Below are positions 1 to 50,834 of a stretch of DNA of 50,834 nucleotides, piece by piece. Position numbers and translations under genes: made by a program. The notes under the pieces were generated by a model. It worked only from the letters and a program-made list of their open reading frames with translations, was not told the origin of the DNA and did no database searches. Source of the stretch: a bacterium (GTDB lineage Bacteria; Vulcanimicrobiota; Vulcanimicrobiia; Vulcanimicrobiales; Vulcanimicrobiaceae). The first letter of the stretch is position 1, and each line of letters starts with the position of its first letter. The DNA lies in assembly GCA_028869385.1 (NCBI GenBank), contig JAGWSR010000004.1, positions 1 through 50,834 of the forward strand. Reading direction: 5' to 3'.

Positions 1-831
1 GTGATCACCGCCAACAAAGATCTGCTCGCCACGCACGGGCCACGGCTGCGAGCGCTCGCCGCGGCGCGCGGCGTGAGTCTGCGCTACGAAGCCGCAGCGT
101 GCGGGGCGATCCCCGTCATCCGCACCTTCGACGACGCGCTCGCGGGCGACGAGATCATCGCCTTCGCGGGCGTTATGAACGGCACGTGCGCGGCCATTCT
201 CTCCGCGATGGAAGCGGGCGCCGACTACGCGCAGGCCCTCGCCGACGCGCAAGCGCGCGGCTATGCCGAAGCCGACCCCTCATCCGACGTCGACGGCGAC
301 GATGCCGCGCACAAACTTGCGCTCTTGATGCAGCTCGCCTTCGGACTCGCGGTGATCTCACCGCGCATCCGTCGCAGCGGCATCGCACAGATCACCAAGC
401 GCGAAATCGCCCGCGCGCAGATGCTCGGCTATCGCATCCGGCTCGTCGCCGCGGCGACGCGCCGCGATGACGGGGCCTGCGCGGAAGTCGCGCCGGTGCT
501 CGTGCGCGCCGAACATCCCTTCGCGCGCGGCAGCGGCCCGGAGAACGTGGTGCGCCTCGTCGCGCGCGATGCGGGCGCACTCGTGCTCATCGGCAACGGC
601 GCGGGCGGCGCGCCCACGGCGTCGGCCGTGCTCGGCGACGTCGTCTCCACACTGCGCGCGCTCGGCGAACGCCACGACCTCGCACATCGCCTCCGCCCGC
701 TCGACGCGGCGCTCGAGATCGCGCCGTTCTTCGCCGCGCTGCCGCGCCATCCGGAACTCCCGCGCTTTGCCGTGTGGGACGATACCCTCCTCAATGCTCC
801 GGTCTCGCTCGCACAGCGCGCGTACTCCTGA
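1..831 (+). CDS. hom: Homoserine dehydrogenase, C-terminal part (cut by window edge)
   Basis: Reduces aspartate semialdehyde to homoserine, the branch point to methionine and threonine. The visible 276 residues start at VITANKDLLA, which matches the end of the nucleotide-binding domain of the family, so the true start lies upstream and the GTG at base 1 is probably internal. The substrate-binding region follows: AGVMNGTCAAILSAM is the conserved NGT motif, and AEADPSSDVDGDDAAHKLALL is the conserved DP..D..G.DA..KL segment. The C-terminal half looks like a divergent regulatory tail; no clear ACT domain could be called by eye. metY follows after 24 bases, so hom-metY-metX form a methionine operon. 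Confidence 0.93.
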   Translation: MITANKDLLATHGPRLRALAAARGVSLRYEAAACGAIPVIRTFDDALAGDEIIAFAGVMNGTCAAILSAMEAGADYAQALADAQARGYAEADPSSDVDGDDAAHKLALLMQLAFGLAVISPRIRRSGIAQITKREIARAQMLGYRIRLVAAATRRDDGACAEVAPVLVRAEHPFARGSGPENVVRLVARDAGALVLIGNGAGGAPTASAVLGDVVSTLRALGERHDLAHRLRPLDAALEIAPFFAALPRHPELPRFAVWDDTLLNAPVSLAQRAYS

Positions 832-855
832 CCGGGAAAGGACCCTCGTACGACC

Positions 856-2151
856 ATGAGCAGCACGCTCGAACAGCCCGCCTCCGCGCAATTCGACACG
901 ATCGCGATCCACGGCGGCCACAGCGGCGATCCCGCCACCAAATCGCGCGCCGTTCCGATCTACCAAACCACGTCGTACCTCTTCGACGACACCGCGCACG
1001 CGGGCAGACTCTTCGCGCTCGAAGAGTTCGGTAACATCTACACCCGCATCAACAATCCCACGACCGACGTACTCGAACAGCGCGTCGCCGCGCTCGAAGG
1101 CGGCGCCGCGGCGCTCGCCGTGTCGTCGGGTCAGGCTGCGAATCTCTACGCGATCCTCAACCTCGCGAAGTCGGGCGATCACATCGTCAGTTCCGCCTCG
1201 CTCTACGGCGGCACGTACAACGCCTTCGCGCACACGCTCAAGCGCTTCGGCATCGAAGCGAGCCTCGTGGATTTCGGCGATCCCTTCGCGGTGGAAGCGG
1301 CGATCAAGCCCAACACCAAGGCGATCTTCGCCGAGACGATCGGCAACCCGAAGATCGACGTGCTCGACGTCGCGCTTTACGCCGATCTGGCGCATCGTCA
1401 CGGCTTACCGCTCATCGTCGACAACACGCTCGCCACGCCGTACCTGCTCAAGCCGATCGCCCACGGCGCCGACATCGTGGTGCACTCCGCGACCAAATTC
1501 ATCGGCGGCCACGGCACCGCGATCGGCGGCGTGATCGTCGATGCCGGGCGCTTCGACTGGGCCGCGAGCCCGCGCTTCCCCGAGTTCGTCGAGCCCGACC
1601 CGTCGTATCACGGTCTGCAGTACGCACCCGTCTTCGGCAACATCGCCTACATCTTGAAGGCGCGCGTGCAACTGCTGCGCGACGTCGGCGCCGCACTCTC
1701 GCCGTTCAACGCGTGGCTCTTGCTCCTCGGGCTCGAAACGCTCGGCCTGCGCGTCGAACGCCACAGCCGCAACGCCCAAGCCGTCGCCGAATTCCTCGCC
1801 GCGCACCCGAAGGTCACCCGCGTCTCGTATCCCGGCCTCGCGAACGACCCCGCGCACGCTCGCGCGCGGCAGTATCTGCAGGGCGGCTACGGCGCGATCC
1901 TCACCTTCGACGTCGAAGGCGGCGAACGCGAGGCGCGTGCGGTCATTGACCGCCTGAAGCTCTTCTCGCTCCTCGCGAACGTGGGCGACGCGAAGTCCCT
2001 CGTCATCCACCCTGCGAGCACGACGCATCAGCAACTGAGCGAAACCGAACGCCTGGCAAGCGGCGTCACAGGTGCGACGATCCGACTCTCCGTCGGCATC
2101 GAAGACGAACGCGACATCCTCGCCGATCTGCGGCAGGCACTCGAGGGATAA
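856..2151 (+). CDS. metY: O-acetylhomoserine sulfhydrylase (aminocarboxypropyltransferase)
   Basis: PLP enzyme of the Cys/Met metabolism family that makes homocysteine from O-acetylhomoserine and sulfide in the cytosol. The 431-residue length is typical of MetY and longer than cystathionine gamma-synthase. Visible motifs are [22 protein letters not shown] near residue 62, [11 protein letters not shown] near 90, [11 protein letters not shown] near 187, and the PLP-lysine motif [11 protein letters not shown] with K214. The C-terminal [14 protein letters not shown] is the usual substrate-binding stretch. The ATG follows hom closely, and the stop TAATG overlaps the metX start at base 2151. Cystathionine gamma-lyase-type activity cannot be excluded by eye, but the metX neighbour supports MetY. 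Confidence 0.95.
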
Positions 2152-3038
2152 TGAACTACACGATGTACGGGTCACCATCGGCGAGCGGCGACAACGTCGT
2201 TCTCGCACTCCACGCGCTGACCGGCAACAGCCGCGTCGCCGAGTGGTGGCCCGGCATCGTCGGCCCGAACGCCCTCTTCGACCCAAACCACTGGTGCATC
2301 ATCGGCCTCGACATCCCCGGTGTCACCCTGAGCCTGTCGAAGGGCCCCGGTGTCACCCTGAGCCTGTCGAAGGGCGACGTCACCTCTCTCGTACGCGCGC
2401 AGCAACAGGCTCTCGACGAACTCGGCATCGAGCGCCTCGCAATCGTCATCGGCGGATCGCTCGGCGGTATGCAGGCGCTGCAGTGGGCACTCGACGCGCC
2501 CGAACGCGTGGGCCACGCCATCGTCGTCGGCGCGCACGATCACCACAGCACGATGGGCGTCGCGCTCAACGCGATTCAACGCGAATGCATCGCGCTCGAT
2601 CCCGTGCGCGGTCTCGGCACCGCGCGCAAACTCGCGATGCTCACCTACAAATCCGAAGCACTCCTCACCGAACGCCACGATCGCCGCGCCGATCGCCGCG
2701 ATCCCTCACGCTTCGATATCGAAGGCTACCTCGACCATCAGGCGGAGAAATTTCTCGCGCGCATGGATCCCGACACGTACGCCTATCGCACGCACCTGAT
2801 GGACAGTTTCGACGTGCGCGACCGCACCGCACCGCCCGGCGTCGAGCTCACCTTCGTCGGCATCTCCTCCGATTGGCTCTTCCGCCCGCAAGACGTCCGC
2901 GCCGCCGCCGAACGCTTCAACGCCCGCTACCTCGAACTCGAATCCGACCACGGCCACGACGCCTTCCTCGCCGCCCCCGAAGCCCTCCGCCACCTCCTCA
3001 CCCCTCTCGTAGCACCCCGCCCCCCTGTGTCACCCTGA
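2151..3038 (+). CDS. metX: Homoserine O-acetyltransferase carrying an in-frame repeat insertion
   Basis: Alpha/beta-hydrolase-fold enzyme that activates homoserine by acetylation for MetY. HALTGNS (residues 21-27), the nucleophile elbow GGSLGGMQ (S103), SSDWLF (D241) and HGHDAFL (H269) give a complete Ser-Asp-His triad. At 295 residues it is shorter than the usual 350-380. Residues about 55-75 are PGVTLSLSKG twice, encoded by two tandem copies of the intergenic repeat. They sit where the family normally has the conserved G-C-Y-G-[ST]-T-G-P loop, which is missing. The C-terminal PPVSP and the TGA stop also come from a repeat copy (3027-3075). The frame stays open, so the protein may still work. 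Succinyl- rather than acetyl-transfer cannot be ruled out. Confidence 0.88.
   Translation: MNYTMYGSPSASGDNVVLALHALTGNSRVAEWWPGIVGPNALFDPNHWCIIGLDIPGVTLSLSKGPGVTLSLSKGDVTSLVRAQQQALDELGIERLAIVIGGSLGGMQALQWALDAPERVGHAIVVGAHDHHSTMGVALNAIQRECIALDPVRGLGTARKLAMLTYKSEALLTERHDRRADRRDPSRFDIEGYLDHQAEKFLARMDPDTYAYRTHLMDSFDVRDRTAPPGVELTFVGISSDWLFRPQDVRAAAERFNARYLELESDHGHDAFLAAPEALRHLLTPLVAPRPPVSP
2315..2374 (+). repeat. Two tandem 30-bp copies of a palindromic repeat inside metX
   Basis: Two head-to-tail copies of the local repeat (TGTCACCCTGAG followed by CCTGTCGAAGGGC) lie at 2321-2345 and 2351-2375. The period is exactly 30 bases, so both are read in the metX frame as PGVTLSLSKG. The arms CCCT and AGGG make each copy weakly palindromic. 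The two copies look identical over the full unit, which suggests a recent tandem duplication. Confidence 0.95.
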
Positions 3039-3075
3039 GCCTGTCGAAGGGCTGTCGAAGGGCTGTCGAAGGGCG
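3027..3075 (+). repeat. Repeat copy with triplicated arm, supplying the metX stop codon
   Basis: One full copy starts at 3027; its CTGTCGAAGGG arm is then repeated twice more in tandem up to 3075. The TGA in CACCCTGAGCC at 3036-3038 is the metX stop codon, so the end of the reading frame lies within the repeat. No other feature is seen between metX and the convergent gene ending at 3081. Confidence 0.93.
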
Positions 3076-3080
3076 CGCCA

Positions 3081-4193
3081 TCAGCAGGTTGCCACATCAA
3101 ACCGTGACAGGCGCACCGATAGCGTGCCGACATCGAGCGTCGCCGTTTGCAGCGTGCGCGTCGGCACGAGCCACGGCACCAGCACCGCGTTCGCGTTCGG
3201 CACGAATCGATACACGATGTGCGCCGCATAGCCGCCGCCGTGCAACGGCGTCACGCGGCGCGCGCCGCGCACCTCCTCGTACCACCCGGTCGAGAAGTAT
3301 AGTCCCCACCCAACGTCGAGCCAGTTCCGTCGCACGGCCACGCGTTCGCCATGATCGGTCATCGCAAAACTCGTCTTCGGGCCAAAGCACGTCGGATACG
3401 AAAAACGCGCGCGAATGATACCGTCGCGCTCGAGGAGTTCGCTCATGCGATCCTGTCGCTGCGCGTCGAGCAGCAGCCACGCATTCGAGGTTCGTTGCGC
3501 GAGATAGGTATCGACCGCTGCGTCGATCCCCGTCTCCACCGCCGCACGCGGCACGACACTGCCGCGCGCTTTCGCCGCGTGCGCAGCACCGCGACCACAC
3601 GTTTCGCCGGGCGTCCACGACCGCGCGTCGCCGCGCCACACACCGTCGTTCCCGTACGTAAGCTGAATCGTGCGCGCGAACGATCGCCGCGCCACGCCCG
3701 GCGCATCCACGCACGACGGTGCGAGTTCGCTCGGCCACGTGCGCAACGGCGCGACGTCGAGCAAGTCGCGCGACGGCTCGAATCGCCAGCGATAGGTCAC
3801 ACGCGCGATGCGTCCCGCCTGCACCACGCGGATCGAACCCGGCACGAGCTGGATGCGCCCGCTTCCGATCATGAGATCGCCGCCGCCCTCCAACACCCAT
3901 CCGCGCTGCGCGATGGCGCGCCGCCCGTACGCCGTCGGAACCACGTCGCCATGCATGCGGCCGGGAGCGCTCGTCACCCGTAAGATGCCGCGCGTAACGA
4001 AATGCGCGAGCAACGGCGTGTAGGTCGCACCGACGGCCGAACTCTCCGTAAACGCACGTCCGTAAGATCGGTCGCTCGCGACGGCGTTGCGCACCGTCCA
4101 CGCCGAAGGCGGCGGCGGATTCGTGCTTCCGGCAGCGCCGAGCAGTAGCCCCACGCTCGCGCACACGAACGCGCGAAGCGCTTGAATGCTCAT
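3081..4193 (-). CDS. Predicted exported protein of unknown function
   Basis: About 370 residues from the chosen ATG at 4193. This start gives [23 protein letters not shown], a good Sec-type signal peptide; the open frame extends 17 codons further to 4244, but that extension would bury the signal. The mature part is rich in beta-prone segments, Trp and Tyr, with a few cysteines (SCVDAPG, GETCGRG, YPTCFGP, and the terminal DVATC) that could form disulfides outside the cytoplasm. I recognise no family or catalytic motif. It converges on metX and is divergent from the DUF1348 gene, whose ATG is only 43 bases away, so the two starts probably share a promoter region. Confidence 0.72.
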
Positions 4194-4235
4194 CGTAGGG
4201 AGCATACGGCACAGAGCGCACCGAATCGATCCGGC

Positions 4236-4706
4236 ATGAGCCAACGTCCGCCGCTTCCGCCCTTCACCATCGAGACTGCCCGCCTGAAGGCGCGCGCCGC
4301 CGAGGATGCGTGGAACTCATGCGATCCCGAACGCGTCGCGCTCGCGTACACCGAAGATAGCCGCTGGCGCAATCGTGCCGAATTCGTGAACGGCCGCGCC
4401 GAGATCGTCGCGTTTCTCAAACGTAAATGGGCGCGCGAGCTCGAGTATCGGCTCATCAAAGAGGTCTGGGCGTGTATGGACAACCGCATCGCGGTGCGCT
4501 TCGCCTACGAGTGGCACGACGATTCCGGGCAATGGTACCGCTCGTACGGCAACGAGAACTGGGAGTTCGACGAACACGGCCTCATGCGCGTACGTCACGC
4601 GAGCATCAACGATCTCCCGATCGACGATTCAGCCCGAACATTCCACTGGGACCGCACCGCCCCACGCCCCGCCGACCACCCAACCCTGAGCGACCTCGGC
4701 TTGTAA
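4236..4706 (+). CDS. DUF1348 / NTF2-like (SnoaL-type) protein
   Basis: A 156-residue cytosolic protein of the nuclear-transport-factor-2-like superfamily. Diagnostic DUF1348 segments are [76 protein letters not shown] and the C-terminal [13 protein letters not shown]. These match the compact cone-shaped fold family, whose members are mostly of unknown substrate. The ATG at 4236 is chosen because the family begins with a short Pro-rich tail before [17 protein letters not shown]; an upstream in-frame ATG at 4182 would overlap the divergent exported-protein gene. Repeats follow directly downstream. Function in this organism is not known. Confidence 0.9.
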
Positions 4707-4721
4707 CCACACCCCCCCCCG

Positions 4722-4853
4722 TGTCACCCTGAGCTCGTCGAAGGGCACCCCCCACGTGTCACCCTGAGCTCGTCGAAGGGCGCCCTTCGACAGGCTCAGG
4801 GTGACACACACGGGGGTTCAGGGTGACACAAACACGGGGGCTCAGGGTGACAC
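4722..4853. repeat. Repeat cluster with a head-to-head inverted pair
   Basis: Two direct copies (about 4722-4745 and 4757-4781, here with GAGCTCGTCGAAGGG) are followed immediately by an inverted copy at 4782-4806, then by two truncated inverted pieces (4817-4828 and 4841-4853). The copies at 4757-4781 and 4782-4806 abut as near-perfect inverted repeats that could form a stem of roughly 25 bp. The cluster is preceded by a run of nine C (about 4712-4720). It separates the convergent DUF1348 and hydrolase genes and could act as a transcription barrier in both directions. Confidence 0.93.
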
Positions 4854-4864
4854 ATATCGAGCCG

Positions 4865-6007
4865 CTAGGCTACCGACTCATCGGGGGCGGCGTCGCCGGC
4901 GGCGACGGCGAGAGGGCGCACACGGGTCACGAGTTCGTGCAGATAGCGGCCCGGGGCTTCGAGCATCGTCATGTGCGAAGTATCGGGAAACGTGACGAAC
5001 GCCTTCGTCGGCGCGTTCACGCGTGCATACCAATCCTTCGCCACCCGATACGACGTTTCGTAATCGTACGGGCCCATGAAGAGAAAGAGCGGGCACGCGA
5101 GCTGCGTCAGCTTCGTGTAATCGATGCGCTCGACGGTCGGCAAGAGATGCTGCAACGAGAACAAGCTCCCCGCATCGGTCGCGCGAAGATCGCGCATCGT
5201 GTACTCCGGCGAAAACTTCCATAGATTCGCATCGTAGTCGAAGCCGTGCCGGCCATAGGTGAGACCGCCATAGTAGATCAACCACTTGCGCTGCGTCCCG
5301 ATGCGCTCGATCGTGAGCGAACCACGCGGGCCCGGGTACGGTGCGAGCGCCTCCAATGCGCGCACGGCCTGCGCGTTGCCGTGCTTGCGGGCGGCATCGA
5401 GCGCGAACGACCACCCAATCGCCTCGCTGCGCGGCGAATCGATCATCTGCCCCGTGCCCACGTACGCATAGAGTTTCTCGGGCATCCGCCGCGCGAGTTC
5501 CATGCCGAGGTAGGAGCCCCACGAGTGCCCGAGCGCGAACAGCTTCTTCTTCTCGAAGCGCCGCAGGAGATAGGCGACCACCGCCTCCGCATCGCGCACC
5601 ATCGTCTCGCCGTCGGTCGTCTTCGCGAGCGTCGCGAGCGGGTTCGACGCGTACGTCTTTCCGGTGCCGCGCTGATCCCACTCGACGACGGTGAAGTAAT
5701 CTTCCCACGGGCGCTGCCACGTCCATGCCTCCGGCATCTCCGGCGAACCGGGTCCGCCGTGTAAAAAGAGCAGCACCGGATTGCGTGCGTCGCGTCCGCG
5801 AATCGAGAGCCACTGCGTGATTCCGCCGATCTGCACCGGCACGAGATCCTGCACGCCGTGAGGTGAGACGATCTTCTCGTTCGCCGCGATCAACGCGCGA
5901 ACGTCATCGGCGGTGTAGGTCTTTTCCGGCGTCGGCGCCGCGGCGGCTGCGGCGCTACTTCCGGCAAATGTAACGAGCGCGGATTGAACGAACGACGAAC
6001 GCTTCAT
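4865..6007 (-). CDS. Exported alpha/beta hydrolase (proline iminopeptidase-like)
   Basis: A 380-residue protein with the N-terminus MKRSSFVQSALVTFAGSSAAAAAA, a signal peptide, so it probably acts outside the cytoplasm. The core has LFLHGGPGSPE (oxyanion HGGPG motif of family S33), VVEWDQRGTGKTY, and the nucleophile elbow ALGHSWGSYLG. Late in the chain FPDTSHMTMLEAPGRY supplies the catalytic His. These match aminopeptidase-type S33 hydrolases, but substrate choice (N-terminal Pro versus ester or lactone) cannot be read from sequence. It is followed at 38 bases by the end of the GGDEF-STAND gene on the same strand, with no obvious functional link. Confidence 0.9.
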   Translation of the reverse strand: MKRSSFVQSALVTFAGSSAAAAAAPTPEKTYTADDVRALIAANEKIVSPHGVQDLVPVQIGGITQWLSIRGRDARNPVLLFLHGGPGSPEMPEAWTWQRPWEDYFTVVEWDQRGTGKTYASNPLATLAKTTDGETMVRDAEAVVAYLLRRFEKKKLFALGHSWGSYLGMELARRMPEKLYAYVGTGQMIDSPRSEAIGWSFALDAARKHGNAQAVRALEALAPYPGPRGSLTIERIGTQRKWLIYYGGLTYGRHGFDYDANLWKFSPEYTMRDLRATDAGSLFSLQHLLPTVERIDYTKLTQLACPLFLFMGPYDYETSYRVAKDWYARVNAPTKAFVTFPDTSHMTMLEAPGRYLHELVTRVRPLAVAAGDAAPDESVA

Positions 6008-6046
6008 ATCGGTGGTACGTGCGCCGACGAACGAATGTTTCCTCGC

Positions 6047-9043
6047 TTACGCCGTCGCCTCGCGCGCCGCTTGCTCTTCGTCGAGCAACGCACCCGCGGC
6101 GAGATGCGCGTCGAGTTCGCCGCCGAGTTTTGCCGAGAGCACTTCGAGTACTTCGCGGTGGGTGATATCCTCGCACTGATCGGCTTGACGGGGTGGGTGG
6201 AGCAGGCCATCGCGCGCGTCGCAGAACCCGAGCAAGCGCGCGGCACGTGCGTACTCTTTCCGTCCCGCCGCCACCATCGCGAGCGCCTGTACCGCGTAGG
6301 TGATCGCCGAGCTCGTCTGCGTGATGCGTGCCACCTGCAGCGCGCGACGTCCAACCTCGCGTGCCGTCTCCCACTCGCCGAGCGCGGCGGCGTAGATGGC
6401 AAAGTTCACCGCCGCGTTACCGTGCAGTTCGCGCGAACCGCTCGATTCGGCGATCGCGAGCGCTTCGCGGCCGTACTCGTAGGCGCGCCGCCGCTCGCCC
6501 GCGGAGAACTCCATCTCGCTGATCCAGGTGAGGTTCCCGCCGATAAGCCGCTCGAATCCGAGCTGACGCGACAGCGCGAGCGCCTCGAGCAACGCCGCCC
6601 GCTTCGCGGGAAAGTCCGAAATGTCGATCGTCAGCCCGCGCGTGCGCAGCGCGACGATCAATTCGTACGGATCGTCGAGTTCGCGCGCGATCTCGATCGC
6701 CTCGCACGCCATCGCATCGGCCGCCTCTCGCTCCGCTCGAAAGTACCAGCCCACGACCTGCGCGAGCACGCGCAGCGCACGCGCTTGGCCGCGCCGGTCG
6801 CCGATCTCGCGAAAGAGCGCGAGCGCACGCTCCGCGGCACGCCGCGTTTCGTCGGCCGGAAGCAGCCGTATCGCACCGATCGCGAACTGCAGCTCCGCTT
6901 CGATCGCCCGAGGCGCACTCGCCGGGAGCACGGCGAGCGCGCGCGCGGCCACGCGCAGCGATTCGGCCGGTGCATGGTCGCGCAAGAAGCCTTGGAGTGC
7001 GACCGCGAGCTCGGCCCCGAGGTACACGTCCTCGCGCTCGTCGAGCGTCCACGCGAGCGCCGAACGAATGTTCTCGAGCTCGGCCGAGAGCAACTCCAGC
7101 CACTCGCGAGCACGCTCGGTCGTGCGCATGACGTCGAGCGAACGCACGTATTCGAGCGCCCACCGCGCGTGGCGCCGACGAAGCGCGCCGGTATCCTCAT
7201 GCTGCCACAACTGCGCGAGAGCGAATTCGCGAATCGTTTCGAGCATCCGCACCCGCGCTCGCGGGAGTGTCGGATCGCCGGTTACGAGCGATTTGCGCGC
7301 GAGCCGCGCGAGCGCCGACAAAACGTCGGCACGACTCATCTCCACGTCCCAACACACCGACGCGGCCGCGTCGGCCGTGCAGCCGCCGCTGAAGACCGCG
7401 AGCCGCCGAAAGAGCGTGCGTTCGGCATCGCTCAGGAGCGAATGGCTCCACGCCACGAACGACGCCATGGACGCAGGGAAAACGTGCTCGCGCAACTCGC
7501 GTTCGAGGTGACGCAAGCCGACGGCCGCCGCGCGCGGCGCCGCGAGTTCGATCGCGAGCGCGATGCCGTCGAGACGACGACAGATCGAGGCGGCGAGCAC
7601 GAGTTCGTCCGCGCCGAACGACAGCGATGCATCGAGCGCGCGCACGCGTTCGACGAACATCTCGACGCAGTCGTAGCGTCGCAGTTCGGCGGCATCGCGC
7701 TCGCTCTCGTCGGGAACGGCGAAGGTCTCGATCGGAAAGACCAGTTCGTCGCGCAGCGCGAGCGCTTCGCGACTCGTCGCGAGCACGCGCAGCCCGGGCG
7801 CCTCGGCGAGCAGCGTCGCAACCGTCTCGGCGGCATCGGCGAGCAGATGCTCGCAGTTATCCAGCACCAGCAACAGATGCTTGCTGCGCAGCGCCTGCGC
7901 GAGTTCGCGCGCGCTCTCGTCACCGCGCCGGTTGAAAAGGGCCCCGATCGCGGGCGCGATGTGCTCGCCGCTAGCGATCGGCGAAAGATCCACGAACCAG
8001 GCGCCGTCTTCGAAGGTCGCGCCGGAGCGAGAGGCCACCTCGACCGCGAGGCGCGTCTTGCCGCAACCGCCCACACCGACGAGCGAGACCAGCCGCCGCG
8101 ATTCGAGTGCCGCCGCAATCGCGCGCAATTCGCGCCGCCGCCCCACGAGCGGCGCGAGATCGCTCGGAAGCGTGCTGCTGCCGAGGGTCGAGACGCGTTC
8201 CGCCGCGGGACGCGTGCAAAGGTAGTTCTCCGCCGCGACTCGATTGCGACCGCCGGCTTTCGCTCGATACAAGGCTTCGTCGGCTTCGTGAAAGAGCTGC
8301 GTGCCGTTCCCGCCCGCCGCGAGCGCCACCATGCCGACGCTAATCGTAATGCGTCCGAGCGACGACCCGCGATGCGCGATCGCGAGTTCTTCGACCGCAT
8401 CGCACGCGCGTTCGGCGATCGGAATCGCCGCGTCGAGATCGGCACCGTAGAGCAGCACGACGAACTCTTCGCCGCCGTAGCGCGCGATCAGATCCTCGGG
8501 TCGACGCACGAGGCGCGAGAGCGCCTGGGCGATCGCGCGCAGACACGCATCGCCGGCCTGATGCCCGTAGCGATCGTTATACGCCTTGAAAAAATCAACG
8601 TCCACGACCGCCAGCGCGAGCGGCGCGCCTTCGGCCTGCGCACGCGCACACGTGGCTTCCAGCACGTCATCGAAACGTCGGCGGTTGGCCACGCCCGTCA
8701 GCGCATCGACGTGCGCCAATTCGGTGAGTCGCTCGCTGCTCTGCACGAAGCGTTCGAGGTGGAGGCGCGTGGCGATCGCATACGCGCACGCTTCGAGCGC
8801 GATACGCCGCTCCTCATCGAGCTCCGGCGCACCGAGTGCAACGTACCCAAGGTCCTCAACGCCGAATCGCAAGGGAAGCAGTACGTCGTCCGGCTCGGCC
8901 TCGTTGCTTGCGGCGACGAGACGCACGTGCCGGGCATCGGCGAGCCGCGTAATGAGCGCAACGCACTGCGGCCATACGTCGCGCAGCGTGTGCGGTGAGG
9001 AGAGTAACCCTCCCACATCACGAACGATGCGCGTGAGTTCCAC
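6047..9043 (-). CDS. GGDEF diguanylate cyclase fused to a STAND/NB-ARC ATPase with TPR-like repeats
   Basis: A 998-residue cytosolic signalling protein. Residues about 1-100 resemble a small GAF-like sensor. HVDALTGVANRRRFDD (about 111-126) starts a complete GGDEF domain: ARYGGEEF has its active-site GGEEF at 190-194, and RPED at 181-184 is the product-inhibition (I) site. VGRRREL (about 300) then opens an AfsR/LuxR-type ATPase with Walker A GVGGCGKT (323-330) and Walker B LLLVLDNCEHL (390-400). From about residue 560 to the end there are Ala/Arg/Glu-rich helical repeats of TPR type. No LuxR or OmpR-type DNA-binding domain is visible. The start is GTG at 9043. It lies 57 bases downstream of the GNAT-PurN gene. 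Synthesis of c-di-GMP gated by ATP/ligand binding is inference. Confidence 0.92.
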   Translation of the reverse strand: MELTRIVRDVGGLLSSPHTLRDVWPQCVALITRLADARHVRLVAASNEAEPDDVLLPLRFGVEDLGYVALGAPELDEERRIALEACAYAIATRLHLERFVQSSERLTELAHVDALTGVANRRRFDDVLEATCARAQAEGAPLALAVVDVDFFKAYNDRYGHQAGDACLRAIAQALSRLVRRPEDLIARYGGEEFVVLLYGADLDAAIPIAERACDAVEELAIAHRGSSLGRITISVGMVALAAGGNGTQLFHEADEALYRAKAGGRNRVAAENYLCTRPAAERVSTLGSSTLPSDLAPLVGRRRELRAIAAALESRRLVSLVGVGGCGKTRLAVEVASRSGATFEDGAWFVDLSPIASGEHIAPAIGALFNRRGDESARELAQALRSKHLLLVLDNCEHLLADAAETVATLLAEAPGLRVLATSREALALRDELVFPIETFAVPDESERDAAELRRYDCVEMFVERVRALDASLSFGADELVLAASICRRLDGIALAIELAAPRAAAVGLRHLERELREHVFPASMASFVAWSHSLLSDAERTLFRRLAVFSGGCTADAAASVCWDVEMSRADVLSALARLARKSLVTGDPTLPRARVRMLETIREFALAQLWQHEDTGALRRRHARWALEYVRSLDVMRTTERAREWLELLSAELENIRSALAWTLDEREDVYLGAELAVALQGFLRDHAPAESLRVAARALAVLPASAPRAIEAELQFAIGAIRLLPADETRRAAERALALFREIGDRRGQARALRVLAQVVGWYFRAEREAADAMACEAIEIARELDDPYELIVALRTRGLTIDISDFPAKRAALLEALALSRQLGFERLIGGNLTWISEMEFSAGERRRAYEYGREALAIAESSGSRELHGNAAVNFAIYAAALGEWETAREVGRRALQVARITQTSSAITYAVQALAMVAAGRKEYARAARLLGFCDARDGLLHPPRQADQCEDITHREVLEVLSAKLGGELDAHLAAGALLDEEQAAREATA

Positions 9044-9100
9044 GCACGACGATTTCCGCGCCTCCGCAGACGCTCCTTGAGCCGTTTTACCCCGGTGCGT

Positions 9101-10219
9101 TCAGCGTTCGAAAAGCCAGCGGCGCACGCCGGCGATCACCAACTGATGTTCGAGGCCGTGCAGGCGCGCGAGCAGCGACGCTTCGTCGTCGCCGGCTTCG
9201 ACGCGCAGCGGCTTACGCACCAAGATGGGGCCGCGGTCGGCTTCGAGCGTCACGCCGTGCACGCTCACCCCGGTCCAGGGGCTCTTCGCGGCGAGCGCGT
9301 CGGCGATGGCGTGCGCGCCGCGAAACGCCGGAATTACGCTGCCGTCGGGCATCTCCACCTCGGCGCGCGAACCGTCGAGCGGGAGAAATGCCGGATGCAC
9401 GTTGATGAGATTCGGGAACGCCTCGATGAAGGCACGATCGAGCAGATGCATCCACCCGAGCAGCAGGATCAGTTCCGGCTCGAGCGCGGCTACGGCGCGC
9501 ACGAGGTGCGCATCGTATGCCGCGCGCGTCTGCTCGGCGCGCTTCCACGGCAACACGAGCGTGGCGATGCTCGCGTTGCGCGCGCGTTCGAGCGCGAACG
9601 CCTGCGGTTTGTTGCACGCGAGCGCGACGAGCTCGAGCGGTAAGCCGTCGCGAACGCGCTCGATCACCGCTTGAAAATTGCTCCCGCTTCCCGAGGCCAT
9701 GACGACGGTGCGCACCGGGCGCGGCGTCAGCGCCTCCAGATCGAAGCGCTCGACGACGCGTGCGCCGCAGGTGCGTTCGTAATACGACACGAGCCCGGGC
9801 GGACCGACCGCCGGCACGAGCGCCCGCGCGTATCCGCGTTCGCGCAACCGCGCAAGGGCGATCGTCAGCAACGCCGTACCGAGCGGTCCGCCGCGATGCT
9901 CCGGCTCGACGCCGAACGGCCCGAAGATCCCGGTGCCGTCGCGCGCGCCCTCGCCACGCAGCCACGCATAGCGCAAGCCGCGCGCATCGAATCCGGCAAA
10001 GCCCAGAGGCGCGCCGTCGCGCATCGCAACGACGGCGCGCCCCGCAGCCACCTCGCTGCTCCACGCACCGCCGAAGCGTTCGTCGATCCACGCGAGCGTT
10101 CGGCCGTCGGCCGATGCGTCGGGAGAACACGCGAAGCCCGCGGCATCGATCTGCTGCAACGCCGCCGCGCTCGCCCGCGCGTCGAAGCGCTCGTCGAGCT
10201 CGACGAGCAGATTCACCAT
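9101..10219 (-). CDS. purN: GNAT acetyltransferase-like domain fused to GAR formyltransferase
   Basis: Formylates GAR using 10-formyl-tetrahydrofolate (step 3 of purine synthesis). The 372-residue chain starts at ATG 10219, just after the purM stop. Residues about 1-165 look like a GNAT fold, with FGPFGVEPEHRGGPLGTALL (101-118) as the acetyl-CoA loop R-G-x-x-G. Residues 170-372 are PurN: MASGSGSNFQA (174-184) is the phosphate-binding loop, INVHPAFLP (272-280) holds the catalytic Asn and His, and VTLEADRGPIL contains the catalytic Asp D328. Between HPAFLP and GAHA there is an extra stretch of roughly 15 residues. A GTG nine bases upstream is an alternative start. The fusion is continuous without stop or frameshift. 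Confidence 0.88.
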   Translation of the reverse strand: MVNLLVELDERFDARASAAALQQIDAAGFACSPDASADGRTLAWIDERFGGAWSSEVAAGRAVVAMRDGAPLGFAGFDARGLRYAWLRGEGARDGTGIFGPFGVEPEHRGGPLGTALLTIALARLRERGYARALVPAVGPPGLVSYYERTCGARVVERFDLEALTPRPVRTVVMASGSGSNFQAVIERVRDGLPLELVALACNKPQAFALERARNASIATLVLPWKRAEQTRAAYDAHLVRAVAALEPELILLLGWMHLLDRAFIEAFPNLINVHPAFLPLDGSRAEVEMPDGSVIPAFRGAHAIADALAAKSPWTGVSVHGVTLEADRGPILVRKPLRVEAGDDEASLLARLHGLEHQLVIAGVRRWLFER

Positions 10220-10236
10220 CGCCGTCACGCGCGTCG

Positions 10237-11271
10237 TTACGCGCGCGCCTCGTGGATGACCACCGGCGGTTCGTCGTCGGTTCGCGTCTCGATCCAACCG
10301 ATCACGCGCGCACCCGGCGTTGCCGCCGCGGCCTTCTGCGCGTCGGCGAGCGGAACCACGAGCGTGTAGCCCACGCCCATGTTGAGTGTTTTGTACTTCT
10401 CGTCGTACGAGAGGTTGCCGCGGCGCACGAGTTCGCGCATGATCGGCGGCACGTCCCAACGCGCGGCTTCGAACACGGCCTTGAACCCCGGCGGAAGCGT
10501 GCGCGGCACGTTCTCGAGCAGTCCGCCGCCCGTGATGTGCGCCATCGTCTTCACCGTCGCCACGCGTTGGATCGCGCGCACGGCGTCGTAATACGACGGA
10601 TGCTCCGCGAGCAGCGCATCGGCGTAGGTGCCGCCGTCGAAGGCCTGCGTCCACTCCTCACGCGCGATGAGCGCGCGTGCGAGCGAATACCCATTCGTGT
10701 GTAATCCCAACGCCGGAAGACCGATGACGGCATCACCCGCCTGCAGCGATTCCGGCTTCGGCAACGCGTTCACATCCACCATGCCGACGATCGTGCCCGC
10801 GAGGTCGAAGTGTCCGGGAGCATAGAGCCCCGGCATCTCCGCCGTCTCGCCGCCGAGCAGCGCGCAGTTGTGCGCCCGGCACGCGTCGGCGCAGCCTTGC
10901 ACCACCGCCGCCGCGACCGCCGGATCGAGCTTGCCGACCGCAAAGTAGTCCAAGAAAAAGAGCGGCGACGCGTTGACCACGAGGATGTCGTTCACGCAGT
11001 GATTCACGAGATCGCGCCCGACGCCGTCGTAGCGTTGCAGTTCCGCGGCGATCAGAATCTTGGTGCCGACGCCGTCGGCCGATGCCACGAGCGCGCGATC
11101 GCCGCCGCCGGGCATGCGAAAGACGCCGCCGAAGCCGCCGATCGCGTCGAGCTGATCGGGGTGGCGCCAGGCCGAGAGCACGCCCTTGTAGCGCGCGACC
11201 GCTTCGTTTCCGGCGGCAATATCGACGCCCGCGCGTGCGTAGGCATCAGGGGTACGACTTTCGTCGCTCAT
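10237..11271 (-). CDS. purM: Phosphoribosylformylglycinamidine cyclo-ligase (AIR synthetase)
   Basis: ATP-dependent ring closure of FGAM to AIR, step 5 of purine synthesis. The 344-residue length is typical. Clear family segments are YARAGVDIAAGNEAVARYK, GGFGGVFRMP, LVASADGVGTKILIA, GRDLVNHCVNDILVVNASPLFFLDYFA, ALLGGETAEMPGLY and HITGGGLLENVPRTLP. The ATG at 11271 is the only start that preserves the conserved YARAGVD N-terminus. The GNAT-PurN gene follows after a 17-base gap on the same strand, so PurM and PurN are co-expressed. The 99-base space upstream is shared with the divergent pepA. Confidence 0.97.
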   Translation of the reverse strand: MSDESRTPDAYARAGVDIAAGNEAVARYKGVLSAWRHPDQLDAIGGFGGVFRMPGGGDRALVASADGVGTKILIAAELQRYDGVGRDLVNHCVNDILVVNASPLFFLDYFAVGKLDPAVAAAVVQGCADACRAHNCALLGGETAEMPGLYAPGHFDLAGTIVGMVDVNALPKPESLQAGDAVIGLPALGLHTNGYSLARALIAREEWTQAFDGGTYADALLAEHPSYYDAVRAIQRVATVKTMAHITGGGLLENVPRTLPPGFKAVFEAARWDVPPIMRELVRRGNLSYDEKYKTLNMGVGYTLVVPLADAQKAAAATPGARVIGWIETRTDDEPPVVIHEARA

Positions 11272-11347
11272 CGTGCCGCCTCCGAAGGGGTGACGCGCGG
11301 GTTCAGGGGAACAGAACGCTCAGTAATCGCCATCTCAGGCGCTTTAG

Positions 11348-11361
11348 TTCACCCAAGTGAA
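11348..11361. promoter_or_regulatory. Small palindrome in the purM-pepA divergent intergenic region
   Basis: TTCAC-CCAA-GTGAA is a perfect 5-bp inverted repeat placed 9 bases before the pepA ATG. It could be an operator half-site pair or simply chance. No clear -35/-10 pair was identified around it, so a regulatory role is only a suggestion. Confidence 0.25.
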
Positions 11362-11370
11362 AGGTAGCCC

Positions 11371-12897
11371 ATGCAAGTCCGTATCGCTCATGATGCGCCG
11401 ACCGCCGCGCGTGCGGGAGCACTCGTGGTTCCCGTCTTCTCCGACGGTGAGTTGACCGGGGCCGCGAAGGCCGTTGATGAGGCGCTCGGCGGCGCAATCG
11501 CCGACGTGATCGCCTCCGGCGAGATCAAAGGCAAGCTCGCCGAACTCGCGCTCGTGCACGCCAAGGATCACTCGTTCCATCGCGTGCTCGTGGTCGGTCT
11601 GGGCGAGAGCGGCAAACTCGAAGCGAAGTCGCTCGCGCGCTATGCGGGCGCCGCGGTGCGTTACCTCGGCCGTCGCAACATCGGCGAGATCGCCGTCGCG
11701 CTGCCGCCGCAGGCGAAAGGTCACGAACTCGCCTTCGCGTCGTTCGTCGCCGAAGGCGCGATCGCAGGCGCGTTCGACACCACGATGTATCAAGCGAAGC
11801 CCGACAAGAAGACCGCGGTCGATACCGTCGTCGTGCTGAGCGACGGCTTCGACGTCAAAGGCATCGAAGCGGGCGTCAATCGCGGCACGATCCTCGGCGA
11901 ATCGGTGAACTTCGCACGTCGTCTCGCGCTCACGCCGGCCAACGACATGACGCCGACGATCCTCGCCGACGAAGCGAGCAAAGCCGCGCGCACCTTCGGC
12001 CTCGACGTCGACGTCTTCGACGAAGCGCGCATTCGCGACGAAAAGATGGGCTCGTTCCTCTCGGTCGCGCAGGGCAGCGTGCAGCCGCCGAAATTCATCG
12101 TGATGCGATACAACGGCGATCCGGGCAGCAAAGAGCTGCTCGCGCTCGTCGGCAAAGGCATCACGTTCGACACGGGCGGTATCTCGCTCAAGCCCCCGGA
12201 TCGCATGGAAGAGATGAAGTACGATATGTCGGGCGGCGCCGGCGTGATCGCCGCGATGTGCGCGATCGGCCGCCTGCGTCCCAAGATGAACGTCGTCGGC
12301 CTCGTGCCCGCAACCGAGAACATGCCCGGCGGCAAAGCGACGAAGCCCGGCGACATCGTGAAAGCGATGAACGGCACGACGATCGAGGTGATCAACACCG
12401 ACGCCGAAGGCCGCCTGATCCTCGCCGACGCGCTCTGCTACGCGAACAAGCTCGGCGCGACGAAGATCGTCGATGCCGCCACGCTCACCGGTGCCTGCGT
12501 GATCGCGCTCGGACACGCCGCGAGCGCCGTCGTAACGAACGACGACGCCTTCGTGAAGTCGTTCCTCGCAACGGCCGAGCCGAGCGGCGAACGCTACTGG
12601 CACATGCCGCTCTACGAAGACTACACGTCTGCGATGAAGAGCGACATCGCCGATCTCAAGAACACGGGCGGCCGCGCGGCGGGCACCCTCACCGCGGGCG
12701 CGTTCCTCAAAACGTTCGTCGGCGAGACGCCGTGGCTCCACCTTGACATCGCCGGCACCGCGTATCTCGACAACGAGTCCGCGTGGCAGGCGAAGGGCCC
12801 GACGGGCACGCCGGTGCGCGCGATGGTCGCGCTCGTCGAAGCGCTCGCGGGTTCGCCGGTCATCCACGCAAACGGCGCGGCGAAGGTCGGCGCATAA
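11371..12897 (+). CDS. pepA: Leucyl aminopeptidase (cytosol aminopeptidase, M17)
   Basis: Two-metal aminopeptidase of family M17 that removes N-terminal residues from peptides in the cytosol; some members also bind DNA. The 508-residue length fits. Residues 1-170 are the variable N-terminal domain. The catalytic domain shows LVGKGITFDTGGISLKPP (metal and substrate Lys/Asp), MKYDMSGGAGVIAAM, and the signature NTDAEGRLILADAL at 342-355 with its metal-binding Asp and Glu. The start ATG at 11371 is preceded by an AAAGGTAG Shine-Dalgarno-like stretch. A terminator-like hairpin begins 25 bases after the stop. Confidence 0.96.
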   Translation: MQVRIAHDAPTAARAGALVVPVFSDGELTGAAKAVDEALGGAIADVIASGEIKGKLAELALVHAKDHSFHRVLVVGLGESGKLEAKSLARYAGAAVRYLGRRNIGEIAVALPPQAKGHELAFASFVAEGAIAGAFDTTMYQAKPDKKTAVDTVVVLSDGFDVKGIEAGVNRGTILGESVNFARRLALTPANDMTPTILADEASKAARTFGLDVDVFDEARIRDEKMGSFLSVAQGSVQPPKFIVMRYNGDPGSKELLALVGKGITFDTGGISLKPPDRMEEMKYDMSGGAGVIAAMCAIGRLRPKMNVVGLVPATENMPGGKATKPGDIVKAMNGTTIEVINTDAEGRLILADALCYANKLGATKIVDAATLTGACVIALGHAASAVVTNDDAFVKSFLATAEPSGERYWHMPLYEDYTSAMKSDIADLKNTGGRAAGTLTAGAFLKTFVGETPWLHLDIAGTAYLDNESAWQAKGPTGTPVRAMVALVEALAGSPVIHANGAAKVGA

Positions 12898-12907
12898 TCC
12901 TCCACGC

Positions 12908-14155
12908 ATGAACGAACGACAAGGGCCCGGCGGCGTCCGGGCCCTCTTTCGTAATCGCAACTTCGTCGCGCTCTTTCTCGCGCGTGAAACCGGTTGGCTC
13001 TCGACCGCGATCACCGACGCCGCGATCGGCTGGCAGATCTTCTCCATCCGGCACTCCGCGTTAGACCTCGGCTTGATCGGCCTCGTCCTATTCATTCCGC
13101 AATTGCTGCTCGCGCTGCCCGCGGGCGTGATCGGTGACCGCTTCGAGCGGCGCACCGTCTGCGTGCTCTCCGGCTTTGCGAACGCCGCGCTCACCGCGGT
13201 GCTCTTCGTCCTCACGCTCGCGCACTCGACCTCGCTTCCACTCTACTTCGGCGTGCTCGCGCTCACCGGCATCGCCTACACGCTCGGCGTGCCCGCGCAG
13301 CGCTCGATGCTGCCGACGATCGTCACGCCGCGCGAGTTCGTGCGCGCATCCGCGACGATCTCGTCGGTCTCGCAATTCATCGCGATCGCCGGACCCGCGG
13401 TCGCGGGCTTGCTCATCGTCATCGGCACGCCGGTCGCGTTCGCCGTGGCGGTCGTGGCGCAACTCGTCTCGACCGCGAGTTTCTTCTTGCTCGAGCGCCG
13501 TCCGCCGGCCGATGCGAACGAGCATGCCGCGCCGGTGCTGCACGCCGCGCTCGAAGGCGTGCGCTACGTCTTCTCGCGCAAGATCGTGCTCGGCGCGATC
13601 TCGCTCGATCTCTTCGCCGTGCTCTTTGGCGGCGCGGTCTCCATGTTGCCCGCCTACGCGACGCAGGTGCTGCACGTCGGTCCGACCGGGTTCGGCATCT
13701 TGCGCGCTGCCCCGGGAATCGGCGCCGCGCTCGTCGCGATGTTCATCGTGCGCCGCCCGATCGAACGCCACGCCGGGCGCTGGTTGCTCTGGTGCGTCAC
13801 GGGCTTCGGCGTCTTCACGATCGTCTTCGGCGCGTCGCGCAATTTCGCGCTCTCCGTGGTCGCACTCGCGCTCACCGGCGGCTTCGACATGGTGAGCATG
13901 GTGATTCGCACCACGCTCGTGCAGTTGCAAACGCCCGACGAGATGCGCGGCCGCGTCGGCGCCGTTGAAAATATCTTCATCGGCGCCTCGAACGAACTCG
14001 GCGCCTTCGAATCGGGATCCGCCGCCGCCCTGCTCGGCCTCGTTCCATCGGTCATCCTCGGCGGCATCGCCACCTGCGCCGTGATCGCCCTCTGGTCCGT
14101 CCTCTTCCCCCAACTCCGAACCTTCGACCACCTCCACGACCACGCGTCATCCTGA
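12908..14155 (+). CDS. MFS transporter (MFS_3 / EntS-like exporter family)
   Basis: A 415-residue inner-membrane protein with about twelve hydrophobic segments, beginning near ETGWLSTAITDAAIGWQIF. The loop GVIGDRFERR is the MFS motif A between helices 2 and 3, and PAQRSMLPTIVTPREFVRASATISSVSQF is characteristic of the EntS/MFS_3 group, which exports siderophores or drugs. The C-terminal half has VQLQTPDEMRGRVGAVENIFIGASNELG, also typical of that group. The ATG at 12908 is chosen as the first start after pepA (stop 12897). A strong hairpin overlaps codons 5-13. The last residues HASS and the TGA stop are contributed by a copy of the local repeat. The substrate is unknown. Confidence 0.9.
   Translation: MNERQGPGGVRALFRNRNFVALFLARETGWLSTAITDAAIGWQIFSIRHSALDLGLIGLVLFIPQLLLALPAGVIGDRFERRTVCVLSGFANAALTAVLFVLTLAHSTSLPLYFGVLALTGIAYTLGVPAQRSMLPTIVTPREFVRASATISSVSQFIAIAGPAVAGLLIVIGTPVAFAVAVVAQLVSTASFFLLERRPPADANEHAAPVLHAALEGVRYVFSRKIVLGAISLDLFAVLFGGAVSMLPAYATQVLHVGPTGFGILRAAPGIGAALVAMFIVRRPIERHAGRWLLWCVTGFGVFTIVFGASRNFALSVVALALTGGFDMVSMVIRTTLVQLQTPDEMRGRVGAVENIFIGASNELGAFESGSAAALLGLVPSVILGGIATCAVIALWSVLFPQLRTFDHLHDHASS
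12922..12949 (+). terminator. Terminator-like hairpin overlapping the start of the MFS gene
   Basis: AGGGCCCGG (12922-12930) pairs perfectly with CCGGGCCCT (12937-12945) around the loop CGGCGT, and is followed by CTTTC. This resembles the intrinsic terminator of pepA, but it lies inside the first codons of the MFS open frame. It may therefore terminate pepA transcription and attenuate the downstream gene. The T-run is short and interrupted, so strength is uncertain. Confidence 0.55.
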
Positions 14156-14251
14156 GCCTGTCGAAGGGCCACGCCACAACGTGTCATCCTGAGCCTGTCG
14201 AAGGGCGAGCCACCCCCGTGTCACCGCGGCTCGGCCGAAGGCCGAAGGGCG
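14146..14251 (+). repeat. Repeat cluster supplying the MFS stop codon
   Basis: Two direct copies (14146-14169 and 14182-14206, here with TCATCCTGAGCC) and a diverged GC-rich variant (about 14219-14251, CACCGCGGCTCGG then CCGAAGGCCGAAGGGC) lie between the MFS gene and the AraC-alkyltransferase gene. The TGA within the first copy at 14153-14155 is the MFS stop codon. The variant arm GGCCGAAGGCC is itself a palindrome. Confidence 0.9.
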
Positions 14252-14301
14252 CAACTTCCGGGTCGCGCCGCACCGGCGGCGAAGCGTATCGTGAGCATAC
14301 G

Positions 14302-15117
14302 ATGGACGCCACCTACGAGCGGATCGCACGCGCGATTGAGTTTCTGATCGAGCACCGGCACGAGCAGCCGTCGCTCGACGACGCCGCCGCGCACGTCGGG
14401 CTCTCACCCTATCACTTCCAGCGAACGTTCAAACGCTACGCGGGCGTGACGCCCAAGCAATTCCTCGCCGCGCTCACGCTCGAATCGGCGAAGGCGTTGC
14501 TCGACCGCGATGCGAGCGTACTCGAAAGCGCGCTCGACGTCGGTCTCTCCGGCTCCGCGCGCCTGCACGACCACTTCGTGACGATCGACGCGATGTCGCC
14601 CGGAGAGTACAAACTGCGCGGTGCGGGAATGTGCGTCACCTTCGGATTCGCGCAGACGCCCTTCGGCCTCGTCGTCGTCGGCACGACGCCGCGCGGTATC
14701 GCGCTCCTGGAGTTTCTCGACGACGAACGCGACTTCGATCCGCGTCGTACGCCCCTCGCGCAGGCGACCTTCACCCGCGACGATCGCGTGGCCGCCGAAC
14801 TCGCGACGCGCGCATTCGCAAGCAACCCTTCACAACCGCTGCGCGTGCACCTCGGCGGAACGAACTTTCAACTGCGCGTCTGGAGCGCACTGCTCGCGCT
14901 CGCACCGGGCGAGCGCACGAGTTACGCACAACTCGCCGCCGCCATCGGCGCACCCAAGGCCGCGCGCGCCGTCGGCAACGCGCTCGCAAGCAACCCAATC
15001 GCCGTGCTCATCCCCTGTCACCGCGTCATCGCAAGCACCGGCATCATCGGCAACTACCGCTGGGGCACGAACCGCAAACGCGCCCTCCTCACCTGGGAAT
15101 CCGCCCACCTACCGTAA
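14302..15117 (+). CDS. AraC-type regulator fused to methylated-DNA-cysteine alkyltransferase (Ada-like)
   Basis: Repairs O6-alkylguanine by transferring the alkyl group to its own cysteine, and probably regulates genes. The protein has 271 residues. Residues 1-105 form an AraC-family HTH (SLDDAAAHVGLSPYHFQRTFKRYAGVTPKQF). Residues about 115-271 form the alkyltransferase, with IPCHRVIAS giving the acceptor C239 and NYRWGTNRKRALLTWE at the end. The N-terminal zinc-binding phosphotriester domain of E. coli Ada is absent, so methyl-phosphotriester sensing should not occur. ATG 14302 is chosen because the frame upstream is repeat-derived. The 184-base gap to panB holds only repeats and a hairpin. 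Confidence 0.93.
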   Translation: MDATYERIARAIEFLIEHRHEQPSLDDAAAHVGLSPYHFQRTFKRYAGVTPKQFLAALTLESAKALLDRDASVLESALDVGLSGSARLHDHFVTIDAMSPGEYKLRGAGMCVTFGFAQTPFGLVVVGTTPRGIALLEFLDDERDFDPRRTPLAQATFTRDDRVAAELATRAFASNPSQPLRVHLGGTNFQLRVWSALLALAPGERTSYAQLAAAIGAPKAARAVGNALASNPIAVLIPCHRVIASTGIIGNYRWGTNRKRALLTWESAHLP

Positions 15118-15129
15118 CCGCGCCTCCCC

Positions 15130-15240
15130 GTGTCATCGCGGCTCGCCCGAAGGGCGAACGCAACGGGTTGACGCCGTGCGTCAACCCACCTGAGCCTCGT
15201 GTCACCCTGAGCTTGTCGAAGGGCGAAGCGCGAAGGGCGA
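15130..15240 (+). repeat. Mixed repeat block with an embedded perfect hairpin
   Basis: A variant copy (GTGTCATCGCGGCTC then GCCCGAAGGGCGAACGC) starts the block and a near-standard copy (GTGTCACCCTGAGC then TTGTCGAAGGGC) ends it at about 15200-15225, followed by a further CGAAGGGC. Between them, GGGTTGACGC (15165-15174) and GCGTCAACCC (15178-15187) form a perfect 10-bp stem with a CGT loop. No T-run follows, so this is not a canonical intrinsic terminator. Confidence 0.88.
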
Positions 15241-15268
15241 TAGCGACCTCCGCGCCAAAGCCGCACTC

Positions 15269-16105
15269 ATGGCCTCCTCTGATTTGCCCGGCATCACCAA
15301 CGACGCGCGCCCGTACGAGCCGGCGAAAGGTCCGTCGCTCCGCCGCATCACGGCCGGCGCCATCAAACGACGCAAGGGCAATGCGCCCGTACCGATGGTC
15401 ACCGCGTACGACACGCCCTTCGCGCAGTTTGCCGAAGAGGCGGGCATCGATTGGATTCTCGTCGGAGACAGCCTGGGAAACGTCGTGCTCGGCTACGATG
15501 AAACCACGCCGGTGACGATGGAGCAGATGCTCCACCACACCGCGGCCGTTACGCGCGGAACCTCGCGCGCGCACATCGTCGCCGATATGCCCTTCGGATC
15601 GTATCAGGTGAGCGACGAAGAGGCGGTGCGCAACGCGATCCGCTTCATCAAAGAGGGTGGCGCGCAATCGGTCAAGCTCGAAGGCGGCGTCTATGAAGCG
15701 CAGCGCGTGCGCGCGATCGCGCGCGTGGGCATTCCCGTCGTCGGCCACATCGGCGTTACGCCGCAGACGGCCGGTCTCGGTCCCGGCTACAAGAAGCGCA
15801 CGCATCGCGATCGCCTGCTCGAAGACGCGCTCGCCGTGCAAGATGCCGGCGCGTATGCGATCGTGCTCGAGGTGGTTGACGGCGAAATCGCACGCGAGCT
15901 CACGGACAAACTCTCCATCCTCACGATCGGCATCGGTTCGGGCGGCGCGTGCGATGCGCAGGTGCTCGTGATGCACGATCTGCTCGGGATGTACCCGCAC
16001 TCGCCGCCCTTCGCCAAGCGCTTTGCCGAGATCGGTCAGGCCGCGACGCAGGCGCTGCGCGACTACGCGAGCTCCGTGCGCGAGCGCTCGTTTCCGAACG
16101 CGTGA
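15269..16105 (+). CDS. panB: 3-methyl-2-oxobutanoate hydroxymethyltransferase
   Basis: Adds a hydroxymethyl group from 5,10-methylene-tetrahydrofolate to alpha-ketoisovalerate, giving ketopantoate, the first committed step of pantothenate and CoA synthesis. The 278-residue length is typical. Recognisable segments are MVTAYDTPFAQFAEEAGIDWILVGDSLGNVVLGY (metal-binding Asp in VGDS), VADMPFGSY, SVKLEGG, VVGHIGVTPQ and ITIGIGSGGACDAQVLVMHDLLGM. The N-terminus has about 25 extra residues before the core. The stop overlaps the GTG of bluB by four bases (GTGA), so the two B-vitamin-related genes are translationally coupled. Confidence 0.97.
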   Translation: MASSDLPGITNDARPYEPAKGPSLRRITAGAIKRRKGNAPVPMVTAYDTPFAQFAEEAGIDWILVGDSLGNVVLGYDETTPVTMEQMLHHTAAVTRGTSRAHIVADMPFGSYQVSDEEAVRNAIRFIKEGGAQSVKLEGGVYEAQRVRAIARVGIPVVGHIGVTPQTAGLGPGYKKRTHRDRLLEDALAVQDAGAYAIVLEVVDGEIARELTDKLSILTIGIGSGGACDAQVLVMHDLLGMYPHSPPFAKRFAEIGQAATQALRDYASSVRERSFPNA

Positions 16106-16740
16106 GCGCGCCGCTCTTCGACGCCGCGTTCCGCGAGCGACTCGCGGAGCTGTTTCGTTGGCGCCGCGACGTGCGCCACTTTCGACGCGACCCGATCGCC
16201 GACGCAACGCTCGTGGAGCTGGTGCACGAAGCGGCGTGCTCGCCCTCGGTCGGCTTCTCGCAGCCGTGGCGCTTCGTGCTGGTGCGCGACGACACGCGGC
16301 GACGTGCCGCGATCGCCTCATTCGAACGCGCCAACGCCGACGCGCTGCGCGGCATGAGCGGCGCGGATGCAGAGAAGTATGCGACGCTGAAACTCTCGGG
16401 CATGCGCGAGGCACCGGTCCATCTCGCGGTCTTCTGCGACATCGAGACGCCGAGCGGCAAGGGCCTCGGCCGCGCGACGATGCCGGAAACGCTCGCCTAC
16501 TCTGCCGTCATGGCGATCTACACGTTCTGGCTCGCGGCTCGCGCGCAGGGCATCGGCGTCGGCTGGGTCTCGATCATCGAACCCGACGTGATCACCGCGG
16601 CGCTCGACGTACCATCGCAGTGGAAACTGATCGCCTATCTCTGCGTCGGCTACCCCGAGGACGATCACCCAACCCCCGAACTCGAACGCACCGGCTGGGA
16701 GTCCCGCGACCCCCGCGCCACCACCCTCCACAACCGCTAA
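16102..16740 (+). CDS. bluB: 5,6-dimethylbenzimidazole synthase
   Basis: Nitroreductase-fold flavoenzyme that fragments reduced FMN with oxygen to make the lower ligand of cobalamin. The 212-residue protein has FRWRRDVRHFRRDPI, ACSPSVGFSQPWRFVLVRD, LKLSGMREAPVHLAVFCD, LGRATMPETLAYSAVMAIYTFWLAARAQGIGVGWVSII and YLCVGYPEDDHPTPELERTGW, all characteristic of BluB rather than generic nitroreductases. The GTG start at 16102 overlaps the panB stop; the longer open frame upstream lies inside panB. The presence of bluB implies that the cell makes or remodels B12, or supplies lower ligand for scavenged corrinoid; other cobalamin genes are not in the window. Confidence 0.93.
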   Translation: MSAPLFDAAFRERLAELFRWRRDVRHFRRDPIADATLVELVHEAACSPSVGFSQPWRFVLVRDDTRRRAAIASFERANADALRGMSGADAEKYATLKLSGMREAPVHLAVFCDIETPSGKGLGRATMPETLAYSAVMAIYTFWLAARAQGIGVGWVSIIEPDVITAALDVPSQWKLIAYLCVGYPEDDHPTPELERTGWESRDPRATTLHNR

Positions 16741-16750
16741 CGCCCCCCCG

Positions 16751-16833
16751 TGTCACCCTGAGCTTGTCGAAGGGCCCCGTGTCACCCTGAGCCTGTCGAA
16801 GGGCCCCGTGTCACCCTGAGCCTGTCGAAGGGT
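16751..16833 (+). repeat. Tandem array of three repeat copies (29-bp period)
   Basis: Three direct copies lie at 16751-16775, 16780-16804 and 16809-16833, separated by CCCCG-type spacers, giving a strict 29-base period. The first has GAGCTTGTCG, the other two GAGCCTGTCG. The array starts 11 bases after the bluB stop. The rest of the space to 16902 shows no other clear element. Confidence 0.94.
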
Positions 16834-16902
16834 GCCCGAACCTTCAGCTACGCTGTGACGCGCCTCAAGCGTGCGCGCCGCGTCGGCGCCTAGGATCGTC
16901 GC

Positions 16903-17841
16903 ATGCACCATCCTCGCTCGCACGTTTCGATCGCCCTCGCGGCCGCCATCTACGCACTCTCCGCCTGCGGACCCGTCGCCGCCGACGTGGGCAACACCGC
17001 GACGGGACGCGATACGATCTGCCCTTCCGCTCCAACGTCGTCGGGGCGGCTCGATTGCGCGCACCTTCCGCTCGGTGACCTGCGCTACAGCACCGAAGGC
17101 CCGCGCAAGGGAACGATCTTTCTCTGTCGCGCACCGCGCCGCTCGCATCCGGTCGTCGGGTACGCGCCGTGGCTCGACGGCGACACGTGGAATGCGTACG
17201 CGAAGCTCGCCGTTCGCGGACGTGCCTCGTGGAACGGAGCGTTCACCGAGCATATCGCAGGCGACACGCGCACCATCGTAGCCGACGGCGTGCCGACCGC
17301 ACCGGCAACGACCGGCGCATTCCCGATCTCGCCGAGCGACCCCGCATTTGCCTACGACCGCAATCCCAACAGCATCGCGTCCTACGACATCGACCTGTCG
17401 CTCCCGGCGAATCCGAGTGTGGCCGAGCAACCGGGATGCTTGCACGGTGGAGCGATCGGCATCGCGACCGACGGCGTCGCGATCTACGATGCATTCGATG
17501 CGGCGGGCTACGACGGCGTCGCGCATGAAGTGCAAGACGCGTGCCACGGACACCCCGACCGTTCGAGCACGTATCACTATCACGGATGGCTGCAAACCTG
17601 CGTGCGCGACGACGGATCCGCCACGCGCGACTCATCGCTGCTCGGCTACGCGCTCGACGGATTCGGCATCTACGGACCGTGGTATCACGGCAAGATTCTC
17701 ACGAGCGCCGACCTCGACGTCTGTCACGGCATCACCAGCCCCGTCCGCTGGAACGGCCGAGTGGTGCGCATCTACCACTACGTCTCGACCTACGACTTCC
17801 CGTACACGCTCGGGTGCTATCGCGGCAGCGTCGGCGGCTAG
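16903..17841 (+). CDS. YHYH-domain lipoprotein
   Basis: A 312-residue exported protein. The N-terminus MHHPRSHVSIALAAAIYALSACGPV has a hydrophobic core and the lipobox LSAC, so it is probably acylated at C22 and membrane-anchored. The YHYH-domain signature is clear: PGCLHGGAIGIATDGVAIYDAFDAAG, then CHGHPDRSSTYHYHGWLQTC (the YHYH motif), LLGYALDGFGIYGPW, and HYVSTYDFPYTLGCYRG at the C-terminus. His and Cys clusters suggest metal or disulfide chemistry, but no reaction is known for the family. Its stop overlaps by four bases the stop of the convergent methyltransferase gene. Confidence 0.9.
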   Translation: MHHPRSHVSIALAAAIYALSACGPVAADVGNTATGRDTICPSAPTSSGRLDCAHLPLGDLRYSTEGPRKGTIFLCRAPRRSHPVVGYAPWLDGDTWNAYAKLAVRGRASWNGAFTEHIAGDTRTIVADGVPTAPATTGAFPISPSDPAFAYDRNPNSIASYDIDLSLPANPSVAEQPGCLHGGAIGIATDGVAIYDAFDAAGYDGVAHEVQDACHGHPDRSSTYHYHGWLQTCVRDDGSATRDSSLLGYALDGFGIYGPWYHGKILTSADLDVCHGITSPVRWNGRVVRIYHYVSTYDFPYTLGCYRGSVGG

Positions 17842-18755
17842 GATTGCCTTTCGACGCGCGGTTGCAGCGCGGCGATCGCCTCGATGTCGCGCGTGTCGGT
17901 ACCGCAGCAGCCGCCGACGACGTGCAGCCCGAAGGTGTGCGCGACGTCCAGTACGTCGCGCGCGAACGTTTCGGCGTCGCCGCGTTCGAGACGGGTCGCC
18001 GCGTCGAGCTCTTCGGGCGCGAGCGGTGAGGGATTCGCCTTGATGCCGATGACACGATGCGCCACGTGCGGCGCGGAGCGAAAGAGCATTTCGAGCGCGC
18101 GGCGCGCGTGCGCGGGCGCGATGCACCCGAGCATGTAGTGCCACGGGCGCGCGAGCGCGTCGGCGTCGATGCGTGCGATTGCGTCGGCAAGGGGCGTGCC
18201 GTCCGTCATCGTGCCGTCGGCGCGCAGCATCGGCGCGAGCGCGAACGGCAGGTTCGTCTCACCGCACGCGCGTGCGGCGCCGTGCAGTTCGTCGCACGCG
18301 GGCACCGTCTGTACGTAGAGCAGGTCGCATCCGGCCGCCGCGAGCGCCTGCGCCTGCTCGCGATGATACGCGTGCGCCTCGTCGAGCGAAAGTGCGCCGC
18401 TCGGGTCGTAGCCGTCGCCCGCGGGCCCCATCACTCCCGCCACGACCGCCTCGATCGCGAGGGGCGCGATCGCCTCGCGCACGAGCGCGACGGCTTCGCG
18501 ATTGAGCGCGACCACGTCGTCGGTCGAGCGACGGGCCGCATGCCACGTCGGCGTGCCGAGTTGCATCGGCAGCGCGTGCGCGGCTGCGATGCGCGCATAA
18601 CTGCGGTAGATCTCGGTGAGAATGCGGCGACCGTCGGCGTCGCGCAGGAGCGTGAAGGTCTCGGCATCGCCGAGCGCACGGCCGAATTCATACACGACCC
18701 GCGTCTCGATCGCGCCGTCGGCGAGCACGAATGAGGATTCGCTAAAGAGCTTCAA
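17838..18755 (-). CDS. Homocysteine S-methyltransferase family protein
   Basis: Zinc-dependent methyltransferase of the BHMT/MmuM/MetH N-terminal family (305 residues), which moves a methyl group onto homocysteine to form methionine. Zinc ligands are visible as MLGC (C211) and VVGGCCGTD (C283, C284). LADGAIETRV near the N-terminus is the strand-1 motif, with Ala-Ile in place of the more usual Gly-Met/Gly-Thr. GVMGPAGDGYDP and IGIKANPSPL are also family segments. The methyl donor (S-methylmethionine, betaine or another) cannot be read. It is the last gene of a minus-strand run with clc and purF, 7 bases after clc, and complements the hom-metY-metX locus. Confidence 0.9.
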   Translation of the reverse strand: MKLFSESSFVLADGAIETRVVYEFGRALGDAETFTLLRDADGRRILTEIYRSYARIAAAHALPMQLGTPTWHAARRSTDDVVALNREAVALVREAIAPLAIEAVVAGVMGPAGDGYDPSGALSLDEAHAYHREQAQALAAAGCDLLYVQTVPACDELHGAARACGETNLPFALAPMLRADGTMTDGTPLADAIARIDADALARPWHYMLGCIAPAHARRALEMLFRSAPHVAHRVIGIKANPSPLAPEELDAATRLERGDAETFARDVLDVAHTFGLHVVGGCCGTDTRDIEAIAALQPRVERQS

Positions 18756-18762
18756 CCGCAGG

Positions 18763-20487
18763 TCAGTCGGAGAGGCTGCGATACGCGTCGAGCACGTCTC
18801 GACGGGTGATGATGCCCAGCAGGCGATCGTCGTTCCCGACGACGGGTAGCAACGGAATCGTCGCGTCGGCCATCAGCGTTGCCGCGCGTTCCACCGTATC
18901 TTCGGGATGCAGACGATCGCTCGTCGCGTGGACGATCGTATGGATCGCGTGCGTGCCGAAGCCGTGCGCGATCGCGCCGGCCAGATCGGCCGAGGTCACG
19001 ATGCCGACGAAGCGATCGCCGTTGCAGACCGGCACGGCGAGTTCGCCTGAATCGCCGTCGCGCTCGGCGACAGCGGAGATCGGCTCGTCCAACTGGGCCA
19101 CGACGGGAGGCGTTCGCCCGATCGTCGACACGTTCACGCGCGTCAAGAAGCGCGGGTGACGAACCTTTTGCCAGTCGAGGCCGCGGCGCAAGAGTTTCAT
19201 TTCGTAGATCGTCGCGCCGAGCAGCCGTCGACCGAGCAGCGTCGCGATGACGACGGTGACCATCAACGGCAGAATGATCGTGTAGTCGTCCGACATCTCG
19301 AACACGATCAAAATGGCGGTCATCGGCGCTTCGGCCGCAGCGGCGAAGACGGCCGCCATGCCGACGAGTCCGTACGCCGCGGCGGGACCCGTCCACGACG
19401 GGAACGCCATGTGGATCAAGCGGCCGAAGCCGTCGCCGAGAAACGCCCCGGTGAACAACGACGGCGCGAAGACGCCGCCCGAACCACCGCCGCCGAGCGT
19501 GAGCGAGGTCGCAAGCGGCTTCATCACCGCGAGGATGAAGGCGTGCGCTGCGGGCACGTGGCTGTAGAGCACCTGTTGGATCGAATCGTAGCCCACGCCG
19601 AAGACCTGCGGGAACGCGATGCCGATCACGCCGACGCCCGCGAAACCGAGCGCACCCTTGATCCACGGCTGAATCTTGATCGCATCGAAGCCGTCTTCGA
19701 AGAAATAGAGCACCTTCACGAACCCGAAGGCCCAAATCGCCGCGATCACGCCGAGAATGGCATAGAAGATCAGTTCGTAGGGCGATGCGAGTTGGAACGG
19801 CGAGGCGTCGAACGACGGATGGTTTCCGAGGAAGGCGCGTCCGATGACCGCCGAGAGCACCGACGCAACGACGATCGCCGCGAACGAACGCGGCGCGAAC
19901 TCGCCGAGAATGACTTCGGCCGCGAAGAACACGCCGCCGATCGGCGCGTTAAAGGTTGCGGAGATGCCGGCCGCCGCGCCGCACGCCACGAGCGTGCGCA
20001 CGATCGGCGCGGGCGCCTTGGCGAACTGCCCGAGCACCGAACCGATCGTCGAGCCGATCTGCACGATCGGACCCTCACGTCCGCAGCTGCCGCCGAAACC
20101 GATCGACGTGGCCGATGCGAGCGCCTTGATCGCGATCACGCGCGGGCGCATCACGCCGCCGCGCAGCGCGACCGCCTCCATGACCTCGGGCACGCCGTGA
20201 CCCTTGGCCTCCGGCGCGAACGTGGCGGTGATCCATGCGGCGACGATACCGCCGATGGCGAGTTGCACGACGATCGACGCGACGCCGATCCACATGCCCA
20301 GATGCGCCCCGATGATGTCGAACGCGAGCGTGTGCTCCGCGTTGATCAACATGCGAAAGAGCACCGCTCCGAACCCGCCGCCTAAACCGACGATGCCCGC
20401 CGCGACGAGGAGAAAGGTGCTTTGCGACAAGGTGTAGCGACCGACACGCATCACGTAGCGGCCGTTTTGAAGTATGTAAGAAATCAA
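18763..20487 (-). CDS. CLC-family chloride channel/transporter with C-terminal CBS pair
   Basis: A 574-residue membrane protein with about ten hydrophobic segments. Selectivity-filter motifs are present: GHGVPE (96-101, in place of GSGIP), GSCGREGP (133-140, gating Glu E138) and GGGSGGVFAPSLF. In FFAAEVILGEF the residue aligned by eye with the proton glutamate of E. coli ClC is Val192, as in vertebrate CLC channels, so this may be a channel rather than an H+ antiporter. After TRVNVSTI, roughly residues 445-574 form two CBS domains that often bind adenine nucleotides. The next ATG (20451) is a possible start. The purF stop lies 4 bases upstream, so they share a transcript. Confidence 0.93.
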   Translation of the reverse strand: MISYILQNGRYVMRVGRYTLSQSTFLLVAAGIVGLGGGFGAVLFRMLINAEHTLAFDIIGAHLGMWIGVASIVVQLAIGGIVAAWITATFAPEAKGHGVPEVMEAVALRGGVMRPRVIAIKALASATSIGFGGSCGREGPIVQIGSTIGSVLGQFAKAPAPIVRTLVACGAAAGISATFNAPIGGVFFAAEVILGEFAPRSFAAIVVASVLSAVIGRAFLGNHPSFDASPFQLASPYELIFYAILGVIAAIWAFGFVKVLYFFEDGFDAIKIQPWIKGALGFAGVGVIGIAFPQVFGVGYDSIQQVLYSHVPAAHAFILAVMKPLATSLTLGGGGSGGVFAPSLFTGAFLGDGFGRLIHMAFPSWTGPAAAYGLVGMAAVFAAAAEAPMTAILIVFEMSDDYTIILPLMVTVVIATLLGRRLLGATIYEMKLLRRGLDWQKVRHPRFLTRVNVSTIGRTPPVVAQLDEPISAVAERDGDSGELAVPVCNGDRFVGIVTSADLAGAIAHGFGTHAIHTIVHATSDRLHPEDTVERAATLMADATIPLLPVVGNDDRLLGIITRRDVLDAYRSLSD

Positions 20488-20491
20488 TGCT

Positions 20492-21859
20492 CTAACAGAC
20501 GGCGCGCGCGTGATGCGCGGCTGGGACGTTGGGATAGGTTCCGGTCAGGCAACCGAGACACATCTCGTCACCCTTGCGGCCACTTGCCTCGACGAGGCCG
20601 TCGAGGCTGAGATATCCGAGCGAGTCCGCGCCGGTCTTCTTCGCAATCTCGTCGATCGTGAAGTTGGCGGCGATCAACTCGTCGTAGGTCGCCATATCGA
20701 CGCCGAGGTAGCACGGGTGCTTGATCGGCGGCGAGGTGATGCGCAGGTGAACTTCTTTGGCCCCCGCGTCGCGCAGAAGGCGCACGATGCGTGGCGTCGT
20801 CGTGCCGCGCACGATCGAGTCGTCCACCACGACCACGCGCTGTCCGCGCAGGTTCTCCACGACCGGGTTGAACTTCAACTGCACGCTGCGCGAGCGCATC
20901 CCTTGATCGGGGCTGATGAACGTGCGGCCGATATAACGATTCTTGATCAATCCCTCGACGTACGGCAGCCCGCTCTCGGCCGCGTAGCCGATACCGCCGG
21001 GCACGGCCGAATCCGGCACCGCCATCACCACATCGGCATCGACCGGATGTTCCTTCGCGAGCGCGCGTCCCATCGCGTAGCGCGCCATATAGATCGAGCG
21101 CCCGTTCAGTTGCGAATCCGGGCGCGCGAAGTAGATGTACTCGAACATGCAGAGCGCGGGATGCGCCTTCTCGTTGTGCGTTCGATACGATTCGATGCCG
21201 TCGGCGGTGATGCGAACGATCTCGCCCGCCTCGATCTCGCGCAGATACGTCGCGCCGATCGTCGGAAGCGCGCACGATTCCGACGCGACCGCGTAGCCGC
21301 CGTCGGGAAAGGTGCCGATACAGAGCGGCCGCACGCCCCACGGATCGCGAAACGCGTAGAGCTCGTCTTTGGTGCAGAGGGTGATCGAATACGCGCCGCG
21401 CGCGACGCGCAGCACCGCTTCGATGCGCTCGAGCATCGTGCCCTTCGCCTCGACGATCGTCTTCGCCATCACTTCGGAATCGGAGGAGGCGAGCAGGGTC
21501 GTCGTCGGCGCGAGCGACTCGCGCAGGTCGTCGGTGTTGGTAAGATTGCCGTTATGCGCGAAGGCGAAGTCGCCGATCTCGGTCGTCTCGAGCAACGGCT
21601 GCGCGTTGACGACGACCGACGAGCCGGTCGTCGAGTAGCGCGTGTGACCGATCGCTACGAAGCCGGAGAGCTCGGAGAGCGTGGATTCATCGAAGATCGC
21701 CCCGATGAGGCCCATATCTTTGTGCGAGCGGATCGTGCCGCCGTCGCCCGCGGCAATACCCGCGGACTCTTGTCCGCGATGCTGAAGGGCGTAGAGCCCG
21801 AAATAGGCGATACGCGCCGCGTCGCGCCCCGGCGCAAAGATCCCCGTAATGCCGCACAT
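20492..21859 (-). CDS. purF: Amidophosphoribosyltransferase
   Basis: First committed step of purine synthesis: PRPP plus glutamine to phosphoribosylamine. The N-terminal nucleophile glutaminase starts directly with MCGITGIFA, so C2 is exposed after Met removal and there is no propeptide of the B. subtilis type. HTRYSTTG and AHNGNLTN complete the glutaminase site. The PRPP loop VVVVDDSIVRGTT lies at about 342-354. Four cysteines in CMFEYIYFARPDS (C237), HPCYLG (C383) and MCLGCLTG (C434, C437) match the 4Fe-4S ligands of the Bacillus-type enzyme, implying an oxygen-sensitive cluster. The length of 455 is typical. It is followed by clc at 4 bases. Confidence 0.97.
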   Translation of the reverse strand: MCGITGIFAPGRDAARIAYFGLYALQHRGQESAGIAAGDGGTIRSHKDMGLIGAIFDESTLSELSGFVAIGHTRYSTTGSSVVVNAQPLLETTEIGDFAFAHNGNLTNTDDLRESLAPTTTLLASSDSEVMAKTIVEAKGTMLERIEAVLRVARGAYSITLCTKDELYAFRDPWGVRPLCIGTFPDGGYAVASESCALPTIGATYLREIEAGEIVRITADGIESYRTHNEKAHPALCMFEYIYFARPDSQLNGRSIYMARYAMGRALAKEHPVDADVVMAVPDSAVPGGIGYAAESGLPYVEGLIKNRYIGRTFISPDQGMRSRSVQLKFNPVVENLRGQRVVVVDDSIVRGTTTPRIVRLLRDAGAKEVHLRITSPPIKHPCYLGVDMATYDELIAANFTIDEIAKKTGADSLGYLSLDGLVEASGRKGDEMCLGCLTGTYPNVPAAHHARAVC

Positions 21860-21872
21860 GGTCTATAAGACC
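21860..21872. promoter_or_regulatory. Palindrome directly upstream of the purF start
   Basis: GGTCT-ATA-AGACC is a perfect 5-bp inverted repeat touching the purF ATG. On the purF strand it contains TATAGA, which could also be read as a -10 hexamer of a leaderless or very short-leader transcript. The whole gap to the upstream gene is only 18 bases. The role as operator, promoter or RNA hairpin cannot be distinguished. Confidence 0.3.
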
Positions 21873-21877
21873 CTATT

Positions 21878-22537
21878 CTAGTCGTTGGAGCGGCGGCCTC
21901 CACCAAAGATTTGTAGCAATGCGAGAAAGATATTGATCGCATCGAGGTAGATCGCGACGGCCATCTGCACCGGGGTGAGGCCATCTCCTCCGGCGCGGAT
22001 GCGCGCGAAATCCACCAGTACCAGCCCGCTGAAGATGACGAGCGTCGCCCACGAATAGACGGTCGGCGAGACGAAGTGCAGGAAGAGCGAGACGATGCCG
22101 ACCACCACGAGCGCGAGCAACGCGATGGTAAAGATTCCGGAGAAGCGTCGCAGGTCGAGCCCGGTCGCGTAGACGATCGCGGCGAGCGCAAACATGCCGA
22201 ACCCCGTCGTGAGCGCCGCGTTATACACGACCTGCGCGCCTGCGGCGTGCGCGTAATAGGTCACGATCGGCGCGATGAAGATGCCTTCGAGGAACGTGAA
22301 AAGGTAGAACAGCCCGAGCGAAAGCGCGCCGTTACCCCGCGTCGCGTTGATCGCGAAGAGCAAGATGAACGAGCCCACCACGCCGAGCCAGCTGAACGGG
22401 GCATTCGGAAAGAGATAGACGGCGAGCGCCGAGACGCACATGCCGATCGCCGTGATGCCGAGCACCTGGGCGAGCAGCGACTGGGTGGGAATCGCGATGC
22501 CGATGGGGCGGGGAGCCTGCTGATACCGATAAGCCAT
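21878..22537 (-). CDS. Bax inhibitor-1 / YccA family membrane protein
   Basis: A 219-residue integral membrane protein with seven predicted hydrophobic segments after a short cytosolic tail (MAYRYQQAPRPIGIAIPTQ). Family features are TFLEGIFIAPIVTYY, the segment GMFALAAIVYATGLDLRRF, GLVLVDFARI and AIYLDAINIFLALLQIFGG; the last two place conserved Asp residues in the late helices as in the TMBIM/BsYetJ calcium-leak proteins. ATG 22537 is chosen because an upstream extension runs through the divergent radical SAM gene. It is first in the minus-strand run with purF, clc and the methyltransferase. Calcium leak is known for YetJ; here it is inference. Confidence 0.92.
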   Translation of the reverse strand: MAYRYQQAPRPIGIAIPTQSLLAQVLGITAIGMCVSALAVYLFPNAPFSWLGVVGSFILLFAINATRGNGALSLGLFYLFTFLEGIFIAPIVTYYAHAAGAQVVYNAALTTGFGMFALAAIVYATGLDLRRFSGIFTIALLALVVVGIVSLFLHFVSPTVYSWATLVIFSGLVLVDFARIRAGGDGLTPVQMAVAIYLDAINIFLALLQIFGGGRRSND

Positions 22538-22600
22538 GGTCTCTTTTATTAACCTCCGTTCGGGTGGAGAGTTACACGGCGAGGGCGCCGGGGCTTGCAT

Positions 22601-22614
22601 CGAACATACGTTCG
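22601..22614. promoter_or_regulatory. Perfect LexA (SOS) box upstream of the radical SAM gene
   Basis: CGAACATACGTTCG matches every position of the Bacillus/actinobacterial LexA consensus CGAAC-R-N-R-Y-GTTCG. It lies 7 bases before ATG 22622, between TTGCAT (22595-22600) and TATTAC (22615-22620), which could be -35 and -10 elements although the 14-base spacing is short. Bound LexA would therefore block the promoter. lexA itself is not in the window. Confidence 0.75.
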
Positions 22615-22621
22615 TATTACG

Positions 22622-23512
22622 ATGGAGGCCATGCGAGGGGTCGAAGTCGTCGAGCAGCGCGCCAAGAGCATCATCAATGCGGTGCCGGGCATGCCGTTCT
22701 CGTGGTCCATCAACCCCTACCGCGGCTGCTACCACCAATGCCGCTTCTGCTACGCGCGCCGCACCCACCGCTACCTCGAAGAGGACGGCGTCGAACGCTG
22801 GGGGTCGCGTATCTTCGTCAAAGTGAACGCGCCGACGGTCGTCCGCAGCGAGCTCGCACGCAACCGCGCGATCGACCAGGTCGCGATCGGCACCGCGACC
22901 GACCCATACCAGCCGCTCGAAGGCACCTACCGCGTCACCCGCGGCATCCTCGAGGCGCTGCGCGATTACCGTGTGTCGTCCGGCATCATCACCCGTTCGC
23001 CGCTCGTCGTACGCGACATCGACGTACTGCAGTCGCTCGCCGCGGTTGCCGGCGTGAGCGTCTCCATCAGCGTCGCCACGATGGACGCCGACCTCGCCCG
23101 CGAGATTGAGCCGACCGTTGCCCCTCCCGCGCAACGGATGCGCGCCGTCCGGATGCTCGCCGAGGCCGGAATCGCCGTGAACGTCGCGCTTGCGCCCATC
23201 CTTCCGCAACTCACCGACCGAGCCGACTCCATCGACGCGGTCGTGCGCGCCGCGCAGGAGGCAGGCGCCACGCGCGTATGGCATAATGCGCTCAATCTGC
23301 ATGACATCACGCGCGACGCATTCTTCGGCTACTTACGCGAGCGGCGACCCGAATTGATCGCCTCTTACGCCACGCTCTATAAGGGAACGTACGCGCCGCA
23401 AGCGGTCTCTCGCGAGATCGACGCGCGCGTCGCATCGGCGCGCGAGCGCTTTCCGGCGCGCGCGCTCGAACGCATCCCGACACGCGCCGTGGTGCAGTTG
23501 AGCCTGATCTAG
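22622..23512 (+). CDS. Radical SAM protein, Rv2578c / SplB-like family
   Basis: A 296-residue cytosolic 4Fe-4S radical S-adenosylmethionine enzyme. The N-terminal segment AKSIINAVPGMPFSWSINPYRGCYHQCRFCYARRTHRY holds the cluster motif C-x3-C-x2-C (C36, C40, C43), and TATDPYQPLEGTYRVTRGILE follows; both are typical of the Rv2578c group, often annotated as DNA repair photolyase (spore photoproduct lyase-like). ATG 22631 is an alternative start, with GGAGG too close upstream. A perfect LexA box sits immediately upstream, so induction by DNA damage is likely and supports a repair role. The actual substrate of this family is not established. Confidence 0.9.
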   Translation: MEAMRGVEVVEQRAKSIINAVPGMPFSWSINPYRGCYHQCRFCYARRTHRYLEEDGVERWGSRIFVKVNAPTVVRSELARNRAIDQVAIGTATDPYQPLEGTYRVTRGILEALRDYRVSSGIITRSPLVVRDIDVLQSLAAVAGVSVSISVATMDADLAREIEPTVAPPAQRMRAVRMLAEAGIAVNVALAPILPQLTDRADSIDAVVRAAQEAGATRVWHNALNLHDITRDAFFGYLRERRPELIASYATLYKGTYAPQAVSREIDARVASARERFPARALERIPTRAVVQLSLI

Positions 23513-23518
23513 CGCCGC

Positions 23519-24544
23519 ATGGACAAGCACCTGATCGTGCACGTCGGCACGCACAAGACCGGCACCAAATCCATCCAGCTCTTCCTCGACACCGAGTACC
23601 GTGCGCTCCGCGAATCCGGCATCGGCCTCGTCATGGCCGGCCGCATTCGCTCGGCCGATGGTCTCTCCACGCCCGGAAACCACACGATCGCGTTCGCGCT
23701 GCAGCGAGACGATGCGGAGATGGAGTTGCGCGCGCTGACCCGCGAAATCGAGGAGCGCGCGGCACCAACGGTCGTCATCTCATCCGAAGAGTTTCATCCG
23801 CTGCACGTGCAGCCGGATCGCCTGCGACTCCTCGCATCGGCCGCAGCGTCGATCGGCTACCGCACGAGCGCGATCCTCTATCTTCGCGCGCAGACCGGCT
23901 ATCTCGAATCGCTCTACGCCGAATACCTCAAATCGTACCCGGAGATGCCGTTCGACGTACTCTTACGCGATGTCGTGCGACACGGTGAGGTACGCGAAGC
24001 GAGCGGAAAAGTGCTGACGTTCGACTACACGCGAGTGGTCGAAGGTTTGCAGAGCGCCTTTGGCGCGCAGAACGTCGCCGTCCGGCCATTCGACGTGACG
24101 CGGCCGAGCAGCGCGGTCATCGTCGACTTTCTCGACACCTTGCGTGCCTTGCACGGACCGCTCGCATTGCAGCCACCTGTAAGCGACGCGCGCGAAAACA
24201 CGCGCGCAACGTTCGCCGCCGCACTCCTCGCGATGCAAGCACAGGCAATGGCGAGAAATCCGAACGCCACTCCCGCCGCGATGATCGTCCACGGCATCGG
24301 CGAAGACCCAAGCGACCCGTTCTTGCTCTCGCCGCTCGCGCCGCTCACGCACGACGAAGCCCACAGCATCGCCGAACGCTTTGCCGACGCAAACGCCCGC
24401 GTACGCGAGATGACCGGAGTCATCGTGCCCGGCGCGCGCGCCGAGGATGTGCCTTCGCAAGACGATCCTCGCTGGCGCATCGCAGAGCGTCAGCGCCGCA
24501 TTCTCGACGCCGCGCGCGCGGCGTGGTTCGATCTAGGCCATTAG
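23519..24544 (+). CDS. Sulfotransferase-like P-loop protein
   Basis: A 341-residue protein starting MDKHLIVHVGTHKTGTKSIQLFLD. HVGTHKTGTKSIQ is the 5'-phosphosulfate-binding loop of PAPS-dependent sulfotransferases of the HKTGT type. VISSEEFHPL and ILYLRAQTGYLESLYAEYLK match the following strand and the R-x-Q-x-x-x-x-S segment that contacts the 3'-phosphate. No transmembrane segment is seen, so it is probably cytosolic and modifies a glycan, lipid or small molecule. It begins 6 bases after the radical SAM stop, so it could be co-transcribed under the same LexA-controlled promoter. The acceptor is unknown. Confidence 0.8.
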   Translation: MDKHLIVHVGTHKTGTKSIQLFLDTEYRALRESGIGLVMAGRIRSADGLSTPGNHTIAFALQRDDAEMELRALTREIEERAAPTVVISSEEFHPLHVQPDRLRLLASAAASIGYRTSAILYLRAQTGYLESLYAEYLKSYPEMPFDVLLRDVVRHGEVREASGKVLTFDYTRVVEGLQSAFGAQNVAVRPFDVTRPSSAVIVDFLDTLRALHGPLALQPPVSDARENTRATFAAALLAMQAQAMARNPNATPAAMIVHGIGEDPSDPFLLSPLAPLTHDEAHSIAERFADANARVREMTGVIVPGARAEDVPSQDDPRWRIAERQRRILDAARAAWFDLGH

Positions 24545-24596
24545 TCCCACCGTGCGCGGCCGGAGTGCCGCGCATACGTCCCGAACCTGGCGACCC

Positions 24597-26225
24597 GTGA
24601 AACTCCGCATTCTCATGTGCGTTCTCGCCGCGTGTATTGCGGCGAGCGCCTCCGCTCGTGCCGCGCGCCACACCGACTCCGCGCTCGACGCCGTACCGAC
24701 CGGGCTCAAGCCGACGACCACGCATCTCTCGCAGATCCTCGCGCTGCACAAAGACGACGGCGCGCTGACGACCGTGATCGAGGATTGGGCGTTCACCGAT
24801 ACGGGCGTGAGCGGCACCGAGCACCTCGAACGTTCGGGCGAGAACTATCGCTCGCGCATCGTCACCGGCCCGATTAGCAATGCCTACGGGCAGCTCGACG
24901 GCAAGCGTTGGCATCAAGATGCCAACGGCATCACGATGACGACGAGCGACATCGACGACATTTCGTTTACCGCGATCCGCGTACGCGAGGATGCCGCCGA
25001 TCCAAAGAACGACGTCAGCGTTGCCGGCGAAACGAGCGGGGCGGCACCGGCCTACGTGCTGCGCGTCAAGCGCGACGGATATCGCCATCCCGAATGGATC
25101 TATTACGATGCGAGCACCGGAGATATCGTCCGCGTCGACTACGTCGCCGGCAAGCATCGCGTGAGCGAGCGGTACGACGACTTCCGAACCGTCGACGGCG
25201 TTCGGCAGGCCTGGCACGTGCACGACGCCTACGACGACCCCACGTTCGACGACGACTGGCACCTCACCGCATTTCACGGCCAGAGCGCATCGCTGCCGAG
25301 CACCGACTTCGCGCCGCCGCCGAACGCGCCGCACATCTCGACGGTCGCTTCCGGCGCGCTGCTGCAAGGGCAGATCACCGACGACGGCGCGACCATCGTG
25401 CGCCTCACGATCGGCGGTCGCGGCGTCGATTTCGAACTCGACTCGAGCGCTCCGAAGAGCTACATCGACATGGGGCTCGCCGACGATCTCCACTTGCCCG
25501 ACTTTGGGCATGCGCGCCGGCTGCACGACGGTACGCGCCTCGCGTTCGACACGGTGCTCCCCGACGCGGACGCCGGCCCGATTCACTTCCACAATCTCAC
25601 GCTGCTCGCGACCGACGTCGCCTATCGTCCGAATCCGCACACGCGCGTCGTCGGCATCCTCGGCTACGACTTCTTTGCCGCCAACGTGTTGCACGTCAAT
25701 TACGTCAACCGCACGCTCGAGGTCTTACCGGCCAATCGCGTCGTCGGCGAGCATCCGATCGCCGGCGCGCTCGAGCTTCCGCTCACGCTCGATAACGGCG
25801 TTCCGTACGTGCCGATGATGATCGGCGACGCCATCACGAAGAACGTCGTGCTCGGTAGCGATCTTCCGTACACGATGGTCTTTGGTCCCTATCTCGAAGC
25901 GCACGCATCGCAGTTCGTGACCCCAAACGGCCAACACCCCTACGTCGCGAGCGTCCCCTTCGCCGACGAGAGCAGCTACGGCCAAAAGATTCACATCTAT
26001 CTCACGCGCACGCCGACGCTGAGATTTGCCAACGCCGATTACTCGAATCTCGCCATCATCGGCACGAATTTCCCATACGATCCGTACGGCCGCAACGTGG
26101 ACGCGATCATCGGGCTCGACTATTTGAGCTACTTCGATCTGTACTTCGACTTTCCGCACGGGCGCATGTTCGTGCAGCCGAACATGTGGTTCTACCGCAC
26201 GTTCAACAAGGATAAGCATGCGTAG
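24597..26225 (+). CDS. Exported aspartyl-protease-like protein with degenerate active sites
   Basis: A 542-residue exported protein. The GTG start at 24597 gives a signal peptide (KLRILMCVLAACIAASASARA); ATG 24615 is an alternative. An N-terminal domain (about 30-235) resembles that of the next gene, including ISNAYGQLDGKRWH and YDASTGDIVRVDYVAGKHRVSERYDDFR. Two retropepsin-like lobes follow. The catalytic triplets expected at FELDSSAPKSYID (282-284, DSS) and VVLGSDLPYTMVF (420-422, GSD) are both altered from D-[ST]-G, although later GILGYDFF and IIGLDYLSYFD flap/strand motifs are kept. It is therefore probably inactive as a protease. Its end overlaps the next gene by 8 bases. Confidence 0.85.
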   Translation: MKLRILMCVLAACIAASASARAARHTDSALDAVPTGLKPTTTHLSQILALHKDDGALTTVIEDWAFTDTGVSGTEHLERSGENYRSRIVTGPISNAYGQLDGKRWHQDANGITMTTSDIDDISFTAIRVREDAADPKNDVSVAGETSGAAPAYVLRVKRDGYRHPEWIYYDASTGDIVRVDYVAGKHRVSERYDDFRTVDGVRQAWHVHDAYDDPTFDDDWHLTAFHGQSASLPSTDFAPPPNAPHISTVASGALLQGQITDDGATIVRLTIGGRGVDFELDSSAPKSYIDMGLADDLHLPDFGHARRLHDGTRLAFDTVLPDADAGPIHFHNLTLLATDVAYRPNPHTRVVGILGYDFFAANVLHVNYVNRTLEVLPANRVVGEHPIAGALELPLTLDNGVPYVPMMIGDAITKNVVLGSDLPYTMVFGPYLEAHASQFVTPNGQHPYVASVPFADESSYGQKIHIYLTRTPTLRFANADYSNLAIIGTNFPYDPYGRNVDAIIGLDYLSYFDLYFDFPHGRMFVQPNMWFYRTFNKDKHA

Positions 26226-27807
26226 CGTCGCCTTCGCCTTCACGCTCGCGTTCGCGGCGGCATCGTCGGTCGCACTCGCCAAGGAGGCACTCGACGCGCC
26301 GCCGATCGGTCTCACCCCGACGAGCGCGAGCGTCACCGCGATCTTGCACAAGTATCACGAAGCCAGCGATTTCCGCGCGCCGAGCGGCCGCGAGCGGTGG
26401 ACGCTCGAACTCGGCTCCGAGAAGGGCACCCGCAGCGACGTTTGGACGGCCGACGCGCTTCGCACCGACGAGACGCTCGGGCCCTACCACAACGCGTACG
26501 GACAGGTCAACGGTCACGCCTGGCACATGAATGAGAACGGCGAGGTGGCGCCCGAGAGCGGGCTACACCAACGTGACGACGTTGACAGCGGTGCGCTCGC
26601 GCGCAGCAAGACGGCGTACTTCACCGTCCTCGGCATCTCACAGAAGCCGGTCCCGTCGTACGTGCTCAAACTGAATCCGCCGCACGGGCGCATCGAGTAT
26701 CTCTTTTTCGACACGACGAGCGGCGACCTCGTGCGCCGGATCGCCGTGCGCGACGGTCGCCGCGTGACCACGACGTATCAAGATTTCCGCGCCGAAGGAC
26801 GCGCCGTGATCGCGCACCACCTCCGCATCGAAGACGGCAAAGCCGAAAACACGACCGACATGCACCTCGTCTCGGCCGAGTTCAACGCCCGCGTCGCCCC
26901 ATCCGAGGTCGCCGAACCGACGCCCGCGCCGCCGATCGCCACGCTCGGAACGCTGACGCACGCGACGCTGCCGGGGAAGATCATCGACGACCGCGTGATC
27001 CTTCCGTTCAGCATCGGCAAGCACGTCGTCAACTTTCAACTCGACTCCGGAGCCGACGGCATCGTGATCGACCATACCGTCGTACAGGCACTCGGCTACC
27101 ACGAATACGGTCGGATCATCGGCGAGACGGCGGGAGCCTACGTTGAGAGCGACGTGACGATTCCCACGATGAAGCTCGGCGCGCTCACGATCGCAAACGC
27201 GCATGCGCGCAGCCTCCCCTTCGTGAACTTCGCCGACGCTTCGACCCCGGTCGCCGGGCTCATGGGGTACGATCTCATCGCGAATCTGGTGATTCACATC
27301 GATTACGACCACGGCACCGTCGAAGCGTTCGAACCCTCGGCCTTCACGCCGCCCGCGGGCGCGACGCGCATCGCCATCGGACTCGACGACGACGTTCCGC
27401 TCGTGCACGCCACGATCTCGACCGCAACGAACGTGCCATTCGTGCTCGACACCGGAGCCGATCGAAGCGCGCTCTTCTCCTCGTTCATTCGGGAGTATCC
27501 GTCCGCGGCGAGCGACCGTGGTCTCGGTGACGAGATGACGGCGGCCTTTCCGTTCGTTGACGATCTGAGCGGCGTCGGCGGATCGGTGGATTACCGTCCG
27601 CTACAGGTCGGTCCGTTCACCTTCGGCGGCTCCACGTTCGACCGTTGGCTCTTCGACGTCACCCAGAACGCGCCGACCTTCGAAATCGAAGATTACAACG
27701 GTCTCATCGGTCAAGATGTGCTGCGCTACTACGATCTCTACCTCGACTACCAGCACGGCTGCATCTACGTCTCGCCCAACGCACGGTATCGCGAGCGCTA
27801 CGGCTAG
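26218..27807 (+). CDS. Exported retropepsin-like aspartyl protease, two active-site motifs
   Basis: A 529-residue paralogue of the preceding gene. MRSVAFAFTLAFAAASSVALAKE is a signal peptide. The N-terminal domain (about 25-235) shares YHNAYGQVNGHAWH and FFDTTSGDLVRRIAVRDGRRVTTTYQDFRAEG with its neighbour. Two retropepsin lobes follow: FQLDSGADGIVID (D276-S-G) with GLMGYDLIANLVIHIDY, and FVLDTGADRSALF (D411-T-G) with LIGQDVLRYYDLYLDYQHG. Both lobes keep D-[ST]-G, so one polypeptide could form a pepsin-like intramolecular pair. The ATG lies inside the end of the upstream gene, indicating coupled translation. Substrate unknown; a role in the cell envelope is inference from the signal peptide. 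Confidence 0.87.
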   Translation: MRSVAFAFTLAFAAASSVALAKEALDAPPIGLTPTSASVTAILHKYHEASDFRAPSGRERWTLELGSEKGTRSDVWTADALRTDETLGPYHNAYGQVNGHAWHMNENGEVAPESGLHQRDDVDSGALARSKTAYFTVLGISQKPVPSYVLKLNPPHGRIEYLFFDTTSGDLVRRIAVRDGRRVTTTYQDFRAEGRAVIAHHLRIEDGKAENTTDMHLVSAEFNARVAPSEVAEPTPAPPIATLGTLTHATLPGKIIDDRVILPFSIGKHVVNFQLDSGADGIVIDHTVVQALGYHEYGRIIGETAGAYVESDVTIPTMKLGALTIANAHARSLPFVNFADASTPVAGLMGYDLIANLVIHIDYDHGTVEAFEPSAFTPPAGATRIAIGLDDDVPLVHATISTATNVPFVLDTGADRSALFSSFIREYPSAASDRGLGDEMTAAFPFVDDLSGVGGSVDYRPLQVGPFTFGGSTFDRWLFDVTQNAPTFEIEDYNGLIGQDVLRYYDLYLDYQHGCIYVSPNARYRERYG

Positions 27808-27826
27808 CCGCGCGAGCGGCGGCTAG
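27804..27826. terminator. Hairpin spanning the convergent stop codons of two genes
   Basis: CTAGCCGC and GCGGCTAG-type arms form a stem of about 8 bp. The hairpin includes the TAG stop of the protease gene and the stop of the convergent purD (CTA on the plus strand). There is no T-run on either side, so it may be a weak bidirectional transcription block or an mRNA 3'-end structure rather than a classic intrinsic terminator. Confidence 0.35.
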
Positions 27827-29097
27827 AACTTCGCGATATCCGTGCGATAGGTGAGATCGTTCGTGCCGATACGGCCCGCGAGCGTCTTCACCGCATCGTA
27901 GGCGTTCGCGCGCGCGTTCGCGAGATCGTCGCCGAGCGCGGTAACGGTGAGCACGCGTCCACCGCCGCTCTTCACCGTGCCATCGACGAGCGAGCTACCG
28001 CCCCAGAACGCCTGCGCGCCGGGCGGCAACGAGAGATCGGGATTCAAGCCCGAGAGCGGCGTGCTCGAACGCGGATACGCACTCGTCGCGAGCACCACGC
28101 CCACGCACGCTTGCGCCGACGTCGTCGCGAGGCTCAAGTCCATCGCACCGTCCGCGCACGATTTGAGCAGCCCCGCGAAATCGCCGTTGATGCGCGGCAT
28201 CAGCACTTGCGTCTCCGGATCCCCGAACCGCACGTTGAACTCGATCACGTACGGCCCATTCTCCGTCCACATCAGCCCGCAATAGAGCACCCCGATATAC
28301 GCTTCAGCCTCGGCGAGCAGCCCGCGCAGAACGGGCGCAAGAATGCGCTCGCGAACCTGGTCGTACATATCCGCCGGAAAGCCCTGCGGCGGCGAATACG
28401 ACCCCATACCGCCCGTGTTGGGCCCCGTGTCCCCGTCGCCCGCGCGTTTGTAATCGCACGCCGCCGCCATCGGCACCATCGCCCGTCCATCGGCAAGCGC
28501 AAAAACGCTCACCTCTCGCCCAACGAGCATCTCTTCGAGCAACACATCCGCGCCGCCACCGGGAATCTTGTTGCCGGAGTACCACTCGGTCAACACGCCG
28601 CGCGCCTCATCAACGCTCTTACAGACTACGACGCCCTTACCGGCCGCAAGCCCATCGGCCTTCACCACGACCCCGCCGCCGCGCCACTCATCGAGCGCCT
28701 TCATCGCCGTCGCAAGCGAATGCACCACCGCCGCCTTCGCGGTCGGAACGCCATGCCGTTCCATGAACCGCTTCGAAAACACCTTACTCGACTCGAGCCG
28801 CCCGCCCGAGCGATTGGGCCCAAACACCGCAATCCCCGCATCGCGCAGCCGATCGCCAACGCTCGCCGCAATCGCAACCTCCGGCCCAAGCACCACGAGG
28901 TCGATCTTCTCTTCGAGCGCCCGCTCGACGATACGCTTCCCATCGGTCGCCGGAATATCCCAATTCGTACCACGAAGCGCCGTGCCGGCATTCCCCGGCG
29001 TCGCAAACAACGCATCACACGAAGCCGACTGCGCGAGCCGCCACGACAAGGCGTCCTCACGAGCCCCATTCCCAACAACCAGAATCCGCATACCCAT
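27823..29097 (-). CDS. purD: Phosphoribosylamine-glycine ligase (GAR synthetase)
   Basis: ATP-grasp enzyme joining phosphoribosylamine and glycine, step 2 of purine synthesis. The 424-residue length is typical. MRILVVGNGAREDALSWRLAQS, LVVLGPEVAIAASVGDRLRDAGIAVFGP, SKVFSKRFMERHGVPTA, VVKADGLAAGKGVVVC, VLLEEMLVGREVSVFALADG, DYKRAGDGDTGPNTGGMGSYSP and YVIEFNVRFGDPETQVLMPR are all diagnostic. The family usually begins directly at MRILVV, so ATG 29091 is equally likely as start. Upstream lies a 71-base gap with an A/T-rich stretch (TTTTAAAAAAA on the plus strand), the only such run nearby and a plausible promoter for purD apart from guaA read-through. Confidence 0.97.
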   Translation of the reverse strand: MGMRILVVGNGAREDALSWRLAQSASCDALFATPGNAGTALRGTNWDIPATDGKRIVERALEEKIDLVVLGPEVAIAASVGDRLRDAGIAVFGPNRSGGRLESSKVFSKRFMERHGVPTAKAAVVHSLATAMKALDEWRGGGVVVKADGLAAGKGVVVCKSVDEARGVLTEWYSGNKIPGGGADVLLEEMLVGREVSVFALADGRAMVPMAAACDYKRAGDGDTGPNTGGMGSYSPPQGFPADMYDQVRERILAPVLRGLLAEAEAYIGVLYCGLMWTENGPYVIEFNVRFGDPETQVLMPRINGDFAGLLKSCADGAMDLSLATTSAQACVGVVLATSAYPRSSTPLSGLNPDLSLPPGAQAFWGGSSLVDGTVKSGGGRVLTVTALGDDLANARANAYDAVKTLAGRIGTNDLTYRTDIAKF

Positions 29098-29168
29098 CTC
29101 TATTCAGTTTCTTTTAAAAAAACTTCGCGATTAACAAGCGTAGCTGCTCGGCGCCCCCGCGCAGCGCC

Positions 29169-30713
29169 TCACTCCCACTCCACCGTCGCCGGTGGCTTCG
29201 AAGTGATGTCATATGCCACGCGGTTGACGCCGCGGACTTCGTTGACGATGCGCGTCGAGATGCGTTCCAGCAACTCGTGCGGCAAACGGGCCCAGTCGGC
29301 CGTCATGCCGTCTTCGCTCGTAATCGCGCGGACGGCGACGAGGTTGGCGTACGTGCGGCCGTCGCCCATCACGCCGACGCTGCGGACGGGCGTGAGCACC
29401 GCGAAGTACTGCCAGGGATGCGGTTGCAAGCCCTTGGCGTTGTCGATCTCGTCGCGCACGATCGCGTCGGCGTCGCGGACGATGTCGAGGCGGTCTTCGG
29501 TGATGTCGCCGATGATGCGCACGGCGAGGCCCGGGCCCGGGAAGGGCTGGCGCTGCACGATGTGCTCGGGGAGACCGAGCACGCGACCGAGATTGCGCAC
29601 TTCGTCTTTGAAGAGGGCTCGCAGCGGCTCGATCAGCTTGAAGTTCATCTTCTCGGGCAGGCCGCCGACGTTGTGGTGCGACTTGATCTTGTGGCCGGCT
29701 TTGCTCTGCGGCGTCTTCGATTCGATGACGTCGGGGTAGAGCGTGCCTTGCACGAGATACTTCACGCCCGGAATTTTTGCGGCTTCTTCTTCGAAGACCG
29801 AGATGAATTCGTGGCCGATGATGATGCGCTTGCGTTCGGGGTCTTCGACTCCGGCGAGCTTGCCGAGGAAGCGTTCTTTGGCGTCCACGGCGATGAGGTT
29901 GAGATGCAGCACGTCGCGGAACGCGGCGACGACCGATTCGGCCTCGCCTTTGCGCAGCAGGCCGTGATCCACGAAGACGCAGGTGAGTTGCTCGCCGATC
30001 GCGCGCGCGACGAGGGTTGCCGCGACCGCCGAATCCACGCCGCCCGAGAGCGCGCAGATCACGCGATCGCTGCCGACCTGCGCGCGAATCTCTTCGATCG
30101 CGCGATCGACGTACGACTCCATCTTCCAGTCGTTCTTGAGGCCCGCGACGTGGTAGAGGAAGTTCCCCAGGAGCTTCGTGCCTTCGTCGGTGTGCACGAC
30201 CTCGGGATGGAACTGCACGCCGTACAGGTTCTTTTCGCGATTGCCCATCGCGGCCACGTTGCAACGCGCCGTCGAGGCGATCGCTTCGAAGCCCGCGCCG
30301 AGCTTCACCACCGAGTCACCGTGCGACATCCACACGCGCGATTCGGGCGAGAGCTCCGCGACGAGCGGCGAGTCGGCGCGATCCACGTGCAGCATGGCCG
30401 GGCCGTACTCCGCGTGATCCAGCTTCACGAGCTCCGCGCCGGTGTGGCGCGCCATCAACTGCATGCCGTAGCAGATGCCGAGGACGGGCAGGCCGCTCGT
30501 GAGGATGGCGGGATCGAGATCGGGGGCGCCCGACACGAGCGTGCTCTCGGGACCGCCCGAAAGGATGATCGCCGCCGGATTGCGCTCGGCGAGGCTCGAC
30601 CAGGTGACGTCGAAGGGAACGAGCTCGCAATAGACGCCGAGCTCGCGCGTGCGGCGCGCGATCAGTTGGCTGTATTGCGCGCCGAAATCGAGGATAAAGA
30701 CGGTGGGGGGCAT
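29169..30713 (-). CDS. guaA: GMP synthase (glutamine-hydrolysing)
   Basis: Amidates XMP to GMP using glutamine-derived ammonia. The 514-residue chain has a class I glutaminase domain (FILDFGAQYSQLIARR, ILSGGPES, GICYGMQLMARH with the nucleophile Cys, GVQFHPEVVHTDEG with His and Glu). An ATP pyrophosphatase domain follows, with the P-loop ALSGGVDSAVAATL and VFVDHGLLRKGEAE. The C-terminal dimerisation domain ends in RVAYDITSKPPATVEWE, the standard family ending. It precedes purD by 71 bases on the same strand, so GMP and IMP branch genes sit together. guaB was not seen. Confidence 0.98.
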   Translation of the reverse strand: MPPTVFILDFGAQYSQLIARRTRELGVYCELVPFDVTWSSLAERNPAAIILSGGPESTLVSGAPDLDPAILTSGLPVLGICYGMQLMARHTGAELVKLDHAEYGPAMLHVDRADSPLVAELSPESRVWMSHGDSVVKLGAGFEAIASTARCNVAAMGNREKNLYGVQFHPEVVHTDEGTKLLGNFLYHVAGLKNDWKMESYVDRAIEEIRAQVGSDRVICALSGGVDSAVAATLVARAIGEQLTCVFVDHGLLRKGEAESVVAAFRDVLHLNLIAVDAKERFLGKLAGVEDPERKRIIIGHEFISVFEEEAAKIPGVKYLVQGTLYPDVIESKTPQSKAGHKIKSHHNVGGLPEKMNFKLIEPLRALFKDEVRNLGRVLGLPEHIVQRQPFPGPGLAVRIIGDITEDRLDIVRDADAIVRDEIDNAKGLQPHPWQYFAVLTPVRSVGVMGDGRTYANLVAVRAITSEDGMTADWARLPHELLERISTRIVNEVRGVNRVAYDITSKPPATVEWE

Positions 30714-30748
30714 CGAGCGCCCTTGTTCGGCCCTCGTGCCCCCGCTGC

Positions 30749-31285
30749 CTACACGGCGGCTTTGGCTGCCGCGAGCGCCGCGTCGTAGTCGGGCTCGTTC
30801 GTCGTCTCGGTCACCAGTTGCACGTAGCGCACGCGCTTATCGGCGCCGATCACCACGACCGCGCGCGCGAGGAGGCCGAGCTCCTTGATGAGCAGGCCGT
30901 AGTTGCGGCCGAACGAGTGATCGCGGTAGTCGGAGAGCATACCGAGCGTCACGTTCTCGCCCTGGGCGCCGCACCAGCGTGCCTGCGCGAACGGCAGGTC
31001 CATGCTCACGACGTAGGCCTTTACGCCGGCGGGCAGCTCGCGGAGGCGCGCGTTGAACTTCTGCGATTCGAGCGAGCAGACGCCGGTGTCGAGCGAGGGC
31101 ACCGCGATGAACATCGCCGCGCCGCCCGCGAGCAGATCGTCGAGCGTCTTGACGGAGAGGTCGCCCGCGGTGAGGTGGAGGTCGGGAGCCGGATCGCCGG
31201 CTTTGAGTTCGGACCCGAGCAGCGTCATCGGGCCGCCCTTGAAGGTGATCGCGCCGGAGCGCTCTGGAAGTGTTTGCGTTGCCAT
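30749..31285 (-). CDS. tpx: Thiol peroxidase (atypical 2-Cys peroxiredoxin)
   Basis: Reduces peroxides in the cytosol using thioredoxin. The 178-residue protein starts at ATG 31285; the longer open frame has no family homology before MATQTLPERSGAITFKGGPMTLLG, which is the canonical Tpx N-terminus. The peroxidatic cysteine is in AVPSLDTGVCSLESQKFN (C70) and the resolving cysteine in FAQARWCGAQGE (C105), the spacing typical of Tpx. VTLGMLSDYRDHSFGRNYGLLI and RAVVVIGADKRVRYVQLV are also standard. It lies 35 bases upstream of guaA and is divergent from the His-rich methyltransferase gene 62 bases away. Confidence 0.97.
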   Translation of the reverse strand: MATQTLPERSGAITFKGGPMTLLGSELKAGDPAPDLHLTAGDLSVKTLDDLLAGGAAMFIAVPSLDTGVCSLESQKFNARLRELPAGVKAYVVSMDLPFAQARWCGAQGENVTLGMLSDYRDHSFGRNYGLLIKELGLLARAVVVIGADKRVRYVQLVTETTNEPDYDAALAAAKAAV

Positions 31286-31347
31286 GAACGCCGCTTTCGC
31301 AAGGCTACCAGGCCATCCCGCTTGCCTCGCACGAAGCAGCGAGCACC

Positions 31348-31956
31348 ATGAGTGACGCACACGGACACCACGACCATCACCATCACCACGACCGCACGGG
31401 CGCGAAGCAGCCCGAGATATTCTCGCACGAGCGCGCCGCGATGCTCGACGATCCGGCCCGCGAAGCCTATGCGCCGACCGAGCGCATCGTGGAGCTGCTC
31501 GACGTGCCGCCCGGAGGCCGGGTCTTGGATTTCGGCGCCGGTACCGGGCGCTACGCGCTCGCGATTGCGAAGGCGCATCCCGATGCGCGCGTCGTCGCCT
31601 ACGACGTGCAGCCCGAATTCCTCACGATGATTCGCGATCGCGCGCACGCCGCCGGGCTCGCCAACATCGAGGCGGCCGACGCGTACCAAGGCACCTTCGA
31701 GCGCGTGCTCGCGATCAACGTCCTGCACGAGATCGGCGATGCCGACATCGCGGCGATTCGCAACGCCCTCGCTCCGGGCGGCACCGCCCTCGTCATCGAT
31801 TGGGACGGCGGCATCGAGCGCCCGGTGGGCCCGCCGAACGATCACGCCCACTCGATCCCCGAAGCCCTCGACCGCTTGCAAGCTGCCGGACTGCGCGCAG
31901 AGGAGCGGCACGATGACCGCTTCCCGTACCACTTCGTCCTCATCGCCGGTCGTTGA
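31348..31956 (+). CDS. Class I SAM-dependent methyltransferase with His-rich N-terminus
   Basis: A 202-residue cytosolic protein. VLDFGAGTGRYALAIA (59-74) is the SAM-binding motif I, VVAYDVQPEFL the acidic-loop motif II, and ERVLAINVLHEI motif IV. The order fits the Methyltransf_11/25 group; the acceptor is unknown. The first 15 residues are HGHHDHHHHHD-rich, a possible nickel, zinc or copper-binding tail not normally part of the family. The stop overlaps the TTG start of the antitoxin remnant (TTGA). It is divergent from tpx. Confidence 0.88.
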   Translation: MSDAHGHHDHHHHHDRTGAKQPEIFSHERAAMLDDPAREAYAPTERIVELLDVPPGGRVLDFGAGTGRYALAIAKAHPDARVVAYDVQPEFLTMIRDRAHAAGLANIEAADAYQGTFERVLAINVLHEIGDADIAAIRNALAPGGTALVIDWDGGIERPVGPPNDHAHSIPEALDRLQAAGLRAEERHDDRFPYHFVLIAGR

Positions 31957-32159
31957 TTCGCCTCCCCGAGCTTCTCGCGCGTGCGGAGCGCGGCGAGGCG
32001 ACGATCGTAACTAGCAACGGCATCCCGATCGCGCAGATCGTCCCCTATCAGCGCGACGTCGCCAAGGCGCAGGCCGCGCTCGCGCGCATCCGCTCGTACG
32101 GACTCGACGGCACGGGCCTCGATCTTCGCGAGCTGATCGAGAGCGCTCGGCGCTTTTGA
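31953..32159 (+). CDS. Phd/YefM-type antitoxin, N-terminally shortened
   Basis: A 68-residue open frame starting at TTG 31953, overlapping the methyltransferase stop. LPELLARAERGEATIVTSNGIPIAQIVPY matches the Phd/YefM (prevent-host-death) fold around the usual E-x-G-E-x-V-x-I-T-x-x-G-x-P-V-A motif. The first beta strand and helix that normally precede it are missing, and no in-frame sequence upstream restores them (a stop lies at 31914-31916). The C-terminal tail, LDGTGLDLRELIESARRF, would be the toxin-wrapping part. Its stop overlaps the start of the toxin remnant by TTGA. DNA-binding dimer formation is probably impaired. Confidence 0.65.
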   Translation: MIRLPELLARAERGEATIVTSNGIPIAQIVPYQRDVAKAQAALARIRSYGLDGTGLDLRELIESARRF

Positions 32160-32306
32160 TCGTCCTCGACGTCTCGTTTATGCTCTCGCTCATCCTCCCG
32201 GACGGCGCTCCGACCCAGCCGCCGGCGAGCGCAGCGACGCGGCCGCCATCGAGGGGATCGCGCTCGTGCCTTGAGCGCCGAGGAGCGCCGCGGCTTTTAC
32301 GGCTGA
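32156..32306 (+). pseudogene. Decayed PIN-domain (VapC-like) toxin
   Basis: From TTG 32156 the frame reads LIVLDVSFMLSLILPDG, the typical first strand and catalytic Asp of VapC-type PIN ribonucleases, then loses similarity. A second frame from 32227 reads ERSDAAAIEGIALVP, and a third from about 32268 reads ALSAEERRGFYG, both of which look like later PIN segments. The gene therefore appears broken by at least two frameshifts and an internal deletion that removes the middle catalytic acids. With the shortened antitoxin upstream this is the relic of a vapBC-like module. Assignment of the second and third fragments is by eye only. Confidence 0.6.
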
Positions 32307-32323
32307 CGCGCCTCACACAAACG

Positions 32324-32360
32324 AAGAAAGGGCCCGCGCCGACGGCGCGAGCCCTTTCTT
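32324..32360. terminator. Strong bidirectional intrinsic terminator
   Basis: AAGAAAGGGC pairs with GCCCTTTCTT and the inner CGCGCC with GGCGCG, giving a 16-bp stem interrupted by one C/A mismatch with a GAC loop. The A-rich and T-rich outer arms act as U-tracts in either direction. It separates the plus-strand methyltransferase/toxin remnant from the convergent minus-strand zinc-ribbon gene. Confidence 0.88.
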
Positions 32361-32373
32361 CTAGCCTAGCAAC

Positions 32374-32709
32374 CTATCGGTAGCTGGGACGCGACTGGAA
32401 GCAGTCGCGGCAGTAGACCGGCTTGTCGCCGCGGGGCTGGAACGGAACTTCCGCCACGCCGCCGCACTGGCTGCAGGTCGCACGGAACATTTCGCGCTGA
32501 CCGCCGCCGCCGCCGCCGCCGAAGCCGCCACCGCGGGCTCCGCCGCCGCCGCCACCGCGACCACCGGAGGCCTTACGGGCCGCACGGCAATCCGGGCAAC
32601 GGTTCGGCTTGTTCTGGAAGCCTTTCATGGCGAAAAACTCTTGCTCGCCGGCCGAGAACGTGAACTGGCGCGAACAATCGACGCAGTTCAGGAATTCATC
32701 TTGATACAT
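32374..32709 (-). CDS. Zinc-ribbon protein with Gly-rich linker
   Basis: A 111-residue protein with four CxxC pairs: C9/C12, C38/C41, C79/C82 and C100/C103, enough for two zinc ribbons. The N-terminal CVDCSRQFTFSAGEQEFFAMKGFQNKPNRCPDCR is the probable zinc-ribbon (zf-trcl-like) domain. A 20-residue glycine linker (about 49-70) joins it to TCSQCGGVAEVPFQPRGDKPVYCRDCF, a second ribbon like those found in CxxC-CxxC proteins of candidate phyla. A paralogue without the Gly linker lies at 48904-49197. The 165-base gap upstream holds no gene; it contains a GGCC-type hairpin downstream of purP1 and no promoter I can assign. Nucleic-acid binding is inference. Confidence 0.88.
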   Translation of the reverse strand: MYQDEFLNCVDCSRQFTFSAGEQEFFAMKGFQNKPNRCPDCRAARKASGGRGGGGGGARGGGFGGGGGGGQREMFRATCSQCGGVAEVPFQPRGDKPVYCRDCFQSRPSYR

Positions 32710-32874
32710 GGGTTAAACGAGGACTCCTCGAGAGTAGTTGGATTAGGTGTTCTGGGAATCTGCTCGTTTACGCCCTCAGACGATACAACCGACCACGATA
32801 CCTAGATACCTAGTCAGACTAACACGACACCCGAAAAAGCACAATCCCGGGCCATCCGGCCCTATGGAAGGCAC

Positions 32875-34008
32875 TTAGGTGAGAATCGCCTCCAGGCGGC
32901 CGGCGTCTCGCGCCATCACGAGTTCCATCGCGATGCGCTCGCCGACCGAGACGTCGCGGCCCCAGCGGTAGGACGAGTAGGGGGTGTACCGCGTTCCGGG
33001 CGAGCCCGGGATGCGCAGCGAGACGTCGTAGCAGACGAACTCCTTCGGCGGCCCGGCCACGATGATGCACTGCAGCGCGAACGGCCCGATCACCCCCGGC
33101 GGGTTCGCCTCGCGCGCCGCCCGCACGAAGCGCTCCCCCATCTCGAACGCCTTCTCGAGCGTGGATTCGGTCAGCGTCGCCGCGATATGCCCCGCTTCTT
33201 CCAACCGCATCGGGACCGAGCGCAGCGCGTCGTACACCGACGGCGGCACGTTGCGAAACCCCTCGAGGTTCGTTTGGCGACGCGTGTCGGTGCCCATCAG
33301 CTCGAGTTCGTCGAGGAGCGGCGAGTAGAAGAAATTCAAGTTGACCGATGGCCCGAGCAGATACTCCTCGATCACGGCGTCCTTGAGGCCGGCCTCGGTC
33401 AGCATGCCGTCGCGCATCAGGCGCTCGCTCGTCTCGCGATACTCTTGCGGCGACGAGACCAAGAAGAATGCGCGCTCGAAGCTCACCTTCGCGTGCGGTG
33501 CCTTGACCATCACCAAGCGATCGATCTCGTCGGGCGAGGCGAACTGGTGCGGATGGCGGATCCCGGCGCGCTGCATGAGCGCATACTGATTGCCGGCCTC
33601 GTCGCGCTCTTCGGCGCGCAGCAGATAGCGATTGCCGAAAAACGGCACGCGCATCCCGCGCTCGATCTCGTCGTAGCTAAACTTCTGGTGCAGATAGACT
33701 TCGAACGAGCGATTGGCGAGAAAGACCACGTTGCGCGCCAAGAGCTGCTCTTGCACCTCGGGGTTCAGCAACTCCGTGAAGGCGCCGAGTTCGAGCACCT
33801 CGTCCACACAGCCGCGCGGAACCGGCGTCTCCTTGCGCAGATAGTGCTCGGTGTAGGTGCGCTCGCGCCCCTTCGCGGTAACGACCAGGTTGCGCAGCCC
33901 CTGCGCGCGCGCGCCATAGGCGACCTCGAGCGCGGAGTGGCTGCCGATCGAACAGAGCGTCAGGCGCGAGCGGTCGTACGCGCGCAGCGCGTCATCTACG
34001 AAGTCCAC
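32875..34008 (-). CDS. PurP-like ATP-grasp protein, divergent paralogue
   Basis: A 377-residue member of the PurP family (formate-dependent AICAR ligase), recognisable from LTLCSIGSHSALEVAYGARAQGLRNLVVTAKGRE, VPFFGNRYLLR, VIEEYLLGPSVNLNFFYSPLLDELELMGTDTRRQTNLEG and the C-terminal VGERIAMEL. Key positions differ from the second copy at 37462-38484: the Gly-rich nucleotide loop is replaced by VKAPHAKVSFERAFF, VPHGSF by FLANRSF, and the metal-binding MEISAR segment by YDVSLR. It may therefore catalyse a different ligation or be regulatory. It is the last gene of the purine run, 9 bases after cydB. Confidence 0.82.
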   Translation of the reverse strand: MDFVDDALRAYDRSRLTLCSIGSHSALEVAYGARAQGLRNLVVTAKGRERTYTEHYLRKETPVPRGCVDEVLELGAFTELLNPEVQEQLLARNVVFLANRSFEVYLHQKFSYDEIERGMRVPFFGNRYLLRAEERDEAGNQYALMQRAGIRHPHQFASPDEIDRLVMVKAPHAKVSFERAFFLVSSPQEYRETSERLMRDGMLTEAGLKDAVIEEYLLGPSVNLNFFYSPLLDELELMGTDTRRQTNLEGFRNVPPSVYDALRSVPMRLEEAGHIAATLTESTLEKAFEMGERFVRAAREANPPGVIGPFALQCIIVAGPPKEFVCYDVSLRIPGSPGTRYTPYSSYRWGRDVSVGERIAMELVMARDAGRLEAILT

Positions 34009-34017
34009 GCCGCCCGG

Positions 34018-35004
34018 TTACTCACCGACCGAAAGCTTTCCCGCCAGGCGCCGCGTCACGTAGGTGCCGTAGATCAGCACCGCGACCAGGCCGACGATCG
34101 TCACGGCGAGCGCGCTCGCGAGGGCCGCGGGCGAGGGCGCCGCATCGAAAATCGAGATCCCCGGAATGCTCGGGTTCAAGCTCGGCAAGAGATCCGGGTA
34201 GAGTGTCGCGGCGGCCTGCAGCATCAGCGTCGCGAGCCAGAGCGAGGATGCGGCAAAGGTCGCACGCTCCGCGCCTCGCCGCAGCGCCACGAGCATCCAG
34301 ACGAAGGCCGCGAGCGTGAGCGCGGGAATCGCGAGCAGCGCATCGGCGTGCACGCCGCGGGCGATCACCGTGAGCAGGCTCACGAGCGCGTAGAGCGCGA
34401 GCGTGAGATACCAGAGTTTCGATGCGAGCGTGCGAGCGCGCTCGGTCGCGGCGCCGCGCGTTCGCATCACGAGAAAGGCGCACCCGTGCAGCGCGAGCGC
34501 GCAGAGGGCGAAGAGGCCGACGACCAGCGCGTACGGATTGAGCAAGCGCGCGAAGGTTCCGGTAAAGAATCCCCGATCGTCGAGCGGCAGTCCGTGCAGC
34601 AGGTTCCCGAGCGCCACGCCGAAGAGCACGATCAAGAGCGCGCTCGAAAGCGCGAAGCACGCATCCCAGAACGTATGCCAGATCTCGCTCGGAAAGTGCG
34701 CGCGCAACTCCATCGCGATTCCTCGGCCCATCAAGAGCCACAGCACGATGATGAGCGGCAGATAGAATCCGGAGAACGACGAGGCATACGCCTTGGGAAA
34801 GAGCGCGAAGAGCGCAGCGCCCGCTGCGATCAGCCACACTTCGTTGCCGTTCCAGAACGGACCGATCGCGCGCATCGACCCTTCGCGCTCGCGATCGGTG
34901 CGCGCGACGAGCGGCGTGATCGCCGCGACGCCGAGATCGTACCCGTCGAGCAGCACGTACATGCCCAGCATCACGCCGATCAGCACGAACGCCACGGTGC
35001 TCAT
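34018..35004 (-). CDS. cydB: Cytochrome bd-type quinol oxidase subunit II
   Basis: Membrane subunit of the bd-type terminal oxidase that reduces oxygen with quinol electrons. The 328-residue protein begins MSTVAFVLIGVMLGMYVLLDGYDLGVAAITPL, the conserved first helix with DGYDLG, followed by IGPFWNGNEVWLIAAGAALFALFPKAYA, and has about eight or nine hydrophobic segments. ATG 35004 is chosen because it overlaps the cydA stop (ATGA); the longer open frame upstream lies within cydA. No CydX or cydCD genes are seen nearby. Confidence 0.95.
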   Translation of the reverse strand: MSTVAFVLIGVMLGMYVLLDGYDLGVAAITPLVARTDREREGSMRAIGPFWNGNEVWLIAAGAALFALFPKAYASSFSGFYLPLIIVLWLLMGRGIAMELRAHFPSEIWHTFWDACFALSSALLIVLFGVALGNLLHGLPLDDRGFFTGTFARLLNPYALVVGLFALCALALHGCAFLVMRTRGAATERARTLASKLWYLTLALYALVSLLTVIARGVHADALLAIPALTLAAFVWMLVALRRGAERATFAASSLWLATLMLQAAATLYPDLLPSLNPSIPGISIFDAAPSPAALASALAVTIVGLVAVLIYGTYVTRRLAGKLSVGE

Positions 35005-36344
35005 GCGTGCGCCTCCGCAATGCCCGGCGTCGCCTCGGCACTCGGACCATTCGCGATCTCGCGCAGCGTCAGGTACAGAAAGAGCACGCCGAGGAGAAAG
35101 TACATCCCGGCGAAGCCGAGCAGCGTGAAGATCGTCTCGCCCGTCACCACGGTCGGCGAGACCCCGTCGGCGGTGCGCATGATGCCGTAGATGATCCACG
35201 GCTGCCGCCCCACCTCGGTCGTCACCCAGCCGGCCTCGTTCGCAATGTACGGAAACGGCATCGCGAGCAGCAACATCCAGAGCACACCGCGCGCCTCGAA
35301 GAGACGCTTGCGCGCGAGCATGAGCACGGCGAGCGCCGCGATGCCCGCGAAGATCGTGCCGAGCCCGACCATCACGTGATACGCATAGTACGTCAGTTCG
35401 ACGGGCGGCCAGAGCTCGACGGCATAGGCGTTCAAGCCCTTCACATCCGCATTGAAGTTCCCGTAGGCGAGAAAGCTCAGCACGTCGGGAACGAAGACGG
35501 GATCCATCAAGCGGCGCTCGTGCACGTCGGGCATGCCGATGATCGCGAGCGGCGCGCCGTGCGTGGAGTCGAAGAGCCCCTCCATCGCGGCGAGTTTGAC
35601 CGGCTGATACTCGGTGACGTTCGAACTATTGCGATCGCCGGTCGGAAAGATCGCGAGGATCGAAAAGACCAGCGCCACGATCGCGCCGCCGCGCACGAAG
35701 CGCTGCGCGAGCGCGATCTCGCGGCGCGAGAGCAGATAGTACGCGCCGATTCCCGCCACGATAAAGCCGCCCGCCACCATCGCGCCCGCGAGCACGTGCA
35801 CGTACTGCCACCACGCGAAGGGCGAGAGCAGCACCGCCGCGAGACTCGTGAGTTCCACGCGATGATCGGGCGCGAGCGCGTACCCGACCGGATGTTGCAT
35901 CCACGCATCGGTCGCGGTGATGAAGAATCCCGATAGCCACGAGCCGATCCACACGAGCACGCCCGATGCCACGTGCAGCGCCGGCGCCACGCGCCCCTTG
36001 CCGTAAAGCAGTACGCCGAGAAAGACCGACTCGAGGAAGAACGCGTACACGCCCTCCATCGCGAGCGGCTGACCCACCACTGCGCCGCTCGCCGCGGAGA
36101 AGCCCGCCCAATTCGTACCGAATTGGAACTCCATCGGAATCCCGGTGACCACACCGATCGCGAAGTTGACCGCGAATATCTTCGTCCAGAACGCCGCGGC
36201 CTTCGCGGCGTCGGCATCGCCGCGCGCGGCACGCGCGGTGTAGAACGCGACGAAGGGCGCGAGGCCCATCGTCGTGATCGGAAACAGGTAGTGGAACATG
36301 ATCGTGAACGCGAATTGCAGTCGATCCGCCATCACCACGTCCAT
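35001..36344 (-). CDS. cydA: Cytochrome bd-type quinol oxidase subunit I
   Basis: Catalytic haem subunit, 447 residues, about nine membrane helices. RLQFAFTIMFHYLFPITTMGLAPFVA holds the first haem His (H18); EFQFGTNWAGFS, QPLAMEGVYAFFLESVFLG with the two channel glutamates, and WVTTEVGRQPWIIYGIMRT with the GRQPW motif are all diagnostic. The quinol-binding (Q) loop after GDRNSSNVTEYQPVKLAAMEGLF is of the short type, as in cyanide-insensitive oxidases, rather than the E. coli long loop. It starts 18 bases after the upstream exported-protein gene within the purine run, so respiratory and purine genes may share a transcript. Confidence 0.96.
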   Translation of the reverse strand: MDVVMADRLQFAFTIMFHYLFPITTMGLAPFVAFYTARAARGDADAAKAAAFWTKIFAVNFAIGVVTGIPMEFQFGTNWAGFSAASGAVVGQPLAMEGVYAFFLESVFLGVLLYGKGRVAPALHVASGVLVWIGSWLSGFFITATDAWMQHPVGYALAPDHRVELTSLAAVLLSPFAWWQYVHVLAGAMVAGGFIVAGIGAYYLLSRREIALAQRFVRGGAIVALVFSILAIFPTGDRNSSNVTEYQPVKLAAMEGLFDSTHGAPLAIIGMPDVHERRLMDPVFVPDVLSFLAYGNFNADVKGLNAYAVELWPPVELTYYAYHVMVGLGTIFAGIAALAVLMLARKRLFEARGVLWMLLLAMPFPYIANEAGWVTTEVGRQPWIIYGIMRTADGVSPTVVTGETIFTLLGFAGMYFLLGVLFLYLTLREIANGPSAEATPGIAEAHA

Positions 36345-36362
36345 CGCCCACCTCCCTCTCGG

Positions 36363-37481
36363 TTACGCTTGTAAGATCTTTTGCGCTTGCGCGGAGTCCT
36401 GGTATTCCACCGTGAGAATCGCACGCAGGTGCGCCGCCGCCGCGAGTGCCTCGGGGCTCGTCATACGTTCGAGCGTCACGATGCACGAATAGAGCAGCAT
36501 CGGCATATCGCGATCGCGCGGATAGACCTTGTGCATATCGTCGATCGACTCGGCCACGAGCACCGTCTGGCCGGCCTCGCGGTTTCCGTACTTGTAGTCG
36601 AGCATGAAGTTGATGTGCTTGAGCTCGTTCTCGATGCCGAGCACCGAGTACCCCATGCGGCCGAAGTACTCATCGGCCGGGGCGAGCGTCGTTAAATACC
36701 GATCGTGCGGCACCGCGGTCGTGCTCGCGATGACGAGCGGCGACGTGAGATGGTTGATGCGAGCCAAGATCGTCTGCGCGTTGCGCCGATCGCCGGCGGT
36801 CGCGCCGTCGTTCCCGACCGCCGCGATGTTGACCGCGCGCAAAAACTCCGACCCGTAGGTCGTCGGCAGATGCGCGATGGGGAAATCGGGCTGGGCCGCG
36901 CGTTCGAGCGCGAGCGAGCGCCACGACGGATCGTGCGTCAACACCCACGCGCGCCAATCGGCCTCGACCTGCTGGAGGTCGGCGGTAACGTCGTGCGGGT
37001 ACGCCTGCGCGTTCGCCACCGCGTCGGCATCGGCGTCGCGCGCGAGCGTCTCCGGGGCGCTCTCGGAGTTCACCCGTTCGAGCAGCGCCTTCGCGTCGCT
37101 CGCGAGCGTCGGATCGGTCGCGTTCTTCTCCACCCACTCCGCCGCTTCGCGCACCCACCAGACCGCCGCATCGTGATTGGTCAGCGGATTGTAGTGCAGT
37201 CCGCTCGCGACGGTGACGGTGAGCGTGGCGAGTTCGCCGTACGCCGGATCGTTCGGGCGCTGCAGCGAGTAGGCGCGCCCGGCGTTGAAGATCGTCGAGA
37301 GGTAGAGTTCTTGATCGCGAAAATCCCAGTTCGCGGCGGCGGCTTTGTCGTACGCGCTCTTCATCTGCGCGTAGAGGACGGAGGGATCGGCCTCCATCGC
37401 AGCGCGGGCGTGCAGCGGCAGCAAGACCGCGGCACACGTCGCGACGAGGAGGGCGAATCGATTACAGCACGCTTGAATCAT
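36363..37481 (-). CDS. Predicted exported helical protein of unknown function
   Basis: A 372-residue protein. The N-terminus MIQACCNRFALLVATCAAVLLPLHARA is a clear signal peptide. The mature chain is mostly alpha-helical, with TPR-like Ala/Tyr-rich stretches (YAQMKSAYDKAAAANWDFRDQELYLSTIFNAGRAYSLQRPNDPAYGEL and HDAAVWWVREAAEWVEKNA) and no cysteine pairs. I recognise no catalytic motif. Its ATG lies 20 bases inside the end of the upstream purP gene, and cydA starts 18 bases after its stop, so it is firmly part of the purine/cyd operon. It may be a periplasmic scaffold or binding protein; this is a guess. Confidence 0.8.
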   Translation of the reverse strand: MIQACCNRFALLVATCAAVLLPLHARAAMEADPSVLYAQMKSAYDKAAAANWDFRDQELYLSTIFNAGRAYSLQRPNDPAYGELATLTVTVASGLHYNPLTNHDAAVWWVREAAEWVEKNATDPTLASDAKALLERVNSESAPETLARDADADAVANAQAYPHDVTADLQQVEADWRAWVLTHDPSWRSLALERAAQPDFPIAHLPTTYGSEFLRAVNIAAVGNDGATAGDRRNAQTILARINHLTSPLVIASTTAVPHDRYLTTLAPADEYFGRMGYSVLGIENELKHINFMLDYKYGNREAGQTVLVAESIDDMHKVYPRDRDMPMLLYSCIVTLERMTSPEALAAAAHLRAILTVEYQDSAQAQKILQA

Positions 37482-38484
37482 CCAAAACGAGACGCAGGTT
37501 ATTGGTTAGCAAGGCGTTTTTGAGCTCGCGGGCGATGCGACGGCCGGTGGACATCGGCTCCGAGTAGTTCAGGTACGAGTACGGCGAGCCGTCGATGAAG
37601 AGATTCGTTCCGGCGACGATGCGCGCCGAGATCTCCATCACGTAGAACTGCATGTCCGGCGTGATGATCGTCTCGATGCAGAACGCGCCGAAGAGGCCCT
37701 TCGGTCCGCAGATCTCCTTGGAGACCTTTACCACGTTCTCGCCCATCGCAAACGCCTCGGCGAGCATGGACTCGCGCAGGCTCACCGACTGGTTGCCGAC
37801 GACCACGTAGGAGGGGCTCACGTCCATGCCCTCTTGCGCCGCGGCCGGGATGCGTCCGAGCGAGTCCACGTTGGTCTCGTAGCGACGATCCATCGACATG
37901 ATCTCGAGCCGATCTTCGAGCGGCGAGTAGAAGTAGTGGATGTAGAGCGGCACGCCGATGATGTATTCCTGAATCGTATAGGCTTTCTTCAGCTCGCCCG
38001 CGCGCTTCTCGAAATCCGCCGCGTCGCGAATGAACATGTAGCCCTTGCCGCCGCCCGCGCCGTAGAGCTTCACGATCACGGGGCGGTCGATCTCGGCGCC
38101 GGTCTTGAACTGACGCGGCATGCGGATGCCGGCCTGCGTGAGCCAGTCGCGCTGCAGTTCGCGGCTCGACTCCCAATCCAGCACCGCCTTGTTGCCGAAG
38201 TACGGAATCGTCATCTTCTTGTGCTCGTCGAGCGAGAGATACGCAACAAACGAACCGTGCGGTACGATGATGGACTTACGGTCTTCGAGTTCGCCGATCA
38301 ACCCCGGGAACTCCGAGTAGCTATCGACGCCGATCACTTCGTCGATGAAGGCGAACGAACGGTAGAGGCGCTCCGTATCACGATTGGCGACGGCGAGGGT
38401 CTTGAACCCTTCGTCGTGCGCGCCTTTGAGAATCTGCAGCGCCGAGTGCGAGCCGAGGGTAGCGATCGTGTACGGACGGTTCAT
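37462..38484 (-). CDS. purP: Formate-phosphoribosylaminoimidazolecarboxamide ligase (archaeal-type)
   Basis: ATP-grasp enzyme that formylates AICAR to FAICAR with formate and ATP, replacing the folate-dependent transformylase of PurH. The 340-residue chain keeps the family landmarks: TIATLGSHSALQILKGAHDEGF, IIVPHGSFVAYL, IPYFGNKAVLDWESSRELQ, VIVKLYGAGGGKGYMFI (Gly-rich nucleotide loop), IQEYIIGVPLYIHYFYSPLEDRLEIMSMDRRYETNVD, and FYVMEISARIVAGTNLFIDGSPYSYLNYSEPMSTGRRIARELK. Characterised PurP enzymes are from archaea. The ATG directly follows the purS stop, placing it inside the purB-C-L-Q-S operon where a folate enzyme would be expected. Confidence 0.92.
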   Translation of the reverse strand: MNRPYTIATLGSHSALQILKGAHDEGFKTLAVANRDTERLYRSFAFIDEVIGVDSYSEFPGLIGELEDRKSIIVPHGSFVAYLSLDEHKKMTIPYFGNKAVLDWESSRELQRDWLTQAGIRMPRQFKTGAEIDRPVIVKLYGAGGGKGYMFIRDAADFEKRAGELKKAYTIQEYIIGVPLYIHYFYSPLEDRLEIMSMDRRYETNVDSLGRIPAAAQEGMDVSPSYVVVGNQSVSLRESMLAEAFAMGENVVKVSKEICGPKGLFGAFCIETIITPDMQFYVMEISARIVAGTNLFIDGSPYSYLNYSEPMSTGRRIARELKNALLTNNLRLVLDDSSVL

Positions 38485-38892
38485 TTACGCTCTGTGTGCC
38501 TTCTCGATAGCGGGGTTGCAAAGCAGTCGTTCTGCGGCGTCGCGCAGCATCTCGTCGCTCGCGGGCGAGCCGTTCGCATCGAGCAATCGCCAGCCGACGT
38601 AGCGGCGGCCGAGCGCGGCGCGCGGTGCACCGAGCTCCTCGATCCACATCTCGCCCGCGCGCGGCGCCACGCCGTCGATGACGGTCAGGCGATGCTTGTT
38701 CGGATTGAAGATCGTCTCGTTGCGCTCCATGCGCGCGGCGAAGTCGCTCGCGTCGCCCGCATCCTCGACGACCCAGATCTCGCTGCGCTCGACGCGCGCG
38801 AGTGCGAGCCCGAGGCGCTGCAGCGTCGTGAGCGCCGTGTAGGCGGCGTTGTCGGGAATCTTGAGGGTGATCGCAAAGGCGCGCTGCGTCAT
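38485..38892 (-). CDS. purS: PurS-like subunit of FGAM synthase, with central insertion
   Basis: Small subunit linking PurL and PurQ. The N-terminal FAITLKIPDNAAYTALTTLQRLGLALARVERSEIWVVE has the beta-alpha-beta pattern of PurS, and the C-terminal EMLRDAAERLLCNPAIEKAHRA matches its typical AxxLLANPVIE ending. At 135 residues it is about 50 longer than usual; residues about 50-110 (MERNETIFNPNKHRLTVIDG onwards) are an insertion with several aromatic residues. ATGA overlap with purQ and immediate adjacency to purP support the assignment. Without the context the similarity alone would be weak. Confidence 0.75.
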   Translation of the reverse strand: MTQRAFAITLKIPDNAAYTALTTLQRLGLALARVERSEIWVVEDAGDASDFAARMERNETIFNPNKHRLTVIDGVAPRAGEMWIEELGAPRAALGRRYVGWRLLDANGSPASDEMLRDAAERLLCNPAIEKAHRA

Positions 38893-39656
38893 GCGTTCAC
38901 CGCCTGCACGAAGCTGCGGAACATGATCGCGCCGCCCGAAGGGGCGAGGATCGCGTTGCCGCCGCGGCGGTCGGGATGGTTATACGTCCAACCGTCGCGC
39001 TCCGGATGCGGCATCATCGCGAGCACGTTCCCCTCGCGATTCACGAGCGCCGCGCAGCCGAGCGCCGACTGGTTGGGCGTCGCGCTCGCGTCCACGCTTC
39101 CGTCGGGATGCGCATACACGAATGCCACGTGACCTCCCGCTTCGAGTCTCGCGAGTTCCTCGGGCGTGGCCGCGAGACGCCCCTCACCATGCGCAGCCCA
39201 TGCGGGCACGAGCGCGTCGCGCTGCAGCCCGCGCGTGATCGGCGAGCGCTGCGGATCGATCGCGAGCTTCACGTGCACGTGCGTGCAGATGAAGTGCGGA
39301 ACCGGACCGTTGCGCGTGAAGGCCGCGCTCGGGCGCCGCACGTCGCCCGTGCCGGGAACGAGCCCCGCCTCGAGCAGAATCTGCGCGCCGTTGCAGATGC
39401 CGTACACGAGCTTGCCCGCGCCCGCACCCTCGATGACGTAATCCATCATCTCGTCGTGCGCCGCGATCGCTCCCGCGCGAATGCGATCTTCGTAGGCGAA
39501 TCCGCCCGGCAGCACGTACGCGTCGAACTTGGGCAACAGTTTCGCGTTGCTCCAATGCACCAGATGCGCGTCACCGCCGCACGCCCGCAGGAGCCGCAGC
39601 GTCTCTTCTTCCGAATTGGTGCCGGGAAAGACCAGCACCGCGATGCGCTTGTTCAT
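38889..39656 (-). CDS. purQ: FGAM synthase, glutaminase subunit
   Basis: Class I glutamine amidotransferase that feeds ammonia to PurL. The 255-residue chain has VLVFPGTNSEEETLRLLRACGGDAHLVHW, YVLPGGFAYEDRIRAGAIAAHD, the nucleophile motif VYGICNGAQILLEAGLVPG (C88), and LAMMPHPERD with the catalytic His and Glu. The segment RNGPVPHFICTHVHVKL is standard for PurQ. It overlaps purL (ATGA) upstream and purS (ATGA) downstream. Small PurQ plus 756-residue PurL plus PurS is the three-part Bacillus-type enzyme. Confidence 0.97.
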   Translation of the reverse strand: MNKRIAVLVFPGTNSEEETLRLLRACGGDAHLVHWSNAKLLPKFDAYVLPGGFAYEDRIRAGAIAAHDEMMDYVIEGAGAGKLVYGICNGAQILLEAGLVPGTGDVRRPSAAFTRNGPVPHFICTHVHVKLAIDPQRSPITRGLQRDALVPAWAAHGEGRLAATPEELARLEAGGHVAFVYAHPDGSVDASATPNQSALGCAALVNREGNVLAMMPHPERDGWTYNHPDRRGGNAILAPSGGAIMFRSFVQAVNA

Positions 39657-41923
39657 GGATACACCTCACGCAGCGGGGCGCTCCATACGCCGTGCAGTCG
39701 ATGGAGATCGAAGGCTTCGTCGTCCACGGCGATCACCGGCTGATCGGTCGTCACGCCGATCTCCCAGATGCCCTCGACATCGTCCGCCAATCCCTCGAAA
39801 GCGTCGACGTCGGCCGCCGCCACTTCGACGACGAATCCGCCCGTCTCGGCGAAGAGCGCTTCGAGATCGCCGACCGCGCCATGCGTCCACTGCCACGGCT
39901 CGTCGATCTGCACGCCGACCGGCTTATGCCCACGGCGTAACGTCGGGAACGCCATCTCGCAGAGCGCGACGACCAACCCGCCATTCCCCAGCTTGTGTGC
40001 GGAGCGCAACAGATTCACGCGTGCGGCTTCGCGCACGAGCGCATGCTGGGCGAGCGCGAGATCGTAGTCGATGCGCGGCACGCGCGCTTCGTGACGACCG
40101 AGCACGTCGAGCAGCACCGAACCACCGAGCGCCGCTTGAGGACGCCCGATGAAGTAGAGCACCGATCCCGCGGCTTTCAGCGACATCGTGACGACGTGCG
40201 CGACGTCGTCGAACGCGCCGACGCAGGCGACGATCGGCGACGCGGGCACCGCGCTTCCGCCCGCCGACTCGTTGTAGAGGCTTACGTTGCCCGACACGTA
40301 GGGCGTCGCGAAGGCCGTGGCGGCATGCGCGAGACCGTCGAGCGCGGCGACGAACTCACCCAAGTGTTCGGGCTTGCGCGGATTGCCGAAGTTCAAGCAG
40401 TCGGTGAGACCGACCGGACGGCCGCCGACCGCGACGACGCCGCGCACCGCCTCGTACACGGCATGCTCGGCGGCGAGGCGCGGGTCGAGTTTCGCGATGC
40501 GCGGATTGCCGGCGACCGCGAGCGCCACGCCGAGCGTGGAACCCGGAACCGGCGCGAGCACGCCCGCATCGCCCGCGCCGCGCGGCACCACGGTGCAGCC
40601 GCGCACGACCGAATCGTAGCGGCGATAGAGCGGTTCGCGCGAGCACACGTCGCGATGCGCGAGCACGCGCTCGAGCAACTCGTCGAGTTGCACGCCGGTC
40701 ACGAGCGGGCGCTCGTCGGCCGCATGCGGCGCCTGCGGTTCGGCGTAGGGGAGTTCGTCGCGAATCGAGCCGGTGAGAAACTCGATATCGACGTCCATCA
40801 CGGTCTCGCCGCGATGACGCAGCACGTAGCGCGGTTCGTCGGTGACCGTACCGATGACGACGGCGCGCGCGTTGTACGCGATCTGCGGGAGCGTAAACTC
40901 TTCATTGTAGATGCGCAGCACGTCGGCGGTGATCTCCGGCGGCAGCACCCAGATCAAGCGCTCCTGCGTCTCGCCGACCGCGATCACTTCGGGCTTGAGC
41001 CCTTCGACCGCGAGATTGACCTTGTCGAGGTCGATCGACGCGCCGTACCCGCCCGCCGAGCAGATCTCCGCCGAGCAGCCCATGATGCCGCCCGCACCGA
41101 GGTCCTTGTAGCCGACGGTCAGATTGCGCTCGCGCAGGTAGCCGAAAACGCGATAGCTCGCGCGCATCAGCACGTTCTTGAGGAACGGATCGGGCACTTG
41201 CACCGCGCCCTTGTTCGAGGCTTCGTCGGCCGCGTCGAGCGTGAGCGACGAGAACGATGCGCCGCCGAATCCGCTCGGATCGGTCGCCTTGCCGACGAGC
41301 ACGATATCCCATCCGTGCGCGCCCTTGGGAGCGTAGGAATGGATGATCTCCGACTCTTTGACGATGCCCATCGCGACGACGTTGACCAAACAATTATCGT
41401 CGAAGCGTTCGTCGAAATAGACGTCGCCCGCGATGTTCGGCACGCCGATGGCGTTGCCGTAGGCGGAGATGCCGTCAACGGCGCCCTGCGCGACGTAGCG
41501 TTGGTGCGACTGCGCGTCCTCGATGCGCCCGAAGCGCAACGGATCGGCGACGGCGATCACCTCGGCGCCCATGCAGAGCACGTCGCGCACGATCCCGCCG
41601 ATACCGGTCGCCGCGCCTTCGAACGGCACGACTTGCGACGGATGATTGTGCGACTCGTGCGCGATGACGACGCCGTAACGCTCGCCGTTGAAGTCGCCGA
41701 TGTGCAGGATGCCCGAGTCCTCGGCGGGGCCGAGGATCACGCTCTCGCCGTTCGTCGGGAGCTTCTTCAGATGGTGGCGGCTCGACTTGTACGAGCAATG
41801 CTCGCTCCACTGCGCGTCGAAGGCGTGCAGTTCTACCGTCGTCGGCGCGCGACCGAGGCGCTCCGCGATGCGCGCGAGTTCGTCGGGTCGCAGCGCGACG
41901 TTGGCGCTCTCCGCGCTACCCAA
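39653..41923 (-). CDS. purL: FGAM synthase, large subunit
   Basis: ATP-dependent amidation of FGAR, step 4 of purine synthesis. The 756-residue length is typical of small PurL. WSEHCSYKSSRHHLKKLPT, VIAHESHNHPSQVVPFEGAATGIGGIVRDVLCMGAEVIAVADPLRFG, GNAIGVPNIAGDVYFDERF, DLGAGGIMGCSAEICSAGGYGA and LTDCLNFGNPRKPEHLGEF are diagnostic. The start is TTG 41923, which overlaps the purC stop by eight bases and has GGGAG six bases upstream inside purC; no closer ATG or GTG preserves the conserved N-terminus. Confidence 0.97.
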   Translation of the reverse strand: MGSAESANVALRPDELARIAERLGRAPTTVELHAFDAQWSEHCSYKSSRHHLKKLPTNGESVILGPAEDSGILHIGDFNGERYGVVIAHESHNHPSQVVPFEGAATGIGGIVRDVLCMGAEVIAVADPLRFGRIEDAQSHQRYVAQGAVDGISAYGNAIGVPNIAGDVYFDERFDDNCLVNVVAMGIVKESEIIHSYAPKGAHGWDIVLVGKATDPSGFGGASFSSLTLDAADEASNKGAVQVPDPFLKNVLMRASYRVFGYLRERNLTVGYKDLGAGGIMGCSAEICSAGGYGASIDLDKVNLAVEGLKPEVIAVGETQERLIWVLPPEITADVLRIYNEEFTLPQIAYNARAVVIGTVTDEPRYVLRHRGETVMDVDIEFLTGSIRDELPYAEPQAPHAADERPLVTGVQLDELLERVLAHRDVCSREPLYRRYDSVVRGCTVVPRGAGDAGVLAPVPGSTLGVALAVAGNPRIAKLDPRLAAEHAVYEAVRGVVAVGGRPVGLTDCLNFGNPRKPEHLGEFVAALDGLAHAATAFATPYVSGNVSLYNESAGGSAVPASPIVACVGAFDDVAHVVTMSLKAAGSVLYFIGRPQAALGGSVLLDVLGRHEARVPRIDYDLALAQHALVREAARVNLLRSAHKLGNGGLVVALCEMAFPTLRRGHKPVGVQIDEPWQWTHGAVGDLEALFAETGGFVVEVAAADVDAFEGLADDVEGIWEIGVTTDQPVIAVDDEAFDLHRLHGVWSAPLREVYP

Positions 41924-43115
41924 TGCCGACTCCCGGCGGCATCTGCCCCTGCTGCTGCAGCATCGCGTCGGCCTGCAGCACCAGCGAGCGCGCGTTGGCC
42001 TGCATCAAGAGCGTGCGTCCGTAGAGCACGGTATCGTCGAGCGCGAGCATCTTCGCGCACTGCATCGCGACCGCGTTCGCGTCACCCGCCGCGCCGAAGA
42101 CCGGCGACGACGAAGCCGCATCGAGCATCGCGCGCAGCATCTCGTCGCCGCCGACCGCGATGAAGAACACGCGAGCGAACGTCGCTTCGAGTTGCTGCAC
42201 GAGCTGGAGTACGTAGCCGGGCGTGCGCGACGGGCTCGCCACATGGCGCACCGTCGGAAGGCCGAGTTGCTGCAACGCCTGCGCGACGGCGTTCGCCGTC
42301 TCCACCCGCTCGGGCCCGTCGCAGATCACCGCGGCCATGCCGGGACGCATCACCGGGAACGTGCCCACGAGATCGGCGACCTGCTCGTACGCCGCCTTGA
42401 CGCGTTCGAGCGCCGCGTCGGTGACTTCGGGAAGGTTGCGGTACATCTGTTTGTCGAGCATGAGCTCTTCGCGGCCCTGCGGCCAGATGCGCCACGAATC
42501 GTTATCGATCACGTCGGCGATCACGAGTTGCCCCTTATCAGGACCGCCCACGAGCCGCCCGAACTCGATCTTGAGATCGACGAGCAGCACGTCGCGTTTG
42601 CGCCACGCATGCGCGAGCACTTCGAACGTGAGGCGCGCGAGCTCGGTCATCACGCCGAGTTCGGTCGGCGAGGCGATCCCATCGGCGATGATCTGCTCCG
42701 GCGCGATCTGCGGATCGTGACGTGCATCGTCTTTCAAAAAGAATTCGATGACGCGCGGCACCATCAGCGCCCCGCGCGCGACGCCCGGATTGCGCTTGAC
42801 GAACGAGCCGGCGGCGACGCCGCGCGTCACCACTTCAAGCGGAATCATGTTCGCGCGACGCACGAGCATCTCGTTGTTGTCGTCGTCTTCGCCGCCGCTC
42901 AAATAGTGGGTCGGCAAACCGCACAGGTTCAGCAGGCGAAAGACGCGCGCCGTGGTCTGCGCCGCGAGACGTCCCTTGCCCGCGATCACGTTCTTGCGAG
43001 CACCATCACCCGCCGAGATGCCGTCGGTCTGCGCGACCACGAGTTGATCCGGCGCCCCCGGATGCTCGTAGAGCACCTTGGTCTTGCCGCGCGCGATTTC
43101 GATGCCTTTGTTCAT
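41916..43115 (-). CDS. purC: SAICAR synthase fused to a degenerate PurE-like domain
   Basis: A 399-residue protein in the order of animal PAICS. Residues 1-255 are SAICAR synthase: IARGKTKVLYEH, VVAQTDGISAGDGARKNVIAGKG, MIPLEVVTRGVAAGSFVKRNPGV, LLVDLKIEFGRL and VIDNDSWRIWPQGREELMLDKQMYRNLPEVTDAALERV. Residues about 260-380 follow the PurE fold (MAAVICDGPERVETANAVAQALQQLGLPTVRHVASPSRTPGYVLQLV). The PurE phosphate-binding GS-x-SD is CDGPER here (265-270), and the catalytic His of SAHRTP is Ser in SPSRTP (294-299). Carboxylase or mutase activity is therefore doubtful. A structured 193-base region separates it from purB, so its translation may be controlled there. Confidence 0.9.
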   Translation of the reverse strand: MNKGIEIARGKTKVLYEHPGAPDQLVVAQTDGISAGDGARKNVIAGKGRLAAQTTARVFRLLNLCGLPTHYLSGGEDDDNNEMLVRRANMIPLEVVTRGVAAGSFVKRNPGVARGALMVPRVIEFFLKDDARHDPQIAPEQIIADGIASPTELGVMTELARLTFEVLAHAWRKRDVLLVDLKIEFGRLVGGPDKGQLVIADVIDNDSWRIWPQGREELMLDKQMYRNLPEVTDAALERVKAAYEQVADLVGTFPVMRPGMAAVICDGPERVETANAVAQALQQLGLPTVRHVASPSRTPGYVLQLVQQLEATFARVFFIAVGGDEMLRAMLDAASSSPVFGAAGDANAVAMQCAKMLALDDTVLYGRTLLMQANARSLVLQADAMLQQQGQMPPGVGIG

Positions 43116-43308
43116 TTGGAGGGCGTTCCGCCCTGGGCTCCACGCCCCCCACGTTGTGGGGCCCCCGAGCCGTGGGCCGCGTACGCCGTTGTGGCTGGCG
43201 TTGATTCCCCTAGGGCGGCCCTATTGGGCGATTCGTCGCGGTTCATGGTGGGAGCGGGACCTCGTCTGGCAGGGGGTGGGTTGATATCGCGTTTTTCTGG
43301 GATGCGCG
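43116..43308 (-). promoter_or_regulatory. Structured purB-purC intergenic leader
   Basis: This 193-base gap, the largest in the purine run, has no gene but several perfect hairpins: GGGCG-TTC-CGCCC (43121-43133), CCCCAC-GTT-GTGGGG (43147-43161) and TAGGG-CGG-CCCTA (43211-43223). The first lies five bases before the purC ATG, so it could hide the ribosome binding site. I cannot match it to a known riboswitch class. Confidence 0.4.
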
Positions 43309-44724
43309 TTAGATTTCTACGATTTTTTGTTTGGGGAAGGCTGGGAGGGCGGTGATTTTTTGGGCGACGGCGGCGGCTCGCTTGGGAGCGGTGCCGACGT
43401 GTTTGCTCGGGTCGAGGAGGCGGCGGATTTCGGCGGGGTCGACCAGCGCGGTGAGCGAGGGGTCGGCGGTGAGGGTTTGGGCGAGCGGGTTGTCTTCGCC
43501 GCGGGCGAGGGCGGCCCAGGCTTCCATCGCGGCGCTGCGGATCTGTTCGTGCAGCTCTTGACGGTTGCCGCCCGCGCGTGCGGCCTCCATCATCACGGCT
43601 TCGGTGCCGGCGAAGGGGCCGTAGGTGCGCAGGTTGTGCGCGATGCGGCGCTCCTCGACGCGCAGGCCGTCGATCACCTTACGCGCGAGCGTGATGATCT
43701 CGTCGGTGCAGAGCAGCGCTTCGGGCAGCGTCGTGCGACGGTTGGCGCTGTCGTCGAGCGTGCGCTCCAGATAGTTCGTCGCGGCGTTCTGCCAGGCGAC
43801 GTCGCTGTAGCCGAGCAGCAGGCGCGCGAGCGAGTCGATGCGCTCGCACATGATCGGATTGCGCTTGAAGGGCATCGCGGAGCTGCCGACCTGTGACTTG
43901 CCGAAGGGTTCGGCGACCTCACCGAACTCCGGGCTCGAGAGGATGCGAATGTCGGCCGCAAACTTCGAAAGCGACGCGCCGACGCCGGCGAGCGCGGAGA
44001 GCAGCAGGTAGTCGAGCTTGCGCGGATAGGTTTGCGTCGCGATCTCGCGCGCTTCGAGTCCGAAGGCCGCGAGCACGTGCGTCTCGAGTTCGCCGGAGCG
44101 ACCGTCGTGATCGAGGAGGTGCTCGTACGACGCCGCGGTGCCGACCGCGCCGCGCAGTCCTTTGGTGGTGAGCTGCTCGAAGACGAAGCGCAGGTTGGTG
44201 TCGTCGATCAGAAGATCTTGCGCGTACATTGCGAGGCGGTAGCCGAGCGTCGTCGGCTCCGCGGGTTGCAGATGCGTGAACGCCATGCAGACCAAGTCGC
44301 CGTACTGCCCGATGCGCTGCGCGAAGCTCGCGAGCAGGCCACGCAGGTTCTCGCCCACCATCGCGAGCGCGAGGCGCAAGCGGTAGGTCTCGACCGTATC
44401 CTCGATGTCCATCGAGGTGGCGCCGAGGTGTAGTTTGCCGCCGCCGAGCTTCGCCTGCGAAGCGAAGACGCGGATCTCGGCCATCAAATCGTGGTGAATC
44501 TCGCGCTCGATCTCGAGCGCCGCCTCGACGTCGATCTCGCCCGCGTGCGCGCGCAGATCGGCGACCTCTTCGGCGGTGACGAGTCCCTTGGCCATCTGCG
44601 CTTCGGCGAGCGCGACCCACACGGCACGCCACAACTTGCGGCGATCTTGTTCGGAGAATAGCGTGCGAAGCTCGGCTCGGCCGTATCTCCAAGAGAACGG
44701 CGACGCGTACGTACGGTAATCCAT
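43309..44724 (-). CDS. purB: Adenylosuccinate lyase
   Basis: Removes fumarate from SAICAR and from adenylosuccinate. The 471-residue chain has REIHHDLMAEIRVFASQA, KLHLGATSMDIEDTVE, MAFTHLQPAEPTTLGYRLAMYAQDL and the fumarase-superfamily signature GSSAMPFKRNPIMCERIDSLAR (around residue 280-300), with the mobile-loop serine. Length and the TS(M)DIEDT motif match the PurB group found in mammals rather than the shorter Bacillus type. It is the promoter-proximal gene of the purine run. On the plus strand its last 100 bases are unusually G-rich with T6 runs. Confidence 0.96.
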   Translation of the reverse strand: MDYRTYASPFSWRYGRAELRTLFSEQDRRKLWRAVWVALAEAQMAKGLVTAEEVADLRAHAGEIDVEAALEIEREIHHDLMAEIRVFASQAKLGGGKLHLGATSMDIEDTVETYRLRLALAMVGENLRGLLASFAQRIGQYGDLVCMAFTHLQPAEPTTLGYRLAMYAQDLLIDDTNLRFVFEQLTTKGLRGAVGTAASYEHLLDHDGRSGELETHVLAAFGLEAREIATQTYPRKLDYLLLSALAGVGASLSKFAADIRILSSPEFGEVAEPFGKSQVGSSAMPFKRNPIMCERIDSLARLLLGYSDVAWQNAATNYLERTLDDSANRRTTLPEALLCTDEIITLARKVIDGLRVEERRIAHNLRTYGPFAGTEAVMMEAARAGGNRQELHEQIRSAAMEAWAALARGEDNPLAQTLTADPSLTALVDPAEIRRLLDPSKHVGTAPKRAAAVAQKITALPAFPKQKIVEI

Positions 44725-44749
44725 GGGCCGTGGCTCCGTTCGCCCCCGC

Positions 44750-46876
44750 CTAGAGCGCCGCCTCGTCGTCTTTGGTCGCAGGAGCGGGCGGCGCGTACGG
44801 TTCGAAATCGGCGAGCGCGTAGATCACGTGGTCGGGTGAGCCGCCGTCGATGGCGCGCAGCGCGGCGCGGCGCCCCGCCTCGTCCACAAATTGCTTGAGG
44901 TGGTCGTAGGTCATGCCCTCGGTCCGGGCCTCGAGCTCGGTCATCGCCGTCTCCAGCTCGAAGTCGAGCGGTCGAGCGCCGAGCAGGTCGTGCAACGCCT
45001 CGCGGCGCGCCGGACCATCGAGTTCGGTCAGGTCCACGAGTTCGGGGAAGCGCAGGCGTAGCTCGGGATCGAGCGTGACCGCGTCGCCCGCGCAGGCGAG
45101 CACGAAGATCGGCTCGCGCGCATCGGCGATCGCGTCGAGCGCCATGGCGAAGTGTGCCACCACGCCCGGATCGCCGTACTCGGGAATATCCACCACCACG
45201 AGCGCCCGTCCGAGCGAGCGCGCGTGGGCGATGGCTTCGTCGAATTGTTCGAGCGAGCTCTCGATCAGCGGGAGGCTGGTTTGATCGGCAAGGCTGTTCA
45301 CGACGGTCTGGCGCGCGTCGCGCGACGGGCCCGCGATCAGCACGGCGCGCGGCACGACGATCCCCTGCGACTCCATCGTCTCGACGTGCGCGAACATCGC
45401 CGCGAGCAGTCGGTTGCGCGCGACGACGGGCGCCGAGAGCGCCACATCGATGCGCGGCAGTTCCGCCGGCGCACCATCATCGCCGATGACCGTCGTTAGC
45501 TGCGCGTCGCCTTCGGCTCCCGTCGGCGTGAAATCGAGCAGCACGCCGAAGTGCGCGAGCGCGGCCGGGTCGAGCTCCTCGCGCGAGCTCGCGCCCGCAA
45601 CCACCCACACGTCGGTACGGCCTTCGAGCGCGTCCCATTCTTTGAAGAGCGCGTGCTCGACTTCTCGACGCATCGCTTCGTACTGCGAGGCGCTCGTCGA
45701 TGCGAAGAACTTGTCGGCTTCGTCGATAAAGACGATCGACCGCGTGCGGCGCGCCTGGTCGAAGATGCGCGCCACCGTCGATGCCCCTTGGCCCACGTAG
45801 CCGATCTTGATCTGCGAGAACGAGATCTTCAGGAGCGTCGCGGCCGCCGCGCGCGAGAGCGCCTGCGCGACCTCGGTCAGATCGGTGCGCTCGCCCGCGC
45901 AGATGAAGAGCCCGCGCCGCACCGCCGGATCGCCGAGGCGAAAGAGCACGACCTGACGCAGCAGCCGGTCGCGCGCCGCGGCCGGAAGCATGAGGCTGCG
46001 CACGAGCGCGGCGGTGCCTTCGAACTCGTGCAACTCGGCTTCGAGCGCGCGCAGACGGTCGTCGAGCTCTTTGCGCTTGCCGTAGCGCTGCACGATCTCG
46101 CGATAGTCGTTCGCGTGCTTCTCAACCGTCGGCAGATGACGCTCGAGCGCGCGCTGAAAGAAGACGCCGTAGGTTCGGATGAACGGATTCTCGAGATCCG
46201 CGTGCACGAGCGTGGGCTTGCGATCGGGAAAGCGCGTCAAGAGCACGTTGCTGCGGCGCTCGTCGATCACCTCGATGAACGTCTCGAGCATCGCGTCTTT
46301 ATCGCGCACGCCCGGAATCTTCCACGCACGATCCTCGAGCTTGCCCGCCGTCGGACCGTCGTATCCGATGAGCGGATGATTCAAGCCCGGCTCGTAGCGC
46401 GCGAACGCGACGAAGCGTACGTCTTTGCCGTCGGCGCCGAGATACGATGCGCGCGCTTTGCGGACCGGTGCGAGGCATTGATCGCGCGCGACGACGTACC
46501 CGACGAGCGCCGCGACCACGTAGAGGCCGAGCGCGATGAACGCGCCGACGACTTGCAGCGCGTAGATCGCGCCGACGAAGAGCGCGATCGCGCCGCCGGC
46601 GCAGACGAGACGATAGCTTCCGGTCCACCCGAACGAGAGCGCGTCGGTGATGTTCTCGCGGTCGCGCATGCGTTGCTGCTGACCGTACACGTCGCGCCAC
46701 GCCGCGTTGACCATCGTGTCGAGCGCTTCACGAATCTCGGCAAGGCGCTCGGCATCGGTGGCGATCTGACGATCCAGATCGTCGCATTCGGCGCGCGCGC
46801 GTTCGACGTCGGCGATCAGCAGTTGCTTGGGATCGTTCGACGCATAGCCCGAATCCGTGGGCGTGAGGACGTCCAT
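44750..46876 (-). CDS. Membrane-anchored tandem AAA+-like protein lacking both Walker A lysines
   Basis: A 708-residue protein. Residues 20-75 are coiled-coil-like, about 88-130 give two adjacent membrane segments (LVCAGGAIALFVGAIYALQVVGAFIALGLYVVAALVGYVVA), and 255-290 form another coiled coil. The first AAA+ module has RRGLFICAGERTDLTEVAQAL (Walker A replaced by AGERTDLT, 327-334) and an intact Walker B IVFIDEAD (381-388). KIGYVGQGASTVARIFDQAR is a good AAA pore/arm segment. The second has AVLIAGPSRDARQTVV (516-525) and VVVDIPEY (560-567). Neither P-loop keeps GK[ST], so ATP hydrolysis is unlikely. holA lies 8 bases upstream. Function unknown. Confidence 0.82.
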   Translation of the reverse strand: MDVLTPTDSGYASNDPKQLLIADVERARAECDDLDRQIATDAERLAEIREALDTMVNAAWRDVYGQQQRMRDRENITDALSFGWTGSYRLVCAGGAIALFVGAIYALQVVGAFIALGLYVVAALVGYVVARDQCLAPVRKARASYLGADGKDVRFVAFARYEPGLNHPLIGYDGPTAGKLEDRAWKIPGVRDKDAMLETFIEVIDERRSNVLLTRFPDRKPTLVHADLENPFIRTYGVFFQRALERHLPTVEKHANDYREIVQRYGKRKELDDRLRALEAELHEFEGTAALVRSLMLPAAARDRLLRQVVLFRLGDPAVRRGLFICAGERTDLTEVAQALSRAAAATLLKISFSQIKIGYVGQGASTVARIFDQARRTRSIVFIDEADKFFASTSASQYEAMRREVEHALFKEWDALEGRTDVWVVAGASSREELDPAALAHFGVLLDFTPTGAEGDAQLTTVIGDDGAPAELPRIDVALSAPVVARNRLLAAMFAHVETMESQGIVVPRAVLIAGPSRDARQTVVNSLADQTSLPLIESSLEQFDEAIAHARSLGRALVVVDIPEYGDPGVVAHFAMALDAIADAREPIFVLACAGDAVTLDPELRLRFPELVDLTELDGPARREALHDLLGARPLDFELETAMTELEARTEGMTYDHLKQFVDEAGRRAALRAIDGGSPDHVIYALADFEPYAPPAPATKDDEAAL

Positions 46877-46884
46877 CTTCCTCG

Positions 46885-47868
46885 TTATCGGCGGCTGAGA
46901 CCGGAAAGCTCGGCGGTAATCCGCTCAACTAACGTACGATGATCCTCGGGGTCGTTCCCGGCGGCGCCGGTCACGACCGCCTCGACCCCGCGCACGGCAC
47001 GTTCGTAGGCCACCCGCGCCCGGCGTTCGCCGACGCGCCCCGCGAGCGGTCGCAGCACGCGCTCGCGCCAGCGCGCCCGCGCCGGCAGCTCCCCGCCCGG
47101 GCGCGCCAGCTCCCACAGGAGGCCGCACTCGGTCGCGAGCGCCGAGAGCAGCGGGATCGCCGCGCCGCGCGGATCGTTCGCGAACAATTCGTGGGCGATC
47201 GCCAGCGCCTCGGCGGTCTTGCCCTCGACGAGCGTGCTCGCGTAGAGGTACGCCTTGGGATCCTCGATCGCGAGCGACTCGCGCTCGAGATCCGCATAGG
47301 TGATCTTCTTCCCCGCGAGTGCGAGCTTCTCGAGGTCGTTGCGCACGGCGGCGAGCTCGGCCTCGCTGCGGGTGAGTTCGTTGATGACGCGGGGCTCCGC
47401 GCTCGCGCCGAGGTGCGCGAGCAGGTCGGCGATGTAGCGCGCGCGGGTCTCTTCGTTCGCGGTCGTATCGATGCGCAGCGCCGCGCGCCCGACCTGCGCG
47501 CCGATCGGCTGCGGCCGTTGCGAGCGCGGCGAGAGCAAGTCGAGGATCACGAGCGTGTTTCCGTCGGGAACCGACTGCGCGACCTCGAGCAGATCGCGGC
47601 GGGGCTGCGCCTTGAGCGCCTGCGCGTCGCTCACGACGACCACGCGGCGCTCGGCGAGAAACGGCATCGCCTGCACGGCCTCGCGTACGCGCCCCGCGTC
47701 GCTCCACTCCGATGCGGGAATGCGTTCGAGGTTGAGATCGCGCATTTCGGGCAGCAGCCGGTCGAGCAGCACGTCGAGCGCGCGCTCCGCGAGCACGCGT
47801 TCGGTTCCCTCGACGACGACGAGCGAGCCGATCTTCGGCGCTTTGTCGAGGAAATCGTAGAACTTCAC
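46885..47868 (-). CDS. holA: DNA polymerase III subunit delta
   Basis: Clamp-loader subunit that opens the beta ring; cytosolic, 327 residues, starting at GTG 47868. SLVVVEGTERVLAERALDVLLDRLLP, VREAVQAMPFLAERRVVVVSDAQ (the conserved P-F-[LF]-x-x-x-R-L/V-V-V), LVILDLLSP, LEKLALAGKKITYADLE and FANDPRGAAIPLLSALATECGLLW show the RecA-like domain, the domain-II helix and the collar. The P-loop is absent, as expected for delta. It starts one base after mtnA ends and is followed by the AAA-like gene, so the three are probably co-transcribed. Confidence 0.92.
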   Translation of the reverse strand: MKFYDFLDKAPKIGSLVVVEGTERVLAERALDVLLDRLLPEMRDLNLERIPASEWSDAGRVREAVQAMPFLAERRVVVVSDAQALKAQPRRDLLEVAQSVPDGNTLVILDLLSPRSQRPQPIGAQVGRAALRIDTTANEETRARYIADLLAHLGASAEPRVINELTRSEAELAAVRNDLEKLALAGKKITYADLERESLAIEDPKAYLYASTLVEGKTAEALAIAHELFANDPRGAAIPLLSALATECGLLWELARPGGELPARARWRERVLRPLAGRVGERRARVAYERAVRGVEAVVTGAAGNDPEDHRTLVERITAELSGLSRR

Positions 47869-47869
47869 G

Positions 47870-48889
47870 TTAGGTCAGCACGCCGAAGCGCGGCCGCAGT
47901 TCGAGCGAGGGAATCGTCTCGGGATAGGGCGGCTCGATCACGCCGTACTCGGTGACGAACGCGGTGACCAAATGCCCCGGCGTCACGTCGAACGCGGGGT
48001 TGTACACCTTCGCATCGGGCGGCGCGACCGGCGTACCGCCGAACGCGGTCACCTCTTCTGGCGCGCGCTCCTCGATATGGATCTCGTCGCCCGAGCGCAT
48101 CGAGAAGTCGAACGTCGAACGCGGCGCGGCCACATAGAACGGAATGCCGTGATGCGCGGCGAGCACGGCGAGCCCGTAGGTGCCGATCTTGTTCGCGGTA
48201 TCGCCGTTACGCGCGATGCGATCCGCTCCGACGATCACGAGATCGATCTGCTTGCGTTGCATCGCGATCGCGGCGGCGCCGTCCACCTGCAGCGTCGCAT
48301 CCACGCCCGCCTGACGCAGCTCGAAATAGGTGAGACGCGCGCCCTGCAAGAGCGGCCGCGTCTCGTCCACGAAAACGTGCGGCTTTTTACCCGCACGTTG
48401 CGCGGCGACGATCACGCCGAGCGCCGTTCCGCCGCCTGCCGTGGCGATGGGCCCGGTATTGCAATGGGTCAGAATGCGCGCGTTCTTTGGAATCAGCGCG
48501 AGCCCGGCTTCGGACATCGCCTTATCCATCGAGATCTGCTCGCGATGGATCGCCTGCGCCTCGGCGAGCATATCCTCGGCCGCGAGCACGCGATCCACGG
48601 CCCACGCCAGGTTGACCGCGGTCGGCCGCGCATCGCGCACGCGCCGCGCCGCGAGCGCAAAGTGCTCGTCATCGGCGATCGCATCGCGCAGCAGCGCCAC
48701 GCCGTAGGCACCGAAGACGCCGATCGCGGGCGCGCCGCGCACGGCGAGCGTCTTGATCGCGGCCTCGATCTCTTCGACCGTGCGCGCGCGCTCGTGCCGC
48801 ACTTCATGCGGAAGGCGACGCTGATCGAGATAGGTGACGGCGTCACCGTCCCAAGCGACGGCAATCAGTTCGGTCGGCGGCGTGGACAT
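47870..48889 (-). CDS. mtnA: S-methyl-5-thioribose-1-phosphate isomerase
   Basis: Aldose-ketose isomerase of the methionine salvage pathway. The 339-residue chain begins MSTPPTELIAVAWDGDAVTYLDQRRLPHEV. TLAVRGAPAIGVFGAYG (about 48-63), ILTHCNTGPIATAGGGTALG (catalytic C143) and VIVGADRIARNGDTANKIGTYGLA (catalytic D223) are diagnostic and separate it from eIF2B-type relatives. An in-frame GTG at 48898 is an alternative start. Other salvage genes (mtnB, C, D, K) are not visible, so the pathway may be a variant or its genes lie elsewhere. Confidence 0.95.
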   Translation of the reverse strand: MSTPPTELIAVAWDGDAVTYLDQRRLPHEVRHERARTVEEIEAAIKTLAVRGAPAIGVFGAYGVALLRDAIADDEHFALAARRVRDARPTAVNLAWAVDRVLAAEDMLAEAQAIHREQISMDKAMSEAGLALIPKNARILTHCNTGPIATAGGGTALGVIVAAQRAGKKPHVFVDETRPLLQGARLTYFELRQAGVDATLQVDGAAAIAMQRKQIDLVIVGADRIARNGDTANKIGTYGLAVLAAHHGIPFYVAAPRSTFDFSMRSGDEIHIEERAPEEVTAFGGTPVAPPDAKVYNPAFDVTPGHLVTAFVTEYGVIEPPYPETIPSLELRPRFGVLT

Positions 48890-48903
48890 GCCGCGCACTT
48901 AGG

Positions 48904-49197
48904 TCAGGCGCCGACGGGAACCTTTGCGGTAAAGCAGCTCCGGCACAGCACCGGACGATCGCCACGGGGCCGGAACGGCACGGTCGTGTTCACGCCGCAC
49001 GTCGCACAGACGACGTCGAAGCTCGGACGTGTCCCGGACGGCGCGGTCGAACCGGTCTGCGCGCGACGCGTCTGGCGACACTCGCGACAGCGCTGCGGTT
49101 CGTTCGCAAAGCCCTTTTCGGCGAAAAACTGCTGCTCGCGCGCCGAGAACACGAATGGCGCGCTGCAGTCCTTACAGGTGAGCATCTTGTCTTCCAC
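48904..49197 (-). CDS. Zinc-ribbon protein, paralogue without Gly linker
   Basis: A 97-residue protein with four CxxC pairs: C8/C11, C37/C40, C64/C67 and C85/C88. The layout matches the gene at 32374-32709 (CKDCSAPFVFSAREQQFFAEKGFANEPQRCRECR, then CATCGVNTTVPFRPRGDRPVLCRSCF), but the linker is a short Ser/Thr/Gly stretch instead of poly-Gly. The start is set at GTG 49197, which has GGAGG at 49203-49207 with a five-base spacer on the minus strand; the larger open frame upstream overlaps the divergent SCO gene. Function unknown; RNA or protein binding is inference. Confidence 0.87.
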   Translation of the reverse strand: MEDKMLTCKDCSAPFVFSAREQQFFAEKGFANEPQRCRECRQTRRAQTGSTAPSGTRPSFDVVCATCGVNTTVPFRPRGDRPVLCRSCFTAKVPVGA

Positions 49198-49293
49198 GGG
49201 AGCCTCCACGCGTGTTAAGGCTGCGTTAATGCGACTTTTGTCCATCCGCTCCTTCACGAGGATTTCTCGCGCTCTCGGTAGCGTTCGGGACTG

Positions 49294-49989
49294 ATGCTGC
49301 TTCCATGGGTGCCGACCGTGCAGATCGGCGAGCGCGTTCCAGGCAATCCCGCCTTCGTCGACTCCAACGGGCGCCGCACGGCGTGGAGCGACGTTTCGGG
49401 CCATCCGCGGGCGCTCGCGTTCGTCTATACGCGCTGCCCCGAGCCCAAAGAGTGCCCGGCCACCTCGCTCAAGTTCGCCGAACTGCAGCGCGAGTTGCCG
49501 CCGGGAGCGCGCCTCATCGAGGTGACGATCGACCCCGCGCACGACACGCCGCGCGTGCTGCACCTCTACGCGCAGAACTACGCCGCGGATCCGGCGCGCT
49601 GGACGCTCCTCACCGGCGATCCCGCCGCCGTGCTGACGTTTGCGAAGCGCTTCGGCGTGAACGTGTCGCCGGGACCGGCGCCAGGAACGATCGAGCACGG
49701 CGAGGCGCTCGCCGTGTTCGACCGCGAGGATCGCCTCACGTCGCTGACGGCGGGCAACACGTGGCAGCCGTCCGAGGTGCTCGCCGAATTGCGTGCCGCG
49801 AGCGGCCTGCGCAGCGATCCGCTCGCGCGGCTCGCGCTCTGGTTTCAGAATTTCGGCGTGGCCTGCGGTGCGGCGCTCGGACTCGGCGACGCGTGGGCGC
49901 GCCCGCTCGCCTTCGCGGTCTCGGGAGCGATGCTCGCGCTCGTCGCCGCGAGCGCGTTCTATCTGCTGCGCGTGCTGCGCGACGCGTAG
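49294..49989 (+). CDS. SCO1/SenC-type protein with C-terminal membrane anchor
   Basis: A 231-residue thioredoxin-fold protein. FVYTRCPEPKECPATSLKF carries the copper-binding Cys pair in the C-x5-C form seen in one SCO subgroup (instead of C-x3-C). EVTIDPAHDTPRVLHLYA and TIEHGEALAVFD, with the third ligand His, complete the SCO signature. The usual N-terminal anchor is missing; upstream codons reach a stop at 49279-49281. A single hydrophobic helix near the C-terminus (PLAFAVSGAMLALVAASAFYLLRVL) would anchor it instead. SCO proteins assemble the CuA site of haem-copper oxidases, but no such oxidase is in the window, only a bd-type one. Confidence 0.85.
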   Translation: MLLPWVPTVQIGERVPGNPAFVDSNGRRTAWSDVSGHPRALAFVYTRCPEPKECPATSLKFAELQRELPPGARLIEVTIDPAHDTPRVLHLYAQNYAADPARWTLLTGDPAAVLTFAKRFGVNVSPGPAPGTIEHGEALAVFDREDRLTSLTAGNTWQPSEVLAELRAASGLRSDPLARLALWFQNFGVACGAALGLGDAWARPLAFAVSGAMLALVAASAFYLLRVLRDA

Positions 49990-49990
49990 A

Positions 49991-50497
49991 TTACGAGCGA
50001 AAGCCCGCGCGCGGCTGTTCGCCGGTGACGTTCGCGAGTTGCGCGGCGGCCATCGCCGCTTCGTAGCCTTTGTCCATCCGCTTGGGATCGGCGCGCTCCT
50101 GCGCTTGCGCGAGATTCTCGGTGGTGAGCACGCCGAATCCGATCGGCACGCCGCTGCGCAGTTGCACGTCCATGATGCCGCGCGCGCATTCGCCCGCCAC
50201 GAAGTCGAAGTGCGGCGTGTCGCCGCGAATCACCACGCCGAGCGCGACGACGGCGTCGTAGCGATCGAGGTCGATCACCTTGCGGCACGCGAGCGGGAGT
50301 TCGAAGCAGCCCGGAACCTCGTAGATATCCACGTCCTTCGCCTCGACGCCGCAGTCGGCGAACGCGCGACGCGCGCCGTCGACGAGTCCGTCGATCAGTT
50401 CGACGTACCAGCGCGCGGCGACGATGGCAAAACGTTTGCCCGCGCAATTCGGCGCGGGCAATGCGGTCGTTCCGTTGGTGCTCTCGGTCGGCTTCAC
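49991..50497 (-). CDS. ribH: 6,7-dimethyl-8-ribityllumazine synthase
   Basis: Penultimate step of riboflavin synthesis; subunits build icosahedral or pentameric shells. The 168-residue chain has [61 protein letters not shown] (catalytic H96) and [19 protein letters not shown]. The start is GTG 50497, overlapping the ribA stop (GTGA). Upstream residues before [13 protein letters not shown] are a short low-complexity tail. It forms a riboflavin operon with ribA. Confidence 0.96.
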
Positions 50498-50834
50498 GAC
50501 GCGGCGATCGTCTCGTCGAACATGTGTCCGAGCTTCGCGCGTTTGGTCGCCATGTAGCGACGATTGTGTGCCGTCGGCGTCGTCTGCATCGGCACGCGGC
50601 CGACGATCTTGATGCCGTAGCCCTCGAGCCCGAAGATCTTGCGCGGATTGTTCGTGATCAGGCGCAGTTCTTTGATGCCGAGATCGGCGAGGATCTGCGA
50701 TCCGATGCCGTAATCGCGCTTATCGACGGGCAATCCGAGCGCGAGGTTGGCCTCGACGGTGTCGGCGCCTTGGTCTTGCAATTCGTACGCGCGCAGCTTG
50801 TTGGCGAGGCCGATACCGCGGCCTTCTTGACGCA
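50494..50834 (-). CDS. ribA: GTP cyclohydrolase II (or RibBA), C-terminal part
   Basis: Cut by the window end. The reverse strand reads [91 protein letters not shown] and the T-N-N-P-x-K segment are catalytic landmarks of GTP cyclohydrolase II. Whether a RibB (DHBP synthase) domain precedes it cannot be seen. The stop overlaps the ribH GTG by four bases. Confidence 0.95.

Follow-up and report, generated by a model that had tools for sequence, protein, structure and literature searches.

The two purP genes in the main purine operon of the analyzed DNA (a 50,834-nucleotide stretch of contig JAGWSR010000004.1, called the window below) form a pair of archaeal type, one gene belonging to cluster Ib and the other to cluster II of the PurP family. 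In the reading that we prefer, and to which we assign a probability of about one half, this pair has stayed in the main purine operon since the ancestor of the class Eremiobacteria and forms FAICAR in parallel to PurH, an intact copy of which is encoded on another contig of the same genome. The genes of the window that are considered here are listed in the order from purB to purD, with a separate PurN-type frame at the end.

43309-44724, minus strand: purB (TIGR00928, 369 bits, above cut-off)
41916-43115, minus strand: purC fused to a degenerate PurE-like domain (partial matches to TIGR00081 and TIGR01162, both below cut-off; motif check)
39653-41923, minus strand: purL, small type (TIGR01736, 675 bits, above cut-off)
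38889-39656, minus strand: purQ (TIGR01737, 191 bits, above cut-off)
38485-38892, minus strand: PurS-like divergent subunit of 135 aa, abutting purP Ib; its LLCNPAIE end is conserved
37462-38484, minus strand: purP of cluster Ib, 340 aa, with the canonical ATP-grasp loop and AICAR/formate contacts
36363-37481, minus strand: protein of 372 aa without a Pfam match and with a signal-like N-terminus, between the purP genes; conserved in many family-1 genomes
35001-36344, minus strand: cydA (PF01654; synteny), an insertion between the two purP genes that part of the class has
34018-35010, minus strand: cydB (PF02322; synteny), 9 bp before purP II; start approximate
32875-34008, minus strand: purP of cluster II, 377 aa, GTG start, with H258, the ER[AG]FF loop and D310 and without the Gly-rich loop
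29169-30713, minus strand: guaA (NF000848, 789 bits), located after purP II in most relatives
27823-29097, minus strand: purD (TIGR00877, 411 bits; synteny)
9101-10654: PurN-type frame (TIGR00639, 138.5 bits, slightly below the cut-off of 150.1)

Both purP products belong to the PurP family over their full length, the DUF1246 and DUF1297 domains scoring above the gathering score in each of them (Pfam scan E-values of 1e-41 and 1e-66 for the protein encoded at 37462-38484, and of 2e-31 and 7e-55 for that encoded at 32875-34008). Among solved structures, they come closest to P. furiosus PF1517 (2r84, E 2e-99) and M. jannaschii MJ0136 (2r7k, E 2e-59), respectively; the first protein is below all NCBIfam PurP cut-offs (381 vs 580 bits). 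In the alignment, its Gly-rich loop reads VKLYGAGGGKGYMF, with GAGGGKGY, and the substrate contacts H27, S94, N258, S266, and R314 (here and below in M. jannaschii numbering) are intact. The second protein has VKAPHAKVSFERAFF at the position of the Gly-rich loop, carries His for N258 and Asp for E310, and has lost N320, while DVSLRIPGSPG replaces the metal-binding segment of cluster I. Its predicted structure has a mean pLDDT of 85 and a TM score of 0.82 to M. jannaschii PurP (2r7m). An initial annotation of this DNA had described two archaeal-type PurP paralogues in a bacterial purine operon, one keeping the ATP-grasp and substrate motifs and the other lacking the Gly-rich loop and having a changed metal-binding segment; the Pfam matches, the solved relatives, the operon neighbors, and the residues given above bear out this description.

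Archaeal PurP proteins were divided by Brown et al. in 2011 into clusters Ia, Ib, and II, the last being marked by His for Asn at position 258, a loop longer by two residues, and little left of the P-loop (PMC3261824). The reaction of cluster II was left unassigned at that time (PMC3261824), and our literature search found no later test of it. The alignment includes 183 archaeal, CPR, and Eremiobacteria sequences in which site 258 is occupied, by Asn in 88 of them and by His in 95. Gly159, Gly162, and Gly163 are kept in all 88 Asn258 sequences, and Arg164 and Phe166-167 are present in all 95 His258 sequences. These residue sets match clusters I and II of Brown et al. (PMC3261824), and the window pair is thus assigned to Ib and II: the 37462-38484 protein has N258 and the GGxG loop, whereas the 32875-34008 protein has His258, a loop that is two residues longer and ends in ER[AG]FF, and no P-loop glycines. 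H27 and R314, whose role as formate contacts comes from Brown et al. (PMC3261824), are kept in both clusters, and the AICAR phosphate contacts are conserved in both copies. All aligned cluster II sequences share the catalytic-looking residues K156, E199, D310, and R314, and N208 is fixed in them as well.

In the tree, which was computed without the loop and column 258, cluster II was recovered as a clade (SH-aLRT 99) with the 32875-34008 protein inside it and monophyletic with archaeal cluster II; the 37462-38484 protein groups with PF1517 and the CPR proteins (SH-aLRT 96), and cluster Ia (MJ0136) is separate. The initial annotation had taken the altered copy for a neofunctionalized PurP of unknown reaction and had proposed a phylogeny including the archaeal groups as a check. 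This phylogeny speaks against a local event, as it places the altered copy in archaeal cluster II and the canonical one in Ib; the same changes had been described in archaea (PMC3261824) and recur in 95 aligned sequences. The other half of that claim, the lack of an assigned reaction, stands and applies to the entire cluster II. The cluster II residues, the tree placement, and the confident predicted fold matching M. jannaschii PurP identify the 32875-34008 protein, at the level of sequence, as an ancient archaeal-type paralogue of cluster II and not a product of local neofunctionalization. Recent duplication followed by decay of one copy was considered separately and is ruled out by the tree and by the dN/dS of 0.07-0.09.

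Measured against two close relatives, dN/dS is 0.04-0.05 for the Ib gene and 0.07-0.09 for the cluster II gene, compared with 0.13 for purL and 0.09-0.11 for guaA; both purP copies are under strong purifying selection, at or below the level of these two operon genes. Distances of the Ib and II partners are correlated across 47 genomes or loci (r = 0.92), a part of this correlation being shared species history. The nearest relative outside Eremiobacteria is a Gottesmanbacteria gene for both copies (support of 99 for Ib and 80 for II). In the simplest reading, the pair was probably acquired jointly by the ancestor of the class Eremiobacteria and then jointly retained.

Eremiobacteria are a class of soil bacteria, and the host has its sequence relatives among Candidatus Eremiobacterota / Vulcanimicrobiota genomes. 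Of the 79 genomes of the class that were searched, 78 carry two or more PurP-family genes, the sole exception being 70% complete, and no PurP was found in the 19 other genomes of the phylum. By synteny, purB, purL, purQ, guaA, and purD are linked to purP throughout the class, and the ancestral order is purB-purCE-purL-purQ-(PurS-like)-purP_Ib-purP_II-guaA-purD. Some members of the class, the window among them, have the 372-aa protein and the cytochrome bd genes cydAB inserted between the two purP genes (34018-37481 in the window). The PurS-like gene matches the PurS family PF02700 in 10 of 13 orthologues (best 2e-5) and only with an E-value of 0.04 in the window copy; judged by sequence, it is a divergent PurS. 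In the PurE-like domain fused to PurC, ASPSRTP stands for SAHRTP and the usual catalytic His is absent, and this region is degenerate in relatives too. The window also contains purN-type and purM-like genes (9101-11274; the latter assigned by inspection of the sequence) and purF (20495-21862, minus strand), at distances of roughly 10-25 kb from the operon with the purP pair.

The initial annotation had also noted the absence of purH and had proposed a formate-dependent late purine pathway. No purH is indeed present within the window; however, the genome encodes an intact bifunctional PurH of 524 aa on contig C138 (locus L004, 8041-9615), which scores 596 bits with NCBIfam NF002049 against a cut-off of 402 and can be aligned with M. 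tuberculosis PurH from one end to the other. The substrate and catalytic motifs that were checked, among them GRVKTLHP, IDIGG, AAKN, RYGxNP, and KHxxPCG, are retained in this protein and in nearly all of 26 sequences, with the exception of one looser pattern. Contamination was considered as a source of this contig and is unlikely, as 74 of the 79 class members have the PurH formyltransferase domain and housekeeping genes of smc, rnc, and fabF type (identified by reading the sequence) lie on the contig, the smc-type gene adjoining purH. FolD is encoded in the genome as well; PurT had no match above cut-off, and formate-THF ligase was not found in the genome. PurH, FolD, and the PurN-type protein make the folate route available, so that dependence of the late pathway on formate cannot be concluded, and an AICAR formyltransferase domain outside PurP is inconsistent with an obligate PurP pathway. 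The lack of a PurT match and the spread of PurH in the class also argue against the proposed pathway. Its refutation was to come from a complete purH combined with no AICAR ligase activity of the canonical copy, and the purH half of this combination has been found.

In the parallel route that we propose, the pair would make FAICAR from AICAR, formate, and ATP beside the folate-dependent PurH, and the cyclohydrolase domain of PurH would then close FAICAR to IMP. The Ib protein would bind ATP and AICAR in the usual ATP-grasp mode. The cluster II protein, which keeps the formate and AICAR phosphate contacts without the Gly-rich loop, may serve as the partner of the Ib subunit, or it may be another AICAR-formylating form that clamps ATP differently. 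The family and cluster membership, the class-wide retention beside PurH, the linkage, and the constraint were observed; AICAR formylation by the pair is what we infer. The points in its favor are (i) the residue sets and the tree, (ii) the retention of H27 and R314, (iii) the operon linkage, the retention of both PurP genes and PurH across the class, the dN/dS values, and the correlation of partner distances, (iv) the ligands of the Ib protein PF1517, the crystals of which contain ATP, AMP, and AICAR by their PDB titles, and (v) three archaeal genomes described below. The points against it are that PF1517 (Ib) and PF0421 (II) of P. furiosus are each reported to have had no AICAR formyltransferase activity in tests (PMC3261824), that the step is redundant in a genome with PurH, and that all cluster II proteins have His258 at a site touching the AICAR carboxamide, and thus the substrate may differ. 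A two-subunit enzyme of Ib and II, inactive singly and providing a second, folate-free route from AICAR towards IMP beside PurH, is an idea that we hold only tentatively; if true, it would account for the failure of the archaeal proteins when assayed singly.

The redundancy with PurH, together with the N258 to His change and N208 fixed in cluster II and the linkage to guaA, would also suit a pair that ligates formate or another small acid to another imidazole or nucleotide, apart from IMP supply, for example in removing excess AICAR phosphates. This activity is improbable given the tight linkage to the AICAR-making purB and purC and the conservation of the AICAR phosphate and formate contacts in both copies. 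Another role is suggested by the absence of the Gly-rich loop from a protein whose predicted fold is intact (pLDDT 85, TM 0.82 to 2r7m) and whose constraint is strong: cluster II could be a pseudoenzyme that acts as a structural or regulatory subunit of an Ib-II hetero-oligomer and senses AICAR or a purine nucleotide. No Ib without cluster II was found among the genomes where both copies were classified, as expected for such a subunit; yet at least three genomes of archaea have cluster II and lack Ib, and K156, E199, D310, and R314 are invariant in it, which makes the pseudoenzyme role rather doubtful.

These three archaeal genomes (G118, G136, and G159) combine cluster II without Ib with a stand-alone match to the PurH cyclohydrolase domain and no AICARFT domain. 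If the drafts are complete there and purines are made, this combination fits cluster II as the only PurP candidate for AICAR formylation. It also bears on a proposal raised in 2011 (PMC3261824), according to which AICAR is formylated by Ib and the missing IMP cyclohydrolase is supplied by cluster II, the pair being a full folate-free substitute for PurH. Many archaea with Ib and II have no known cyclohydrolase (PMC3261824), and the His for Asn at the carboxamide contact can be read in the same way. In Gottesmanbacteria, the purine operon of locus L041 (5748-10956) contains purP_Ib-purA-purP_II-purB among other purine genes, and the draft genome has no match to AICARFT (PF01808); the pair must then cover formylation and something must cyclize FAICAR, and cluster II may itself be the cyclohydrolase there. 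On the other hand, a PurH cyclohydrolase domain accompanies the pair in Eremiobacteria and in many archaea, and cluster II beside a stand-alone cyclohydrolase, without Ib, is the opposite of what the proposal predicts, which argues against cluster II as merely a cyclohydrolase and leaves the proposal unlikely. The Gottesmanbacteria draft fits the PurH-free idea of the initial annotation better than the window genome does.

Archaeal genomes with PurP of cluster II only are represented by the loci L191, L193, L196, and L197, and a sister group (L182, L186, L189, and L202) has Ib with Lys for Ser at the AICAR phosphate contact 266, which would fit an ongoing loss of Ib. Pfam scans of some neighbors of two lone cluster II genes found no purine genes near them.

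A survey of 2014 regarded PurP as exclusively archaeal (PMC4177761), and we found no relevant literature on PurP in CPR bacteria or on purine synthesis in Eremiobacterota. The archaeal pair of Ib and II and its coexistence with PurH in Methanosarcinales are known already (PMC3261824); as far as the searched literature shows, the fixation of the pair across a bacterial class, its CPR relatives, and the genomes with cluster II only are new. The archaeal pair has become a fixed feature of a bacterial class retaining PurH, and it is found in some CPR genomes too. The bacterial proteins, encoded in a defined operon, are material for probing what cluster II does, and the archaea with cluster II only and the Gottesmanbacteria operon provide two contrasting natural tests.

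Comparison with known systems revealed the following likenesses and differences. The 37462-38484 protein shares its loop, its contacts, its closest solved sequence, and its clade with archaeal cluster Ib (P. furiosus PF1517, PDB 2r84-2r87); in contrast to the latter, it occurs in a bacterial host with intact PurH and scores below the NCBIfam PurP cut-offs. With archaeal cluster II (P. furiosus PF0421, Sulfolobales, Methanosarcinales), the 32875-34008 protein has in common His258, the longer loop, the lack of P-loop glycines, and an Ib partner, whereas VSFERAFF is typical of Eremiobacteria, and the gene lies in a bacterial purine operon near guaA. Both window copies share the fold and substrate contacts of the FAICAR synthetase MJ0136 of M. 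jannaschii, but they belong to Ib and II, while cluster Ia acts as one gene, in the absence of cluster II and PurH1 (PMC3261824). Methanosarcinales with PurH and two PurP genes show the same coexistence of Ib, II, and full PurH, known since 2011 (PMC3261824); there it is archaeal, whereas here it is fixed across a bacterial class. A pair kept beside PurH also resembles the case of E. coli, where both PurN and PurT are kept for one step.
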